The notes beneath the pieces were generated by a model that was given only the letters and a program-made list of their open reading frames with translations, was not told where the DNA came from and searched no databases. This document shows positions 1 through 64,000 of a stretch of 64,000 nucleotides of DNA, piece after piece. The stretch is from Arthrobacter sp. ATA002 (GTDB lineage: Bacteria > Actinomycetota > Actinomycetes > Actinomycetales > Micrococcaceae): contig NZ_CP114015.1 of the NCBI RefSeq assembly GCF_026898095.1, forward strand, positions 1,550,001 through 1,614,000. The letters run 5' to 3'. Positions within the stretch are counted from its first letter, which is position 1. Each line of letters starts with the position of its first letter. A program made the position numbers and the translations under genes.

Positions 1-197
1 TGCCCGAGCTCGTGGACAAAGGTGACGAACAGGCCGAACCACCGCCACTCGGGCCGGGGGAGGGTGAGGGCGGCGGCCGATGCTGCGATCAGCAGCAGGA
101 CCGGCCACGCAACCTCCAGGGGCGCGCCGCGCGAAAAACCGTCCACTACCTTGGCCCACCACAGCGACAGGACGGAGCCGGCCGTACCGGCCTCCAC
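1..197 (-). CDS. M50-family metalloprotease, N-terminal fragment cut by window edge
   Basis: Only about the first 65 codons are present; the gene runs off the left edge. The reading frame gives a tryptophan-rich start, a hydrophobic membrane segment (AWPVLLLIAASAAALTL) and then WRWFGLFVTFVHELG, ending one residue short of what should be an HExxH zinc site. This arrangement (short N-terminus, membrane helix, PRPxWR, then HE.GH) matches the actinobacterial peptidase M50B-like membrane family. The start is the GTG at 197, the first usable start after an in-frame TGA at 246-248, and is uncertain. It lies downstream of the sigma/anti-sigma pair on the same strand. The substrate cannot be inferred. 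Confidence 0.6.
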   Translation of the reverse strand, partial: MEAGTAGSVLSLWWAKVVDGFSRGAPLEVAWPVLLLIAASAAALTLPRPEWRWFGLFVTFVHELG

Positions 198-270
198 TAG
201 GAAACGGCCTCCGGCACGCTGCCGGTTCGGTCCGCCGCAACGACTTCAGCGGTGCGGTCACTCACGGGCC

Positions 271-1098
271 TCAAAGGTCCAGCTGTCCGCGCAGGATTGA
301 ATCGCCGGAGTGCGCGGGATCGCCGTCGTAGGGTTCATCCGAAATATCCACGACGGGATAGCTCGCCAAATCCAGGTCGGCGGGCAGCTCGAAGCGGCCC
401 TCGGTGCCGTCCATCGTGCCGAGACTAACCATGGACGACGCGTCCGGGGCCAGGAGCCACACCTCCCGGAAACCCTGTGCGGCATCGCTGCTGGCGGTCA
501 CCACGAGTTCGCGCCGGCCGTCCGGCAGCCGGTCGATGACAGCGCTCCCGGTGTCTGAATAGGATGCCAGAGGTGCCAGCTCAGCCGAGGCCACCACCTC
601 GGGAGGCGGGTCCACAGCGCGCACCGCTCCCCAGACACCGGCGCCGGCGACGACGACGGCGGCAGCCGCGGCGGCCAGCCAGGTTCCGGTCCGCCGGCGG
701 CGGGCGGCCGCGAGCGACGACAGGGAGGCCCCGGAGGCGTTTGAAGCATCTGTGGCATCCACGGCGGCTCGGGAAACAGCGGTGGCGCCGGGGACCGCCA
801 GCGGGTCCTGCCGGAGGTCCTCACCAAGGTTCAGTTCGCGGTGGATTCCGGCCCACACGGACGGATCCGGAGCCGGCAGGGTTACACCGGGTGCGCCGGA
901 CACAGCACCGCTGTCCGGCAGTTCGAGGTCGTCGCCGGATTCTCCCGCAGCTGCCTGCCGGGCGGCGGCAACCACCCGGGAAAAGGAACCCAGATCAGCC
1001 CGGCAGCGGGGGCACTGCTCCAAATGTTCGGTTTCTTCATCGGTGGAGGGTTCACCCAGTGCCAGGAGGGTGAGCGCATCATCATGCAGGTGCTGCAT
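271..1098 (-). CDS. Anti-sigma factor, RskA family
   Basis: A membrane-anchored anti-sigma factor expected to hold the preceding ECF sigma factor inactive. The N-terminus has an HxxxCxxC zinc-binding anti-sigma signature (H-LEQ-CPRC), followed by a linker, one membrane helix near residues 140-160 (WLAAAAAAVVVAGAGVWGAV) and an extracytoplasmic RskA domain ending in DSILRGQLDL. The ATG at 1098 is preceded by GGAGG at good spacing. The 5' end overlaps the sigma gene by 17 nt, so the two are probably translationally coupled. In mycobacteria RskA is controlled by regulated proteolysis. The M50-type peptidase just downstream is a tempting partner, but that is inference. Confidence 0.85.
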   Translation of the reverse strand: MQHLHDDALTLLALGEPSTDEETEHLEQCPRCRADLGSFSRVVAAARQAAAGESGDDLELPDSGAVSGAPGVTLPAPDPSVWAGIHRELNLGEDLRQDPLAVPGATAVSRAAVDATDASNASGASLSSLAAARRRRTGTWLAAAAAAVVVAGAGVWGAVRAVDPPPEVVASAELAPLASYSDTGSAVIDRLPDGRRELVVTASSDAAQGFREVWLLAPDASSMVSLGTMDGTEGRFELPADLDLASYPVVDISDEPYDGDPAHSGDSILRGQLDL

Positions 1099-1651
1099 CA
1101 CTGACCTCCAATCTCCGCCTCAGATGAACGAGGCTTCGGCGTATATGGCTCTTAACGGTTCCCAGCGGCATTTCGAGCCGGTCGGCAATTTGCTGATGGG
1201 TCAAATCCTCGTGGAATGCCAGCCGGAGGATTGACCCCTGCGGTTCGCCGAGCCGGTCGAGTTCGGCCTCGATGACCATCCGGTCGGCGACCCGGTCGGG
1301 GTTGCCGGGTCCGTCGCCGGCCTCATCCCGCCGCTGCGACGCGGCGGTGTCCCACATGCTCATCTCGCGGCCCCGGGAGGCACCCATCCCGGCAGCCACG
1401 TTGCGGGTGATCCCCACCAGCCAGGAGAGCAGGCCGGAGTGGTCGGGGGCATAGCTGGCCCGGTATTTCCAGGCGCGGATGAAAACTTCCTGAACGACGT
1501 CGTCCGCTGCGGCGGCGTCGGAGAGGCGCCGCAGCGCCAGCGACCGGATCAGGGGAGCGAAGCGGCGGTATGCCTCGGCCAGGGCCGGTTCGCTGCCGGC
1601 AGCGAAGGCACGGTCGAGGGCCGTGTCATGCTCGACGGAACCGGCTGGCAT
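1082..1651 (-). CDS. ECF RNA polymerase sigma factor, SigK-like
   Basis: A 189-residue extracytoplasmic-function sigma factor. Region 2 contains DVVQEVFIRAWKYRASY. Region 4 near the C-terminus contains the helix-turn-helix LTHQQIADRLEMPLGTVKSH followed by IRRSLVHLRRRL. Pairing with an RskA-type anti-sigma factor is the typical SigK arrangement, and the two genes overlap. The sortase and DUF4397 genes lie upstream on the same strand and may belong to its regulon. The N-terminal ATG at 1651 has no strong ribosome-binding site, so the start is less certain than the family. Confidence 0.88.
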   Translation of the reverse strand: MPAGSVEHDTALDRAFAAGSEPALAEAYRRFAPLIRSLALRRLSDAAAADDVVQEVFIRAWKYRASYAPDHSGLLSWLVGITRNVAAGMGASRGREMSMWDTAASQRRDEAGDGPGNPDRVADRMVIEAELDRLGEPQGSILRLAFHEDLTHQQIADRLEMPLGTVKSHIRRSLVHLRRRLEVSDAAPA

Positions 1652-1719
1652 CGGGTGCGGTCTCCTGGTTTCGGGATGCCGGCCTGATGCGGCACGGCCT
1701 GCCGGGTCGGCAGTTTTCC

Positions 1720-2409
1720 CTATGATAGCGGTGCCGCCGTCAGGACGACGTTATCTTCGTAGTCATCCTCTGCTTCCAGCCATTCTCCGCCGCAGGTGAC
1801 CAGCTTGAGCCGGGGTGCTCCGGTGCGGTCAAAGAGGCGGTGGCCGTCCAAACTCCTCTTCGCAATGTTCTCCACCCCTCCGTCGCATAGCGCAGAACTG
1901 AGCCGTCCGCCCGGGTGACGGTCAGGACGGTTCCCGCGGTGACGTCCTTTAGCCGGGCGATCGGGAGCTGTTCGGTGCGCGTATCCACGTGCGCCGCCAG
2001 GACGCTGGAACCTTCCTCAGCGCCGGGGGCGGGACCGTAGCGGTACCAGGCGGCCTGGTGATGGTTGTCCGGCAGGGCCATTGCGCCGTTGGCTTCGACC
2101 CTCCGGAATCACCTCAAGGTCTATTCCCGTGCCTTCGACCTGGATTCGTACCGGCCGCGGTACGGCTGCTGCGGGTTCCGGCACCGCGGGGCGGATCGCG
2201 ATGGCGGAAGGATCCGGCAGGGATCCGGGGACGGCAGCCGCCGGAGCTGAAGCTGCCCCGGGAACCGGGCTGGAGGTGACAGCAGCCGCCGGACCGGCGG
2301 CGGAGGGGGCGTCCCCGGTACCCGGTGCGCAGGCGGTCGAACCGGCAGCGAGGGCACCTGCCAGTGCAGCGGCAGCCAGGAAGCGGCGAAGGGATGCGGG
2401 GCGGAACAT
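1720..2409 (-). CDS. Class E/F-like sortase, frame broken twice
   Basis: Extracytoplasmic cysteine transpeptidase, about 230 residues when read across two breaks. The N-terminus has an export signal ending in STAC (lipobox-like), then an Ala/Pro-rich linker. The sortase core has the catalytic His in VLAAHVDTRTEQ and the Cys in LKLVTCGGEW, with MALPDNHHQAAWYRYG upstream as in class E/F enzymes. Break 1, near 2098-2101, is in a G run and fits two missing bases (or one extra). Break 2, near 1873-1876, fits one missing G. After it the frame continues through VENIAKRSLDGHRLF to a TAG at 1720-1722. The usual catalytic Arg before the last strand is not obvious (EAEDDYEDNVV). It probably anchors or links the neighbouring DUF4397 protein. 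Confidence 0.75.
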
Positions 2410-2446
2410 TCGATCGGCCTTTCAAGATAATGCCGGGGTGATGGCG

Positions 2447-2498
2447 GGCAGCGGGGTTGCCCGCCGGTACAGGTGCTCCGGCGGGCAACCCCGCTGCC
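2447..2498 (-). terminator. Strong intercistronic hairpin between DUF4397 and sortase genes
   Basis: Arms 2447-2467 and 2478-2498 are perfectly complementary over 21 bp and separated by a 10-nt loop. There is no T run on either strand, so it is not a classical intrinsic terminator. It lies between the DUF4397 stop and the sortase start on the minus strand and could attenuate read-through or protect the upstream message from decay. Confidence 0.6.
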
Positions 2499-2523
2499 AT
2501 CAACCCCGGGAGGGGGTTACGAC

Positions 2524-3344
2524 TTACCGGCGCGATGCGGCGGCGGCACCGCTGCGGCGCAGCGCGACGGCGGCGCCGGCCAGGAGCAGGACCGCAAGTC
2601 CGGCACCGGCGGCGAGCATCTGCCCGTTGCCCTCATCCGGGGAGGCCAGGGCACCGGGCACGGCATTGGGTGCCGATTCCATGCCTTCGATGGTTTGCGT
2701 GGCCAGGGCGAGGTTGCCGTCCTCGAGCGAGCCCCACGCGTAGACGAAGGTATGGGTGCCCTCGGAGAGGGTAAGGTCGGCCGGGCCGATGACCGGTTCG
2801 GTGGTTCCGCTGCCGCGACAGATGCTGAAATGGTGCCGGCGTCAACCGCCAGTGTCTCCTCACCGGGGTTTTCCAGCCCGGTGATCACCGGAGATCCGTT
2901 GGCCAGCACGTCGACGGCGGGAGCTGCGGCCGTGTGCCGGACGGTCAGGTGTGACTTGCCCGGAGCCACGGTGGAGAGGTCGTTGGTGTAGAAGTTTGCC
3001 GTGGGTGCACCCGAGGCATCGAGGTTGGCGACGGCAGTGTAGTTTCCTCCCGCCGCCATTTCGACGGTGACCGGTCCGATGATCGGTGCCGAGGCATCGG
3101 CGGCGTCGGGCGCAGTAATGGCGAGTTCGTAGCTGCCTCCGGGCAGGTCAAGCGGCCCGGCCAGCGTTCCGGGGGTGAAATCGTCGAGGGTCAGTGCTCC
3201 GTTGACGTACACATCCACCGTTGTGTCCGGCACAGCGTGCAGGACGGAGAGCTGGGCGGTGTCCGCGGCTGCCGCGGGGGTCATGAACCCGACTCCGGCG
3301 GTCAGTCCTGCGGCTGCAGCGAGGGCGGTGACGGTCTTGCGCAT
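2524..3344 (-). CDS. DUF4397-domain secreted surface protein, frame broken once
   Basis: About 273 residues when read across one break. A signal peptide (MRKTVTALAAAAGLTAGVGF, cleaved near AAAA-D) precedes two beta-rich DUF4397 repeats, the first starting AQLSVLHAVPDTTVDVYVNG and the second HLTVRHTAAAPAVDVLANG. The frame breaks near 2811 (one base missing). The other frame continues GTTEPVIGPADLTL through a second half to a C-terminal hydrophobic helix (MLAAGAGLAVLLLAGAAVAL) and an Arg-rich tail ending at TAA 2524-2526. The tail has the shape of a sortase sorting signal, but I see no LPxTG before the helix. AAGGAG precedes the ATG at 3344. Function is unknown; the context is a sigma/anti-sigma/sortase surface locus. 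Confidence 0.8.
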
Positions 3345-3480
3345 GATGTCTCCTTGATGGTCGCGTCTCCGCCGGCCGGCGAAGGTGTGCTGTTGCTTAC
3401 ACCCCCTCTACTTCCGGCAGCCCGGGTTTGGATGCAGTTGCATGGAATTATTTTTCCGGCGCGCCTGAGCGCGCCGCTGC

Positions 3481-3512
3481 GGGCCCGGCCGGTTCCCGGC
3501 GCGGCCGGGCCC
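3481..3512. repeat. GC-rich inverted repeat upstream of tRNA-Arg
   Basis: Perfect 11-bp arms GGGCCCGGCCG (3481-3491) and CGGCCGGGCCC (3502-3512) flank a 10-nt loop. It sits 20 nt before tRNA-Arg and between divergent transcripts. No T run follows, so its role is unclear. Confidence 0.5.
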
Positions 3513-3532
3513 GTAGTATCATCGACTGGTTG

Positions 3533-3605
3533 CCCCCCGTAGCTCAATGGATAGAGCAACGGCCTTCTAATCCGTAGGTTGCGCGTTCGAGTCGCGCCGG
3601 GGGGA
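3533..3605 (+). tRNA. tRNA-Arg (anticodon TCT)
   Basis: A 73-nt cloverleaf. The 7-bp acceptor stem pairs CCCCCCG (3533-3539) with CGGGGGG (3598-3604), with discriminator A at 3605. The D stem is GCTC/GAGC, the anticodon loop is CTTCTAA with TCT at 3566-3568, and the T arm is GCGCG-TTCGAGT-CGCGC. The CCA end is not encoded. It converges with the alpha-xylosidase gene 23 nt away. Confidence 0.95.
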
Positions 3606-3628
3606 CTGTGCGCACCGCCGCCTCCCGG

Positions 3629-5805
3629 TCAGGAGGGGTCGGCCAGCACCGCCCCGCCGGACACTGTGATCGCGAATGAGACCTGTCCGCCGTTGGAAGC
3701 GGGCAGCTCCAGATCCGGATACTGCCCGTCCGGCGCCTCGAAAGCCCGGAACTCGACCTGTTCAGCCCAGTCGTAGTCCGGCCGGTCCGCCACCGTCCCC
3801 ACCGGCAGCACCGTCCCGGGACGGACAAAGAGGGCAGCTTCGAACACGGAGAACGTCCGGGTGTGCCAGCGGCCGCCGGGAAGCTGTTCACCCGACTCGA
3901 AATGGGTCCACACGCCGTCGGGCAGGTAGAAGGAAACCGTGCCGCCCGCGCTGAAGACCGGGGCCACCAGCAGATCCGAACCAAGCATGTACTGCCGGTC
4001 CAGCTGCGCACAGCCGGGGTCGTCGGGAAACTCCAGGAACATCGGACGCATGACCGGGGTGCCGGCCCGGTGGGCCTGCTCCGCAGCGTGCAGCAAATAC
4101 GGCATCAGCTGCATTTTCAGGCGGGTGAAGTGCCGCAGGACGTCACTGGATTCATCATCCACCAGCCATGGCACCCGGTAGGAATTGGAACCGTGCAGCC
4201 TTGAATGCGAGGACAGCAGTCCAAAGGCTATCCAGCGCTTGAACAGCTCCGGATCCGGTGTCCCCTCGAACCCTCCGATGTCATGGCTCCAGAATCCAAA
4301 GCCCGACGCGGACAACGAGAGGCCTCCGCGCAGCGATTCGGACATCGCGGTGAAGGTGGATTCGCAGTCGCCGCCCCAGTGCACCGGCATTTTCTGGCCG
4401 CCGGTGGTGGCTGAGCGGGCGAAGAGCACTGCTTCGCCTTCACCGAGTTCCTTGGTGAGGAGCTCAAAGACGCTCTCGTTGTAGAGCTGCGCGTAATAGT
4501 TGTGCATCCGCTGCGGATCCGAGCTGTCATGCCAGACGACATCGGTGGGGATGCGCTCGCCGAAGTCGGTCTTGAAGGAGTCCACGCCCTGGCCGAGCAG
4601 GTGCCGCAGCTGGTCCTGATACCACTGCACCGCGTCCGGGTTGGTGAAGTCCACCAGCGCCATGCCGGCCTGCCACATGTCCCACTGCCAGACGGACCCG
4701 TCCGCCCGCTTCACCAGATAGCCCTTGTCCCTGCCTTCGGCGAACAGACGGGACCGCTGGGCGATGTAGGGATTGATCCACACGCAGACCTTCAACCCGC
4801 GCCCGTGGAGCCGGCGGATCAGCCCTTCGGGATCCGGGAACGTCGCCGGGTCCCAGACAAAGTCGCTCCAGTGGAACGCCCGCATCCAGTGGCAGTCGAA
4901 ATGGAAAACGGAAAGCGGAAGGTTGCGTTCCTCCATTCCGTCGATGAAGGACATGACTGTCTTCTCGTCGTAGTTGGTGGTGAACGAAGTGGACAGCCAC
5001 AGTCCGTAGGACCACGCCGGGAGCCGCGGGGGCCTGCCGGTGAGTTCGGTGTACCGGCGCAGGATGTCCTTCGGCGTGGGGCCGTAGATCAGGAAATACT
5101 GCAGGCGCTGGCCCTCCACGCTGAACTGTGTCCGGGACACGACCTCGGACCCGACCTCGAAAGAGACCCGTTCGGGCTGGTTGACGAACACTCCGTAGCC
5201 GTCGTTCGTGAGGTAGAAGGGAATATTCTTGTACGCCAGTTCGCTCGACGTGCCTCCGTCTTCATTCCAGACGTCGATGGACTGGCCGTTCTTCACGAAC
5301 GCGCCGAAGCGTTCACCCAGCCCGTAGACGTTGGTTCCCACTCCCAGGGTCAGCTGCTCGTGCACGAAGGTGCGGCCGTCCCTGTCGGTGACGACGCCGA
5401 TGCTGCGCGGCACCGACGAGGTCAGCAGACGGCCCTCGGCAGTGAAATCCACGTGCCAGTCCCCGGAGGTGCTGATGGCTGCGGACAGCCGGCCCGAGGT
5501 GAATCTGACGCGTGAGTCTTCCGTCTGGATCCGGACCCGGGGGTGGGTCTGTTCGACCGCAAAGTGCGGGCCCCGCTGCACGCCTCCTGGAAGTGCTCGA
5601 TGGTGACGCCGATGACGTCTTCCAGCGGCGATTCGAAGGTGACGGTCAGCTGCGGACAGTTCAGCGCATCTCCGCGCCCTTCGATTTTCCTGGTGGGGGC
5701 GTATACGAGAAGACGGTCGCCGTCGGCCTCCACCTCGGACACGTCGCGGGGCCGCAGGACAGCCATGCCTTCCCGGGGCAGCCAGTAACCGTCAGTGAAT
5801 TTCAT
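3629..5805 (-). CDS. yicI: GH31 alpha-xylosidase (YicI-like), frame broken once
   Basis: Cytoplasmic exo-enzyme of glycoside hydrolase family 31 that removes non-reducing alpha-1,6-xylose from xyloglucan oligosaccharides or isoprimeverose. About 725 residues across one break near 5583 (one base lost between EHFQE and QRGPHF). The nucleophile Asp lies in FKTDFGERIP (residue about 414) and the acid/base Asp in VHWGGDCEST (about 480). Both fall where YicI has them, and the Cys after the acid/base is typical of alpha-xylosidases rather than alpha-glucosidases. There is no signal peptide. The start overlaps the end of the GH42 gene by 14 nt, indicating co-translation. Confidence 0.9.
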
Positions 5806-7846
5806 GTGTGGTCCTTATGGTTTCGTCGTTGACATTGTTGCGGGCGCTGCCGGAAAGCTCGAGTACAACCGCCCCGTATGGTTCCAGTTCCAGGTCCGGT
5901 CCGGCCCGGTGCCCGGTCAGGAGGTCAGTGCCGGCAGCCGGAGCCCGGACGCTGCGCCGGACGCCGCCGTGGTTTAGTAGAAACAGCCACTGTCCGCGGT
6001 GGACCGCCTCGACGTCGTCGGGCAGCCCGCCCGAAAAAACGGAAGTGATGCCGGCGGCGGCAACCGCGTCCATTACCACTGCCGAGAGGGCAGCGTCGTC
6101 CAGGTCCGCCCCCACGTACCAAGCCTGGCCGCTGCCGTAAGGATGGTGGGTGAGGGCGGGTTTCCCGGCCAGGGGACCGCTGGAGAAGCAGGCCAGCGCC
6201 CGGGCTCCGTCCAGCCGCAGGTCCTCCGCCCAGAAGTATGCGGTTCCTGCCGGCGCGGCGGGCGAGGCGAAGGCGACGGCGGCAGGTTTGGCTAGGGGAA
6301 CCCATTCCTCGCCGCTGACGCCCAGGCACCTGCGCAGGAGCGCAGGGAACCGTCCGGTGGCCAGGCGGGCATTTTCATCGGCCACGCCGGTGAACGGGCC
6401 GGCCAGGAAGGCGCCGCCGGCCGCCGCGTACTCTTCCAGGGCTTCAGCATGGGCCGCCCGCAGCAGGAAGAGGTTGGGGGCCAGTACCAGCGCAAACCGA
6501 CTGAGGTCGGATCCCGGATGAACCACCTCCACCGCTATCCCGTGACGCAGCAGGGGCCGGTAGAAGGAGAGCATCTGATCCATGACCCGCAACCGCTCCG
6601 ACGGGCGGGCACTTTCCTCTGCTGCCCACCAGCTGTCCCAGTCGAACAGGATGGCGACGCTGGCTGGAACGCCGGTGCCCGTGACGGGGGCCAGCGCCCG
6701 GAGCGACTTCCCCAGGGCAGCTGTTTCGCGGTAAACGCGGGTATCTGCGCCGGCCAGCGGCACGACGGCGGAATGGAAACGTTCGGCGCCGGCTGCGGAC
6801 TGGCGAAACTGGAAGAAGCAAATGCCGTCCGCGCCCCGGGCCACCGCGGAGAGCGCGTCAATGCGGAGGGCGCCGGGCGCTTTGGGAACGTTGTGGCTGC
6901 GCCAGTTCACAGCTGATGTCGCGGACTCGAGCAGGAGCCAGGGGCGGCCGGATCCGAGGCCCCGGCACAGGTCATGGGTCAGGGCGCCGAGTTCGCGTGA
7001 TCCGGGATCCGCGGGATCGGTGTACCAGTCGTTGGCTACGACATCTGTTTCCGGGGCCAGAGAAAAGTAGTCGGCTCCGGGAAAGAAGCCCATGAGGTTG
7101 GTCGTGACGGGTTTCTCCGGATCATGCCGCCGGATGATGTCGCGCTGCAGCCGGTAAAGGGATAGCAGCTCATCCGAGGTGAAGCGCTTGAAATCCAGGG
7201 CCTGCGCGGGATTGCCGATGTAGGGGGCCCGGCGCGGAGGGAGAATCTCCTCCCACGAGGAGTAGCGCTGGCTCCAGAACGCCGTGCCCCAGGCTGCGTT
7301 GAGTTCTTCGAGGGACCCGTGCCGCTTCTGCAGCCAGCCGCGGAAGGCGTGGGCGGTCTCGTCGTCGAAACTGACCTGGCCCAGCTCGTTGCCCACATGC
7401 CACATGGCCACGGCGGGGTGGGATCCGTACCGCCGGGCCAGGGCTTCGGTTACCGAGGCGGCAGCCCTGCGGTAGGCGGAGGATGAGGGATTGAACTGGT
7501 TTCGTGACCCGTACCAGAGGGTGCGTCCGTCCGCATCCTGGGGCAGGCTGCCGGGGTAGCGGTGCCCCAGCCAGGGCGGGGGAGAGGCCGTGGGAGTGGC
7601 AAGGTCCACCCGGATACCGCCGTCATGCAGCAGATCAAGGATCCGGTCAAGCCAGCCGAAATTCCAGCGGCCCTCCTCGGGTTCGAGCTGGGCCCAGCTG
7701 AAGACGCCCACGGTAACGAGGTTGATGCCGGCATCCTGCATCAGCGCAATGTCCTGGGGCCACACCTCTTCCGGCCATTGTTCCGGGTTGTAGTCGGCAC
7801 CGAAGAACAGGGATCCCTGCTCTGCGAAGTTGGGTGGAAAAGTCAT
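5792..7846 (-). CDS. GH42 beta-galactosidase
   Basis: A 684-residue cytoplasmic glycoside hydrolase family 42 enzyme that removes terminal beta-linked galactose. The N-terminus FGADYNPEQWPEEVW is the family hallmark. The acid/base Glu is in GNELGQ (residue about 154) and the nucleophile Glu in LLLESATSAVNW (about 307), followed by the trimerisation domain and a C-terminal beta domain. I chose the ATG at 7846 because GAAAGGA stands 6 nt upstream. A longer frame to 7954 exists but lacks homology-like sequence. It is first in a two-gene unit with the alpha-xylosidase and divergent from the LacI-type regulator. In this context it probably strips galactose from xyloglucan side chains. Confidence 0.92.
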   Translation of the reverse strand: MTFPPNFAEQGSLFFGADYNPEQWPEEVWPQDIALMQDAGINLVTVGVFSWAQLEPEEGRWNFGWLDRILDLLHDGGIRVDLATPTASPPPWLGHRYPGSLPQDADGRTLWYGSRNQFNPSSSAYRRAAASVTEALARRYGSHPAVAMWHVGNELGQVSFDDETAHAFRGWLQKRHGSLEELNAAWGTAFWSQRYSSWEEILPPRRAPYIGNPAQALDFKRFTSDELLSLYRLQRDIIRRHDPEKPVTTNLMGFFPGADYFSLAPETDVVANDWYTDPADPGSRELGALTHDLCRGLGSGRPWLLLESATSAVNWRSHNVPKAPGALRIDALSAVARGADGICFFQFRQSAAGAERFHSAVVPLAGADTRVYRETAALGKSLRALAPVTGTGVPASVAILFDWDSWWAAEESARPSERLRVMDQMLSFYRPLLRHGIAVEVVHPGSDLSRFALVLAPNLFLLRAAHAEALEEYAAAGGAFLAGPFTGVADENARLATGRFPALLRRCLGVSGEEWVPLAKPAAVAFASPAAPAGTAYFWAEDLRLDGARALACFSSGPLAGKPALTHHPYGSGQAWYVGADLDDAALSAVVMDAVAAAGITSVFSGGLPDDVEAVHRGQWLFLLNHGGVRRSVRAPAAGTDLLTGHRAGPDLELEPYGAVVLELSGSARNNVNDETIRTTHEIH

Positions 7847-7859
7847 CGAATCCTTTCGA
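7846..7859. promoter_or_regulatory. Candidate LacI-family operator at the GH42 start
   Basis: TCGAATCCTTTCGA is an inverted repeat with 5-bp arms TCGAA/TTCGA. It overlaps the GH42 start codon and ribosome-binding site. It resembles sites at 7942 and 12820, so it is a candidate for the divergent LacI protein, but its position inside the translation start makes it the weakest of the three. Confidence 0.4.
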
Positions 7860-7941
7860 TTCTCTTGGCGGAGCATGGACGTTTTTCGAAAAGGGATCCG
7901 TTGCGCCGCGGGGCCGCAGAGCTTAGGTTGGGCAGGAGCGG

Positions 7942-7959
7942 TGTCGAATTCCATCGACA
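7942..7959. promoter_or_regulatory. Candidate LacI-family operator in the divergent intergenic region
   Basis: TGTCGAATTCCATCGACA is an 18-bp inverted repeat with perfect 6-bp arms TGTCGA/TCGACA. It lies between the GH42 gene and the LacI gene and shares TGTCGAAT with the site at 12820 before the transporter operon. Confidence 0.55.
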
Positions 7960-8019
7960 GCCGACGAACAGCTGTCGCAGCGGGGGATCCTGCAGCCGGC
8001 CGGAAAGGAACAGTGCGCG

Positions 8020-9036
8020 ATGCCCACGATGAGCGAAGTAGCCCGAGCAGCCGGGGTATCCACGAGCACCGTCTCCTACGTGCTCAGCGGTAAGCGCAGC
8101 ATCTCCGAAGAAACCCGCAGGCAGGTGCAGGAGGCCGTCAGCCGGCTCGGTTACAGTCCCCACGCGGGAGCACGTTCCCTGGCGTCCAACCGCTCCAATG
8201 TGCTGGGACTGATGGCCCCGCTGCGCGCTGACGTCAATGTGAGCGTGGTGATGCAGTTCGTCGCCGCCGTCGTTTCCGCGGCCCGGGAGTTCGACCAGGA
8301 TGTCCTGCTGCTCACCCAGGACGACGCCGAAGGGATTGAGCGCGTGACGTCCCGGTCCATGGTGGACGGACTGATCATGATGGACATTGAGGCAGCCGAC
8401 CCGCGCATCCCGCGCCTGGCCAAGCTCCGCAAGCCCGCGGTGCTGATCGGCCTTCCCGACGATGCGCAGGGTTTGAGCTGTGTTGACTTCGATTTTGCGT
8501 CAGCCTCCAAAATTGCTGTCCGGCACCTGGCGGACCTGGGTCATCAAAGCGTTGCCTTCATTGGTTCTCCGCCGGCTTCCCTGGCCCGGCATGCGACGTA
8601 TGCCGACCGCGCAGCGTCGGGGTTTGAGCAGGCGTGCCGGGACGCCGGCCTCGGCTGCAGCCTGCATGCCAGCGGCGCCACCTCCGCAGATCTGGGCGAA
8701 GTGCTGGATCACATCTTCCGCTCCGGCCGCGGCGACTCCGCGGTTACCGGGCTGGTGGTGCACAACGAGGCACTGGTGCCGATGCTGCGCGAAGCGCTGG
8801 CCGGAATTGGGCTGAGCGTGCCCGATGATGTCTCGGTCGTCGCGGTGGCACCCGTCGATGTGGCCACTGCGTCAGCCCGGCCCTGGACGGCCGTCAGCAT
8901 TCCGGCCAGGGAGATCGGCCGTGCGGCGGTGGAGATGGTGATGGACAGGCTGAACTCGGACAAACCGGTTGAACTGCGCCTGATCCTCCCGGCGCTGGAC
9001 GTGCGCACGACGACGGCGGCTCCGCCGCACCGCTGA
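8020..9036 (+). CDS. LacI-family transcriptional regulator of the glycoside locus
   Basis: A 338-residue regulator. The N-terminal LacI helix-turn-helix is MSEVARAAGVSTSTVSYVLS, with the hinge-helix sequence VSRLGYSPHAGARSLASNRS. A periplasmic-binding-protein-like sugar-sensing domain starts near residue 60 (NVLGLMAPL) and ends in DVRTTTAAPP. It is transcribed away from the GH42/GH31 pair and lies between that pair and the ABC transporter genes. It is therefore probably the local repressor, released by an imported oligosaccharide or a breakdown product. AAAGGA lies about 12 nt before the ATG at 8020; the Met at codon 4 is an alternative start. Confidence 0.9.
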   Translation: MPTMSEVARAAGVSTSTVSYVLSGKRSISEETRRQVQEAVSRLGYSPHAGARSLASNRSNVLGLMAPLRADVNVSVVMQFVAAVVSAAREFDQDVLLLTQDDAEGIERVTSRSMVDGLIMMDIEAADPRIPRLAKLRKPAVLIGLPDDAQGLSCVDFDFASASKIAVRHLADLGHQSVAFIGSPPASLARHATYADRAASGFEQACRDAGLGCSLHASGATSADLGEVLDHIFRSGRGDSAVTGLVVHNEALVPMLREALAGIGLSVPDDVSVVAVAPVDVATASARPWTAVSIPAREIGRAAVEMVMDRLNSDKPVELRLILPALDVRTTTAAPPHR

Positions 9037-9118
9037 TGCCGTCTCCGCCCGCGTCCTGACCGTCCGGCGGGGCCGGGCTGCCGGCGCCGTCCCCGGGCCC
9101 CGGCGTCCGCCGTCGTCA

Positions 9119-10042
9119 TCAGCCCTTCACCGCGCCAATCATGACGCCCTTGGTGAAGTGCTTTTGCACAAAGGGATAGACAAACAGGATGGGCACCATG
9201 GCGATGACGATCACTGCCATCTGCAGGGCAAGGGAGGCGGCGACGCCCTGCCCGATGTCGATCTGCCCCGGCACTGAAACACCCTGCAGCACGTAGGAGC
9301 GCAGGACCACCTGGAGCGGGTTCTTGGAGCTGTCGTTGATGTAGAGGACGGCGTTGAAGAACGCGTTCCAATATCCGACGCCGTAAAACAGCGCGATGAC
9401 AGCCGTCACCGCTTTCGACATGGGGAGCACAATCTGGCCCAGGATGCGCCACTCGCTGGCGCCGTCGATCCGGGCGCTGTCCAGGATCCCCTGGTCAATG
9501 CCCATAAAGAACCCCCGCAGGATGATGATGTTGAACACCGACACGGCTCCGGGGAGGATCAGCGCCCAGTAGGAGTTGATCAGCCCCAGCCCGGAGACCA
9601 GCAGGTAGGTCGGAATCATTCCGGCGCCAAAGAACATGGTGATCAGCAGGATGAACAGGATGGGCGTGTGGGCGAAGGTGCCGGGCCTGGACAGGCCGTA
9701 GGCGCACAGGACTGATACGACGACGCTCAGCAGGGTGCCGACGGCGGTAACGCCCACGCTTACGGCGACGGCGCGCGTGACCACGCCGCCGTCGAGAATC
9801 TGGCGGTAAGCGTCAAAGGTGATGCCGTCGGGAATCAGGACCAGCCCGCCCGCTTCGGTGATGGTGGCCTGCGAGGACAGGCTGGTGAGGACGATCGTGT
9901 ACAGCGGCCCGAGGACCGCCAGCACCACCAGGGTGAGGACCAACGCTTTGGCGGCCTTCCCGGCCGCGGAGGGCTCTTCCTCCCAGGCCGGCCTTCCGCT
10001 GGAGCGGCGGTCCGGTTTTTCGGAATCCATGAGAACTGTCAT
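9119..10042 (-). CDS. ABC sugar transporter permease, LplC/YtcP type
   Basis: A 307-residue inner-membrane permease of the carbohydrate uptake CUT1 class. About six membrane helices are visible (for example LVLTLVVLAVLGPLYTIVL and PILFILLITMFFGAGMIP). The EAA loop DSARIDGASEWRILGQIVLP contacts the ATPase. The C-terminus QKHFTKGVMIGAVKG is the LplC/YtcP signature. The ATG overlaps the upstream permease stop by 4 nt, so the two permeases are translationally coupled. It should form the heterodimeric channel with the product of the next gene. No ATPase gene is present in the cluster. Confidence 0.93.
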   Translation of the reverse strand: MTVLMDSEKPDRRSSGRPAWEEEPSAAGKAAKALVLTLVVLAVLGPLYTIVLTSLSSQATITEAGGLVLIPDGITFDAYRQILDGGVVTRAVAVSVGVTAVGTLLSVVVSVLCAYGLSRPGTFAHTPILFILLITMFFGAGMIPTYLLVSGLGLINSYWALILPGAVSVFNIIILRGFFMGIDQGILDSARIDGASEWRILGQIVLPMSKAVTAVIALFYGVGYWNAFFNAVLYINDSSKNPLQVVLRSYVLQGVSVPGQIDIGQGVAASLALQMAVIVIAMVPILFVYPFVQKHFTKGVMIGAVKG

Positions 10043-11037
10043 GACTTTGAGTACACCCCGTTTTCACCCATCAGGTGGGCTATCTTGTTGGCTCCAAGGA
10101 TGAGTCCCAGGGAGACCAGGCCTTTGACGAGCCCGGCGGCTGCCGCATAACTCCAGTCGCCGTTTTGGACCCCGGTGTAATAGACGAAGGTGTCCAGGAC
10201 TTCGGAAGCCCCGGCTCCAACCGCCGCCCGCTGCAGAATGAGCTGTTCGAAGCCCACCGATAGGGCATCACCGAGCCGCAGGATCAGCAGCAGGATAATC
10301 ACCGGGCGCAGCCCGGGCAGGGTAATGTGCCACAACCGCTGGCGGCGGTTCGCGCCGTCGACCGCGGCAGCCTCATACTGTGCGGGATCGATCGCGTTCA
10401 GCGCCGCCAAAAACACGATGATGCCCCAGCCGGCGTCCTTCCAGATGGATTGGGACGTAATCAGGAACAGGAAGGTGTCGGGATTGGTCATGATGTCCAT
10501 GCCGCCCCACCCGCGGGAAGCCAGCAGCTGGTTGAGCAGTCCTGCGCCGCCGAAGATCTGCTGGAACACTGAGACAACGAGCACCCAGGAGAAGAAGTGG
10601 GGCAGATAGACGACGGCCTGGATGGTGGCACGCATGGCCGGCCGTACCAGTGAGTTCAGCAGCAGGGCCAGGGCGATGGGGACCGGGAAGAAAAAGACGA
10701 GCTGGAACCCGGTGATCACCAGTGTGTTCTGGACGGCAAGGTAGAAGTTCGGGTCGACAAAGACGCGGGCAAAATTTTGCAGACCCACCCAGGGACTGTC
10801 CGCAATCCCGATAAAGGGGGAATAGTCCTTGAAGGCAACGACGTTGCCCAGGATCGGGACATAGGAGAAGACGATCAGCAGGGCGACGGCGGGGACGGTC
10901 ATCAGCAGCAGGGACTTGTCCCGCCGCAGCCGTGTCCGCAGGGTCAGCCGGCGCTGGACCCCTGCCATTCCCGGGCGGGGAACGGTTCCCGGACCTGATT
11001 CGCGCTGGGCCACCGCCGTGGGCGCACTGTTCCTCAT
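10039..11037 (-). CDS. ABC sugar transporter permease, LplB type
   Basis: A 332-residue partner permease. A cytoplasmic N-terminal extension with basic residues (RRLTLRTRLRRDKSLLLMT) leads into the first helix. The LplB family motif VAFKDYSPFIGI follows, and the EAA loop is EAAAVDGANRRQRLWHITLP. Overlaps of 1 nt with the binding-protein gene upstream and 4 nt with the second permease downstream show a tight operon. LplB/LplC systems are often found with glycoside hydrolases acting on plant oligosaccharides, which fits the neighbouring genes. Confidence 0.93.
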   Translation of the reverse strand: MRNSAPTAVAQRESGPGTVPRPGMAGVQRRLTLRTRLRRDKSLLLMTVPAVALLIVFSYVPILGNVVAFKDYSPFIGIADSPWVGLQNFARVFVDPNFYLAVQNTLVITGFQLVFFFPVPIALALLLNSLVRPAMRATIQAVVYLPHFFSWVLVVSVFQQIFGGAGLLNQLLASRGWGGMDIMTNPDTFLFLITSQSIWKDAGWGIIVFLAALNAIDPAQYEAAAVDGANRRQRLWHITLPGLRPVIILLLILRLGDALSVGFEQLILQRAAVGAGASEVLDTFVYYTGVQNGDWSYAAAAGLVKGLVSLGLILGANKIAHLMGENGVYSKS

Positions 11038-12751
11038 CAGGCGTTGAGGAAGCCGGCGTAGAAGTCGCGCAGCTCGTCGCCGCCGGACTTCTTCCAGGTG
11101 GCCAGGGCGGAGTCGAGGTCAGACATGGACTTGCGTCCCCGGGCAATGTCTTTGGCCAGGTCGTCAAACGGCTTGCCCAGGGAAGCGAATTTGGTGTCCT
11201 CCTGAATCTGCATCCCGAAGAACAGGCCCTCCTGCACGTTGGGAGCCTGCCGCGCTTCCCACTCGCTGCGCTCCTGTACATATCCCGGATACTGGACCAT
11301 GGAATTCACGACCGGAGGACTGACCAGGAACGCATAGGTGCTGGTGACTTCAGCGCGTCCCTTGTCGGTGGCCTGGGGCACGTTCTGGCCGTCGAGGGTG
11401 TAGTGGACTCCTTCGACGCCGTTGGTGATGAGCCGGTTCTCTACGGTGCCGAACGGTGCCGCCATGTAATCGGCCAGCGCCAGGATCTCCTCGATCTTCG
11501 ACTTGTCCTCGTTCTTCTTGACGAAGCTGAAGATGCTGGCAGGCGAGGCTTTGAACAGGGTGGGCTTGCCGCCGTCGGGTGCGAAGAAATCCATGGCCTG
11601 CATGCGGAACTGCGGATTGGTCGGCAGCACGCGGGCGAGGGCCTCGTGCCAACTGCCCAGCCCGTCGCCGGTCATCAGGACCGCACCGGATTCAAACCGG
11701 GATTTGGCCATCTGAGTGTTGCCCGCCACGGCATCCGGATGCACCGCGCCGGAAGCGAACAGCTTGGCGATCCATTCCAGGGCCGCCCGATATTGATCGC
11801 TTTCCAGCTTGTGCTGGAGCTTTCCGTCAATCTCCTGCCACATTGGCGGCACGCCGTGCATGATCTGGGCCAGGTTCCACACATCGTCGGAGCCCCAGCG
11901 GCTCTTGGACGCGTCGGTGGCCTCTTTCGCAATGTCCAAATACTCGGCCGCGGAGGCCGGTTGCTTCAGACCCAGTTCTTCGAACAGGTCCGCCCGGAAG
12001 AAGAACGCATCGTTCAGCAGCGTTCCGGGATATGGAAGGCCGTAGAGTCCGCCGTTGAACACACTGAACTTCCAGGCGTCGGTGGGCAGGTTCGCGAGGT
12101 TCGGGTACTTCTTGACCTTGTCGCCGGCCAGGTATTCGGACAGGTCAGTGAAGAGGTTTTCGGCCGCCTGCCCAAACCGCGGCGGAAGATTCCAGGACGG
12201 GATGACCACCCAGTCCGGCACATCCTTGGGCGAGGCGAGCACCGTCTGGATCTTGTCGTAGTACGTGTTTCCGTCATTGACCTGGAATTTGACGGTCGCT
12301 CCCAGTTCTTTGTTGACGCTGGTGTAGTAGCTGTTTTCGGGGAGCGCCGGAGGGACCGTCCACCAGGCCGGGCTCATGGCGGTGTACGTTCCGCCCTTGC
12401 CTGGAACGGAGGCAACCGAGGCCGTCAGGTCGGCCGGGAGGGAGGTGAAGCCCGGCGTCGAACCGTTGACGCCGGGGATGTCGGGAGTCGCCAGGCTGAT
12501 CGGATAGTGGTTGGGGATCAGTTGTGCAATCGTGGCGCCCAAATCTTTGGAGGAGGTGATCTGCGATGTTGCGCCTCCGCTGCCGCAGGCGGTGAGGAAG
12601 GCGGGCACGCTGGCCGCGACGGCTGCGCCGCCCAGGAGGCCCAGAAGGACCTGCGGTCGACCGGGCGCTTGGAGAGCTGGCCCAGCAGGCCCGCTGCAGT
12701 ACCGGTGTCTGTGGTTTTCGGACGGTTGCGCAGGGCTTTGTCGCGGGGCAT
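11037..12751 (-). CDS. Extracellular oligosaccharide-binding lipoprotein, frame broken once
   Basis: About 571 residues across one break near 12648 (one C lost). The start at 12751 follows AAAGGAG at 7 nt. Rejoining the frames gives the N-terminus KRPVDRRSFLGLLGGAAVAA followed by SVPAFLTACGSGG. This is a twin-arginine motif (DRRSFL), a hydrophobic stretch and a lipobox (LTAC), so the protein is probably exported folded by Tat and lipid-anchored. The mature part is a large LplA-type solute-binding protein (YYTSVNKELGATVKFQ, SRFESGAVLMTGDG). It is first in the importer operon and captures the sugar for the LplB/LplC permeases. Confidence 0.88.
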
Positions 12752-12819
12752 GTCCCACTCCTTTGTGGATCGGTTGTTCCGGTCGGTTGGCAGTCCGTGG
12801 TGCGGCGGTGGAGCCACAC

Positions 12820-12837
12820 TGTCGAATCGATTCGATT
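12820..12837. promoter_or_regulatory. Candidate LacI-family operator before the transporter operon
   Basis: TGTCGAATCGATTCGATT contains the perfect 14-bp palindrome TCGAATCGATTCGA (12822-12835). It lies in the divergent region between the binding-protein gene and the GH3 gene and shares TGTCGAAT with the site at 7942, suggesting one regulator for both flanks of the locus. Confidence 0.55.
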
Positions 12838-12988
12838 CTTCTCGACCCTAAAGCACCACTTGTAGGGATGCAAGCATTTTTTGTGATGCCGCTCACGCCG
12901 TAGGATGGCTTGCAAATACAGGTCCAGAGCGCCCATCGCAGGACCGAACGGCGACCTGCGTCGGGACTCAGCCTCCCGCGACCGCAGG

Positions 12989-12998
12989 GAAGCGCTTC
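12989..12998. promoter_or_regulatory. AAGCGCTT palindrome upstream of the GH3 gene
   Basis: GAAGCGCTTC is a perfect 10-bp palindrome with the AAGCGCTT core typical of LacI-family operators. It stands 29 nt before the GH3 start codon. It differs from the TCGAAT sites, so it may bind a second LacI-type protein such as a global sugar regulator. Confidence 0.45.
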
Positions 12999-13026
12999 GA
13001 TCAACCAACGACTGAACGGAAGAAAC

Positions 13027-15873
13027 ATGGTGACGCAGCTAGCGAACCGCACTCCGGAAAACTTCCTGGCGGCTATGACCCAGGCCCAGAAGACCGCACT
13101 GCTGCACCAGCATTCGCCGGCGCTTCAGGAGCTGGGCCTGGCAGAGTTCCGCACGGGCACCGAAGCAGCGCACGGGGTGGCGTGGCTCGGCACCGCCACC
13201 GTTTTTCCGCAGACCGTTGGGCTGGCCGCGAGCTGGGACGAAGACCTGCTCCGGCGGGTCGGGAACGCCATTGGACGAGAAGTCCGGGCGAAGAAGGCCG
13301 ACGATCCCACCGTGAGCCTGAACGTCTGGGCGCCGGTCGTGAATCCGCTGCGCCACCCGCTGTGGGGCCGCAACGAGGAGGGATTCTCCGAGGATCCGCG
13401 GTTGACCGGAATCCTCGCTGCGGCCTTCTGCCGTGGCCTGCGGGGCGCCGGCGGGCACTGGCTCACCGTCCCCACGCTGAAGCACTTCCTGGGATACAAC
13501 AACGAAACCGACCGCAATGTGTCCTCCACGCAGCTGCGGCTCCGGGTCCTCCACGAGTACGAACTCCCCGCGTACCGGATCCCGGTGGAGGACGGAAACG
13601 TGGGCGCAGTCATGCTTGCCTACAACCTCGTCAACGGGCGGCCTGCACACGTCAGTGACCTGGTGGGAGAACACCTGAGGCGGTGGCACGGCGGGGAGGA
13701 CCTGGTGGTCGTTACCGACGCGGGCGCCCCCACCAGCCTGTACACGGCCGAGAAGTACTTTCCGGACGCTGCGGCTGCCCATGCCGCCGCCGTCCGTGCC
13801 GGCGTGGACAATTTCACCGACGACGGAACCGACCCGGGACCCACCATTGCGCACCTGCGCCAGGCACTGGACCGGGGCCTGCTCACCCCGGAGGACATTG
13901 ACCGCAGCGTGCTCCGCCTGCTGAAGCTGCGCGAACGGACCGGCGAATTCGAAGGGGCCCGAGATCCGCTCGCGTCCGGTGAAGCAGTCGATAGTGCGGC
14001 CCACCGGGCCCTGGCGGCTGAAGCTGCGGCCAAGTCGGTGGTGCTGCTGCGCAACGAACCCGTTGCCGGTGCGGCGGACCAGTCGCGGCTCCTTCCCCTG
14101 GGGGCAGACCCCGGGCGGGTGGCGGTCATCGGTGTGCCGGCCACCCGGGTGCTGACCGACTGGTACAGCGGTACGCCCACCTACTCCGTCAGCCCGGCCG
14201 AGGCGCTCGCCGGGCGGTATGGGGATGTCAATATCACGGAGGGGACTGACACCCTGGCTTTGCGGAGCGTGCGAACCGGAAAATACCTGGGCTCGGCCGC
14301 TGCCGACGAGGCTCTGTCCTGCATTGCCTCCACAGCCGGGGAGGCGGAGCAGTTTGAGGTCAAGGACTGGGGCAGCGGAGAGCTCACGCTGCGCAGCGTG
14401 GGCACCGGGCTGCTTGTGACCGGCGGTTCCGGCGCCTACCTGTACCCGTCAGCGCCGCGGGTAGGGGGATGGGTGGTGCAGGAGAGTTTCCGGCTGCACC
14501 GCGACGACGACGGCACAGTGGCCATCCAGCACACCGGCACGGGCAAATGGGTGCACGTGGAGGCGCACACGGGCAGTGCCCTGCTGGTCGCGGGAACAGC
14601 GGCCGGAGCTGACCGGTTCGTCCTGCGCACCGTCAGGGCCGGAGTCGCCGCAGCGGTGCAGGCAGCAGCCGCAGCCGACGTCGTCGTCGTGGCGGTGGGC
14701 AACGATCCGCACCTGGGCGGACGGGAAACCCTGGACCGCCGCACGCTTGAGCTGTCCCAGTCCGATCAGGAGCTGGTCCGGGCGGTGCATGAGGCTAATC
14801 CCCGCACCGTCCTGGCCATCATTTCCTCCTACCCCTATGCCCTCGGCGCGCTCGCCGACCTGCCTGCCATCGTGTGGTCCTCCCACGGCGGACAGGAACT
14901 GGGACATGCCATGGACGCTGTCCTCAGCGGGGCGGCCGAACCGGCCGGCCGCCTGCCGCAGACCTGGTACGCGGCGGATTCGGACCTGCCAGACATCCTG
15001 GACTACGACATCATCAGCTCCGGGGCGACCTATCAATACAGCGGGGCTGAGCCGTTGTTTCCGTTCGGGCACGGGCTGACGTACGGCTGCGTCCACTACG
15101 AGGAGCTCAGCGTTGCCGGAGCGTCCGGAGTCTTCGCTGGCGCCGGCACGTTCACCGTCGACGTCACGGTTTCCAACGACGGCACCCGGCCCGCGCAGGA
15201 GGTGATCCAGCTCTATGTCACCGCTGCCGGGCACCGGGCCGACTTTCCCCGGCGGCGGCTGGCCGGGCACTCCAGGGTGCTGCTGCAGCCCGGACAGCGG
15301 CACACGGAGCGGATCACGGTCAGCACCGGTGCCTTCGAAACGTTCAGCCTCACGGCCGGGCGGATGCTCGTGGAGCCCGGGCGGTATGTCCTGCTCGCGG
15401 GCTCTTCCGCCGGCAACCTGCCGCTGCAGGCCGTCGTGGAGGCCGACGGTGACGGCGGCCCGCTGCGCCGGCGCGGCGGCCGGATCCCCGCCGAGGCGTT
15501 CGACGCGTGCAGCAACCTCGAACTGGTGCCCGAAACACGCGGAACGGGCACGGCAGTGGCGCCGAAAGATTCCTCGCGCCCTGCCTGGGCCGAATACCGT
15601 GGCTGGGAAGCTCCCGGCGCGGGCCGGGAGGGCGGAGCCGGCGGCCGGGAGAGCGGGGCGGAAGTGCAGGTGGTCAGCTCCGGCGGCGGCAGCGTGGAGC
15701 TGCAATCCCGGGGGCTGGGCGGGCAGTGGCTCCGCGCCGGACACGGCGGGGCAGCGTCCGTTCCGGCCGGGACGTGCGGCACGGTGACGCTCACCGTGCC
15801 GGACTCCGCAACGGACGCGCTTCGCCTCGTTGTCCGCGGACCGGTGACCCTGTCTGCCCTGCGGGTGCACTGA
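13027..15873 (+). CDS. GH3 beta-glucosidase with inserted beta-trefoil-like domain
   Basis: A 948-residue family 3 glycoside hydrolase with no signal peptide, so cytoplasmic. The first domain has KHFLGYNNETDRN and the likely nucleophile Asp in VVTDAGAP (residue about 231), where most relatives have SDW. The second domain resumes at AAADVVVVAVGNDPHLGGRE and includes ELGHAMDAVLSG. A fibronectin-III-like C-terminal domain contains RRLAGHSRVLLQPGQ. Residues about 402-538 are an insertion with three similar strands (LALRSVRTGKYLG, LTLRSVGTGLLV, VAIQHTGTGKWVHV), like a fascin or ricin-type beta-trefoil. GGAAG precedes the ATG. The stop overlaps the GH95 start (TGATG). It probably hydrolyses the beta-glucan backbone after debranching. 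Confidence 0.88.
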   Translation: MVTQLANRTPENFLAAMTQAQKTALLHQHSPALQELGLAEFRTGTEAAHGVAWLGTATVFPQTVGLAASWDEDLLRRVGNAIGREVRAKKADDPTVSLNVWAPVVNPLRHPLWGRNEEGFSEDPRLTGILAAAFCRGLRGAGGHWLTVPTLKHFLGYNNETDRNVSSTQLRLRVLHEYELPAYRIPVEDGNVGAVMLAYNLVNGRPAHVSDLVGEHLRRWHGGEDLVVVTDAGAPTSLYTAEKYFPDAAAAHAAAVRAGVDNFTDDGTDPGPTIAHLRQALDRGLLTPEDIDRSVLRLLKLRERTGEFEGARDPLASGEAVDSAAHRALAAEAAAKSVVLLRNEPVAGAADQSRLLPLGADPGRVAVIGVPATRVLTDWYSGTPTYSVSPAEALAGRYGDVNITEGTDTLALRSVRTGKYLGSAAADEALSCIASTAGEAEQFEVKDWGSGELTLRSVGTGLLVTGGSGAYLYPSAPRVGGWVVQESFRLHRDDDGTVAIQHTGTGKWVHVEAHTGSALLVAGTAAGADRFVLRTVRAGVAAAVQAAAAADVVVVAVGNDPHLGGRETLDRRTLELSQSDQELVRAVHEANPRTVLAIISSYPYALGALADLPAIVWSSHGGQELGHAMDAVLSGAAEPAGRLPQTWYAADSDLPDILDYDIISSGATYQYSGAEPLFPFGHGLTYGCVHYEELSVAGASGVFAGAGTFTVDVTVSNDGTRPAQEVIQLYVTAAGHRADFPRRRLAGHSRVLLQPGQRHTERITVSTGAFETFSLTAGRMLVEPGRYVLLAGSSAGNLPLQAVVEADGDGGPLRRRGGRIPAEAFDACSNLELVPETRGTGTAVAPKDSSRPAWAEYRGWEAPGAGREGGAGGRESGAEVQVVSSGGGSVELQSRGLGGQWLRAGHGGAASVPAGTCGTVTLTVPDSATDALRLVVRGPVTLSALRVH

Positions 15874-18378
15874 TGGCCGCAGCGAATGCCAGCGGCGGTG
15901 CCGACATTGCTTCCGGCCGTTTCCACGTGCTGGGGTACCCGGAGCCGGCGCTGGCCTTCACCGAAGCGTTGCCGCTGGGCAACGGACGGCTGGGAGCAAT
16001 GTGTTTTGGCGGAGCGGGGCGGGACCTGATCCGGCTCAATGACGGGACGGCATGGTCCGGGTCCCCGGCCAGTGAACTGTTCGCTGAACCGCAGGATGCC
16101 GCCCGGAACGCGGAGGAGCTTCGCAAAGCCCGTCAGCTCATCCGTGATGGACGGTATTCCGCAGCGGAGCAGTGCCTCGCCGGGATGTCTCAGCCCTACA
16201 CGCAGTCATACCTGCCTTTCGCCGATCTGGTGATTACGGCAGGTCAGGGAGCTGTGCAGCCGGATCGCGGCACTTACCGGCGCGCCCTGGACCTGCGGAC
16301 CGGCATCCATACCCACAGCTACCGGATGCGGGGCAACCGGGTAACCCAGCAGGTCTTCGTGTCGGCTGTCCGCGGGGTGCTGGTTGTGGAAGTGGAAGCT
16401 GACCATCCGATGCACCTCGCGGTGGAGCTGCAGAGTCAGCTTCGGATCCACGGCAGTGCCGGCAGCGCCGGTACGCACGGGCTGCAGTTGCTCCTGCCCT
16501 CCGATGTAGCGCCCGCCCATGCCGGACCCGGCGCCGGCGTAACGTACGGTGGGCCGGCACTGGCTGGCGCCGTCGTCCTGTGCTGGGAACACGACGGCGG
16601 GGAATCCGCAACGACGGACAGCGGCCTGAGTGCCGGCGGAGTCACGCGGGCGCGTATTTGCCTGGCCACGGACACCACCTTCGCGGCACTTGGCGTCCAG
16701 CCCCGGGGCTCGGCCGCCGAAGCGTATGAGCGGGCGGAGGCCAGGGCACGAGAGGCGCTGAGCGCCGGAAGCGAAACGCCGCGTGCTGAACATCTCGCCG
16801 CCCACGGCAGCCTGTACGGCCGGGCCGCGCTCAGCCTGGGACCGTCTGCGGCATCCTCGCCGCAGGTGGCAGCCTCCCCGGGCGGGGCAGTCTCGCCGGG
16901 AGGGGCGGCCTCCCCGGCAGTGGCGGACGCGGACGTGACGGCCCTGATCGGCAACCGGGACGCTGCCCCGCAGCTCGCTGCGCTGCTGTTCAATTACGGC
17001 CGGTATCTGCTGCTGTGCAGCTCGCGCCCGGGATCCCTGCCGGCGACACTGCAGGGGCTTTGGAACGAGGACATGCAGCCGCCGTGGAGCTCGAACTACA
17101 CGCTGAACATCAACACCGAAATGAACTACTGGGGAGCCGGGCCGGCAAACCTGGCAGAGTGCTTTGAGCCGTTCCTGGAGCTGGCCGCCGCTCTGGCCCG
17201 GAACGGGGAGGCCACAGCGGCAAGGGTCTACGGCCTTCCGGGCTGGGTCGTCCATCACAACACCGACGCGTGGGCTTTTTCCTCCCCGTCGCAGGCGACG
17301 CGGCCTGGTCCTTCTGGCCGCTGGGAGCGGCTTGGCTGTCCACGCAACTTGCCGAACATCTGCGGTTCGGCACCTCCACTGAGGCACAAATCCGGCAAGT
17401 GCGGACCATCATCCTCGGTGCCTGCCGGTTCTATCTGGTGTGGCTTCAGCCGATGCCTGACGGATCCCTTGGCACTGTGCCGTCCACATCACCGGAGAAC
17501 CATTTCCAGACTCCCGAGGGGCAGGCCGCAGCGGCCCGGTCCTCCACCGCTGACATCGCGATGATTCGGCAGCTCTTCAGGGACGCCCTGGAGCTCGGTC
17601 CGGAGCAGGACCCTGTGGTTCGCCGGGCTGCGGAGGCACTGCGGCTGCTCCCGCCAGTCCCGCTCACACCGGAGGGGCTGGTGTCGGAATGGGCGGACAA
17701 CTTCCGGCACCCGGAACCCCACCACCGCCACCTGTCCCACGTGTGGTTTGCCTATCCGGGCCGCGGGGATCTCGACGCAGCGCTTGCAGCGGCTGTTTCA
17801 CGCACGCTGGACGGCCGGGGCGATGATTCCACCGGGTGGTCGCTGGTCTGGAAAATGGCGATGCGGGCGCGGCTCGGGCAAGCAGAGGCCGTCGGGCGGC
17901 TGCTGCCCCTGATCCTTCGGAGCGCCGGTGCCGGAGAAGGACGGCAGTGGGCCGGCGGGTTGTATCCGAACCTGTTCAGCGCCCATCCGCCCTTCCAGAT
18001 CGATGGAAATTTGGGCTATGTGGCCGCAGTTGCTGAGTGCCTGATCCAGAGCCGGACATCCGCGGGGCATCCGTCCGCCGTCCTGCTGCTGCCGGCCCTG
18101 CCGCCGCAGTGGTGCGGAGGGGTGCGGTCCGCGGGCTGGTGGTCGTGCCCGGGGTGGTCGCCGGGCTCGAATGGGCTGCGGACGGGACGGGAGCCGCGAA
18201 ACTGGTGCGGGCCGAACTGCAGGCCCGCTCGGCCCGCTCCGCGGGCACTTACCAGCTTGAATGGAACGGCGTACGCCGCCTGGCCCATATCGGCGCTGGG
18301 GAAGCCACGGTGGTATCCGCGGCGGACTTCACTGGCGCGGATCCGCTTTGCCCTGCACACCCGTCCGCCGCACCGTAA
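15873..18378 (+). CDS. GH95 alpha-L-fucosidase, frame broken twice
   Basis: About 835 residues across two single-base losses (near 17273 in TGGGCTTTTT and near 18118 in GGAGGGG). The N-terminus has [16 protein letters not shown]. The catalytic region has [19 protein letters not shown], whose Asn residues correspond to those of AfcA, then [22 protein letters not shown] carries the conserved Asp, and a beta domain follows. GH95 enzymes cleave alpha-1,2-linked fucose (some act on alpha-L-galactose) by inversion, the linkage that caps xyloglucan side chains. There is no signal peptide. The start overlaps the GH3 stop by 1 nt, so the pair is co-translated. The break pattern matches that of essential genes here, so I treat it as intact. 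Confidence 0.87.
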
Positions 18379-18490
18379 CCGCGGCCCGTTTTCCACAGTT
18401 CCCAGGCCGCGGCGCGCTGAGGAGGGTTTACCGGCCCAGACTTTCGTGTACCGGCGGGAATCCGTCCGGCCGGCGCGGAAGGGGAACAGC

Positions 18491-19063
18491 ATGAGCGACA
18501 CCATCACGGTCCGTGGCTACGTAGCCACGGAAGTCCGGAGCACCACGGCCGACAGCGGGCTGGCCATCGCCAGTTTCCGAATGTGCTCCACTGAACGGCG
18601 CTATGACCGGGACGCCGGCAGCTGGGTCGACGGCCAGACAAATTGGTATTCGGTCAGCCTGTTCCGGCAGCTGGCAACCAACGCGGCTTTCAGCATCCAT
18701 AAGGGAGACCGTGTGCTCGTGACCGGGCGGTTGAAAGTTCGGCAGTGGGCACTGGAGGATGGGCGCAGCGGTACCGCGGTTGACATCGATGCCGAGAGCG
18801 TAGGGCATGACCTGATGTGGGGGACCGCCAACTACCGGCGCAATGTCCAGGACCGTACCGCCACCGGCACCTCCGGCACTGAAGAAAGCGGTGACGACCT
18901 TCCGGCGGACCTGGACCTGGACACCGGAGAATTGATCGGTGCGGAAACAGGCGGTGAGGAAGCCGGTCGTGAGGAAACCGGTGAGGGGGCCGGTGACGGC
19001 CCCGGCGATCCCTTTGCCGCCGTGGAGGCATCCGGGCGGGGGCATGGCAGAATGGGCGGATGA
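18491..19063 (+). CDS. ssb: Single-stranded DNA-binding protein paralogue without acidic tip
   Basis: A 190-residue protein with an N-terminal OB fold of the SSB family ([48 protein letters not shown]). It binds single-stranded DNA in replication or repair. The second half is acidic and Gly-rich ([29 protein letters not shown]). It ends GHGRMGG and so lacks the DDDIPF-like tip through which canonical SSB recruits partners. It is therefore probably the accessory SSB, not the replicative one beside rpsF/rplI. GGAAGGGGAA precedes the ATG. It overlaps the next gene by 4 nt. Confidence 0.85.
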
Positions 19064-19512
19064 TTCGTGCACCGCGCAACCGCCGGCTGTCCCTGCTGAC
19101 CCTGACCGTCCTGCTGGCCGGGTCCGCGGCTTTGCTTGCCCCGGCTGCGGTTCCGGCAGCTCCGGGTGCGGCCGGTCCGGTGGAAGTTGCCGGCGTCGCC
19201 GCGCCGGCGCTTCCGGTGGCATCCCAGCCGACGGCTGATACGCTCACGGCCTCGCTGACAGCGCTCGCCGCAGCAACGCCCACTCCCAGCCGCGATGAAG
19301 TTCGGCGGGCATTCACCGAGGCGGGCTTCACCGCGGGCTCCGTGGAGGTTTCACTGGACCGCACACCAACCGGGCTGGCCGTTGACTCCATCCGCGGGGC
19401 CGCCCCACACGGAGGCGACTGCCTCTTCGGTGAAGTACGTGAGGGACAGGTGGCAGTAACTGCCCTTCCCCTGCTGGACTCGGGGTTCTGCTTCGTTGGA
19501 GACCAGCGCTAG
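19060..19512 (+). CDS. Secreted small protein (probably DUF6993-like), unknown function
   Basis: A 150-residue protein with a signal peptide ([20 protein letters not shown], cleavage near APAAVPA-A), an Ala/Pro-rich linker and a globular C-terminal domain of about 80 residues ([49 protein letters not shown]). The two Cys residues (GDC and GFC) could form a disulfide outside the cell. The arrangement resembles the actinobacterial family I recall as DUF6993; I could not verify this. The ATG overlaps the ssb stop by 4 nt, an odd pairing of a DNA-binding and an exported protein. Confidence 0.7.
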
Positions 19513-19671
19513 CTGTAATCTCCAGGACATTAGGTACGTCCGGAGCGCAGGCCCACGCGCCGGACAGGGCATCGGGCGGGGCGCAGGCAGGGCAGGTGCG
19601 GCAGCGGCGTAAGTTTCACGGGCACCGGGTCAAATGGCACTTATCCCAGTTGACGCACTAGCCTTAGTTCT

Positions 19672-21354
19672 ATGGCGGAATTTATCTACACGATGACCAA
19701 GGCCCGCAAGGCCGTTGGCGACAAAGTTATCCTCGACGACGTAAGCATGTCCTTCTACCCCGGTGCCAAGATCGGCGTGGTGGGTCCCAACGGTGCGGGT
19801 AAGTCCACCATCCTCAAGATCATGGCCGGACTGGATACCCCGTCCAACGGTGAGGCCCGGCTCAGCGCCGGCTACACCGTGGGCATCCTGCTCCAGGAAC
19901 CGCCGCTGAATGAGGAGAAGACCGTACTCGGCAACGTCCAGGAGGGCGTTGGTGAGATCTATGCAAAAATTCAGCGGTTCAACGAAATTTCGGAGGCAAT
20001 GTCCGAACCGGACGCAGACTTTGACAGCCTGCTGGAGGAAATGGGCAAGCTGCAGGAAGCCATTGACGCCGCCGATGCGTGGGATATCGACTCCCAGCTC
20101 GAGCAGGCCATGGACGCCCTGCGCTGCCCGCCGCCCGAGGCTGACGTAACACTGCTCTCGGGTGGTGAGCGCCGTCGCGTGGCACTGTGCAAGCTGCTGC
20201 TGCAAAAGCCTGATCTGCTCCTCCTTGATGAGCCCACCAACCACTTGGACGCCGAGAGCGTTCTTTGGCTCGAGCAGCACCTCTCCGCGTACCACGGCGC
20301 CGTCCTGGCCGTCACCCACGACCGCTACTTCCTGGACCATGTGGCCCAGTGGATCGCCGAAGTGGACCGCGGACACCTGTACCCCTACGAAGGCAACTAC
20401 TCCACGTACCTGGAGAAGAAGCGGGCACGGCTGGAGGTCCAGGGTAAGAAGGACCAGAAGCTGGCCAAGCGCCTGACGGAGGAACTGGACTGGGTCCGTT
20501 CCAACGCCAAGGGCCGCCAGACCAAGTCCAAGGCCCGTCTGGCCCGCTACGAGGAAATGGCTGCCGAGGCCGACCGCACCCGCAAACTGGACTTCGAAGA
20601 AATCCAGATTCCGCCGGGCCCGCGCCTGGGCTCCCTGGTGCTGGAAGCCAAGGACCTGCAGAAGGGTTACGGCGACCGCCAGCTCATTGAAGGCCTCTCC
20701 TTCTCACTGCCGCGCAACGGCATCGTTGGCGTCATTGGTCCCAACGGTGTGGGTAAGTCCACGCTGTTCAAGACCATCGTCGGTCTGGAAGAACTCGACG
20801 GCGGTGACCTGAAGATCGGTGACTCGGTCAAGATCTCCTACGTCGACCAGTCCCGCGGCGGCATCGATCCGGAGAAGAGCCTCTGGGAGGTTGTGTCCGA
20901 CGGGCATGACTGGATCCAGGTCGGCCAGGTCGAAATGCCTTCGCGTGCCTACGTCTCCGCGTTCGGGTTCAAGGGCCCGGACCAGCAGAAGAAGGCCGGC
21001 GTGCTGTCCGGCGGTGAGCGCAACCGCCTGAACCTGGCCATGACGCTCAAACAGGGCGGAAACCTGCTCCTGCTCGATGAGCCCACTAACGACCTCGACG
21101 TCGAAACCCTCTCCAGCCTGGAGAATGCGCTGCTGGAATTCCCGGGCTGCGCCGTGGTGGTCTCGCACGACCGGTGGTTCCTGGACCGGGTGTCCACCCA
21201 CATCCTGGCCTACGAGGGCACTGAAGAGAATCCGGCGAACTGGTACTGGTTCGAGGGCAACTTCGAAGCCTACGAGCAGAACAAGATCGAGCGCCTGGGC
21301 CCGGATGCGGCGAAACCGCACCGGGTGACCCACCGCCGCCTGACGCGCGACTAG
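19672..21354 (+). CDS. ettA: Energy-dependent translational throttle protein EttA
   Basis: A 560-residue ABC-F ATPase that binds the ribosomal E site and tunes entry into elongation. There are two ATPase domains, with Walker A GPNGAGKST and GPNGVGKST, signatures LSGGERRRVAL and LSGGERNRLNL, and Walker B LLLLDEPTNHLDAES and LLLLDEPTNDLDVET. The linker between them (YSTYLEKKRARLEVQGKKDQ onward, with many Lys/Arg) is the EttA P-site tRNA-interaction arm. It is soluble with no membrane segments. It is monocistronic, with a 159-nt upstream gap and a strong terminator after it. Confidence 0.96.
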   Translation: MAEFIYTMTKARKAVGDKVILDDVSMSFYPGAKIGVVGPNGAGKSTILKIMAGLDTPSNGEARLSAGYTVGILLQEPPLNEEKTVLGNVQEGVGEIYAKIQRFNEISEAMSEPDADFDSLLEEMGKLQEAIDAADAWDIDSQLEQAMDALRCPPPEADVTLLSGGERRRVALCKLLLQKPDLLLLDEPTNHLDAESVLWLEQHLSAYHGAVLAVTHDRYFLDHVAQWIAEVDRGHLYPYEGNYSTYLEKKRARLEVQGKKDQKLAKRLTEELDWVRSNAKGRQTKSKARLARYEEMAAEADRTRKLDFEEIQIPPGPRLGSLVLEAKDLQKGYGDRQLIEGLSFSLPRNGIVGVIGPNGVGKSTLFKTIVGLEELDGGDLKIGDSVKISYVDQSRGGIDPEKSLWEVVSDGHDWIQVGQVEMPSRAYVSAFGFKGPDQQKKAGVLSGGERNRLNLAMTLKQGGNLLLLDEPTNDLDVETLSSLENALLEFPGCAVVVSHDRWFLDRVSTHILAYEGTEENPANWYWFEGNFEAYEQNKIERLGPDAAKPHRVTHRRLTRD

Positions 21355-21385
21355 GGAATACGGCCGTTCCGGCCATCCCCGGAAG

Positions 21386-21420
21386 AAACCCGCTCCGTAC
21401 AACGGAGCGGGTTTCCTTTT
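21386..21420 (+). terminator. Intrinsic terminator after ettA
   Basis: A perfect 12-bp stem AAACCCGCTCCG (21386-21397) / CGGAGCGGGTTT (21403-21414) with a 5-nt loop, followed by CCTTTT. The A run at the other side means it may also serve the convergent tesB gene. Confidence 0.9.
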
Positions 21421-21455
21421 CGGCTTCCGGGGAATGCGGAGCGCCCCCGGTGAGC

Positions 21456-22346
21456 TTAGGGCAGGTCGGGAACCCGCACCATGCCTTCCTGGGCGACTGT
21501 GGCCACGAGCTCGCCGGCACGGTTGAAGATCCGGCCGCTGGCCAGACCGCGGGCGCCGGACGCGCTGGGGGATTTCTGAACGTACAGCAGCCATTCGTCG
21601 ACCCGCAGCGGGCGGTGCCACCACATGGCGTGGTCGAGACTGGCGACGGACATGCCGCGGGCTGACCAGGCCAGCCCGTGGCGGCGGAGCACCGATTCCA
21701 GCAGCGTGTAGTCGCTGGCATACGCCAGGGCGGCGCGGTGCAGGTTCTGGTCATCGGGCAGCGGACCGAAGGACTTCATCCAGACCGCATTGCGGGCCAC
21801 CTTGTCCGGCCCGGCCTCAAAGTACACCGGCTTTTCCACGTGCCGGATGTCCATGGGCCGGCGGTGGGACCATGCCTTGGCAACCGGATGATCGATGCCC
21901 CGGAGCAGCTCCGCAGTGGTGGGCAGGGATTCCGGGTCGGGAATTCCGCCGGGCATCTCCACCTGGTGGTCCAGGCCCTCACCGGGCACCTGGAAAGACG
22001 CGATCATCGACAGGATGGGCACGCCGTTCTGGTAGGCATGGGTTCTGCGGGCCGAAAACGACCTGCCGTCCCGCAGCCGCTGAACTCCGAAGGTGATGGG
22101 AACCTCAGTGTCTCCGGGACGAAGGAAGTAGCCGTGCATGGAGTGCATCAGCCGCCCGGGCTCCACCGTGTTCGCTGCCGCGACGAGCGACTGTCCCAGA
22201 ACCTGACCGCCGAAGATCCGCTTTTGCGGTTCCGGCTGTGAACCGCCAACGAAGATGTCCTCGTCCGTCTGGGCACCGTCCGCAGGGCTGAGGTTCAGCA
22301 GGTTCAGCAGCGATGTGGTGGGGTCGACGGTGTCGTCTAGGGCCAT
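21456..22346 (-). CDS. tesB: Acyl-CoA thioesterase II
   Basis: A 296-residue double hotdog thioesterase that hydrolyses acyl-CoA esters to free acid and CoA. The N-terminal hotdog contains RIFGGQVLGQSLVAAANTV and MHSMHGYFLRPGD. The C-terminal hotdog contains SLDHAMWWHRPLRVDEWLLY with the catalytic-site Asp, and RGLASGRIFNRAGELVATVAQ-type ending. Full length for TesB. It is divergent from a second, smaller thioesterase gene across 146 nt. Confidence 0.95.
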   Translation of the reverse strand: MALDDTVDPTTSLLNLLNLSPADGAQTDEDIFVGGSQPEPQKRIFGGQVLGQSLVAAANTVEPGRLMHSMHGYFLRPGDTEVPITFGVQRLRDGRSFSARRTHAYQNGVPILSMIASFQVPGEGLDHQVEMPGGIPDPESLPTTAELLRGIDHPVAKAWSHRRPMDIRHVEKPVYFEAGPDKVARNAVWMKSFGPLPDDQNLHRAALAYASDYTLLESVLRRHGLAWSARGMSVASLDHAMWWHRPLRVDEWLLYVQKSPSASGARGLASGRIFNRAGELVATVAQEGMVRVPDLP

Positions 22347-22492
22347 GGGTGGTTAGTCTCCTCGGGAAAGCTCAGCGGTGGGGAGGGCAACCGGCAACTT
22401 GCCGGGTCCCTCTTCGAGATTAGACGCACCCGCCGGGAACCCCCAAGCCGGGGGTTTACCGGGTTGGCCCCCGGATTTGAGAGGATGGGCTA

Positions 22493-23014
22493 ATGCCTAT
22501 CAATCGTTTTCCGATCCAACTACGCTTCGGCGACGAGGATTCCAACGGGCACGTCAACAACGTGCGCTTTATCCAGTTCCTGGAGGAGGCACGTGTGCGG
22601 CTCGGTCTGATGCCTTTGGGGGAGGCACTGTCTCCCGGCAACCCGGGATTGAATTTCCGGTCCCTGACGGCGCAGTCCGGCATGGCCGTCGTCGCCCGCC
22701 AGGAGATCGAGTATCTGGCACCCCTGGTTTACCGGCAGGAACCTGTGTGGGCCGAGATCTGGGTTACCGGGATCGGCACGTCCAGCCTGACCTACGGCTT
22801 CCGCATCGCGGACGACGACGGTGGCCGGGTCTATGCCCTGGCGCAGAGCACGCTCGTCGTGGCTGATGCCCGGACCGGGCGCCCGCTGCCGCTGTCCGAT
22901 CAGCAGGTCCGCGTCCTGGAACACTGGAGCGGCGGGCCGGTTCCGTTCCGGAACGGCGGCACCGGGCAGCCGCGCGGGGGCGCGGCCGCCGAACCGGACG
23001 GAGCACTGCGATGA
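22493..23014 (+). CDS. 4-hydroxybenzoyl-CoA-type acyl-CoA thioesterase
   Basis: A 173-residue single-hotdog thioesterase. The N-terminus INRFPIQLRFGDEDSNGHVN is the YbgC/4HBT signature, with the catalytic Asp and the conserved GHVNNVRF. The 35 C-terminal residues are Gly/Ala-rich and probably disordered. The stop overlaps the next start by 4 nt (ATGA), so the two proteins are probably made together. The substrate is unknown. Confidence 0.85.
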   Translation: MPINRFPIQLRFGDEDSNGHVNNVRFIQFLEEARVRLGLMPLGEALSPGNPGLNFRSLTAQSGMAVVARQEIEYLAPLVYRQEPVWAEIWVTGIGTSSLTYGFRIADDDGGRVYALAQSTLVVADARTGRPLPLSDQQVRVLEHWSGGPVPFRNGGTGQPRGGAAAEPDGALR

Positions 23015-23735
23015 CCGCCGGTGCCGCAGCGGTTCCCGGCGCTCCCGGCGGACTTGCCCTGGCTGATCCGCAGGTGACCGCGGACCTGCGCACGTTCGTG
23101 GTCCGTGCCCGGGCAGCCGATGACGGTGCGGTGCGGCTGCAGGCCGTCGGCTCCGTGCTCGCCGCCTACGTTTGCGTGCTGCGGCCGCGTGCGCTGGGCG
23201 AGGACGTTCCCACCGTCCTGGGGATGCGCACCATGCCGCTGGCGGAGCCGGCGCATCTTGACACCGTCGTTTCGCTCGCGTCCGTCGCCGACCGGCTGGC
23301 ACGCATGGACGGCGCCGAAACCGTAATTCCGGTGCCGCCCACGACGGTCACCGAGAGCTGGACGGGGTGGGCGCGCCGCGCAGCGGATGGGAACGCGGAG
23401 CCGACGTTCCCTTCAAGCTGCTGGAGCAGGCCGCCCACCGGGGGATCCGGGAAGTCGCGGCCCTGGTTCCGGCCAGTTCGGGCGCACCCGTGGTGAGCAC
23501 CGCCCGGGGTGCCGTCTGGGGGCAGCGGCTGCCCGGCGTTGATGCGGTCATTCCGGCGGGGGCGGCGTTCGCGGCATTGACGCTGGGCTTCCTTCCCGCT
23601 GCCGGCGACGGCGACGGTGCCGCTGCCGGCGATGGTGCCGGCAGCGCAGCGACCTTCCGCTGCGGCCGGTGGACCCGGTTGAGCATGCCGCGGGGACATG
23701 TATTGGTCCGCTCCGCTTCCGTTCTGGAGTTCTGA
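23011..23735 (+). CDS. Hypothetical protein coupled to thioesterase, frame broken once
   Basis: About 241 residues when read across one lost G near 23367 (GGGGTGGG); the frame shifts from ESWTG to VGAPRSGWERGADVPF. No motif I recognise. The sequence is Ala/Val-rich with mixed predicted helices and strands and no membrane segment. A low-complexity Gly-Asp-Gly-Ala stretch (AAGDGDGAAAGDGAGSAA) lies near residue 200. It overlaps the upstream thioesterase by 4 nt and ends just before the convergent globin gene. Function unknown. Confidence 0.65.
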
Positions 23736-23780
23736 CGAGGGCGTGCTTTCCGTGCCGCGCAGGGGCAGGAGCCGCAGCGG

Positions 23781-24269
23781 CTAGGCGGAGTTGACCATGG
23801 AGTGGGCTGCCCGCTCCAGATAATCCCAGAGGGTTGCCTCGTGCAGCGGGGACAGCTCCAGGGAGTCCACGGCGCCGCGCATGTGCCGGAGCCAGGCGTC
23901 GCGTGCCTGGGGGCTGACAGCGAACGGCATGTGGCGCATCCGCAGCCGCGGGTGCCCCCGCTGCTCCGAATAGGTCCGCGGGCCGCCCCAGTACTGTTCC
24001 AGGAACAGCAGCAGGCGCTCCTTTGCGGCTGTGAGGTCTTCCTCGGGGTACATGGGCCGCATCAGGGGGTCCTCCGCGACGCCGTCGTAAAAGACGTCGA
24101 CGAGTTTGACGAAGGTGGCATGCCCGCCCACCGCTTCATAGAAATTGTCGGTGTAGGCGGGCTGGGCGAATCCCGGCTGGCCGGACAGTGGCAGCCGTGA
24201 CGCTGCCGGCGGTACGGGGGACACAGGAAGCGCGGGGCGGTTTTCGGAGGGTGTTGCCGGGGTGCTCAC
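23781..24269 (-). CDS. Group II truncated haemoglobin (GlbO-like)
   Basis: A 162-residue protein with a disordered Pro-rich N-terminus of about 35 residues, then a 2-on-2 globin. Visible landmarks are FYEAVGG (helix A/B), [12 protein letters not shown] (Tyr B10 region), MYPEEDL (Tyr CD1), RMRHMPF (proximal His F8) and RDAWLRHM (Trp G8), the set expected for TrHbO. It binds oxygen, or handles peroxide or nitric oxide, in the cytoplasm. The start overlaps the MscS stop by 4 nt, a coupling of the two genes. Confidence 0.93.
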
Positions 24270-25074
24270 CGTGATTCTCCCCTGGTTGAAACTGCGGACT
24301 GTGAAACCGGTGCGGCCGGTGCTGTTGCCGGTGCTGCCGGTGCGGCAGGCGCGGCGTCGGATACTGAAACAGCGCCCGGCGCGGTGTCCGGTTCTTCCGG
24401 CGGCTCGCGGAAGTCGCCCTGGGAACGGTTGCCGACCTTGGCCAGCTCGCCGTTGCGGATGTACCAGATCACGCCGCGGGTATCGACCATCCGGGTGATC
24501 CGGATACCAACCGACTGCACGGTTCCAATGGTGTCACCCACTTCAATGACGTCGCCGATGCCGTACTGGTCTTCGATGGTGATGAAAAATCCGGCCAGGG
24601 CGTCACGGATAAGCTCTCGGGCGCCGAAGCCGAGGGTAATGCCGACGATTCCCACGCTGGCGATCAGCGGCGCAATGTCCAGGCCAACGGCTCCCAGCAC
24701 CATGATGATGACCACGGTCCAAATGCACAGGCTCACCGCGCTGCGCAGGAGCGCTCCGATGGTGTCGGCACGTTGGGCACGCCGCTTTTGTCCAGGTTGC
24801 GCATGACGGGCTGGGCCCATTTCAGCTTCGAGGAACTGAAGAGGGCATAGCCCTTCTGCGCGCGCCGGACAACGCGGTTGATCAGGAATCTCGCTGCCGT
24901 CCAGACAAGCATGCCGATGACAATGATGACTCCGGCCTGGATCAGGCCGGACCAGTCAAAGTCTTCGATGCTTATGGATGACGTGTCAGCTTCTGCGGCG
25001 GTCAGCAACGGACGGATACCGTCCCTTTCGTTTCGGGAAGCGAGCTGCCGTGTTGGCAAGCAAGCTGCGGGCAC
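24266..25074 (-). CDS. MscS-family mechanosensitive channel, frame broken once
   Basis: About 269 residues across one lost C near 24789. Three membrane segments are visible: [40 protein letters not shown] and the pore helix with [21 protein letters not shown]. The beta domain is [20 protein letters not shown]. The C-terminus is a Pro/Ala-rich tail. It opens under hypo-osmotic tension. The frame allows a GTG at 25074. A TTG at 25008 preceded by AAAGGGA and giving [10 protein letters not shown] is an alternative start, so the N-terminus is uncertain. It is co-translated with the globin gene. Confidence 0.9.
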
Positions 25075-25103
25075 AAATAAGGCTACCGGGATAGGCTTCG
25101 AAC

Positions 25104-26105
25104 ATGCGCATCCTCATTCTTGGCGGTACCGTCTTCCTGTCCCGCGAGACTGCCCGGCAGGCCGTTGCGCGGGGCCACGACGTAACCTGTCTGGCGCGGG
25201 GCGAATCAGGACCGCCGGTAACCGGCGCCTCCTTCGTCGCCGGCAACCGGGAGGCCGGGCCCCAGGCCTACGCCGGGCTCGAGGGCCGCTGGGATGCGGT
25301 GATCGACGTCGCCCGCAAGCCGCAGCAGGTCTGCGAGGCGCTGCAGGCGCTGGCAGGCCGGAGCGGGTATTGGTCCTTTGTGTCCACCGCGTCGGTCTAT
25401 GCGTCCCAGGGCATTCCGGGCGAAGACGAAAGCGCCGGCCTGGTGTCCGGCCTGGAGGCGGTCGACGGCGTGTATCCGGATCCGGCGGACAACGAGTACG
25501 GCGAAGGAAAGGTGTCCTGTGAGGAGCTGGTGCGGGCGTTGGGTCCCGGCGGCGTGCTGGTCACCCGGCCGGGCCTGATCGCCGGGCCCGGGGACGAGAG
25601 TGACCGCTTTGGCTATTGGCCGGCGCGCCTGGCCCAGGAACGCAGCCCGGTCCTGATTCCCGCCATGGCAGAAGTGATGACGCAAACCGTCGATGTGCGC
25701 GACCTGGCGTCCTGGCTCGTGGCCGGAGCCGAGGAGGCACGAACCGGCACGTTTAATGTGATGGGCCCCGCTGTTCCCTTTGGCGAGGTGCTGACTCTCT
25801 CTGCGGATGCAGCCGGATTCCACGGGAGTTTCCGCAGCGCGGACCCGCAGTGGCTCCACGAGCAGGGCGTGGCGTACTGGGCCGGGAGCGATTCGCTTCC
25901 GCTGTGGCTGCCGGAGGGGTACGACGGCTTCTCCACCCGGTCGAACGCGGCCGCACTGGCAGCGGGACTTACCCTGCGCCCCGTCGGCCAAACGGTCCGC
26001 GACATCCTGGAGGACGAGCAGGAGCGCGGGCTGTTCAGGGAGCGGAAGTCCGGACTCTCAGCAGCGCGGGAAACAGCGCTGCTGCAGGCCCTGGACGCTG
26101 TGTAG
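25104..26105 (+). CDS. NAD-dependent epimerase/dehydratase family protein
   Basis: A 333-residue atypical SDR. The nucleotide-binding motif is MRILILGGTVFLSRETARQA (GGTxFL type). It also has YWSFVSTASVYASQ and the active-site-like NEYGEGKVSCEE (YxxxK as Y-GEGK). A Rossmann core of about 230 residues is followed by a substrate-binding part. The GGTxFLxR opening is typical of the extended SDRs annotated as isoflavone-reductase or CSP41-like epimerases. It is divergent from mscS. The substrate cannot be assigned. Confidence 0.85.
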   Translation: MRILILGGTVFLSRETARQAVARGHDVTCLARGESGPPVTGASFVAGNREAGPQAYAGLEGRWDAVIDVARKPQQVCEALQALAGRSGYWSFVSTASVYASQGIPGEDESAGLVSGLEAVDGVYPDPADNEYGEGKVSCEELVRALGPGGVLVTRPGLIAGPGDESDRFGYWPARLAQERSPVLIPAMAEVMTQTVDVRDLASWLVAGAEEARTGTFNVMGPAVPFGEVLTLSADAAGFHGSFRSADPQWLHEQGVAYWAGSDSLPLWLPEGYDGFSTRSNAAALAAGLTLRPVGQTVRDILEDEQERGLFRERKSGLSAARETALLQALDAV

Positions 26106-26118
26106 CTGGATTCGGCAG

Positions 26119-26598
26119 TCAGCCGGCGGCCACAATGGTCTGAGGCTCGTGCAGCACCGGGAAGTTCACGCTGCGGGCAATGAAACAGGTGCGGTTGGCT
26201 GCCGCATGCAGCTCTTCCGCCACGCCGGTTGAGTCTTCCGCGGCGACTGTGACCTGCGGGCGGAGCACCACACCGGTGAACTCGCCGCTGCCGTCCCGGT
26301 TCAGCCGAAGGGTGCCCGTGGCGTCGTCGGTGTAAGCCAGGACCGTGATGCCGTTTTTCACCGCGACATGCAGGTAGGAGAGCATGTGGCACTGGGAGAG
26401 TGCCGTCAGCAGCAGTTGTTCCGGATTCCAGCGGTCCCGGTCACCGTGGAATGTCGGATCCGCGGTTCCGGCGAGATCCGGAAGGCCGTCGGCCCGGACG
26501 ATGTGGTCGCGGCCGTAATTCCGGTAGCCGGACGTACCGGTTCCCCGGTTGCCCGTCCATTCCAGGGAAACCGCATAGCTGTGCATGGAGAGATCCAT
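26119..26598 (-). CDS. OsmC/Ohr-family peroxidase
   Basis: A 159-residue OsmC-fold protein expected to reduce organic hydroperoxides by a thiol mechanism. The peroxidatic Cys is in LLTALSQCHMLSYL and the second conserved Cys in NRTCFIARS. WNPEQLLL is the family helix start. It resembles the YhfA/SACOL1771 branch rather than Ohr. The start at 26598 has AAGG 9 nt upstream; Met 5 is an alternative. It stands alone between convergent and co-directional neighbours. Confidence 0.9.
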   Translation of the reverse strand: MDLSMHSYAVSLEWTGNRGTGTSGYRNYGRDHIVRADGLPDLAGTADPTFHGDRDRWNPEQLLLTALSQCHMLSYLHVAVKNGITVLAYTDDATGTLRLNRDGSGEFTGVVLRPQVTVAAEDSTGVAEELHAAANRTCFIARSVNFPVLHEPQTIVAAG

Positions 26599-26683
26599 GG
26601 TTCGTGGCCTTACTTTCCCGCGGGTCCGGCTCCGCGGCGCATGCTGGCTGCCGCGGAGCCCGGACCCGCATTTCTTAACGTGC

Positions 26684-29243
26684 CTACTTGTCGACCGCCT
26701 GTGCCTTCAGCGCGCGGACCACGCCGTCGCGGCTTTCCACAATGAGCCGGCGCAGCGAGGGCGCATCATCACCGAGCGAATCCAGGAAGGCATCCGTGGC
26801 ATCCACCGTGGCCTGGGTGGTTAGCCGGGACGGGTAGAGGCCGGTCACGATCTGCTGGGCAATCTCGTGGGTGCGCGTACGCCACACGTCGCGGACGGCG
26901 GCGAAGTACTTTTCGGCGTACGGTTCCAGCAGCGCCGTGTCATGGACGCGGCTGAAGCCGACGATTGCCGAACGCTGGGCGGCGTTGGGCATGTCGGTCC
27001 GCTCTACGATGGCTTCCCATGCGGCTGCCTTGGCGGCCGGGGAGGAAGTGCGGCACGTGCCATGGCCGCGGCAAGCTGCCCGGTGGCCGTGGCATCCCTG
27101 TCCAGCTCGGCAGCGATCTCCGCTTCACTCATCCGGCCGCCGGCCACGAGGCCCGTCAGCAGCTCCCAGCGCAGATCGGCGTCGATGTGCAGGCCCTCCA
27201 GGGCCCGGTCTCCCGAGAGAAGTCCGGCCAGCGTATCCAGGTGCGCGTCCGAGACGGCGTGGCCCGCGAAGGACTTCATAAACTGCAGCTGCGAGTCCGA
27301 GCCCGGTGCCGCCGCTGCCGCCAGCTCCCAGATGCTGTCCGCAGCCGCCGCGGTCATGGCTTCGCGGTCCGCCGGCGCCACATAGAAGGCGAGTGTCGTT
27401 GCGAGCTGGCGCAGCAGGACCTGGACCACCGAGGAATCGGATTCGGAGCCAATGTTCTGCAGCACCAGTTCCACGTAGTTGCGGGCCGGAATCTCGCCGT
27501 CGCGGGTTGCGTCCCAAGCGGAGGCCCAGACCAGGGTGCGGGGCAGCGATTCGGAGATGTCCCGCAGGCGCCGCACGGCGGTGTGCCATGACTTTTCGTC
27601 CAGCCGGATCTTGGCGTACGCCAGATCGTCGTCGTTCAGCAGCAGCAGGTCCGGACGCTTCCGGCCCACGAGTTCGGCGACGTCAGTCCGTTCGCCGTCA
27701 ATGTCCAGCTCCACGCGGTGCGTGCGGTGCAGCTTGCCGTCGTCGCCAATGTCGTAGCAGCCGATGGCCAGGCGGTGCGGACGCAGCGTCGGGTACTCGG
27801 CCACCGCGGTCTGGAGGACGGCGAAGGAGGTGATGGCGCCGTCGTCGTCCGTTTCGATGACCGGGCGCAGCGTGTTCACGCCCGCGGTTTCCAGCCACAG
27901 CTCGGACCATTCCTTCAGATCCCGGCCGCTGGCCGCTTCAAGTTCGGAGAGCAGGTCCTTGAGTTCGGTGTTGCCCCAGGCATGCTTGCCGAAGTACTCG
28001 CGGACGCCGGCCATGAACTGGTCCTTGCCCACCCAGGCCACGAGCTGCTTGAGGACGGAAGCGCCCTTGGCGTACGTGATGCCGTCGAAGTTGACCTGCA
28101 CGTCTTCCAGGTCGCGGATTTCGGCGACGATGGGGTGAGTGGTGGGCAGCTGGTCCTGGCGGTAGGCCCAGGCCTTTTCCATGGACGCGAACGTGGTCCA
28201 GGACTGCTTGAACTCGGTGGCGTCCGCTGCGGCGAGAGTGGACATGAATTCGGCGAAGGACTCGTTCAGCCACAGGTCGTTCCACCAGCGCATCGTGACC
28301 AGATCGCCGAACCACATGTGGGCCAGCTCGTGCAGGATGGTGACGGCGCGGCGCTCCACCGTTGCGTCGGGGACGCGCGAGCGGAAAACATAGCTCTCCA
28401 GGAACGTCACGGCTCCGGCATTTTCCATCGCTCCGGCGTTGAACTCCGGCACGAAGAGCTGGTCGTACTTCTCGAACGGGTACGGCGTGCCGAACTGTTC
28501 TTCGTAGAACGCGAAACCCTGCCGGGTCAGTTCGAACACATTCTCGGCGTCCAGGTGCTGCATCAGTGACTTGCGCGCAAAGACGCCCAGCGGGATGGTG
28601 CGGCCGTCGGAGCTGGTGAGCTCACTGCGGACGGACTGGTACGGGCCGGCGATGAGCGCGGTGATGTAGGAGGAAATCCGCGGCGTCGGGTCAAAGGACC
28701 ACGTGGCATTCTTGCCGCCCTCCTCCAGGGAACCGGCCGGAACGGGCTCCGGAGTGGGGAGTTGGAAATGACGTCCCAGTGCGACGGCGCGGTGACAGTG
28801 AAGCGGAAGGAGGCCTTCAAATCGGGCTGCTCGAAGACGGCGAACATGCGGCGGGAGTCGGGAACCTCGAACTGGGAGTACAGGTACACCTCGTTGTCCA
28901 CCGGGTCCACGAAGCGGTGCAGGCCCTCGCCCGTGTTCATGTACAAGGCGTCAGCCTCAACAACGAGTTCATTGGATGCCGCAAGGTTGGGCAACTGGAT
29001 CCGTACGCCGTCGGACACTTCTTCGACATTCAGGTCAACGCCGTTCAATGTGACCCGGTGGACGGTCGCGGTAACGGCGTCGATGAAGGTGGAAGCGCCC
29101 TGCCGGGCGGAGAACCGAACCACGGTGGTGCTTCCGAAGACCTCGTCCCCGCGGGTGAGGTCAAGATTCACGTCATAGGAATCGACACTGATCAGTTCTG
29201 CTCGTTCACGGGCTTCGGAGCGCGTGAGGTTCATACCTGGCAA
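26684..29243 (-). CDS. pepN: Aminopeptidase N (M1 family), frame broken twice
   Basis: About 853 residues across two breaks (near 28757 and near 27048, one base lost at each). This zinc exopeptidase trims N-terminal residues from peptides in the cytoplasm. Motifs are GAMENAGAV (substrate binding), HELAHMWFGDLVTMRWWNDL and WLNESFAEF (zinc ligands His, His, Glu). The ERAP1-like C-terminal domain ends in VRALKAQAVDK. The start is the TTG at 29243 giving MPGMNLTRSEARERAELI, the conserved actinobacterial PepN N-terminus, preceded by GGAAAGG at 7 nt. The ATG at 29234 is an alternative. Confidence 0.93.
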
Positions 29244-29495
29244 GGTGTTGCCTTTCCAATATGCGAAGGGTGTCTGCCGTCCCGTGGAAATCGGCTTAAC
29301 GGCTTATAACAATTGCAACATTGTCTCACTGGTTGACGCTCAGGAAGGAAAGGAACGGCAATTTTGGCGGAGAAAAATGGTGGCCGGTCCTGCCCGCAGC
29401 CGGTGCGGAGGCCCGTATGACGCATTATTTATGCCCGTCGAACAGCGGCTAGGCTGGAACGGCAGGATTTCCCCACCACACGAAACGGATGGAAC

Positions 29496-29972
29496 ATGCG
29501 CGTCCACATCGCAACCGACCACGCAGGCATGGAACTCAGTGCCCACCTTCTGGCCCACCTCCGCAGCAAGGGCTATGACATGGTGGACCACGGCCCGCAG
29601 GTCTACGACGCGGAGGATGACTATCCCGCATTCTGCATCGCGGCTGCCGAGGCCGTGGTGGTCGACCAGCAGAGCGGCGTCGAAGCCCTGGGCATTGTGC
29701 TGGGAGGCTCCGGCAACGGTGAGCAGATCGCCGCCAACAAGGTCCGCGGCATCCGTGCGGCGCTCGCCTGGAACCTCTCGACCGCCAAGCTGGCACGTGA
29801 GCACAACGACGCCAACGTGATTGCCGTGGGCGGGCGGCAGCACACTGTCGAGGAAGCCACCGAGATCATTGAGGCTTTCCTCGCCGAACCGTACAGCAAT
29901 GCCGAACGTCACAACCGCCGTATCGCGAAGATTGCCGAGTACGAAACCACCGGCACCATCACGGTCCCCTGA
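29496..29972 (+). CDS. rpiB: RpiB-family ribose/galactose isomerase
   Basis: A 158-residue sugar-phosphate isomerase of the RpiB/LacA/LacB family, probably interconverting ribose 5-phosphate and ribulose 5-phosphate in the pentose phosphate pathway. MRVHIATDHAGMEL has the conserved DHAG site, DYPAFC is the second motif, and GIVLGGSGNGEQIAANKVRG is the phosphate-binding segment with Ser in place of the Cys found in some members. It lies 16 nt upstream of the glycosylase gene on the same strand. Confidence 0.9.
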   Translation: MRVHIATDHAGMELSAHLLAHLRSKGYDMVDHGPQVYDAEDDYPAFCIAAAEAVVVDQQSGVEALGIVLGGSGNGEQIAANKVRGIRAALAWNLSTAKLAREHNDANVIAVGGRQHTVEEATEIIEAFLAEPYSNAERHNRRIAKIAEYETTGTITVP

Positions 29973-29988
29973 TGCCCGGGGCGTACTG

Positions 29989-30875
29989 ATGCCGGAAGGC
30001 CATTCGATTCACCGGCTGGCCCGGCAGTTCAACTCTGTGTTTGCCGGCCGGCGCCTGGAAGTATCCAGTCCGCAGGGACGCTTTGCCGCCGGAGCCGCGC
30101 GCTTGGACGGCCGGACCCTGGTCAAGGCCGAGGCACACGGCAAGCAGCTGTTCCTGGCCTTTGACAACGACCTGTTCCTGCGCATCCACCTTGGTTTGTA
30201 CGGCGCCTTCGATTTCGGCGGCGATTCGAGCTTCCTTGGCGCGTCCAGCATTGGTGCGCCCCGGAAAGTCGGAGAGCGCGAGGTTGCGTCGGACGATGAC
30301 GGTGCCGCGTATGCCGGTCCGCCGCCCCCGAAGGGCGCCGTCCGCGTCCGCTTGGTCTCGCCAAACGGCTGGGCCGATCTCCGCGGGCCCACGGCGTGCG
30401 AAGTCATCACCGATGCCGAGCGGGCAGCCGTCGTTGCACGGTTGGGACCGGATCCGTTGCAGGATGACGCGGACGGACAGGAATTCGTTGCCCGGCTGCG
30501 GCGGCGCGGCTCGCCGGTAGGCCTGCTGCTGATGAATCAGGAGATCCTTGCAGGGGTCGGAAACGTATACCGTGCCGAAGTGCTTTTCGGCAGCGTCTTT
30601 CTCCCTGGCGGCTGGGAAAGGACGTAGCTGAGGACGAGGCGCTGGCGCTGTGGAAAGACATCGTTTCGACCATGAACGACGGCGTTTCCCAGGGCAGGAT
30701 TATCACGACTCTCCCTGCTGACCGGGAAAGTGGTGCCGAACCGGTTCCACGGGAGGACGCACACTACGTATACCAGCGCACCGGCCTGCCCTGCCGGAGA
30801 TGCGGAACAACGGTTGCCGGCACTGAAATGGGTGCCCGCAAGCTCTACTGGTGCCCTGCCTGCCAGGAGCGCTGA
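29989..30875 (+). CDS. Fpg/Nei-family DNA glycosylase/AP lyase, frame broken once
   Basis: About 295 residues across one lost T near 30585-30588. The N-terminus MPEGHSIHRLARQ carries the catalytic Pro2 and Glu3. The mid-helix is NQEILAGVGNVYRAEVLFRQ (H2TH). The C-terminal zinc finger is CRRCGTTVAG with YWCPACQ. The MPEGHSIHRLA opening places it with the actinobacterial Nei-type enzymes rather than MutM. It excises oxidised bases and nicks the strand. It follows rpiB closely, as in related actinobacteria. Confidence 0.92.
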
Positions 30876-30886
30876 GGAGGGCTGCT

Positions 30887-32767
30887 TCACGGGGCGGGAA
30901 GTTTCGGCGCCGTCGACCGGTAGACGTGTCCGGTTGGTGTCCTGGTAACTACGGTGTGCCGCTGCGGAGGGCACTCTAGAGGTGACTCTGGATGTGACTC
31001 TGGCGGTCGCTCTGGACGTGAAACTCTGCCACCACGCAGCGGCAGTTCCTCCGCAGCAGCAGTGGCGAGCACCTCTGTACGTGCTTCCCAGCCGGGTGCT
31101 TCCTTGGCCTGGTTGCAGGCCTGGCATAGGCCTTGGATGTTCTCGGCACTGGTGGTGCCGCCGGCGTGGACGGGAGTGATGTGGTCGTAGTGGCGGATGG
31201 GTGCCCCGCACCAGGGTGTGCGGCAGACCTGGTCCCGTGCTGCGATGAGCCGGGCCAGGCCGCCGGGCACGAGCCGTGCCCTTGAGTCCATGGCCGTCAG
31301 TTGTCCGCTGGTCGGGGCGATGTAGAGGCGGCGGAGCCAGACTTCGGTGTGCGGATCCGGACGGGTGGGCGGCGTGCCCCAGCCGGTGCCCGGGCCAGGG
31401 CTTCTGGGTGCCCGGTCACCCGGGCTGCTCCCGGGGACTTCCGGGCCTCTCGGCATATCTGGTTTATCGAAATCGTCCCGTCCGTGGAGTTCCGGTTCTG
31501 GATCCGGTCCGCGGACCAGATCCCTGGCCCACTGGGCCGGAACGATTCCGTAACCGGCAAGCACGGCCGGCTCAGCCCCGTCGGGAACAAACGACCCGTC
31601 CTGCCCGGCTTCCGGTTCCGTCGTAGATGGGGTGGCACCGGGCCCACCGCCGGGTTTGATGCCGGCACCGGACCAGGGACGGCTCCGGCCCGCGCTCCGG
31701 CTGCCGGTCCCGGCACCGGCTCCGCGGGCCCCGCCCCGGCGGGAATGGTTATCAGAGCCGTTCCCCGTGCCCGCGCAGGCATCAGCAACATCGTTGTGCT
31801 CTCCGGTGTCCTTGTGGCCGGTCCCAGGACCGGCGGTTCCCCGGCCGGCCGTGGGCAGGATGCCGTGGAGCAGGGCCTGGTCCGTCATGATCAGCTGCAC
31901 CTCGATCCGGGCGTCTTCGGCCCGGGCCTGCCCGGTGGCCCGCTCCACGAACGTGTCCACCATGATCTGCCCCTTCGTCCGGGGATCCCCGGCAGCCCGC
32001 AACCGGTCCGCTTCCCGGGTCAACGCCGCATACACGCCCACCCCCTGCGCCACTGGCAGCAGAGCCGTCAGATACGTCATGGTGTCCGGAGCCGGACGGC
32101 AGGACACAAACCGTTCCGACACCGCATGCGCGGCCCGCTTGACCACCGCATGCGGATCCAACCCGTACGACAACGACTTGATCCGGGCGATCAGCTTCCG
32201 GTCCCCGAGCTGCTCCAACTCCACCAGGTTCCCGGCGACCTGCCGGTCCACTTCCTGCCGGTCCGCCAAAGACAGGCACGCGGTTTCGCGGACCAGCAGG
32301 GTGGCCCGCCACTCACTGATCACTCCTTTGGAGAGCGCGGACAGGGTGTGGGGCATTTCCGTGGTCAGGATCCGGGCCAGGCCCAGCAGCTTCGCTCCGT
32401 GATGCGGGGACTCCCTGCGGGCCAGGGCCACTTCTGCGGCCACGCCCTTCCCGAGCTGGTCGGTTTTCAGTCCCGCGGCGGCCTGCGCGCGGCGGGTGGA
32501 CGCATCAAAAGCCGCCGCGGCCCGGGCCTGCGCGGCGGCGATGACACCCTTGAGGTCCTCCAGGGCACGGATTTCCTGGATCAGCAGGACCCGCTCCGCA
32601 GCTTCCAACTCGGCAAGCGTGCCGCCGCCCTCGGTCGGTGGCTGCAGCGGGTGCGGTGTCCCGGCCACCCGTCCGGGGTGTCCGCCGTCGTCCTCGGAAG
32701 ACGACGCCCGGCGGACGGCACCCGGGCCGGCCTTTCCGCCGCCGTCGTTTCCTGTGGAGTAGTACAT
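30887..32767 (-). CDS. DUF222 / 13E12-repeat family HNH endonuclease-like protein
   Basis: A 626-residue intact protein. The N-terminal half is a DUF222 helical domain (residues about 50-300, including LKTDQLGKGVAAEVALARRE and KSLSYGLDPHAVVKR). A long Gly/Pro/Arg-rich region follows (about 310-470). The HNH domain is near the C-terminus, with CRTPWCGAPIRHYDHITPVH and NIQGLCQACNQAK. The last 45 residues are Pro/Glu/Ser-rich. It is the REP13E12 type, often present in many copies in Arthrobacter and mycobacteria. Its role is not established; mobility has been suggested. It has its own AT-richer promoter region and no operon partner. Confidence 0.9.
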   Translation of the reverse strand: MYYSTGNDGGGKAGPGAVRRASSSEDDGGHPGRVAGTPHPLQPPTEGGGTLAELEAAERVLLIQEIRALEDLKGVIAAAQARAAAAFDASTRRAQAAAGLKTDQLGKGVAAEVALARRESPHHGAKLLGLARILTTEMPHTLSALSKGVISEWRATLLVRETACLSLADRQEVDRQVAGNLVELEQLGDRKLIARIKSLSYGLDPHAVVKRAAHAVSERFVSCRPAPDTMTYLTALLPVAQGVGVYAALTREADRLRAAGDPRTKGQIMVDTFVERATGQARAEDARIEVQLIMTDQALLHGILPTAGRGTAGPGTGHKDTGEHNDVADACAGTGNGSDNHSRRGGARGAGAGTGSRSAGRSRPWSGAGIKPGGGPGATPSTTEPEAGQDGSFVPDGAEPAVLAGYGIVPAQWARDLVRGPDPEPELHGRDDFDKPDMPRGPEVPGSSPGDRAPRSPGPGTGWGTPPTRPDPHTEVWLRRLYIAPTSGQLTAMDSRARLVPGGLARLIAARDQVCRTPWCGAPIRHYDHITPVHAGGTTSAENIQGLCQACNQAKEAPGWEARTEVLATAAAEELPLRGGRVSRPERPPESHPESPLECPPQRHTVVTRTPTGHVYRSTAPKLPAP

Positions 32768-32949
32768 AGCTCCTATTTTAGTGATCCAGTCCCTATTTTC
32801 CGCGGTTTTCGCATGCTGGACACTTACTCGAATTCGACTCAGTTTTCATCGGTTTGTAGGAGCCCGTCCCCGCTATAGGAACCGTGCTCCGAAGCGAGGC
32901 CTGTACTGGAACGAACCCCTGTGGGCGGGCTGGGATTCAGCCACCAGGC

Positions 32950-33419
32950 CTAGAGCGGCAACTGCAGGCAACCCGCACAAATCCCGCGGAAAACCACCTG
33001 TGCGGATTCCACCCTCGCGCCGGGAATGTCGATGTTCAGCAGTGGTGGCACCTCGCTGCCCGCCGGAACATCGGCAATCTCTCCGCAGTGGCGGCACAGG
33101 AAATGATGATGGTCGCTCCCGCTTAGCTCATACAGTGTGGTCCCCGGGCCCGCCTGCACCACGCGGACCAGTCCGGCGTCCGCCAGTGCCCGCAGGGCGT
33201 TGTAAACGCTGGTGCGCTGGACTGTTCCGCCGTCGGCTGCCAGCATTCCGGCAAGACCGTCCGCCGATCTGTGCCCTCCGGACGCAGCGAGGACCTGGTA
33301 CACCTCAAGGCGGGGAACAGTGGCGCGGAGCCCTTCCTGCGCAGTGCCGCACTGACCTCGACCGCAGTGGCAGGCAGCCCGGCGGCTGTTGGGAAGTCGG
33401 GCTGGGTCAACTCATTCAC
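32950..33419 (-). CDS. Fur-family metal-responsive regulator, frame broken once
   Basis: About 156 residues across one lost base near 33333 (after ALRRKG; the other frame continues LRATVPRLEVYQVLAA). The winged helix contains RTSVYNALRALADAGLVR. The dimerisation domain has HHHFLCRHCGEIADV and GICAGC, giving two CxxC pairs for structural zinc plus the His-rich sensor site. The short spacing and HCGEI resemble the FurA/PerR group that pairs with catalase, but no katG is adjacent, so the metal cannot be assigned. Confidence 0.87.
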
Positions 33420-33483
33420 CTCCGCGGAACTGGCATGGGTTTGGATAGGAAGAAAGTCTAGCGGCCGGGCAAGGGGAGGTTGC

Positions 33484-33511
33484 GGAGAGGAAAACCGGGG
33501 AGAGGAAAACC
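33484..33511. repeat. Tandem 13-bp direct repeat between Fur and PBP-like genes
   Basis: GGAGAGGAAAACC occurs at 33484-33496 and again at 33499-33511, a 15-nt period. It lies about 65-95 nt upstream of the Fur-family start codon on the minus strand, so it may be part of that promoter. No known binding site is recognised. Confidence 0.4.
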
Positions 33512-33638
33512 TGGTAGGGCGGGACTCCGGAGCAGAGCATCCCGCGGAAGGGGCGGTGCCGTGGATCGGTGGATGTTGGTTCCCTGCGGCCGGGGACGCC
33601 CCTATGGCATCTACCCGCTACCCAGGCCCGTCCTACCG

Positions 33639-35434
33639 CTATCCCGCCAGGGCTTCAAGGAACGCCGCTGTCACGGCCACTGCGTCAGCGGCGCTGCCGG
33701 GCAGGAAGACGGCGACGGCGAGATCGCCCTGGATGGCCGCCACCCAGGCGTGGTCGGACTTCTCACCGCCGGTCCCCGCCGTGCCTGCCGCGGCCATGAC
33801 AGGTTCGCCGGAGACATATGCCAGGACCTCCAACTCCTCCGAGGCACGTTCGCCGGCCACATTAGCGCGCAGAATCGACTGCAGCTGTTCCGCCTCGTCG
33901 GCGAACAGCGCCGGGGTGCCGTCGGCGGACGAGGGGGCTCTGTCTCTCCGTCCCCGGAGTCCTGCCGAGCCTGGGGGTTAAGGACCAGCACGGGAGAGAC
34001 CCTGTCGCCCCTGCCCACGGAGGCCGCCACGGCTGCCACGGCGAAGGGCGAAGCGAGTACCGTTCCCGGAACGTCCGCGGCCGCCGTCTGCTCGGCTCCA
34101 CCGTCCGGCACTCCACCGTCCGGCACTCCACCGTAGAACGCCGGCGTCCCCAGGCCCTCGGCTGTGCCCAGCCCCAGGCTTTGAGCCGCTGCCGCCAGGT
34201 CCGCGTCAGCGGGAATGCCAGGCTCTTCGGTTCCTCCCGCTGCGCCGGCACGGAGCCGGGCCAGCTCGGTAACCGGGAGGAACGAACTGCCCAAGGAGTA
34301 TTCCCCCAGCAAGGCAGCCTGGGTCCCCTCGCCTCCGGATGAATTGGCGACGGCCAGGACATTGCCGGTGGAGGGCTGGACTGCCACCAGCGAAGCACCG
34401 GGTGTGTCGGAAAGGAGGGCATCTGCCTGGGACTGGATCCGCAGGTCAAGGGTAGTCTCCAGGGCCAGGCCGGGTTCCGCCGGTGCTTCAAAAAGAGGCG
34501 GGGAAGGGGCGTTGTCCGCGTTCAGGACACGAACCGTCACCGCGTCTGAGCCCCTGAGCTGGGAATCGTATTCACGCTGGAGTCCGGAGAGCCCGGTGAG
34601 GTCCCCCGGAGCCAGCAGGCCGTCAGCGGCCATCTCATCTGTTGCCGGCCCCACCGTCCCCAACAGGTCTGCCGCAAAGCCGGGGCTCGGGCCCAGTACC
34701 CGCCTTTCCGGAAGGGCATCGGCGCCGGGAATGGTTGCGATCTCGGTATCGAAGGACGGTGACACCTTGTCCTGGCGCACGGTAGTGACTTCAACGAACT
34801 CATCGGGCCCGGCAGCCTGGACTTTTGCCGTGAGTGCGTCCGCATCCAGACCGAGGAAGAGACAAAGGTAATAGACCGAAGCGGCGTACTCATTTCCGCC
34901 CAGCACTGACTTGTCCAAGACCACCCGCCAAACCGGCCAGTGGCGCATCAGCACGGACCCGCCGGTGCCCAAAATGTCCGCACGCGTGGGCGGGGATGCC
35001 TTGCGCACCAGCCTCTGCCACGGAAGAAGGTCCGGATGCACCGTGGTGGAACGGAAACGGGTTTGCCAGCCGGTGTCCTTTCCGCGCTCCAGAGTCACAG
35101 TGGTCTCGTAGGTGTAGTCCTCCATTGACGCGTTGACGTCCCACACGTATTTCAAGGTGGCTACGGCCTCGTCGGCTGAGACTTCGTCGATTTCTGACAC
35201 TGTGACGGAAGGTTTAATCTTCATGCCGGAGACCACGTACTCGAGCATGCCGTTCACGGCCTCGACGGTTGAACCGGCGAACTCGTTTCCGGTGACGTCC
35301 AGGCGGGAGAGCCCGTCCGCCAGTGAGGCGACGGCTTCTTCCGGTCCGGGGCGCTCTTCAGTGGAACATCCGGCCAGCGGAAGGCACAGGAACGAGAAAG
35401 CAAGGATGGCGGCTGTCAGGCGGTTCTTCCCCAT
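33639..35434 (-). CDS. Penicillin-binding-protein-like lipoprotein, catalytic motifs lost, frame broken once
   Basis: About 598 residues across one lost C near 33932. The signal peptide AILAFSFLCLPLAGCSTEER has the lipobox LAGC, so it is lipid-anchored outside the membrane. An NTF2-like MecA N-terminal domain and the dimerisation segment (RADILGTGGSVLM, GLSGLQREYDSQL) are preserved. The transpeptidase domain is degenerate. SxxK reads SSFL (Lys to Leu), the stretch that should hold SxN is shortened, and KTG is replaced by AAGTAGTG before SDHAWVAAIQGDLAVAVFL. It should not form a penicillin-reactive acyl-enzyme efficiently and may be a scaffold or sensor. The start at 35434 gives the lipoprotein signal. 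Confidence 0.82.
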
Positions 35435-35502
35435 GCGGGAACGATAGCTGCGCGCAGTGAAAAAGGGACGGGGAAAGCTCCGAATTGCTCCTGCGGGGGA
35501 CC

Positions 35503-35739
35503 TTATTGGCCGCTTCCGGCCAACCCGTCCAGGAACGCCTTCATCACCGGTCTGCCGGAGGTGGACCCGAGTTCGCCTTCTTCGATGAACAGTGCGGCGG
35601 CGAGGCCGCCCTGGATTGCCGTTCCCCAGGCTTGCGGGAGAATTACCTGCTGTGGGGCCCAGGCACTCGAGAGGGCAGCAGCTCCGAAACTCGCGCCTGC
35701 CTGTGGTTCGTGAAGGCAAACAAAAAGGTCCCCCGCCAC
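35503..35739 (-). pseudogene. C-terminal remnant of a second PBP-type transpeptidase
   Basis: The 78-codon frame ends AWGTAIQGGLAAALFIEEGE and then GRPVMKAFLDGLAGSGQ. This aligns by eye with the last part of the neighbouring PBP-like protein (AWVAAIQGDLAVAVFL, AAFLEALAG) and with normal PBP C-termini. The upstream part of the frame runs into the terminator of tRNA-Gly and is not PBP-like. The rest of the gene is gone, so I read it as a truncated paralogue, with moderate confidence because only about 45 residues match. Confidence 0.5.
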
Positions 35740-35754
35740 AGCGGAGGACCCTTT
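35722..35754 (-). terminator. Intrinsic terminator after tRNA-Gly
   Basis: On the minus strand AAGGGTCCTCCGC pairs with GCGGGGGACCTT around a 4-nt loop (one mismatch), followed by TTTTTG. It stands about 33 nt past the tRNA 3' end. Confidence 0.8.
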
Positions 35755-35786
35755 CTAAGCCGGCAGCTGCCGGTTATATTTCTCAG

Positions 35787-35857
35787 AGGGGATGACGGGA
35801 ATCGAACCCGCGTGATCAGTTTGGAAAACTGAGGCTCTACCATTGAGCTACATCCCC
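35787..35857 (-). tRNA. tRNA-Gly (anticodon TCC)
   Basis: A 71-nt cloverleaf read on the minus strand. The acceptor GGGGATG pairs with CATCCCC. The D arm is GCTCAATGGTAGAGC, the anticodon arm CTCAG-TTTTCCA-ACTGA region with TCC, and the T arm GCGGG-TTCGATT-CCCGT. The CCA end is not encoded. Confidence 0.95.
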
Positions 35858-35997
35858 GGCGCCCTAAGGCAGGTTTTACCTTAGCACGGGAAATCGGCGG
35901 TTCGGTAATCCCGGCCGGAACCGGGCTTTGGGGAGGATCGGGCCACGCCCAATTGTGCACAGGGCCCTGCATGCCGGTAGGCTGTCAGGTGCACTGA

Positions 35998-36071
35998 CGG
36001 GGTGTAGCTCAGCTTGGAAGAGCGCCTGCTTTGGGAGCAGGAAGTCGCAGGTTCAAATCCTGTCACCCCGA
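35998..36071 (+). tRNA. tRNA-Pro (anticodon TGG)
   Basis: A 74-nt cloverleaf. The acceptor CGGGGTG (35998-36004) pairs with CACCCCG (36064-36070), with A at 36071. The anticodon loop TTTGGGA has TGG and the T loop is TTCAAAT. It is divergent from tRNA-Gly and lies just upstream of tig. Confidence 0.95.
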
Positions 36072-36126
36072 CTCTGTAGTACACATGGTGCAGACCCAAT
36101 CCCAGAACCCTCAGGAGAACTACGCT

Positions 36127-37497
36127 GTGAAGAGCGCTGTAGAAAACCTCACACCCACGCGGGTAAAGCTCGTTGTCGAAGTTCCGTTTGAGGAATTGAA
36201 GCCGAGCATCGAAGAGGCCTACAAGACCATCGCCACCCAGGTGCAGGTGCCTGGCTTCCGCAAGGGCAAGGTCCCCAACAGGCTCATCGACCAGCGCGTC
36301 GGCCGCGGCTACGTTCTGGAAACCGCCATCAACGACGGCCTGAACGGTTTCTACCAGGAGGCTGTATCGGAAACGGGTATCCGTCCGATGAGCCGCCCCG
36401 AGGTTGAGATCAGCGAAGTTCCGGACCCCGCAACGGACGAGGGCCAGCTGGTCTTCAACGTTGAGCTGGACATCCGCCCCGAAATCGAACTTCCGGATTA
36501 CTCCGGCCTCGAGGTTACCGTTGAGCCGGCGGAAGCCTCCGACGACGACGTCGCCAAGGCTCTGGACGAACTGCGCGGCCGCTTCGGCACGCTCAAGAGC
36601 GTTGACCGCCCCGCCGCGGACGGCGACTTCCTCACCATGGATCTCATCGCCAAGGTCGGCGACGAAGAAATCGACTCCGCCGCGGACCTCTCCTACCAGG
36701 TCGGCGCAGGCACCATGCTCGAAGGCATGGACGAAGCAGTCACCGGCCTGTCCGCTGACGAGTCGGCAACCTTCGAGACGAAGCTGGCCGGCGGCGAGCA
36801 CGCCGGCGAAGACGCAACCGTCACGGTGACGGTCAAGGCTGTGAAGGAGCGCGAGCTTCCCGAGGCCGACGACGACTTCGCCCAGCTGGCCAGCGAATTC
36901 GACACCATCGAAGAACTCCGTGAAGACCTGACCAAGCGCGCCGCAGAGTCCAAGCTGATGGAGCAGGGCGTCGAAGCCCGCGACAAGGTCCTGGAGAAGC
37001 TGCTGGAAATGATCGAGGTTCCGGTTCCGGAGTCCGTCATCGAAGAGCAGCTGGAACAGCACTTCAGCTCCGAGAGCGCCCAGGCCCAGGGCGAGGACCA
37101 CGACACCGAAGAGCACCGTGCGGAGGTTCGCGAGAACACTGCGGCGGCCTTCAAGAACGAAATCATCCTTGACGCTGTTGCCGACAAGGAAGAGGTCGGC
37201 GTCAGCCAGAACGAGCTGATCGACTACATCGTTTCCGCCGCCGGCCAGTACGGCATGGATCCGAACCAGTTTGCCCAGCTGATCGACCAGAGCGGCCAGG
37301 TCCCCATGATGGTTGGCGAAGTCCGCCGCCGCAAGGCCCTTGCCAAGGTCCTGGAGCAGGCCAAGGTTACCGACACCGCAGGCGTCGAGATCGACCTGAG
37401 CGACTTCGTCCGCCCCGCCGGCGAAGAAGCACCCGCTGCGGAAGCTGAAGCCCCCGAGGCCGAGGTTGCCGAAGAGTCCAAGGACGACAAGGCATAA
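36127..37497 (+). CDS. tig: Trigger factor
   Basis: A 456-residue ribosome-associated peptidyl-prolyl isomerase and chaperone for nascent chains. The ribosome-binding signature PGFRKGKVP lies near residue 40. The FKBP-like domain covers about residues 160-240 ([35 protein letters not shown]). The C-terminal helical arms follow, and an acidic Ala/Glu tail ends SKDDKA. The GTG at 36127 has AGGAG about 7 nt before it and gives [15 protein letters not shown], the usual N-terminus. It sits upstream of clpP1P2-clpX as in many bacteria. Confidence 0.96.
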
Positions 37498-37648
37498 TCT
37501 TCCCCTCCGGGAGGAAACTGAACCACTGATGTGCGCCGCTTGCCCGGAAGGGCGGGCGGCGCCGTCGTCTAACAGGCGGCCGGGCACAGGGTCCGCTGCG
37601 TCCGGCTGCCTGTGATTTGTCCTGCCGCAGGCTGTGACGGGCATCGTG

Positions 37649-37659
37649 CGCCGTCAGCG
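37649..37659. promoter_or_regulatory. Candidate ClgR operator upstream of clpP1P2
   Basis: CGCCGTCAGCG, read on the minus strand as CGCTGACGGCG, fits the actinobacterial ClgR core CGCYNANRGCG exactly. It lies 125 nt before the clpP1 start in the only sizeable gap of the cluster (37498-37783). ClgR activates clpP genes in Corynebacterium and Streptomyces. Confidence 0.6.
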
Positions 37660-37783
37660 AACAGCCCGCAAATCGGGAGCAGATCGCTGTCCCAACAGGT
37701 TAGTGTCCTAGAAGAGATAAACGGCGGGACCAGCTGACGCAGTTAGCGGTTCTGTACCCCGCCAGAGCGAGAGGTCACTCAGT

Positions 37784-38431
37784 ATGGCAATTGCACCCAA
37801 CACACCCACAATGGCAACGGTGGACCCGGCGAGCCGGGACGACTACATCTACAATCGTCTGCTGCGCGAGCGGATCATTTGGTTGGGCTCGGAAGTGCGT
37901 GATGACAACGCCAACGCCATCTGCTCTCAGCTGCTGCTGCTCTCCGCAGAGGATCCCGAGAAGGACATCTTCCTCTACATCAACTCGCCCGGCGGATCCG
38001 TGACGGCCGGCATGGCCATCTACGACACGATGCAGTTCATCCCGAACGACGTCGTCACCGTTGCAACGGGCCTGGCCGCATCCATGGGCCAGTTCCTGCT
38101 CTCCTCCGGCACGAAGGGCAAGCGCTACGCCACGCCTCACGCCCGGATCCTGATGCACCAGCCCTCCGGTGGCATCGGCGGCACGGCCTCCGATATCCGC
38201 ATCCAGGCGGAACTGATTCTGCACATGAAGCAGGTTATGGCCGAACTGACGGCCGAGCAGACCGGCCAGACCGTGGAGACCATTCTGCGGGACAACGACC
38301 GCGACAAGTGGTTCACGGCCCAGGAAGCACTGGAGTACGGATTCTTCGACAAGATCTCCGCGCACGCAGGCGGCGTCACCGGCGGCGGCGGAACGGATCA
38401 GGACAAGGGCGCGGCCCCGACCGAGGACTAA
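37784..38431 (+). CDS. clpP1: ATP-dependent Clp protease proteolytic subunit ClpP1
   Basis: A 215-residue serine peptidase subunit. The oxyanion strand is [20 protein letters not shown], the catalytic Ser is in [13 protein letters not shown], and the catalytic His in [13 protein letters not shown]. DxxRD-type Asp follows in [19 protein letters not shown]. It assembles with ClpP2 into a mixed tetradecamer fed by ClpX or ClpC. GAGAGG lies 9 nt before the ATG; Met 10 is an alternative. It is first of the clpP1-clpP2 operon, behind a candidate ClgR site. Confidence 0.96.
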
Positions 38432-38478
38432 CCCTTCCTCTTTCCAGCGCACCTTTCTTAGACTTCAGGAGTAAAGCA

Positions 38479-39150
38479 ATGAACATGAACTTTGGAACCG
38501 CGGGCGGAACGGCGCCGCAGATGCCGTCCAACCGCTACGTGCTGCCGCAGTTTGAAGAGCGCACGCCTTACGGCTTCAAGCGCCAGGACCCGTACACGAA
38601 GTTGTTCGAGGACCGCATCATCTTCCTGGGCGTCCAGGTCGACGACGCGTCCGCAGATGACGTGATGGCCCAGCTGCTGGTGCTTGAGTCCAATGACCCG
38701 GACCGCGACATCACCCTGTACATCAACTCTCCCGGCGGCTCGTTCACCGCTATGACGGCCATTTACGACACCATGCAGTACATCCGTCCGGAAATCCAGA
38801 CGGTCTGCCTGGGCCAGGCTGCCAGTGCCGCAGCCGTCCTTCTGGCCGCAGGAACCCCGGGCAAACGCCTGGCCCTGCCGAACGCCCGCGTCCTGATCCA
38901 CCAGCCCGCCCTCGGCGGCGGCGAGCGTGGCCAGGCCTCGGACCTCGAGATCCAGGCGGCCGAGGTGATGCGGATGCGCACCTGGCTGGAAGACACGCTG
39001 GCCCTGCACTCGAACCACACGTCCGAGGAAGTCAACCGCGACATCGAACGTGACAAGATCCTCACCGCCGCCGGCGCCCTGGAATACGGGCTGATCGACC
39101 AGGTGCTGGATTCCCGCAAGATCAAGACCCCGGCCATCAACCGGATGTAA
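38479..39150 (+). CDS. clpP2: ATP-dependent Clp protease proteolytic subunit ClpP2
   Basis: A 223-residue second Clp[21 protein letters not shown], the catalytic Ser in [13 protein letters not shown] and the His in [16 protein letters not shown] are all present. The start is preceded by CAGGAG at 8 nt. It follows clpP1 by 47 nt and is separated from clpX by a strong terminator. Both paralogues are needed for activity in actinobacteria studied so far. Confidence 0.96.
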
Positions 39151-39156
39151 CGCTTT

Positions 39157-39198
39157 CGAAAGGCCCGTGGCGCGGAAATACGCACCACGGGCCTTTCG
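39157..39198 (+). terminator. Hairpin terminator between clpP2 and clpX
   Basis: CGAAAGGCCCGTGG (39157-39170) pairs perfectly over 14 bp with CCACGGGCCTTTCG (39185-39198) around a 14-nt loop. The T run lies in the stem. It suggests clpX has its own promoter. Confidence 0.75.
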
Positions 39199-39318
39199 AT
39201 GGCTGAATCGACCAGCCAATTGTCCTAGAGTGGAGCATGGGTGACTGGCAGCAGTCCGTCCCGCACGGGACGGATGCCGGCACTGTTGGAACGATGGACC
39301 ATTTAAGGGGACTGAATT

Positions 39319-40609
39319 ATGGCTCGCATTGGTGAGAGCACCGATCTGCTCAAGTGCTCTTTCTGTGGAAAAGCCAGAAACAGGTCCGCAAGCTCATTGC
39401 CGGCCCCGGAGTCTACATCTGCGACGAGTGCATTGACCTGTGCAACGAGATCATCGAAGAGGAACTCTCCGAGGTGGCGGATCTGGGGACGTTTGAGCTT
39501 CCCAAGCCGCGGGAGATCTTTGATTCCCTGCAGGAATACGTGATTGGACAGGAACCCGCCAAGCGTTCCCTCGCCGTCGCCGTCTATAACCACTACAAGC
39601 GCATCCAGGCCGGGCACGCCCCACGCAACACCGGAAACCTCTCGGACGCCGTCGTCTCCGACGAAGTGGAAATCGGCAAGTCCAACATCCTGCTGATCGG
39701 ACCCACGGGCTGCGGAAAGACGTACCTGGCTCAGACTCTGGCGCGCCGCCTGAACGTTCCCTTTGCCGTAGCCGATGCCACTGCGCTCACCGAGGCCGGC
39801 TATGTCGGCGAAGATGTTGAGAATATCCTGCTCAAGCTCATCCAGGCCGCAGACTATGACGTCAAGAAGGCCGAGCAGGGCATCATTTACATTGACGAGA
39901 TCGATAAGATCTCGCGCAAGAGCGAAAACCCGTCCATCACCCGTGACGTCTCCGGGGAGGGCGTGCAGCAGGCGCTGCTGAAGATCCTGGAAGGCACGGT
40001 GGCGTCCGTGCCGCCGCAGGGCGGCCGCAAGCACCCGCATCAGGAATTCATCCAGATCGACACCACCAATGTGCTGTTCATCGTTGCCGGCGCCTTTGCG
40101 GGGCTGGAGGAAATCATTGGCTCCCGGTCCGGCCGGAAGGGCATCGGATTCGGGGCACCCCTGAACGAAAGCGCCAAGGAAGCGGATTCCTACGCGGATG
40201 TCATGCCGGAGGACCTGCTGAAGTTTGGCCTGATTCCGGAATTTATCGGCCGCCTGCCCGTTATCACCACGGTCTCGAGCCTGGACCGGACCGCCCTGAT
40301 CCGGATCCTCACCGAGCCCAAAAATGCCCTGGTCAAGCAGTTCCAGAAGATGTTCCAGCTCGACGGCGTCGAGCTCACCTTGAGCCTGCGGCCCTGGACG
40401 CCATTGCCGACGCCGCGCTGTCCCGCGGAACCGGCGCCCGCGGCCTGCGCGCCATCCTCGAAGAAGTGCTGCTGCCGGTCATGTTCGACCTGCCCAGCCG
40501 CGACGACGTCGCCACCGTGGTCATCACTGCCGACGTCGTCACGCAAAAGGCCGAACCCACGCTGATCTCCCAGGCTGTGGCCGCCAAGCGGCGGAACAAA
40601 TCGGCCTAG
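39319..40609 (+). CDS. clpX: ATP-dependent Clp protease ATPase subunit ClpX, frame broken twice
   Basis: About 430 residues across two single-base losses (near 39376 in an A run and near 40382). The N-terminal zinc domain has [13 protein letters not shown] and [10 protein letters not shown]. The AAA+ core has Walker [20 protein letters not shown] as Walker B, and RKGIGFG and the pore motif region. The C-terminus is [20 protein letters not shown] and ends RRNKSA. It unfolds substrates for ClpP1P2. The breaks in this conserved gene, both losses, argue for sequencing error. Confidence 0.95.
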
Positions 40610-40692
40610 ACAGCGGTTGGCACCGGTAACTGCGGCTTGCTCCGGCAAGCCTGCCGTGCGTACTGATTCGCATAACCTCGAAGGAGTTTGCC

Positions 40693-41310
40693 TTGACCTC
40701 ACCTGACACTGCGGCGAAAGCCGATTTCTGGTTTGACCCGATGTGCCCGTTCGCCTGGGTCACGTCCCGCTGGATGGACGAAGTCGAGACGGTGCGCGAC
40801 GTCAGCACCGCATGGCATGTGATGAGCCTGTCCGTCCTGAATGAAGGGCGTGACCTGCCCGAGGCTTACCAGGAACGCATGAAGGCTGCCTGGGATCCGG
40901 TCCGCGTCATCATTGCCGCCGCCGAACTGCATGGCGACGAGTACATCAAGAAGCTGTACGACGCGATGGGTACACGCATCCATATTGATGGTTACGAGGA
41001 TTTCAATGTCGTCATCCGTGAGGCTCTCGACGAAGTAGGGCTGCCGGCAGATCTGGCCCAGTACGCTGACAGCGGCGAGTACGACACCCCGCTGCGGGCC
41101 TCCCACCAGGAAGGCATTTCCAAGGTGGGCGACGACGTCGGAACCCCCGTGGTTGCCTTCAACGGCACCGCGTTCTTTGGTCCGGTGCTGACCCGGATTC
41201 CGCGCGGTGAAGAAGCGGGCCGCATGTTCGACGGCGCACTGATGCTGGCCTCGAACCCCGCCTTCTTCGAGATCAAGCGCAGCCGCACGGAGAGCCCGCA
41301 GTTCGACTAA
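40693..41310 (+). CDS. DsbA-family mycothiol-dependent nitroreductase-like protein (Rv2466c type)
   Basis: A 205-residue thioredoxin-fold protein with a helical insertion. The active site is [15 protein letters not shown], so the CPxC of Rv2466c is CPFA here and only one Cys remains. The cis-Pro loop is [17 protein letters not shown]. Family members use mycothiol to reduce disulfides or nitro compounds in oxidative stress. It starts at TTG 40693 with AAGGAG 6 nt before it. It follows clpX by 83 nt and ends at a strong bidirectional terminator. Confidence 0.85.
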
Positions 41311-41326
41311 CTGCTGTGCTTCCAGC

Positions 41327-41373
41327 AAACAGAACGCCCGGCCGGAAATTTCCGGCCGGGCGTTCTGTTTTAT
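41327..41373. terminator. Bidirectional terminator, perfect 44-bp palindrome
   Basis: Arms 41327-41348 and 41349-41370 are perfectly complementary over 22 bp with no unpaired loop. The ends are AAACAG and CTGTTTTAT. It serves the convergent reductase and valS genes. Confidence 0.92.
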
Positions 41374-41385
41374 TCGGTGCTGGGC

Positions 41386-44027
41386 CTACTGGGCCGCAGG
41401 AGCCGGGTCCACCGGCGCCAGCTCGACGTCGGACACGGCCAGTTCGCCGTCACCGGTTGCGAGGGCGAGGTCACGCACGTTGCCGGCAGCCTTGAGATCG
41501 GCCAGTCCGGCCTGCAACTGGGCCACCTGTGCAGCGGATGCGGTGACCGTGGCCTTGAGGACCTCGGTGCGCTGCTTGACCTTGGCTTCGGACTTGGCCT
41601 TGCGGATCCCGCCCAGGGCGGTGGCCACGGTGGCGAGGATGCCGGCGTCGGCCGTCGCCACTGCGGAGGACAGGGCGTCAACGTTCGGCCACGGGGCGCG
41701 GTGCACCGAGCCGTGACGCCACCAGCCCCAGACCTCTTCGGTGGCGAAGGGAAGGAACGGCGCGAACAGGCGCAGCAGGGCGTCCATCGTGGTGGCCAGG
41801 GTGGCCAGCACCGAAGCCTGCTCCTCTTCGCCGGCGGCACCGTAGGCGCGGTCCTTGATCAGCTCCACATAGTCATCCGTAAAGGACCAGAAGAAGGACT
41901 CGGTCAGCTGCAGGGCCTTGGCATAGTCGTAGCGGTCAAACGCCGCGGTGGAGGCGCTGACCACTTCGGCCAGCTGCTTCAGCAGGGCGGAGTCCAGGGC
42001 GTTGGTGATCACCGAAGTGTCAGCCGTGACCACGTTCTTCTCGGTGGCGCCCAGGTTCAGCACGAACTTGGAGGCGTTGAGCAGTTTGATGGCCAGCCGG
42101 CGGCCAATCTTCATCTGCGCAATCTCGTAGGCCGTATCGGCACCCAGCTTGGCGGACGCCGCCCAGTAGCGCACGGCGTCGGACCCGTAGTCGTTGAGCA
42201 CGTCGGTGGGAACCACCACGTTGCCCTTGGACTTGGACATCTTCTTGCGGTCCGGATCCAGGATCCAGCCCGAGATGGCCGCGTGCTTCCACGGCGCCGC
42301 GTGGTTCAGCGCATCGGCGCGCACCACGGAGGAGAACAGCCAGGTGCGGATGATGTCGTGGCCCTGCGGACGCAGGTCAAACGGAAAGACCTTGCTGAAC
42401 AGGTCCTCGTCCCGGCTCCAGCCGCCCACGATCTGCGGGGTCAGGGAGGAGGTGGCCCAGGTGTCCAGGACATCGGCATCGCCCACAAATCCGCCGGGTG
42501 AGTTGCGCTGGGACTCCTCGTAGCCCGGAGCCGGCTCGGCCGCCGGGTCAACGGGCAGCTGCTCCGAGGACGGCAGCACGGGGTTGTCGTAGTCCGGGTT
42601 GCCGGAGGCATCCAGCGGATACCAGACGGGAACCGGCACGCCGAAGAAACGCTGGCGGGAGACCAGCCAGTCGCCGTTGAGCCCTTCGATCCAGTTTTCG
42701 TACCGTGAGCGCATGAACGCGGGGTGGAAGTCGATTTCCTTGCCGCGGGCAATCAGGGCTGCGCGGCGGTCCTCGTCACGCCCGCCGTTGCGGATGTACC
42801 ACTGGCGGCTGGTGACAACCTCAAGCGGCTTGTCGCCCTTTTCGAAGAAGTTCACCGGGTGGGTGATCTTCTTGGGCTCACCCTCCAGGTCACCGCTGGC
42901 GCGCAGCATCTCGACCACGGCTTCCTTGGCGCTGAAGACCGTCTTGGCGGCCACGGCGGCGTAGTTTTCGCGTCCCGTGTCCGTGGTGATCCACTCGGGT
43001 GTGTCGGCCAGCAGGCGGCCGTCACGGCCGACGACGGCGCGGGTGGGCAGGTTCAGCTCGCGCCACCAGGTGACGTCGGTCTGGTCGCCGAAGGTGCAGA
43101 TCATGGCGATGCCCGAACCCTTGTCCGGCTTGGCCAGCGGATGCGCGCGCACCTCAAGTTCGACGTCGAACAGCGGGGAAGTGACCGTGGTGCCGAACAG
43201 GCGCTGGTAGCGCTCGTCGTCGGGATGTGCCACCAGAGCCACACAGGCCGGGAGCAGCTCGGGACGGGTGGTCTCGATGAAGACCTTCTCGCCGTCGGGC
43301 GCATGGAAGCTGATGCGGTGGTAGGCGCCGGGCTGTTCGCGGTCCTCCACCTCGGCCTGGGCCACGGCGGTGCGGAAGGTGACGTCCCACAGGGTGGGGG
43401 CCTCGGACATGTAGGCGTCCCCGGCCCTGAGGTTGTCCAGGAAGGCGCGCTGGCTGACGGCGCGGGAGTTGTCATCGATGGTGCGGTAGGTGCGGGTCCA
43501 GTCCACGGACAGGCCGAGCGTGGAGAAGAGGTCCTCGAAGACCTTCTCGTCCTCCACTGCCAGCTCTTCGCACAGCTCAATGAAGTTCCGGCGCGAGATC
43601 ACGTCGAAATCGCGCTGGTTCTTCGGCGCGGTTGCCGGCGGCCGGTAGTCCGGATCGTACGGCTTGGTGGGATCACAGCGAACGCCGTAGTAGTTCTGCA
43701 CCCGGCGTTCGGTGGGAAGGCCGTTGTCGTCCCAGCCCATCGGGTAGAACACGTTCTTGCCGGTCATGCGCTGGTAGCGGGCCATGACGTCGGTCTGCGT
43801 GTAGGAGAACATGTGCCCCACGTGCAGTGAGCCGGAGGCCGTGGGCGGGGAGTGTCGATCGAGTAGACGTCCCCGCGGACCGTGTCTTCGTTGAACGCGT
43901 ACGTTCCCTCGTCGCGCCAGCGGCGGCTCAGTGTTGCTTCCAGCCCCTCAAGGGCGGGCTTGTCGGGGACGGATACGGTCTTGGGTTCATTGTCGGGCGT
44001 GTCTGTGCCCGGAAAGTTTTCAGCCAT
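41386..44027 (-). CDS. valS: Valyl-tRNA synthetase, frame broken once
   Basis: About 880 residues across one lost C near 43849, just before the class I signature [16 protein letters not shown]. It charges tRNA-Val in the cytoplasm. [14 protein letters not shown] is the second signature. [20 protein letters not shown] and the editing domain ([20 protein letters not shown]) are typical of the archaeal/actinobacterial short ValRS. The start at 44027 ([19 protein letters not shown]) is supported by the following [14 protein letters not shown]. An essential single-copy enzyme, so the break is almost certainly artefactual. Confidence 0.95.
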
Positions 44028-44136
44028 GGTCCCATTCTTCCACGCGGGCGGTATGGCCTGCGGCACTGTTGCGCCCGCCGGCGGAGGTCCCGGGAGACCC
44101 TGTCCCGTTCCGTGCGCCGGCCGTAGCATCCGGGGT

Positions 44137-44514
44137 ATGGCAAAGCTCCAGGAGAACCCGGAATCGATCCGCATCCGCCGCATCTATGCAGCGCCCGACG
44201 GCGGTTACCGGGTCCTGGTGGACCGGCTGTGGCCGCGCGGGGTTTTCAGGGCCAGTGCTGAACTCGACGAGTGGCTCAAGGAACTCGCACCCAGCCCGGA
44301 GCTGCGCAAGTGGTTCGGACACCGGGAAGACCGCTGGACCGGCTTCCGGGAACGGTACCGGGAGGAGCTTGCCGCCAACCCGGCGGTTCCGAACTTTTCC
44401 CGGGACTGTGCCTCCCGGCCGGACACCGTGCTGCTCTACGGGGCGCGCTCGGCGACGGAGAATGAAGCCGTGGTGCTGCGGGAGTACCTCTTGGAACCCG
44501 GCCGCCGGCCCTGA
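44137..44514 (+). CDS. DUF488-family protein
   Basis: A 125-residue protein with the DUF488 pattern: IRIRRIYAAPDGGYRVLVDR-LWPRGV near the N-terminus, then WLKELAPSPELRKWFGH and a C-terminal TVLLYGARSATENEAVVL. It resembles the YeaO branch. Biochemical function is unknown. It is read away from valS and is followed by a Nudix gene on the same strand 39 nt later. Confidence 0.88.
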   Translation: MAKLQENPESIRIRRIYAAPDGGYRVLVDRLWPRGVFRASAELDEWLKELAPSPELRKWFGHREDRWTGFRERYREELAANPAVPNFSRDCASRPDTVLLYGARSATENEAVVLREYLLEPGRRP

Positions 44515-44553
44515 CAACCGGGTTTACACCGACTGGTGCGGGAAGATGGCAGG

Positions 44554-45111
44554 ATGCCTCTTGAAAACCTGCTCACCAGCCTCAGGGCACTTCCCGAATC
44601 GGAACAGCGGAACGAGTATCTGCGGTTCCTGGACGAGTTCGGTGCCGCCGCCCTGCAGCGGGACGGCGGCCCGGAACACGTCACGGGGTCCTGTTTCGTG
44701 TTTTCACCCGGCTTCGACCGTGTCCTCCTGTGTTTCCACCGAAAGGGGCAGTTCTGGGTGCAGTTTGGCGGGCATCTTGAGCCAAAGGACGCGACGGTGG
44801 CGGAAGCCGCCCAGCGGGAGGCCCGGGAGGAGTCCGGAATCGGCGGGCTGATCCTGCTGTTCCCGGACTCTTTTCCCGTGCTCATGGATCTTGACCGGCA
44901 CCAGCTGGCCGGGGGATTCTCCTGTTCCGCCCACTGGGATGTGGGCTACGCCGCTGTGGTTAGCCCGGATGCCGGGGTCTCCGTAAGCGATGAAAGCGAG
45001 GACGTCCGCTGGTTCCCGGTCGATGACCTCCCCGCCCGGGTCCCGGCAGGCTTCGGTTCCAGGCTGGAGCATGTCCGGCGCAGGGCAATGTCGCTGCCGG
45101 CCGCGCTGTAA
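44554..45111 (+). CDS. NUDIX hydrolase
   Basis: A 185-residue pyrophosphohydrolase. The Nudix box GHLEPKDATVAEAAQREARE-ESGI fits Gx5Ex7REUxEExGU. An N-terminal helical extension of about 45 residues (LENLLTSLRALPESEQRNEY) precedes it, and DVRWFPVDDLPARVP closes the fold. The ATG at 44554 has GGAAG 8 nt upstream; a GTG at 44536 is possible. The substrate is unknown. Confidence 0.9.
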   Translation: MPLENLLTSLRALPESEQRNEYLRFLDEFGAAALQRDGGPEHVTGSCFVFSPGFDRVLLCFHRKGQFWVQFGGHLEPKDATVAEAAQREAREESGIGGLILLFPDSFPVLMDLDRHQLAGGFSCSAHWDVGYAAVVSPDAGVSVSDESEDVRWFPVDDLPARVPAGFGSRLEHVRRRAMSLPAAL

Positions 45112-45144
45112 GCCCCGCCGGGTTCGTAGCCATCATGCATCCGG

Positions 45145-45366
45145 CTACGAAAGCCCTGTGGCTCTGAAGGCATATGGGCTGGTAATGAGCATGACAAATG
45201 CAACCAATACTGCCCCTCCTCCGACAAATGACAGCGTCAGGTATGACTTATCCCGGGCCGTAACCTGTCCTTTTGGCAGCGGTGGACGCCTCCTCCAGTA
45301 GAACGCAGCCGGCAGTTGAGCCAGCGCTCCAATAAGCATCAGGGGAAGATAAACGCTGGGCGGCAT
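45145..45366 (-). CDS. Small two-helix membrane protein, unknown
   Basis: 73 residues from the ATG at 45366, preceded by GGAG at 6 nt. Two membrane segments are visible (SVYLPLMLIGALAQLPAAFY and LSFVGGGAVLVAFVMLITSP), separated by a basic loop (WRRRPPLPKGQVTARDKSY). No family recognised. The region around it is AT-richer than its neighbours. A longer frame to 45462 is Cys/His-rich and unlikely. Confidence 0.6.
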   Translation of the reverse strand: MPPSVYLPLMLIGALAQLPAAFYWRRRPPLPKGQVTARDKSYLTLSFVGGGAVLVAFVMLITSPYAFRATGLS

Positions 45367-45508
45367 TGTTGCTCCAAGCAGAATAAGAGGTACTCGACAG
45401 TGGCAATGATTCGACACTGTATCTGCCGCTACATTTCCGGTGTCGCCGCAACACCGCAACACCGCAATATAGAAGCGCTGCCGGAAGGGAAGTCGCTAGG
45501 GTGGTGCC

Positions 45509-46261
45509 ATGACCCCTAAGCGCGCAGTAGTCACCGGAGCAAGTTCAGGCATTGGAGCAGCGGCCGTACGTGCCCTGCGAAACTCAGGCTGGGACGTGGT
45601 GGCCGTGGCCCGCCGCGGGGACAGGCTTGAGGCCCTCGCCGCGGAGACCGGCGCGCAGGCAGTTACCGCCGACGTGACGGACAGTGAATCCGTGGCCCGG
45701 ATGGCCGAACAGGTGCTGGCCACCGGGGGAGTGGACGCCGTCATCAACAATGCCGGCGGCGCCTGGGGTGTGGACTCCGTGGCAACGGGCAAACTCGTCG
45801 ACTGGGAAGCCATGTACAACGTGAACGTGCTGGGCGCGCTCCGCGTCACCCAGGCCTTCCTGCCCGCGCTGCGTGCTTCCGGCCAAGGGTCAGTGCTGAT
45901 GCTGACCTCCACCGCGGCGCTCGCATCCTATGAAGGCGGCGGCGGGTACTGTGCGGCGAAGTCCGCTGAGCAGGCGCTCGCCGAAACCCTGCGCCTTGAG
46001 GAAGCGGAAAACAACGTCCGCGTGATCGAAATCCTGCCCGGCATGGTCAAGACCGAGGAGTTCTCACTGAACCGGCTCGGTGACAAGGAGGCGGCGGAAA
46101 AGGTCTATGCCGGAGTGGAGAAACCGCTCACCGCAGAGGACGTTGCCGACGTCATGGCCTACTCGCTGAACCTTCCGCACCACATCAACCTGGACAAGGT
46201 GGTGCTGCGCCCGCTCGCCCAAGCGGCCAACCATAAGGTCATCCGCCGGCCGCAGGGCTAA
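45509..46261 (+). CDS. SDR-family NAD(P)-dependent oxidoreductase
   Basis: A 250-residue classical short-chain dehydrogenase. The cofactor motif is TGASSGIGAAAVRAL, then NNAGGAW, the catalytic Ser in MLTSTAALASYEG and the YCAAK catalytic Tyr/Lys. It resembles YdfG-type serine/3-hydroxyacid dehydrogenases. The last 23 bases overlap the end of the convergent M23 gene, which is unusual but small. Confidence 0.92.
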   Translation: MTPKRAVVTGASSGIGAAAVRALRNSGWDVVAVARRGDRLEALAAETGAQAVTADVTDSESVARMAEQVLATGGVDAVINNAGGAWGVDSVATGKLVDWEAMYNVNVLGALRVTQAFLPALRASGQGSVLMLTSTAALASYEGGGGYCAAKSAEQALAETLRLEEAENNVRVIEILPGMVKTEEFSLNRLGDKEAAEKVYAGVEKPLTAEDVADVMAYSLNLPHHINLDKVVLRPLAQAANHKVIRRPQG

Positions 46262-47132
46262 GTCCTTCACACCTCCAGAACGTCTCCCTTGCCGGCAGGG
46301 CCGCGTGCCCGCCGCTGCGGCAGAAAACGAGGGGAAGTCCCAGGGCAAAAGTTGGGCTGGGCCGGTCCATGGCCTGGAGATGAAGGTGCGGTTCGGAGGA
46401 AGCCCCGCTGTTGCCGCAGCGGGCAATCAGGGTGTCCGGCTCCACCCGGTCTCCGGGCCGGACACGGGCGCTGCCCTGCTTTAGGTGGGCGTAGGCAATG
46501 AATCCGCCGTCGTCGGGAGCGATGACGATGAGGTTTCCGAAAACATGCCGTGAGCCCAGCATGCCGCGGGCGAGGTTCTCGATGAAGAGGGCCGGCAGTG
46601 CGCTCCAGGAGTTTCTGCTGCGGTGGTCAGGCGCAGTGTCCCTGGCCAGGACGACGGTGCCGCTGGTTCCTGCCGTCAGGGGTTGCCCGAAGGTGGGAAA
46701 GTCAGCTGCCGGGCGGAATCCTCCGGTGAGCGCAAATGAATGGGGTTCAGGGCCCGCGGCGAGCAGGTCGATGGCCCAGGTCTGCCCGAACAGGTGCGTA
46801 CCGTGGCTGGGTACGGAGGTGCTGGGGGAGCTCACCGCCGTCCAGGCACCGGAGACCGGAGGCGCCATGATGACCGGCGGCCGCTCCTTGCCCCGCAGTG
46901 TGCGCTGCAGAACGAGCATCAGGATGGTCAGAAGAAGAACCGCCAGTCCGGTCAGATCCCGGGCCAGGCTCAGCGCCGGCGAAACGTCCGGCAGCGCCTG
47001 CCAGCCGATGGCTGTCACGGCCAGGGCAATCGTCGCGGCAGTGACCGGCCAGCGCAGAACGGCAGCAACTCTCGCCGCGCGGCCGGCTGCAGAGATCTCG
47101 TAGGAGACCGGGTGTGTTGACGCCGCCGTCAT
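46239..47132 (-). CDS. Membrane-anchored M23-type peptidase
   Basis: A 297-residue protein. Two N-terminal membrane segments (residues about 25-45 and 57-78, e.g. LTGLAVLLLTILMLVL) precede an extracytoplasmic M23 peptidase fold: SHGTHLFGQTWAIDLL (His and Asp ligands), NLIVIAPDDGGFIAYAHL and the catalytic EPHLHLQAMD. Such enzymes cut peptidoglycan cross-links; catalytic competence is plausible because H..D and HxH are present. It overlaps the upstream ArsR gene by 4 nt, so it is probably regulated by it. Confidence 0.85.
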   Translation of the reverse strand: MTAASTHPVSYEISAAGRAARVAAVLRWPVTAATIALAVTAIGWQALPDVSPALSLARDLTGLAVLLLTILMLVLQRTLRGKERPPVIMAPPVSGAWTAVSSPSTSVPSHGTHLFGQTWAIDLLAAGPEPHSFALTGGFRPAADFPTFGQPLTAGTSGTVVLARDTAPDHRSRNSWSALPALFIENLARGMLGSRHVFGNLIVIAPDDGGFIAYAHLKQGSARVRPGDRVEPDTLIARCGNSGASSEPHLHLQAMDRPSPTFALGLPLVFCRSGGHAALPARETFWRCEGLSPAAGG

Positions 47133-47647
47133 CGGGTGGCCGCCACGAGGATGGTCAGCAAGGGGACAACCCGGGCGGCGGGTACTTCGTAGTGGCCCCG
47201 TCCCGCGCTCTGCAGCCAGCCGGCGGCTGCGAGCTGGCGCAGGTGGTGATGGAGCTGCCCGGTAGTTCCAAGGTCCGGCAAATCCGCCAGCTCAGCGGTG
47301 GAACCGTGTCCCCGGACAACGGCTTGAACGATGGCAAGGCGCACCGGGTGTGCCAGTGCGCTGATGGTGTCCGACAAGTCCGGCCAGTCAGTGTCAATCA
47401 AGGCGGCGGCCGATGCGCTCTGCTGCCAGTCATATGTTTCTCCGGTGGGCAGGGCGACGGCGCCGACGAGCATGACGTCTCCGGAGTCATCGACCAATTG
47501 CGCCCGGAGGCCTTCGAGCGCCCAGAATTTTGCCGATGTCCGAGCGGAAGTCCCGGAGACCTCCGGGTTCCGGTTTACGGGTTCAGGACTCTCCAGAAGC
47601 GTGAGGATCCGGTCAATCTTCTCTTCCAACGCCTTCGTTTCCGTCAT
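47129..47647 (-). CDS. ArsR-type winged-helix regulator coupled to M23 peptidase
   Basis: 172 residues from the ATG at 47647. The N-terminal 75 residues have a short coiled helix (TKALEEKIDRILTLLES) and no clear family. The C-terminal winged helix is LSDTISALAHPVRLAIVQAV, then LADLPDLGTTGQLHHHLRQL. It lacks an obvious metal site. The stop overlaps the M23 start by 4 nt. A TACGG/CCGTA inverted repeat 12 nt before the start suggests autoregulation. Confidence 0.82.
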   Translation of the reverse strand: MTETKALEEKIDRILTLLESPEPVNRNPEVSGTSARTSAKFWALEGLRAQLVDDSGDVMLVGAVALPTGETYDWQQSASAAALIDTDWPDLSDTISALAHPVRLAIVQAVVRGHGSTAELADLPDLGTTGQLHHHLRQLAAAGWLQSAGRGHYEVPAARVVPLLTILVAATR

Positions 47648-47658
47648 TCCATGGATAG

Positions 47659-47672
47659 TACGGTATTCCGTA
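47659..47672. promoter_or_regulatory. Inverted repeat, candidate operator of the ArsR-type gene
   Basis: TACGGTATTCCGTA has perfect 5-bp arms around TATT, 12 nt upstream of the regulator start in an AT-richer stretch. It suggests autorepression, not proven. Confidence 0.45.
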
Positions 47673-47859
47673 TTTATTCGTCCAGACCAGTTCTCGACTT
47701 GGCTTGGGATGCGGGTCCTTTTACGGATCATCCTGACCACCACCCCGCTACTAGGTTAAAAAAATCCGTAGCAAATGTTCTCTTCAACCCGCCCGCACCC
47801 GGGCTGATGCCACGCCGCCCTGCGGGACTTCGACAACCCCGGAACCGTGGCCTAAACTG

Positions 47860-48110
47860 GCGGAAGCAGCTTTGACCCGGCCATCACCGGTGAGCTTCCG
47901 GAAGAACAGCCCCAAACTATTCAGCACAAGGGCCCAGTAGAACCGGACGGGTAAGCCCGTCACAGCAGTCAACGAGCGGCAGCCGGCTCGGCGGCGCAGA
48001 GCACTGCAGACTCCTGCAGGGCCCGGCACCGGCGACGACGGCGGCAAGCGAGGTGGTACCGCGGATCACCGCAGGCTTTGTGCCGGCAGCGATTCCGCCC
48101 TCGCATCCTG
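47860..48110 (+). promoter_or_regulatory. ileS T-box riboswitch (actinobacterial translational type)
   Basis: The 5' part folds around GACCCGGCCATCACCGG, with a likely isoleucine specifier ATC at 47883-47885, followed by TGAGCTTCCGGAAGAAC as in actinobacterial ileS leaders. The T-box GTGGTACCGCGG at 48053-48064 is intact and offers TGGT for pairing with the uncharged tRNA acceptor. No terminator follows; the 3' end CCGCCCTCGCATCCTG is close to the start codon, consistent with control of ribosome access. Confidence 0.88.
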
Positions 48111-48150
48111 TAATTCATCAGAACTACTTGCCGCTATCAGGATGACGAAT

Positions 48151-51100
48151 ATGCCTTCTATCTACCCCAAGGCCACCACGGCCGCCGCACCGGCAGAAAA
48201 TGCCGCCCCGTCTTCCCCTAAGTTTCCGGAACTCGAAGAACTCGTTCTGAAGTACTGGGACGAAGACGGCACCTTTCAGGCTTCCATCGATGCCCGCCCC
48301 GCCGGCGAAAACGGCGCCAATGAGTTTGTCTTCTATGACGGCCCGCCCTTCGCCAACGGCCTGCCCCACTACGGGCACCTGCTGACCGGCTACGCGAAGG
48401 ACCTGGTGGCCCGCTACCAGACCCAGCGCGGCCGACGCGTGGAACGCCGCTTCGGCTGGGACACCCATGGACTGCCCGCCGAGCTCGAAGCCATGAAGCA
48501 GCTGGGCATGTCCGACAAGGTCCAGATCGAAAAGATGGGCATCGACAAGTTCAACGACGCCTGCCGCGCCTCCGTCATGGAATACGCCGGCGAGTGGAAG
48601 GACTATGTCACCCGCCAGGCCCGCTGGGTGGACTTCGAAAACGACTACAAGACGCTCAACGTTGAGTACATGGAGTCGGTCATCTGGGCCTTTAAGACCC
48701 TCCATGAGAAGGGCCTGACCTACAGCGGCTTCCGGGTGCTGCCGTACTGCTGGAAGGACGAGACTCCGCTGTCCAACCATGAGCTGCGCATGGACGACGA
48801 CGTCTACAAGGACCGCCAGGACCAGACCGTCACGGTCACTTTCCCGATCACTGCCGGGGACAATGTGCTGTCCGCGGAGCTCGACGGCGTGAACGCCATC
48901 GCCTGGACCACCACGCCGTGGACGCTGCCCACCAACATGGCCCTCGCCGTCGGACCCTCCGTCCGCTACGCCGTGGTGCCCGCGGGCCCTCACGGCACGC
49001 AGGCCGGCGACGGACGCTTCCTGCTCGCGGAGGACCTCCTCGGCTCCTACGCCAAGGACCTGGGGTATGACGACGCCGAGGCCGCCCGCGCGGCCGTCAC
49101 CTCCGTGCACCTGGGCAGCGAGCTGGCCGGACTGCACTATGCGCCGCTCTGGAACTACTACGCCGACACGGAAAAGTGGGGCACGGAGAACGCCTGGCAG
49201 ATCGTCACCGCGGACTACGTCACCACCACCGACGGCACCGGCATCGTCCACCAGGCCCCGGCCTATGGTGAAGACGACCAGAAAATCTGCGAGCTGAACG
49301 GCATCCCCGTGATCCTCTCCGTGGACGAGGGTGGCAAATTCCTGCCCATGTTCGGCGAGGGTCCGCTGTCCGGCATCGCCGGACTGCAGGTTTTCGACGC
49401 CAACAAGCTCATCACCAAGGTGCTGCGCGCGGACGGCCGCCTGCTGCGCCAGGCCAGCTACGAGCACAGCTACCCGCACTGCTGGCGCTGCCGGAACCCG
49501 CTCATCTACAAGGCGGTCTCCTCCTGGTTCGTGGAGGTCACCAAGATCAAGGACCGCATGGTCGAGCTGAACCAGCAGATCAACTGGATCCCGGAGAACG
49601 TCAAGGACGGCCAGTTCGGCAAGTGGCTGGAGAACGCCCGCGACTGGTCGATCAGCCGCAACCGGTACTGGGGCAGTCCCATCCCGGTGTGGGTTTCCGA
49701 TGATCCCAATTACCCGCGCACCGATGTGTACGGTTCGCTGGAGGAAATCAAGGCAGACTTCGGCCGCCTGCCGCTGAACCATGAGGGCCAGCCGGACCTG
49801 CACCGGCCGTTCATCGATGAGCTGACACGCCCGAACCCGGACGATCCCCGCACGCCCGAAGAGGGCCAGTCCACCATGCGCCGCGTGGAAGACGTCCTGG
49901 ACGTCTGGTTCGACTCCGGCTCCATGCCCTACGCCCAGGTGCACTACCCGCACGAGAACGCCGACTGGTTTGAGCACCACAACCCGGGTGACTTCATCGT
50001 GGAGTACATCGGCCAGACCCGCGGCTGGTTCTACACGCTGCACGTGCTCGCCACGGCACTCTTTGACCGCCCGGCGTTCCGCAACGTCATCAGCCACGGC
50101 ATCGTCCTGGGCTCGGACGGGCAGAAGATGTCCAAGTCGCTGCGGAATTACCCTGACGTGTCCGAGGTCCTGGACCGCGACGGCTCCGACGCCATGCGCT
50201 GGTTCCTGATGGCCTCGCCGATCCTGCGCGGCGGCAACCTGGTGGTCACCGAACAGGGCATCCGCGAAAGCGTCCGCCAGGTGATCCTGCCGCTGTGGAA
50301 CGTGTGGCACTTCTTCACGCTTTACACCAACGCTGCGAACAACGGCAGCGGTTACGAGGCGAAGCCGCGCTACGAGTCCACCGAGCCGCTGGACAACTAC
50401 ATGCTGGCGGCCACCGGTGACCTGGTGCGGACCATGACCGGCCAGCTGGACAGCTACGACGTATCCGAGGCCTGCGAAACGCTGCGCCAGTACATGGACA
50501 CCCTGACCAACTGGTACATCCGCCGCAGCCGCAACCGGTTCTTCGACGAGGATCCCCAGGCGTTCGACGTGCTCTACACCTGCCTGGAAACGGTGTGCCG
50601 GGTGGCCGCTCCGCTGCTGCCGCTGATCTCCGAAGAGATCTGGCGCGGCCTGACGGGCGGGCGCTCGGTGCACCTGACCGACTGGCCCGACGCGGACCTC
50701 TTCCCGCAGGATCCGGCGCTGGTGGACCGGATGGACCGCACCCGGCGGATTGCCTCCGTGGGCTCGTCGCTGCGCAAGGCCGCGAACCTGCGGGTGCGGC
50801 TGCCGCTGTCGGAACTGACCGTCGTCGCCCCCGGCGCCGAGGCGCTGCAGGGCCAGTTCGCCGCGATCATCGCCGATGAACTGAACCTGAAGTCCGTGCG
50901 GCTGATGGACGCCGCTGCCGCGGATCCGGCGGAATTCGGCATCACGCAGAAGCTCGTGGTCAACGCCCGTGCCGCCGGCCCGCGCCTGGGCAGGAACGTA
51001 CAGACCGCGATCAAGGCCTCCAAGTCAGGGGACTGGTCGGTGGACGACGCCGGTACGGTCACCGCCGGCGGCCTGGAACTGCAGCCGCAGGAATACACCC

Positions 51101-51444
51101 TGGAAACAGTGGTCGAGACCGCTGACGGCGAATCCGCCAAGGCTGTCTCCGTGCTGCCCGGCGGCGGCTTCCTGGTGCTCAACACCGAAGTCACCCCGGA
51201 ACTGGCCGCCGAAGGCACCGCCCGGGACGGTATCCGCGCCATCCAGCAGGCCCGCCGCGACGCGGACCTGCACATCAGCGACCACATCCGTACCGAGGTG
51301 ACAACGTCGCCGGCCTCCGCCGCAGCCCTTGAGGCCAATGCGGAACTGATCAAGTCCGAAACCCTGACCGACGAGCTGGTTCTCACGGCAGTTACCCCCG
51401 CCGACGACGCTGAAGAATTCACCGTCTCACTGGAGAAAATCTAA
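48151..51444 (+). CDS. ileS: Isoleucyl-tRNA synthetase
   Basis: About 1097 residues, the long eukaryote-like type found in actinobacteria. Class I signatures are [19 protein letters not shown] and [12 protein letters not shown]. The editing domain has [19 protein letters not shown], and the N-terminal lead is [20 protein letters not shown]. It charges tRNA-Ile. I place the start at ATG 48151 because AGGA stands 9 nt before it; an in-frame ATG at 48142 would overlap that site. Control is by the T-box leader. It is followed immediately by folC. Confidence 0.96.
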
Positions 51445-52824
51445 ATGAGCATGTTTGACGGACCGTCCGGCGCAATTGACGGGTTCTCCGTGGAAAGCGT
51501 TTATGCCGAGCTGCTGAGCCGCGCACCGGAAAACAAAATGGAGCCGCGGATGGCACCGCTGTTCCGGGCGATGGAGGTGCTGGGGGAGCCGAACAAGGCG
51601 TTCCCGATCATCCACATCACCGGAACCAACGGCAAGTCCTCCACGGCACGCATGATTGAAGCAGGGCTGCGGGCCTACGGGCTGCGCACCGGCCGGTACA
51701 CCAGCCCGCACCTGAGCAAGGTCACCGAGCGGATCAGCATCGACGGCGAACCCGTCTCCGATGAGACGTTTGTGCGGATCTGGGACGAAATCCACCCGTA
51801 CCTGGACATTGTCGACGGCGAACTCACGGCAGCCGGGGAACCGCGCCTGACGTACTTCGAAGCCGTCACCATCCTCGCGTTCGCGGTCTTCGCCGATGAA
51901 CCCGTGGACGTTGCCGTCATCGAAGTCGGCCTGGGCGGCATCACCGACGCCACCAATGTGGGTGACGGCTCCGTTGCCGTCGTCACGCCGATTTCGCTGG
52001 ACCACACGGAACTGCTGGGCGACGACGTCGCCGACATTGCGGTGGAAAAGGCGGGCATCATCAAGGAGGGCGGCTTCCTTATCAGTGCTGCCCAGCCGAT
52101 GGAAGCCGCGCAGGTCCTGCTGGAGAAAGCCCGGGAAGCAGGCGTTCCGTACCGCTTCGAAGGCGTTGAATTCGGCGTCGAGTCCCGCGTGATGGCGGTG
52201 GGCGGACAAATGCTGGCCGTCGCCGGACTTGCCGGCCGCTACGGGGACCTGCTGCTTCCGCTGCACGGCAAGCACCAGGCCGAGAATGCCGCGGTCGCCG
52301 TTGCCGCACTGGAGGCCTTCATTGGCGGCGGCACGAAGGAACTGGACGTGGAACTGCTGCGCACCGGTTTCTCCACGGTGAGCTCGCCCGGCCGGCTGGA
52401 AGTCGTTCGCACCGCGCCCACCATCGTGGTGGACGCGGCCCACAACCCCGCCGGGGCCAAGGCCGCGGCGGAGGCCGTGCAGGAAGCGTTCAGCTTCACA
52501 TCGCTGGTCGTGGTGGTCGGCATCCTGGCCGAAAAGGACGCCGTCGGAATCCTCACCGAGCTGCGCGAAACGCTCGGTGACCAGATCACCGGCGTGTGCC
52601 TCACGCAGTCCAGTTCCCCGCGTGCCCTGTCCGCCGAGGACCTCGTCCAGGACGCCGTCGACGCCGGTTTTGCCGACGAAGACCTGCAGGTGGAGCCCGG
52701 CCTGGACAACGCCATTGAATGGGCGGTGGCCAAGGCCGAGGAAAACAATGACCTGTCCGGCGGCGTGCTGATTATCGGATCCATTACCCTGGTGGCCGAA
52801 GCGCGCACCCTTCTCGGAAAGTAA
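51445..52824 (+). CDS. folC: Folylpolyglutamate synthase / dihydrofolate synthase
   Basis: A 459-residue Mur-ligase-like enzyme that adds glutamate to dihydropteroate and folates. The P-loop HITGTNGKSSTARMIEAGLR and the segment RTGRYTSPHLSKVTERI are the FolC signature. EVGLGGITDATN and the C-terminal VVDAAHNPAGAKAAAEAV follow. It starts at the codon after the ileS stop, so it belongs to the T-box-controlled transcript, and is followed 5 nt later by the DUF4233 gene. Confidence 0.95.
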   Translation: MSMFDGPSGAIDGFSVESVYAELLSRAPENKMEPRMAPLFRAMEVLGEPNKAFPIIHITGTNGKSSTARMIEAGLRAYGLRTGRYTSPHLSKVTERISIDGEPVSDETFVRIWDEIHPYLDIVDGELTAAGEPRLTYFEAVTILAFAVFADEPVDVAVIEVGLGGITDATNVGDGSVAVVTPISLDHTELLGDDVADIAVEKAGIIKEGGFLISAAQPMEAAQVLLEKAREAGVPYRFEGVEFGVESRVMAVGGQMLAVAGLAGRYGDLLLPLHGKHQAENAAVAVAALEAFIGGGTKELDVELLRTGFSTVSSPGRLEVVRTAPTIVVDAAHNPAGAKAAAEAVQEAFSFTSLVVVVGILAEKDAVGILTELRETLGDQITGVCLTQSSSPRALSAEDLVQDAVDAGFADEDLQVEPGLDNAIEWAVAKAEENNDLSGGVLIIGSITLVAEARTLLGK

Positions 52825-52829
52825 GCACC

Positions 52830-53303
52830 ATGGCTAAACTCACCAAAGCGCAGCGCGAGTGGCGTCCGGGAATGCCTAAGAAACGGCGTTCCATCCGCAT
52901 CATGTTCGCCTCCACTGTCCTGGTCCTGGAAGCGTTCCTGGTACTTTTTGCAACGCTGGCCGTCTTCGGCCTGCGGCGGGACGAGCTGTCTCCTGCGGTC
53001 ATCCTCGGCGGCGGGTTCGTCCTTTTCGCCGCGCTCATCGCCACCTGCGCGATCCTGCCCAAGCCGGCCGGTCCGGTGATCGGCTGGATTCTGCAGCTGG
53101 CCATCATTGCCACCGGATTCCTGGTGCCGGAGATGTTCTTTGTCGGTGCCATCTTCGCTGCCACCTGGTGGTACGGGCTGAAGACCGGCATGCGCCTGGA
53201 CCGGGAGAACCGGGTGCGGGACCGGGAACAGGCGGAATGGGAAAAGGCCCATCCGGAGGGTTCCGAGGGCCCCGGCGCTTCCGCTGCACCCGCCGCAGAC
53301 TAG
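52830..53303 (+). CDS. DUF4233-domain membrane protein
   Basis: A 157-residue protein with four membrane helices (ASTVLVLEAFLVLFATLAVF, VILGGGFVLFAALIATCAIL, IGWILQLAIIATGFLVPEM, MFFVGAIFAATWWYGLK). The N-terminus is basic and the C-terminal 40 residues charged. Position between folC and ndk is conserved in actinobacteria. Function unknown. Confidence 0.88.
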   Translation: MAKLTKAQREWRPGMPKKRRSIRIMFASTVLVLEAFLVLFATLAVFGLRRDELSPAVILGGGFVLFAALIATCAILPKPAGPVIGWILQLAIIATGFLVPEMFFVGAIFAATWWYGLKTGMRLDRENRVRDREQAEWEKAHPEGSEGPGASAAPAAD

Positions 53304-53343
53304 GCTTAGACTCGAATACCGCAACTTCGCAAGGAGATACACC

Positions 53344-53760
53344 GTGAGCACCGAGCGCACACTTGTACTGATCAAGCCCGACGGCGTGGAGCGGAAGCTC
53401 TCCGGCGCAGTCCTGGCCCGGGTGGAAGCCAAGGGCTACACCCTGGCGGAACTGAAGAAGGTGCATGCCACCCGCGAGGTGCTCGAAGAGCACTACGCCG
53501 AGCACAAGGGCAAGCCGTTCTACGAACCGCTGGTGGAATTCATGCTGAGCGGCCCGGTTGTGGCGGCCATCTTCGAAGGCGAACGCGTCATCGAAGGTTT
53601 CCGCTCCCTGGCCGGAACCACGGACCCCACCGCCGCCGCCCCGGGCACCATCCGCGGCGACTTTGGCCGCGACTGGGGCACGGCAGTGCAGCAGAACCTG
53701 GTCCACGGTTCGGATTCCCCGGAGTCCGCCGCCCGTGAAATCGGCATCTGGTTCAAGTAG
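53344..53760 (+). CDS. ndk: Nucleoside diphosphate kinase
   Basis: A 138-residue kinase balancing nucleoside triphosphates. TERTLVLIKPDGVERKLSG starts the fold, AAPGTIRGDFGRDWG is the nucleotide site and NLVHGSDSPESAAREIGIWF holds the phosphorylated His. AAGGAG lies 7 nt before the GTG start at 53344. A terminator follows at 53797. Confidence 0.96.
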   Translation: MSTERTLVLIKPDGVERKLSGAVLARVEAKGYTLAELKKVHATREVLEEHYAEHKGKPFYEPLVEFMLSGPVVAAIFEGERVIEGFRSLAGTTDPTAAAPGTIRGDFGRDWGTAVQQNLVHGSDSPESAAREIGIWFK

Positions 53761-53796
53761 CCGTACCGCTGCGCGGATACACCCGCAGCACGCCGC

Positions 53797-53834
53797 GGAA
53801 GGGGCCGGCACCAGTGATGGTGCCGGCCCCTTCC
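53797..53834. terminator. Terminator between ndk and oxidoreductase genes
   Basis: GGAAGGGGCCGGCACC and GGTGCCGGCCCCTTCC pair perfectly over 16 bp around a 6-nt loop. The downstream T content is modest (GTCATTTCC). Convergent genes share it. Confidence 0.8.
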
Positions 53835-53845
53835 GTCATTTCCGC

Positions 53846-54963
53846 TTAGGGAATCAGGCGTTCGGCGCGCAGGCGGTCGAAGAGCTCAAGGAAGGCATCC
53901 TGCGTGCGGCGGTAACCGGTGAAACCCGCCAGCCGGCTCTTGCTCATGTCCGTCAGGACTTCGATGTTCCGGCCCAGGTCGGCGTCGGTGTGCCACCAGG
54001 AGGCCAGCCGCCGAAGCTCCGGTTCCGCCAGGCCGTGGCGGGCAGCGAGCTTTTCCCAGGCTTCATCCATGTCCGCCATCTGCTCCTCGAGCGGCCGGGG
54101 CGTGGTATCGAAACCGGCCGCTTCCACCCCAAAGTATTCCGCCAGCCGCGGCCAGAGGGAACGCCAGCGGAAAATATCGCCGTTGACCACGTTGAAGGCC
54201 TCGTTTGCTGTGTGCCGATCGGTGGCAGCCCACAGCATGTGCTCGGCGAGCAAACCGGCGTCGGTCATGTCAGTGACCGAGTTCCACTGGGTTTCCGATC
54301 CCGGAAAACAAACGGCAGTCCCAGTTCACGGCACAGCGTGGCCTGCGCGGCCAGCGTCTGCCCCATGTTCATGGCGTTGCCCACGGCGAAGCCAATGACG
54401 GTGTGGGCGCGGTGGACGGACCAGGCGAAACCCTGCCTTTCCGCGGCTGCCGTCAGTTCGTCCTCCTGCGCGTAGTAGAAGTTATCCACCGGCAGCCGGG
54501 GTTCGTCCTCGGAGAACGGAGTGTCCGGCATGGACCCTTCGCCGTACGCCTCGAACGGTCCCATGTAGTGCTTGAGCCCGGTCATCAGGGCCACGTGTTC
54601 CACCGGGGCATGCTCCAGCGCCGTCAGGAGATTGCGGACCATGGCCGAGTTGACGGCAATGTTCTCCGCTTCCGTTTCCTGCCGCGACCACGAGGTGAAG
54701 AAGACGTGGGTGGGGCGGGCATCCGCCAGTGCCGCGGCCAGGTTCTCGGGCGAGGTCAGGTCCGCAGCCACCGAAACGACGCCGGGACGGGCCTCGGAGC
54801 CGGCAGCTGAGTCCATTCCCTTCCGGGACAGCGCCAGCACCGTCCATCCCTGCCGGGACAGGAGGTCCACGAGGGCGGCACCGGCAATACCGGTGGCGCC
54901 GGCAACCAGGGCGGTGGGTGCGGGGTCCTGTGAGGCATGGTGTGCGGGGGCAGTTCTGAGCAT
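53846..54963 (-). CDS. SDR-family oxidoreductase (progesterone 5-beta-reductase-like), frame broken once
   Basis: About 372 residues across one lost C near 54301. The Rossmann motif TALVAGATGIAGAALVDLL is at the N-terminus. THVFFTSWSRQETEAENIAV and LMTGLKHYMGPFEAYG, with DNFYYAQED instead of the usual YxxxK, follow the PRISE-like extended SDR pattern (iridoid synthase/5-beta-reductase). Rejoining gives PFVFPGSETQWNSVTDMTDA, the expected continuation. AGGAG precedes the ATG at 54963. Such proteins reduce enones in plants; the bacterial substrate is unknown. Confidence 0.85.
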
Positions 54964-55095
54964 GGTTCTCCTGATCAAGTGGGGCGTTTCGCGGGACTGC
55001 GGCAGGGGGTTCCTGCCCGGGCCCGTGCAGGCGACAACCGGAAAACTGCGGGGGAAATTCCTGACGCTGCACCCCGGAGCGCCTAGGCTGGGCAC

Positions 55096-55731
55096 ATGGC
55101 ACTCATTCATCACGCAGATTTGCACCCGGACAAAATGGAACTTCTTACCTCCTGGCTTCCCTCGGCCGCCTGGTTTCCCGGCACCGGGCAGCTGCCTCTG
55201 GAGCGGATCGGTTCCTTCCGCTTCGACGATCCCGACGGCGAGGTCGGCATCGAAACCCACTTGGTCGCCGTCGGGCTCGATGTCCTTCAGGTGCCACTTA
55301 CTTACCGCGGCGCACCGCTGGACGGCGGGGAAGAGTTCCTGATCAGTTCCATGGAACATTCGGTGCTGGGCCGGCGCTGGGTCTACGACGCCTGCGGGGA
55401 TCCGGCCTACGCGCAGGCGCTGGCTGCCTCGATCCTCTCCGGGCAGGGGCAGGCACCGCAGTATTTCGAGAACGACGGCGTCCGGGAGGACATTCCGGAG
55501 TCCGTCAGTGTGGTGGCCAGCGGAATGCCCGACGGCGAGGAATTGGCCGATGGGCCCCAGCCGGGACCGGCGGACCTTCCCGTGGCCCGCATGACAACCG
55601 GCGACTGGGAACTTTCAGTGGTGCGGGTGCTGGAGCTTGGGGGAGAAGCGGTGGCTGATCCGTCATTGACCGCCACGTGGAATGGGCAGGACGTCCCCGT
55701 GCTTCTCGCGTGGGCGCTGCCGCTCGGCTGA
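55096..55731 (+). CDS. Maltokinase N-terminal-cap-like protein
   Basis: A 211-residue stand-alone protein. MALIHHADLHPDKMELLTSW followed by LPSAAWFPG, DDPDGEVGIETHLV, LTYRGAPLDGGEEFL and SMEHSVLGRRWVYDACGDP match the cap domain that precedes the kinase domain in maltokinase, as far as I recall the family. No kinase domain follows here. No signal peptide or membrane segment. Function is unknown; maltose/trehalose metabolism genes are not adjacent. Confidence 0.72.
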   Translation: MALIHHADLHPDKMELLTSWLPSAAWFPGTGQLPLERIGSFRFDDPDGEVGIETHLVAVGLDVLQVPLTYRGAPLDGGEEFLISSMEHSVLGRRWVYDACGDPAYAQALAASILSGQGQAPQYFENDGVREDIPESVSVVASGMPDGEELADGPQPGPADLPVARMTTGDWELSVVRVLELGGEAVADPSLTATWNGQDVPVLLAWALPLG

Positions 55732-55747
55732 TCAGTTTCGCTGCCGG

Positions 55748-56371
55748 TCAGCCAACGAACGAATTCATGAACCGGAAAAAGATTGACGCAGCGGTGGCGA
55801 CCCAGAGCAGGGCCACGATAACCCAGGCCCATTCGGACACGAACTTGACCAGGCCCGCCGGGGCCGGCAGGACACCGTGTGCGAGGTTGCGGATGGTCGT
55901 GAAGACGAACAACGGAATCATGGCGGCCCAGACCACGATGCAGTAAAGGCACAGCACGTAAATGTCGAACAGTGCCTGGCTCCACAGCCAGACCACGAAC
56001 ACCATACCCAGGGTCACGCCGGCCTGAAGTCCCAGCCAGTACCAGCGCTGAAACCGGGCACCGGCCAGCATGGCCATGGCGGTGGTGATGATGACAGCGA
56101 ACGCCACAATGCCGATCAACGGGTTGGGGAAGCCGAAGATGGCGGCCTGCGGGGTCTGGAAAACAGTGCCGCAGGAAACCCAGGGGCTGATGTCGCAGCT
56201 GGTGATGTAGCTGGCATCCGCATAGACACGAAGCCGTTCCAGGACCAGGACGCCGGAGGCCAGCCAGCCCACGATGCCGGTGACAAGCAGAATCCAGGCG
56301 AAGCCGCGTTCCTGGCCCTGCTGGTCGGCGGGCCGGCGGGTGACTTGCGGATTGGCGGCGCTGGACGGCAC
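55748..56371 (-). CDS. Vitamin K epoxide reductase (VKOR) family protein
   Basis: 207 residues from the GTG at 56371, which has AAAGGAG 6-7 nt upstream; a longer frame to 56530 lacks support. Five membrane helices are visible. The loop Cys pair is TSCDISPWVSCGTVF and the active-site CxxC is YVLCLYCIVVW. In actinobacteria VKOR re-oxidises DsbA-type thiol oxidases and so drives disulfide formation outside the membrane, passing electrons to menaquinone. Confidence 0.92.
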   Translation of the reverse strand: MPSSAANPQVTRRPADQQGQERGFAWILLVTGIVGWLASGVLVLERLRVYADASYITSCDISPWVSCGTVFQTPQAAIFGFPNPLIGIVAFAVIITTAMAMLAGARFQRWYWLGLQAGVTLGMVFVVWLWSQALFDIYVLCLYCIVVWAAMIPLFVFTTIRNLAHGVLPAPAGLVKFVSEWAWVIVALLWVATAASIFFRFMNSFVG

Positions 56372-56798
56372 GGAGATCTCCTTTTGGCTGGTGGTGATAC
56401 GTGTCGAGTCTATGCGCTGATGCGGGCCAAAAAGACGGGCATGTGAGATAATGGCTGTGGCTGACGGCGGAACCACATTCCGTTGCCGGTCCAGCGACAG
56501 GCTTCCGGTTCTGTCGGTGACGCTTCCCAAGCAGTTCGCCCATCAACCCGGATGGGAACCAGGGAATCCGCCGATCAGACCTGCCCGCAGCGGCAACGTC
56601 GTGAACGTGCCGGCAGGTAGCAGGAAAAGCGCCGCTGGTCTTCGAGTGATACCGCGCCCTACAGCTGGCACGACCTCGGATGACATCCAGACGACTTCCG
56701 GCTGGCGGCAGGCAACTGATGCCCCCCGCACAGCCGATACATTGCCCGCTGGGCATTGGAATGTGGCCAGTGCCGCAGGGGCCGGAGCGTAGTTTTTT
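56372..56798 (+). other. Gap upstream of rne: probable promoter and long 5' leader
   Basis: 427 bases without a supported gene. It holds the divergent promoters of the VKOR and rne genes. The last part before the rne start is TAGTTTTTT, leaving a weak ribosome-binding site (GGAG 13 nt away). No known riboswitch is recognised. A long leader would fit RNase E feedback on its own mRNA, which is inference. Confidence 0.4.
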
Positions 56799-59700
56799 AT
56801 GAGTGATGAACTGAATAATGAACCAGCAGTTAACAGCGGCCTAGCGGCTGGTGAAGCGACGGAGGATGCTTCCGCCCAGGCCAAAGAACCCGTAAAACGG
56901 CCACCCGCAGCCGCCGCAAGTCGGTGGCTGCTTCTGCACCGGCGGAGAGCGAGGAAACCGGCGAAGCCCCGGCCCCCGCCGCTGATGCTCCGGCCGCTGC
57001 CGCACCCAAGCGGGTCCGCAAGGCGCCGGCGGCAACCGCTGCCGCCGCAACCGCCGCCGCGCCTGCCGAAGAAGCCGCCGCAGCGGAAAAACCTAAGCGT
57101 GTACGGGCTCCCCGCCGCAAGACGGTTCCGGCAGGCGAAGCCGCTGCTCCCGCGGAGGCGGCTGCTCCGGCAGAAGGGGCCGTCCCCGCAACCGTTGACG
57201 CAGCCGCTCCTGAAGCCACGGCTCCGGCGGCCGCTCCTGAAGCGACGGCTCCCGCAGCAGCTGACGGCGCGGAAGCGTCCGAGGGTCCGGCACCGGTGAA
57301 GGCCGTGCGCCGCCGTCGGGCGCCTGCCAAAAGGCAGCCGAAGCACCGGCTGCAGCCGAAGCTCCGGCTGCGGCCGCGGCGCAGGAGACGCCGGATGCCC
57401 CCGCCGGGGGCACAGCCGTGGAACCCGGAGCCGCCGTGCTCCCGGACGCAGCTGAAGCCAAAACTGCACCGAAGCGCACCCGCCGCCGCCCCGCGAAGGC
57501 TGCCGGAAAGACTGCGCCGGACGCCGAAGGCACCGCAGAGCTTCCCGAAGCTGCCGCGGAGGCCGCAGTGGATGACACTGCGGCTGCCCCCGGATCCGCC
57601 GCCGCGGACGAAGCCCTCCCCGCCGATGCAGCAGCGAAAGAAACGGCGCAGGACGAGGCGGAGACATCCAGTCTGAATCCCTTTGCCGTTCCCGCCCTGC
57701 CGCTTTTCCATGCGCCGGATTTGACCGCCGTCCGTGCCGCACCCGTGTCCGGGGCCGCCGATGAATCCGACGAAGATGACGATTCAGCCGACGGCAACCG
57801 CAGCCGCCGCCGCAGCCGGCGGGGGCGCAACCGGACGCGCAGCGATGCCCCCGCGCACAGCGATGCACCCGCGGATGAGAGCGCGGAGTCCGAGTCGGCG
57901 GCCGCCCCAGTAGACGGCGCGGCGGGCCCGGAAGCCGAGGGCGTAACGTCGCGGCGCCGCCGCCGCCGGCGCCGCGGCGACGCGGACCTTGAACTCACCG
58001 GTGGAGCCGACGATGATCCGCCCAACACGGTGACCCGGGTCCGGGCCCCGCGTGCCCACGCCGACGCACCCGTCTCGGACCGCGTCACCAGCGTCAAGGG
58101 ATCCACGCGCCTCGAAGCCAAGAAGCAGCGCCGCCGCGAGTCCCGCGAATCCGGACGCCGCCGCCACGTCATCACTGAAGCCGAGTTCCTGGCCCGCCGC
58201 GAGTCGGTCGACCGGCAGATGATCGTCCGCCAGCGCGACGAACGGATCCAGATCGGGGTGCTCGAAGACGGTGTCCTTGCCGAGCACTTTGTCTCCAACA
58301 CCCAGCAGGACTCGCTGATCGGCAATGTGTATGTCGGCAAGGTCCAGAACGTGCTGCCGAGCATGGAAGCCGCCTTCGTGGACATCGGACGCGGCCGCAA
58401 CGCCGTGCTGTATGCCGGTGAAGTGAACTGGGACGCTGCCGGGCTCGACGGCCAGCCGCGCCGCATCGAGCTGGCCCTAAAATCAGGGGACTCCGTCCTG
58501 GTGCAGGTCACCAAGGATCCGGTGGGCCACAAGGGAGCCCGCCTCACCAGCCAGATCTCGCTGCCGGGCCGCTACCTGGTCTACGTACCGGGCGGTTCCA
58601 TGACGGGAATTTCCCGCAAGCTGCCTGACGTGGAGCGCAACCGGCTCAAGAAAATCCTCAAGGACCACCTGCCGGAGAATGCCGGCGTCATCGTGCGCAC
58701 TGCCGCCGAGGGAGCGTCCGAGGAGGAGCTGATGAATGACATCAACCGCCTCCGCGCCCAGTGGGAGAGCATTGACGCCAAAGCCAAGTCCACCAAGACC
58801 CTGGCTCCGGAGCTGCTCTACGGCGAGCCGGACCTGACCATCAAGGTGGTCCGAGACGTCTTCAACGAGGATTTCTCCAAGCTGATCGTTTCCGGTGAAG
58901 AGGCCTGGGACACCATCGAGGCCTATGTCACCTACGTGGCGCCGGACCTGGTGGGCCGCCTGGAAAAATGGACCAAGGACGAGGACATCTTCGCCGCCAG
59001 CCGTATTGACGAGCAGATCGCCAAGGCACTGGACCGCAAGGTCTTCCTGCCGTCGGGCGGTTCGCTTGTCATCGACCGCACGGAAGCCATGACCGTGGTG
59101 GACGTCAACACCGGCAAATTCACCGGCAGCGGCGGAAACCTCGAGGAGACCGTCACTAAAAACAACCTTGAAGCGGCCGAAGAAGTGGTCCGCCAGCTGC
59201 GGCTGCGGGATATTGGCGGCATCATCGTCATTGACTTCATCGACATGGTCCTTGAAGCTAACCGCGACCTGGTCCTGCGCCGCCTCGTCGAGTGCCTGGG
59301 CCGTGACCGGACCAAGCATCAGGTTGCCGAGGTAACGTCCCTGGGCCTGGTCCAGATGACCCGCAAGCGGATGGGCACCGGACTGCTCGAGGTCTTTGGC
59401 GAGAACTGCGAGCACTGCGACGGCCGCGGGGTGATTACGCATGAGATCCCGGTTGAACACCGCCGCAGCACCAGCCACAACAGTGCAGGCAACGGTACGG
59501 CTGCCCATGCGGTGTCCGAGGACCACCACCAGCAGCACCTGCGGCAGGAAAAGCAGTCCCGCGGGGACCGCAAGCGCAACCGCAGCCGCGGCCAGGGTAC
59601 CCCGCAGCAGGCAGCCGCAGCAGCGGCTGCCGAGGAGCCGGTCAAGAGCGAGGAGCCCGCTAACGCCGAAGCCGAGCGGCAGGCCAAGGCCAAAGCCGAG

Positions 59701-60464
59701 GCTGCCCGCGCAGCGCTGGCCACCATCGCTGCCGCAACTGCTGCCGCCACCGCGGCAGCAGCGAACGACGCCGGCGGGGCGGGGAGCGCACCGACGGCGG
59801 CAAGCAGGTTGATGCCCCGAAGGCTCCCGCCTCGGAAACGGCCGGGGAGGCGGTTGATGCCGGCGCCGTGCTGCAGATCCAGGGCGAGACCGTCGTGGTG
59901 CCGCGCCGGGAACGCCGCGAGCCGGTGCAGGAGGAGCCGCGTTTCACGCTGGAGAGCCTTACCGAGGCCTTCAACGAGGTAGCCGCTGCCGGCGCACCGC
60001 AGGGCAGCACAGCTGAGGGCACGCAGGAAAGGGACCGGGCCGGCGAGTCCGCAGCTGCCCAGCCGGCAGCCGGGACCGCGCCCCGCCGTTCGCGGCGAAG
60101 CAGCGCTGCCGCCCGCAGCGTCCAGCCGGCTTCCGCAGCTGCCGGGGAAGCCGCGGCAGCCGCGCAGGCGCCGGCCTCCGCGGCGAAGGAACCCGCCGCG
60201 CCGGTCCGCCCCGCGGCGCCGGAGCCTGTCCGGCAGGCCCCCTCGGCGCCGTCCCGGGCTCCGCGCCGCCGCCGCGCCGCCGGCAGCCCCCAGGGCGCCG
60301 CAGGAACGGATGCCATCCATACCGGCGGTGCAGTTGCTGCCGGACCCGTAGCTGTCCGCCGCGTTGCGGCACCTGCTGCTGAACAGGCAAAGGATAAGCT
60401 CCGCGAACCCGCCGGCAGTGCGCCCGTCATCCTCGGCGTCGGCGTTCCGGCCTCGGAGCTCTAG
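56799..60464 (+). CDS. rne: Ribonuclease E/G, frame broken three times
   Basis: About 1222 residues across three single-base losses (near 56895 and 57330 in A runs, near 59780 in a G run). The N-terminal 430 residues are Ala/Pro/Glu-rich with Arg blocks (NRSRRRSRRGRNRTR, SRRRRRRRRGDAD). The catalytic core starts at RQMIVRQRDERIQIG with the S1 domain (LIGNVYVGKVQNVLPSMEAA). The metal-binding Asp residues are in MTVVDVNTGKF and IVIDFIDM, and the Zn-link Cys pair in NCEHCDGRG. A C-terminal disordered arm follows. It is the main mRNA decay and rRNA processing endonuclease. It is followed by rplU-rpmA. Confidence 0.94.
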
Positions 60465-60509
60465 CCGAACCGCAGCGCCGGTGCCTGGACGGACCCACCG
60501 GCACCAAAA

Positions 60510-60551
60510 GCTGGGGCGGCCGTCCCCGAAACAGGGGGCGGCCGCCTCAGC
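60510..60551 (+). terminator. Terminator after rne
   Basis: GCTGGGGCGGCCGTCCCC (60510-60527) pairs with GGGGGCGGCCGCCTCAGC (60534-60551) with two mismatched or wobble positions and a 6-nt loop. There is no long T run, so strength is uncertain. Confidence 0.6.
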
Positions 60552-60803
60552 TTCGCCGCGGAGGCGGCAGGACCTCCGGAAATGCTATAAAGTAGGACGA
60601 GAGCAGTGACGTCCGAAGAGGCGCAGCGCCCGAAGCCCCGCATTTGCGGGTTGTCGGTTGCGTAGCGTAACCTTGAACTTCGGTGCGAACGCCTTCCAAC
60701 CGTTTATCGGATACAGGGCGTGACTGCATGGCGCAAGGCGGGCAAATTCAGCCCAGCTAGATGCGCATCCAAGTATTAAACGTCGAGAGAAGTGAGTTCC
60801 CAA
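60552..60803 (+). other. rplU 5' leader and promoter region
   Basis: About 250 bases between the rne terminator and L21. It includes the tandem CGCAGCGCCCGAAG / CCCCGCATTTGCGGG segment, where CCCGCATTTGCGGG forms a small hairpin (60635-60648). L21 leaders are known in other phyla, but I do not recognise that structure here. Confidence 0.35.
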
Positions 60804-61115
60804 GTGGTGTACGCGATTGTCCGCGCTGGCGGCCGCCAAGAAAAGGTTTCCGTCGGAGACCTCGTAACCCTGGACCGCGTCCCCGGTGGAGCCGGCAGCA
60901 CCTTTGAGCTGCCCGCCCTGCTATTGGTTGATGGCGACCAGGTCACCTCTTCCGCACAGGACCTGGCCAAGGTCACCGTGACGGCAGAGATCGTTGAGAA
61001 TTTTCGGGGTCCGAAGATTGTCATCCAGAAATTCAAGAACAAGACCGGCTACAAGAAGCGCCAGGGCTACCGCTCCTCGCTGACCAAGGTCAAGGTTACG
61101 TCCATCAACTCCTGA
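60804..61115 (+). CDS. rplU: 50S ribosomal protein L21
   Basis: 103 residues. [20 protein letters not shown] is the L21 start, and [20 protein letters not shown] the RNA-binding C-terminus. I chose the GTG at 60804 because it gives the conserved MVYAIVR start and leaves a workable distance from GAGAGAAG; the in-frame GTG at 60792 is too close to that site. It is first of the rplU-rpmA pair. Confidence 0.95.
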
Positions 61116-61205
61116 TTCTCGTGCCGGCTCCACCCGGAGCCGGGAACGCGGGAAGCATCCCGCCCCTGAGTTTCATAATCAGTTAGCAAAGGCAGGCAGT
61201 AGAAA

Positions 61206-61469
61206 ATGGCACATAAGAAAGGTGCGAGTTCCACTCGCAACGGTCGCGACTCCAACGCCCAGTACCTTGGCGTGAAGCGTTTCGGTGGCCAGGTTGTCAA
61301 GGCAGGCGAAATCATCGTTCGCCAGCGCGGCACCCACTTCCACCCGGGCGAGGGCGTTGGCCGCGGAGGCGACGACACCCTGTTCGCACTGGAAGCAGGC
61401 GCAGTTGAATTCGGCAGCCGCCGCGGCCGCCGCGTCGTGAACATCGTGGCTGCTGCAGCCGCCGAGTAA
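61206..61469 (+). CDS. rpmA: 50S ribosomal protein L27
   Basis: An 87-residue ribosomal protein reaching into the peptidyl-transferase centre. [20 protein letters not shown] and [20 protein letters not shown] are diagnostic. The N-terminus begins directly with AHKKG, without the cleaved extension found in Firmicutes. A strong terminator follows. Confidence 0.97.
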
Positions 61470-61491
61470 TCACCGGCAATTAGCTTTTCCG

Positions 61492-61526
61492 ACGGGGCGG
61501 GCCTTGATGGCCCGCCCCGTTGTCTT
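61492..61526 (+). terminator. Intrinsic terminator after rpmA
   Basis: ACGGGGCGGGCC (61492-61503) and GGCCCGCCCCGT (61509-61520) pair perfectly over 12 bp with a 5-nt loop, followed by TGTCTTT. Confidence 0.9.
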
Positions 61527-61575
61527 TAAGCCAAGCAGAATTGGCATGATCAAGTAGTTCCTTTGAAGGAGAACC

Positions 61576-63150
61576 ATGGCCAGCTTTGTAGACCGCGTAG
61601 TGCTGCATGTATCGGGCGGTACGGGCGGCCATGGTTGCGTGTCCGTCAAGCGTGAAAAGTTCAAGCCCCTGGGCGGGCCCGACGGCGGCAACGGCGGCGA
61701 CGGCGGCGATGTCATCCTCCGCGTCGACTCCAGCGCCACCACGCTGCTTGACTACCACCACCTCCCGCACCGCCACGCCACCAACGGCGGCAACGGGATG
61801 GGCGACTGGCGCAACGGCAAGACCGGCGAAACACTGATCCTGCCGGTGCCCGACGGCACCGTGGTCAAGAACAAGGACGGCGAAGTGCTGGCCGACCTCG
61901 TAGGCGAAGGCTCCGAGTATATTGCCGCAGCCGGCGGCCAGGGTGGACTGGGCAACTCCTCGCTGTCCTCGCAGAAACGCAAGGCCCCCGGTTTTGCCCT
62001 GCTGGGCATACCCGGCGATGAGCGGGATATCGTCCTGGAACTCAAGTCCATTGCCGACATTGCCCTGGTCGGGTTCCCGTCCGCCGGAAAGTCCTCGCTG
62101 ATCGCGGCCATGTCCGCCGCCCGGCCGAAGATTGCCGACTACCCCTTCACCACGCTCGTACCGAACCTGGGCGTCGTGCAGGCGGGCGACGTCCGCTTCA
62201 CCGTGGCAGACGTTCCCGGTCTCATCGAGGGTGCCTCCGAGGGCAAGGGCCTGGGCCACAACTTCCTGCGCCACGTCGAGCGCTGCGCCGCCCTGGTGCA
62301 CGTGCTGGACTGTGCCGCCCTGGAAACGGACCGCGACCCGCTCGGCGACCTGGACATCATCGAAAAAGAGCTTGAGAAGTACGCCGTGGACATGAGCTTC
62401 GCCGGCACCGACGGAGACGTGGTGCCCCTGAACCAGCGTCCGCGCCTGATCGCGCTGAACAAGGTGGACGTTCCGGACGGCCGCGACATGGCCGAGTTCG
62501 TGCGCCCGGAACTGGAGAAGCGCGGTTACCGCGTCTTCGAAGTGTCCGCTTCCAGCCATGAGGGCCTGAAGTCGCTGGGCTACGCCATGGCGGAGATTGT
62601 CCGCGATGCCCGCAGCGCCGTGCAGAGCGCACCGCCGCGGGTCAAGACCCCCACGCTGCGGGTTCGCAGTGCTGACGCCAAGGGCGGGTTCACGATCCGC
62701 CGGGAAGAGCGGAACCTCGAGCCGCTGTTCCGCGTCCTCGGTGACAAGCCGGTGCGCTGGGTGCAGCAGACCGACTTCACCAACGACGAGGCCGTGGGCT
62801 ACCTGGCCGACCGCCTGGCCAAGCTCGGCGTGGAAGACAAGCTCTTCAAGGCCGGCGCCAAGCTCGGCGACGCCGTGGTGATCGGCGAGGGCGACGGCGT
62901 CGTCTTCGACTGGGAGCCGACGATGATCGGCGGCGCGGAACTGCTGGCAGCTTCGCCGCGCGGTTCGGACATCCGGATCGAGGAGTTCTCCCGGCCGACC
63001 CGCGAGGAAAAGCGCGAAGACCACCAGCAGCGCCGCGACGCCCGGGCAGCCGCCCGCGCCGAGCTTGAAGCAGAGCGACGTGCCGGAATCTGGACCGAAT
63101 CGGTGAATTACAAGCACAATAAGCCCGCCGGGCCGGCAGACGGCGAATAG
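61576..63150 (+). CDS. obg: GTPase Obg (CgtA)
   Basis: A 524-residue essential GTPase in ribosome assembly and stress control. The Obg fold is [20 protein letters not shown] with the Gly-rich [20 protein letters not shown]. The G domain has P-loop [30 protein letters not shown] and NKVDVPDG. The C-terminal OCT domain is [18 protein letters not shown], and the last 60 residues are a charged tail typical of actinobacteria. GAAGGAG precedes the ATG. Confidence 0.97.
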
Positions 63151-63202
63151 CGGCTTAATACAATCCGCACGGGGACGGGGATACGCATAGGGTGGTGGGG
63201 AC

Positions 63203-64000
63203 ATGACTGAGAACACGACCTCCCCCGTCCCTGTCCCCGCACCCCGGCGGGCGCTCCGCTCCCGCGCCGGACTTGCCCGGGCGCACCGGATCGTCGTCAA
63301 GGTGGGTTCGTCCTCGCTGACCTCCGTGGCCGGCGGCATTTCCGATGAAGCCCTCACCGGGCTCGCCGACGTGCTGGCCGCCCGCCGGGCGCAGGGAACT
63401 GAAATCATCCTGGTGTCGTCCGGGGCGATTTCCGCGGGCCTGGCACCGCTGGGGCTGACCAAGCGCCCCACCCAGCTTTCCTCACAGCAGGCAGCCGCTT
63501 CCGTGGGACAGGGCCTGCTGATGGCCCGGTACACCGAAGCCTTCGGCAAGCACGGCGTGACCGTCAGCCAGGTCCTGCTCACCATCGAAGACCTGATGCG
63601 CCGCACCCACCACGCCAACGCCCACCGGGCGATGGAACGGCTGCTGAATTTCGGCGTCGTGCCCATCGTCAATGAAAACGACACGGTGGCCAGCCACGAA
63701 ATCCGCTTCGGCGACAACGACCGCCTGGCAGCCCTGGTGGCGCACCTGGTCAAAGCCGACGCGCTGATCCTGCTCTCCGACGTCGACGCCCTCTACGACG
63801 GTCCGCCCTCGGAGGGTGCGGTACGCATCCCGGAGGTAACCGGGCAGAAAGACCTTGAGGACGTGCGCATCGGCAAGGTCGGCCGCGCCGGTGTCGGCAC
63901 CGGCGGCATGGCCACGAAGGTCGAGGCCGCCACCATCGCCGCCGAGTCCGGCATCCCCGCGCTGGTGACCAGCACCGCCAACGCAGCCGCAGCGCTGGCG
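63203..64000 (+). CDS. proB: Glutamate 5-kinase, N-terminal part cut by window edge
   Basis: The first 266 residues are present and the gene continues past the right edge. It phosphorylates glutamate in the first step of proline synthesis. RIVVKVGSSSLTS, ILVSSGAISAGLAPLGL and VVPIVNENDTVASHEIRFGD are the amino-acid-kinase motifs, and KVGRAGVGTGGMATKVEAA is the GTGGM segment. The PUA domain, if any, lies outside. It follows obg by 52 nt, the usual obg-proB order. Confidence 0.95.
   Translation, partial: MTENTTSPVPVPAPRRALRSRAGLARAHRIVVKVGSSSLTSVAGGISDEALTGLADVLAARRAQGTEIILVSSGAISAGLAPLGLTKRPTQLSSQQAAASVGQGLLMARYTEAFGKHGVTVSQVLLTIEDLMRRTHHANAHRAMERLLNFGVVPIVNENDTVASHEIRFGDNDRLAALVAHLVKADALILLSDVDALYDGPPSEGAVRIPEVTGQKDLEDVRIGKVGRAGVGTGGMATKVEAATIAAESGIPALVTSTANAAAALA

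Follow-up and report, generated by a model that had tools for sequence, protein, structure and literature searches.

Gene content and borders of the locus

The window analyzed here is the whole 64,000-nucleotide stretch of Arthrobacter sp. ATA002 DNA, in which positions 3629-18378 hold a cluster of carbohydrate-degrading enzymes, a regulator and a sugar importer. Pfam and NCBIfam profile matches confirmed the presence of every gene named in the original prediction, i.e., a GH31, a GH42, a LacI-family regulator, an importer, a GH3 and a GH95, but that prediction had overlooked four reading-frame breaks, one in GH31, one in the binding protein and two in GH95. The features are as follows.

3533..3606, + strand: tRNA-Arg (TCT), found by ARAGORN; left border of the island; same tRNA in 12 same-genus stretches
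3607..18481: genomic island of ~14.9 kb with the entire locus inside; borders approximate
3629..5805, - strand: GH31, predicted YicI-type alpha-xylosidase; frame break near 5575-5600; gene start about 5805
5792..7846, - strand: GH42 beta-galactosidase (PF02449, 469 bits); 3' end overlaps the GH31 start
7846..7859: candidate operator TCGAATCCTTTCGA (1 mismatch) where GH42 begins, in the region from which GH42 and LacI diverge
8020..9036, + strand: LacI-family regulator (PF00356, PF13377)
9119..10042, - strand: CUT1-type sugar permease (PF00528)
10039..11037, - strand: CUT1-type sugar permease (PF00528)
11037..12751, - strand: extracellular solute-binding lipoprotein (PF01547); frame break near 12650
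12822..12835: putative operator TCGAATCGATTCGA (perfect match) between the binding protein and GH3
13027..15873, + strand: GH3 exo-beta-glycosidase (PF00933, PF01915, PF14310)
15873..18378, + strand: GH95, either an alpha-L-fucosidase or an alpha-L-galactosidase; its start and the GH3 stop overlap; reading frame broken near 17280 and again near 18115
18491..19063, + strand: ssb, single-strand binding protein gene, named by eye from the sequence; right border of the island

An ORF at 10932-12851 (+ strand) and further opposite-strand ORFs were judged by eye to be high-GC overlaps. Inspection by eye, rather than with a predictor, agreed with the original prediction that none of the four enzymes carries a signal peptide.

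The island had no aligned counterpart in any of the 12 same-genus stretches compared, and in all 12 the alignment picked up again at window positions 18475-18491. A GH95 match was present in only one of 29 genomes of the genus and a GH3 match at E<=1e-30 in three, two of which were partial matches of 107-110 bits. We infer that the whole cluster is an acquired island adjoining tRNA-Arg, with gain favored over loss. A tRNA-borne integrative element was set aside, because no repeat of at least 10 bases was shared by the tRNA and window positions 18301-18500 and inspection of the island's large ORFs by eye revealed no integrase.

GH31 and GH42

The GH31 protein scored 318 bits against PF01055 and 1132.7 bits against the NCBIfam PRK10658 alpha-xylosidase equivalog, far over its curated cut-off of 606, which identifies it by sequence as a YicI-type alpha-xylosidase. 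Its match to the YicI structure reached 905 bits over 637 residues, and the alignment showed conservation of YicI D416, D482, F277, W345 and K414. We take D416 and D482 to be the catalytic aspartates and the other aligned residues to be specificity positions. The start of the protein, MKFTDGYWLP, sits in a different frame from the remainder, and the N-terminus MKFTDGYW was also found in 13 relatives in our GH31 alignment. For GH42, the best solved relative was 9ta3 (575 bits), and no NCBIfam family was obtained for this protein, the binding protein or the GH95 pieces.

YicI Phe308 is replaced by His in the window GH31 and in seven other Micrococcaceae rows of the same alignment, and it is retained in six rows, from Cellulomonas, Oerskovia, Sanguibacter, Microlunatus, Kineococcus and Actinotalea. 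We counted the His at this position against the xyloglucan model.

A conserved operator, importer and gene order

In the window alone, operator-like sites at two or fewer mismatches were not above chance. A scan of 48 loci, in which one genome is represented twice (L013 and L116), found 100 sites matching the palindrome TCGAAnCGnTTCGA with at most one mismatch, 92 of them upstream of core genes; two loci that were cut at GH3 had no site. These sites mark out a predicted LacI regulon, with a palindromic operator conserved upstream of its target genes.

The binding protein and two permeases are adjacent, and the cluster has no dedicated ATPase gene. Alignment of the binding protein with its relatives showed an almost invariant twin Arg and an invariant lipobox Cys. 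A PDB sequence search with this protein returned nothing useful. Foldseek placed AlgQ2, AlgQ1 and FusA among the best matches of its structure model (query TM 0.56-0.62, 13-17% identity), followed by other sugar-binding proteins with slightly weaker E-values. The modeled fold thus resembles the cluster G solute-binding type (AlgQ1/AlgQ2/FusA), the cluster in which the xyloglucan-binding protein Athe_2052 has been placed with AlgQ and FusA (PMC12710961).

Conserved synteny, which had been proposed as a check on the prediction, was observed: all seven core genes lay in the fetched stretch of 29 of the 47 GH3 loci, from Micrococcaceae, Cellulomonas and others, and the transporter and GH3 occurred together in 43.

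Role of GH95

In the assembly, GH95 is in three pieces, which match PF14498 and PF22124 and could be aligned to 2rdy, 7kmq, 8zbv and 4ufc. Its NIN, PSTSPE and QIDGN motifs align with those of 4ufc and 2rdy and supply the catalytic Asn, Asn and Glu, whose roles have been described (PMC4491172). The family includes L-galactosidases (PMC4491172), and the window enzyme might cleave L-galactose in place of L-fucose. It has Thr at a polymorphic place, like Thr370 of BACOVA_03438. However, XacAfc95 also has Thr there, yet was reported to be L-fucose specific (PMC8245568), so this residue does not decide between L-fucose and L-galactose and was dropped as a Thr/His test. A genome search found no FucI-type fucose isomerase; an Arthrobacter-type xylose isomerase is present.

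Among 395 genomes of the family, the core binding protein was found in 21, GH95 in 33 and both in 18. Thus, GH95 was present in 18 of the 21 genomes with the core binding protein (the exceptions being G089, G360 and G385) vs 15 of the 374 others (Fisher p 2e-19, phylogeny not corrected). It lies within the cluster in G000, G048, G266, G286, G292 and G303, which carry four genus labels, on either flank, and G286 has the same gene order as the window. A GH95 match of more than 150 bits occurred in the fetched stretch of only two of the 47 GH3 loci. By this comparison, GH95 is an accessory to the core.

An alternative is that the cluster is a xyloglucan locus in which GH95 is a mere neighbor whose target is an L-galactose cap or a different glycan taken up by the cell, e.g., fucosylated side chains of arabinogalactan or rhamnogalacturonan. 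The L-galactosidases of the family and the Thr shared with BACOVA_03438 are consistent with this alternative, as are the 12 genomes, of the 18 with both genes, in which no GH95 was observed next to the core, and the 15 GH95 genomes that lack the core. We nevertheless consider it unlikely, given the presence of GH95 in nearly all core genomes, its position within six clusters and the reported L-fucose specificity of XacAfc95.

Role of GH3

Residues of about 405-537 of GH3 form an insert, mostly strand and of beta-trefoil type, that matches RicinB_lectin_2 and the GH18-derived module 7zoh (model pLDDT 87.5). The protein scored far under the cut-offs of the NCBIfam beta-xylosidase and beta-glucosidase models, the best being beta-xylosidase. 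GH3 might instead release isoprimeverose, which GH31 would then cleave, in place of alternating steps by the two enzymes. Known isoprimeverose-producing enzymes belong to GH3 (PMC6325624), and two proteins with this label, 5yot and 21ji, were among the GH3 matches. However, they ranked only 34th and 37th among the 60 matches listed, under many beta-glucosidases and beta-xylosidases, and alternation has been demonstrated for the clostridial trio (PMC4780118). We regard this route as rather improbable.

Frame breaks and assembly quality

Frame breaks of a like kind were found outside the locus. Comparison with a same-genus genome (G003) revealed 11 frame changes, which fall at 10 separate places (37 ORFs and 14,260 aa retained; some genes were counted twice where fetched stretches overlapped), and the broken genes elsewhere in the window include ValS, PepN and ClpX. 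Since the reverse comparison listed frame changes as well (8 across 38 ORFs of the window), their direction does not follow from BLAST alone. For the gene at 2517-3344, the window protein has 275 aa vs 244-283 aa from the match start in relatives, and its length is no test of a break. Genome completeness was 94%, vs 99-100% in 28 same-genus genomes.

Because similar breaks occur outside the locus, they are probably assembly errors (indels) rather than signs of decay. Decay by genuine frameshifts that has left GH95, and perhaps the locus with it, non-functional seems very unlikely. The four breaks would fit such decay, as would one relative (G303) with a stop inside its GH95 match and a GH31 match in two pieces. 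However, break density is similar outside the locus, including in ValS, ClpX and PepN, and completeness is reduced in this assembly. Furthermore, the GH95 matches of other family genomes lie in open frames of 682-1512 aa (795-905 aa in 24 of 36 rows), with a stop noted in one. Real pseudogenes were therefore set aside.

Proposed import and breakdown of xyloglucan oligosaccharides

The conserved synteny, shared operator, YicI-type GH31, GH95 co-occurrence, AlgQ/FusA-like fold and a clostridial analogue support the original prediction that (fucosylated) xyloglucan oligosaccharides are imported intact and broken down in the cytoplasm. From sequence and analogy, this is very probably a LacI-controlled locus for importing xyloglucan oligosaccharides and dismantling them in the cell. 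The xylose isomerase also speaks for this model; the GH95 in pieces and its accessory distribution, the low GH3 scores against curated models, the His at YicI Phe308, the lack of a FucI match and the chance-level operator count in the window alone speak against it. That the substrate is instead a complex arabinoxylan capped by alpha-xylosyl and L-galactosyl units, as for Bacteroides ovatus PUL-XylL, whose GH31 accompanies a GH95 and strongly prefers corn xylan (PMC4491172), is highly improbable and was set aside despite the beta-xylosidase model that tops the GH3 matches, because the window has a GH42, unexpected for such a glycan, and a YicI-type GH31, and because no GH43, GH51, GH67 or GH115 was recognized by eye among ORFs of at least 250 aa at 2500-22400.

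In the xyloglucan model, the binding lipoprotein and two CUT1 permeases would take in branched oligosaccharides produced by others, energized by an ATPase encoded outside the locus. GH95 would first remove the terminal alpha-1,2-L-fucosyl (or L-galactosyl) cap inside the cell, and GH42 would then take off the beta-galactosyl unit thus laid bare. GH31, acting on alpha-xylose at the non-reducing end, and GH3, acting on beta-glucose, would alternate down the backbone. LacI bound to TCGAAnCGnTTCGA operators may keep the GH42-GH31, transporter and GH3-GH95 units repressed and free them once an oligosaccharide or breakdown product appears, and the whole cluster would have been gained as an island beside tRNA-Arg.

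The original prediction also stated that there is no endo-glucanase, which holds for the gene list of the locus and, genome-wide, for GH5 (PF00150), GH9 (PF00759) and GH12 (PF01670), for which no match was found; a GH44 search was uninformative, as no control genome gave a match. With no GH5, GH9 or GH12 endoglucanase found in the genome, it is plausible that the cell scavenges fragments freed by other organisms. More tentatively, and with a fairly low probability, the locus might be a mobile actinobacterial "cheater" module, lacking detectable GH5/GH9/GH12, in which importer, regulator and exo-enzymes were gained in one step by the tRNA, the GH3 beta-trefoil insert steers branched oligosaccharides, and fucose is freed, not used via FucI, and maybe cross-fed.

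Comparison with known systems

Among the papers listed by our literature searches, we found no description of such a locus in Micrococcaceae, judging from titles or abstract openings. The original remark that this exact gene set was not known from Arthrobacter agrees with this literature, but loci of the kind were published as early as 2016 and are carried by other genomes of the family. The locus would extend import-then-dismantle xyloglucan feeding from clostridia to a broad actinobacterial group, offers a LacI operator usable as a genome marker of the regulon, and provides a named, testable gene set for Arthrobacter relatives that could live off cell-wall fragments released by other organisms.

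Escherichia coli YicI (1we5, 2f2h) has the two catalytic Asp in common with the window GH31, as well as most of the specificity residues, and differs by the Phe308 to His change. The Xanthomonas and Cellvibrio japonicus XyGULs, like the window, combine GH31, a beta-galactosidase and GH95 for fucogalactoxyloglucan oligosaccharides, but these are Gram-negative systems with TonB-dependent uptake and GH35 in place of GH42 (PMC4285296, PMC8245568). The Xanthomonas XyGUL adds GH74 and an esterase, and its GH31 has a PA14 domain (PMC8245568), to which the window GH31 had no Pfam match. The xyloglucan ABC transporter Athe_2052-2054 of Anaerocellum bescii has a cluster G binding protein whose folds are also matched by that of the window (PMC12710961); A. 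bescii is a thermophilic Firmicute in which affinity was measured, and the likeness is one of fold class, not of direct sequence or structure comparison.

A close analogue in gene content, rather than by sequence comparison, is Ccel_2451-2458 of Ruminiclostridium cellulolyticum, where import and cytoplasmic digestion by GH42, GH31 and GH3 were proven by genetics and enzymology in 2016 (PMC4780118). As in the window, these enzymes lack signal sequences, and a binding protein and two permeases are encoded in a cluster with no ATPase gene; alpha-fucosidase genes are mentioned for some of the related clusters compared with it (PMC4780118, Fig. 12 legend). In contrast, R. cellulolyticum secretes cellulosomal xyloglucanases (PMC4780118), whereas no GH5, GH9 or GH12 was detected in the window genome. 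Clusters of cellulosome-producing Firmicutes have a two-component regulator (PMC4780118, Fig. 12a). LacI replaces it in the window, which puts this locus outside the clostridial subtype, although we do not take this trait as defining the wider kind. Altogether, the window locus is a well-supported new example of a strategy that is itself known from clostridia.

Gene content and conservation of the locus

The original prediction, that window positions 3629-18378 serve the import and intracellular breakdown of fucosylated xyloglucan oligosaccharides, was right in substance, as judged from the gene set, its synteny, the joint occurrence of GH95 and the core genes, and a clostridial precedent. The genome around the 64-kb window is a single contig of 3.90 Mb, and domain models gave the following order from tRNA-Arg to ssb:

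3533-3606, tRNA-Arg, left neighbour of the locus
minus strand, GH31
minus strand, GH42
plus strand, LacI regulator
minus strand, two CUT1-type permeases
minus strand, binding protein
plus strand, GH3
plus strand, GH95

GH31 scored 1132.7 bits against the PRK10658 alpha-xylosidase model (cut-off 606), and its alignment to YicI of E. coli spans 637 residues (905 bits). GH42 has three domains typical of its family (catalytic, trimerisation and C-terminal). No importer ATPase gene was found within the locus.

A search of genome contigs with GH3 as bait returned 47 loci, in 43 of which the transporter and GH3 occur together; of the other four, two are truncated where their contig stops (L027, L039) and two come from the distant Chitinophagaceae (L047, L048). 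Within the stretch examined, 29 of the 47 contain all seven core genes (the protein-coding genes listed except GH95), in hosts including Arthrobacter, Pseudarthrobacter, Cellulomonas, Oerskovia, Sanguibacter and Actinotalea, which bears out conserved synteny with Micrococcaceae among the hosts. Six further loci (L011, L024, L031, L032, L037, L041) carry GH31, LacI, the transporter and GH3, but GH42 is missing from the stretch examined; their galactosidase may be encoded elsewhere or belong to another family. GH95 above 150 bits was found in only two of the 47 stretches (L013, L030). Within the window's own genus, GH95 occurs in 1/29 genomes and GH3 (E<=1e-30) in 3/29, the two besides the window being partial matches of 107-110 bits.

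A candidate operator

Of 83 intergenic stretches searched for palindromes, 68 contain sites resembling TCGAAGCGCTTCGA with no more than two mismatches; one shuffle of the same stretches, checked for six motifs, gave zero sites. With at most one mismatch to TCGAAnCGnTTCGA, there were 100 sites in the 48 loci scanned (one genome being counted twice, as L013 and L116), 92 of them upstream of a core gene match at a distance of up to ~450 bp; no site occurs in L027 or L039. The sites in the window locus are:

12822-12835, candidate operator, perfect site
7846-7859, candidate operator, one mismatch

When two mismatches were allowed, the 64 kb contained five hits, which is not above chance (mean 2.25; five reached by 9 of 100 shuffles), and the case for the operator therefore rests on where the sites lie and on their conservation.

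Joint occurrence of GH95 and the core genes

One set of 395 family genomes was searched for both. Matches to the core binding protein (E<=1e-100) occur in 21 of them and matches to GH95 (E<=1e-25) in 33: 18 genomes have both, 3 the core only, 15 GH95 only and 359 neither (Fisher p 2e-19, not corrected for phylogeny).

Distribution by genus label
g32: both in 7, neither alone in any
g10: both in 7, core alone in 3, GH95 alone in 7
g25: both in 2, GH95 alone in 7
g1 and g21: both in 1 each
g23: GH95 alone in 1

Apart from the window's genome, 32 genomes have GH95; the 20 kb around it was examined in 20 of these, and the addition of G303, G048 and G338 brought this to 23/32; further stretches of G266, G124 and G286 were included. 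Besides the window, GH95 lies within the cluster in G048, G266, G286, G292 and G303 (with the window's genome, six genomes of four genus labels), in G286 with the order and orientation of the window locus. In a second cluster type (G124 and G338; L100, 9017-13551, and L122, 914-5082), GH95 adjoins another YicI-like GH31, 62-63% identical to that of the window, and in the remaining genomes examined it lies apart from the core.

Some of these loci are themselves interrupted: G303 (L119) has a stop inside the GH95 match and GH31 in two pieces, and in G266 (L123) ~1.2 kb splits the GH3 match. In three family genomes (L098, L101, L104), a GH42 with 41-42% identity directly adjoins GH95 apart from the core locus, and this pair is perhaps a separate fucosylated-glycan locus.

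Genomic setting and interrupted reading frames

Stretches were fetched from 12 of the 28 other genus genomes. In all 12, the sequence preceding the tRNA and the sequence starting at ssb align with the window, and 3607-18481 is unaligned in every one. The tRNA-to-ssb gap could be measured in nine (eight of 227-360 bp, one of 1464 bp); the start pattern was not found in three. Because this island is rare in the genus, we infer that it was gained. At 66.6%, its GC content lies between the two flanking values (68.8% and 65.8%) and is therefore uninformative, and no attachment repeat was seen between the tRNA and the right island border.

Four interruptions fall in reading frames of the 14.9-kb locus (one in GH31, one in the binding protein and two in GH95), as decay of the locus would produce. 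For comparison, ORFs from G003, a genome of the same genus, were aligned to the window. The 37 retained ORFs total 14,260 aa (overlap between fetched stretches counts some genes twice) and show 11 frame changes outside the locus, at 10 distinct places:

2808, 23367, 24787, 27043, 30657, 33932, 40379, 43842, 46123, 54304, frame changes relative to G003

Nine of the 10 broken genes were named; they include ValS, PepN and ClpX, the rest being less telling. With the roles exchanged, 38 window ORFs aligned to G003 also showed frame changes (8), and the direction of change therefore cannot be read from BLAST alone. However, since G003 ORFs run uninterrupted where the window switches frame, ValS, PepN and ClpX are among the genes broken, and completeness is 94% in this genome vs 99-100% in the 28 others of the genus, the breaks appear to be indel errors, of which the assembly seems to have many, rather than decay.

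Specificity residues, structure models and metabolic context

In the alignment, YicI residues D416, D482, F277, W345 and K414, which together with F308 we take to have functional roles in YicI, are all kept in the window GH31. In an alignment with 13 relatives, the Phe308 equivalent (His231, counted from window 5581) is His in all eight rows from Micrococcaceae and Phe in the six remaining rows, suggesting a possible specificity shift. The GH95 motifs NIN, PSTSPE and QIDGN are kept, and Thr occupies the position of Thr370 in the GH95 structure 4ufc. This Thr has been proposed as an L-galactosidase mark (PMC4491172), yet XacAfc95 has it and is reported to be an L-fucosidase (PMC8245568); fucose is thus the likely target as judged from context, not from the residue.

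The best Foldseek matches of the binding-protein model (31 sequences, pLDDT 88.6) include AlgQ2, AlgQ1 and FusA, other sugar-binding proteins following closely. A recent preprint (PMC12710961) places the xyloglucan-binding Athe_2052 in cluster G (AlgQ, FusA). The GH3 model (28 sequences, pLDDT 87.5) resembles other GH3 enzymes and has a mostly strand insert in the C-terminal catalytic domain (residues ~405-537, window 14239-14640), with weak matches to RicinB_lectin_2 (Pfam 26.7 vs cut-off 25.6) and to 7zoh, a module of a GH18 protein (E 1e-4). Such a beta-trefoil-like insert was unexpected in a seemingly cytoplasmic GH3 enzyme.

A genome-wide search for endoglucanases that covered GH5 (PF00150), GH9 (PF00759) and GH12 (PF01670) gave no match, with positive controls for each. 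An Arthrobacter-type xylose isomerase is present (702 bits); among fucose routes the search covered FucI, which was not found, with positive controls.

Comparison with known systems

The operator, the GH95-core co-occurrence, the island, the explanation of the broken frames and a precedent are additions to the original prediction. In R. cellulolyticum, as described in PMC4780118, an ABC transporter brings in xyloglucan oligosaccharides, which are digested in the cytoplasm by Gal42A, Xyl31A and Glu3A; the authors suggest that clusters of this type mark Gram-positives able to use xyloglucan, and fucosidase genes are named in the Fig. 12 legend. The regulators differ, the window locus having LacI and the R. 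cellulolyticum cluster a two-component system. Given this precedent, the window locus is, by analogy, a further case of a kind already known from R. cellulolyticum rather than a new kind of system.
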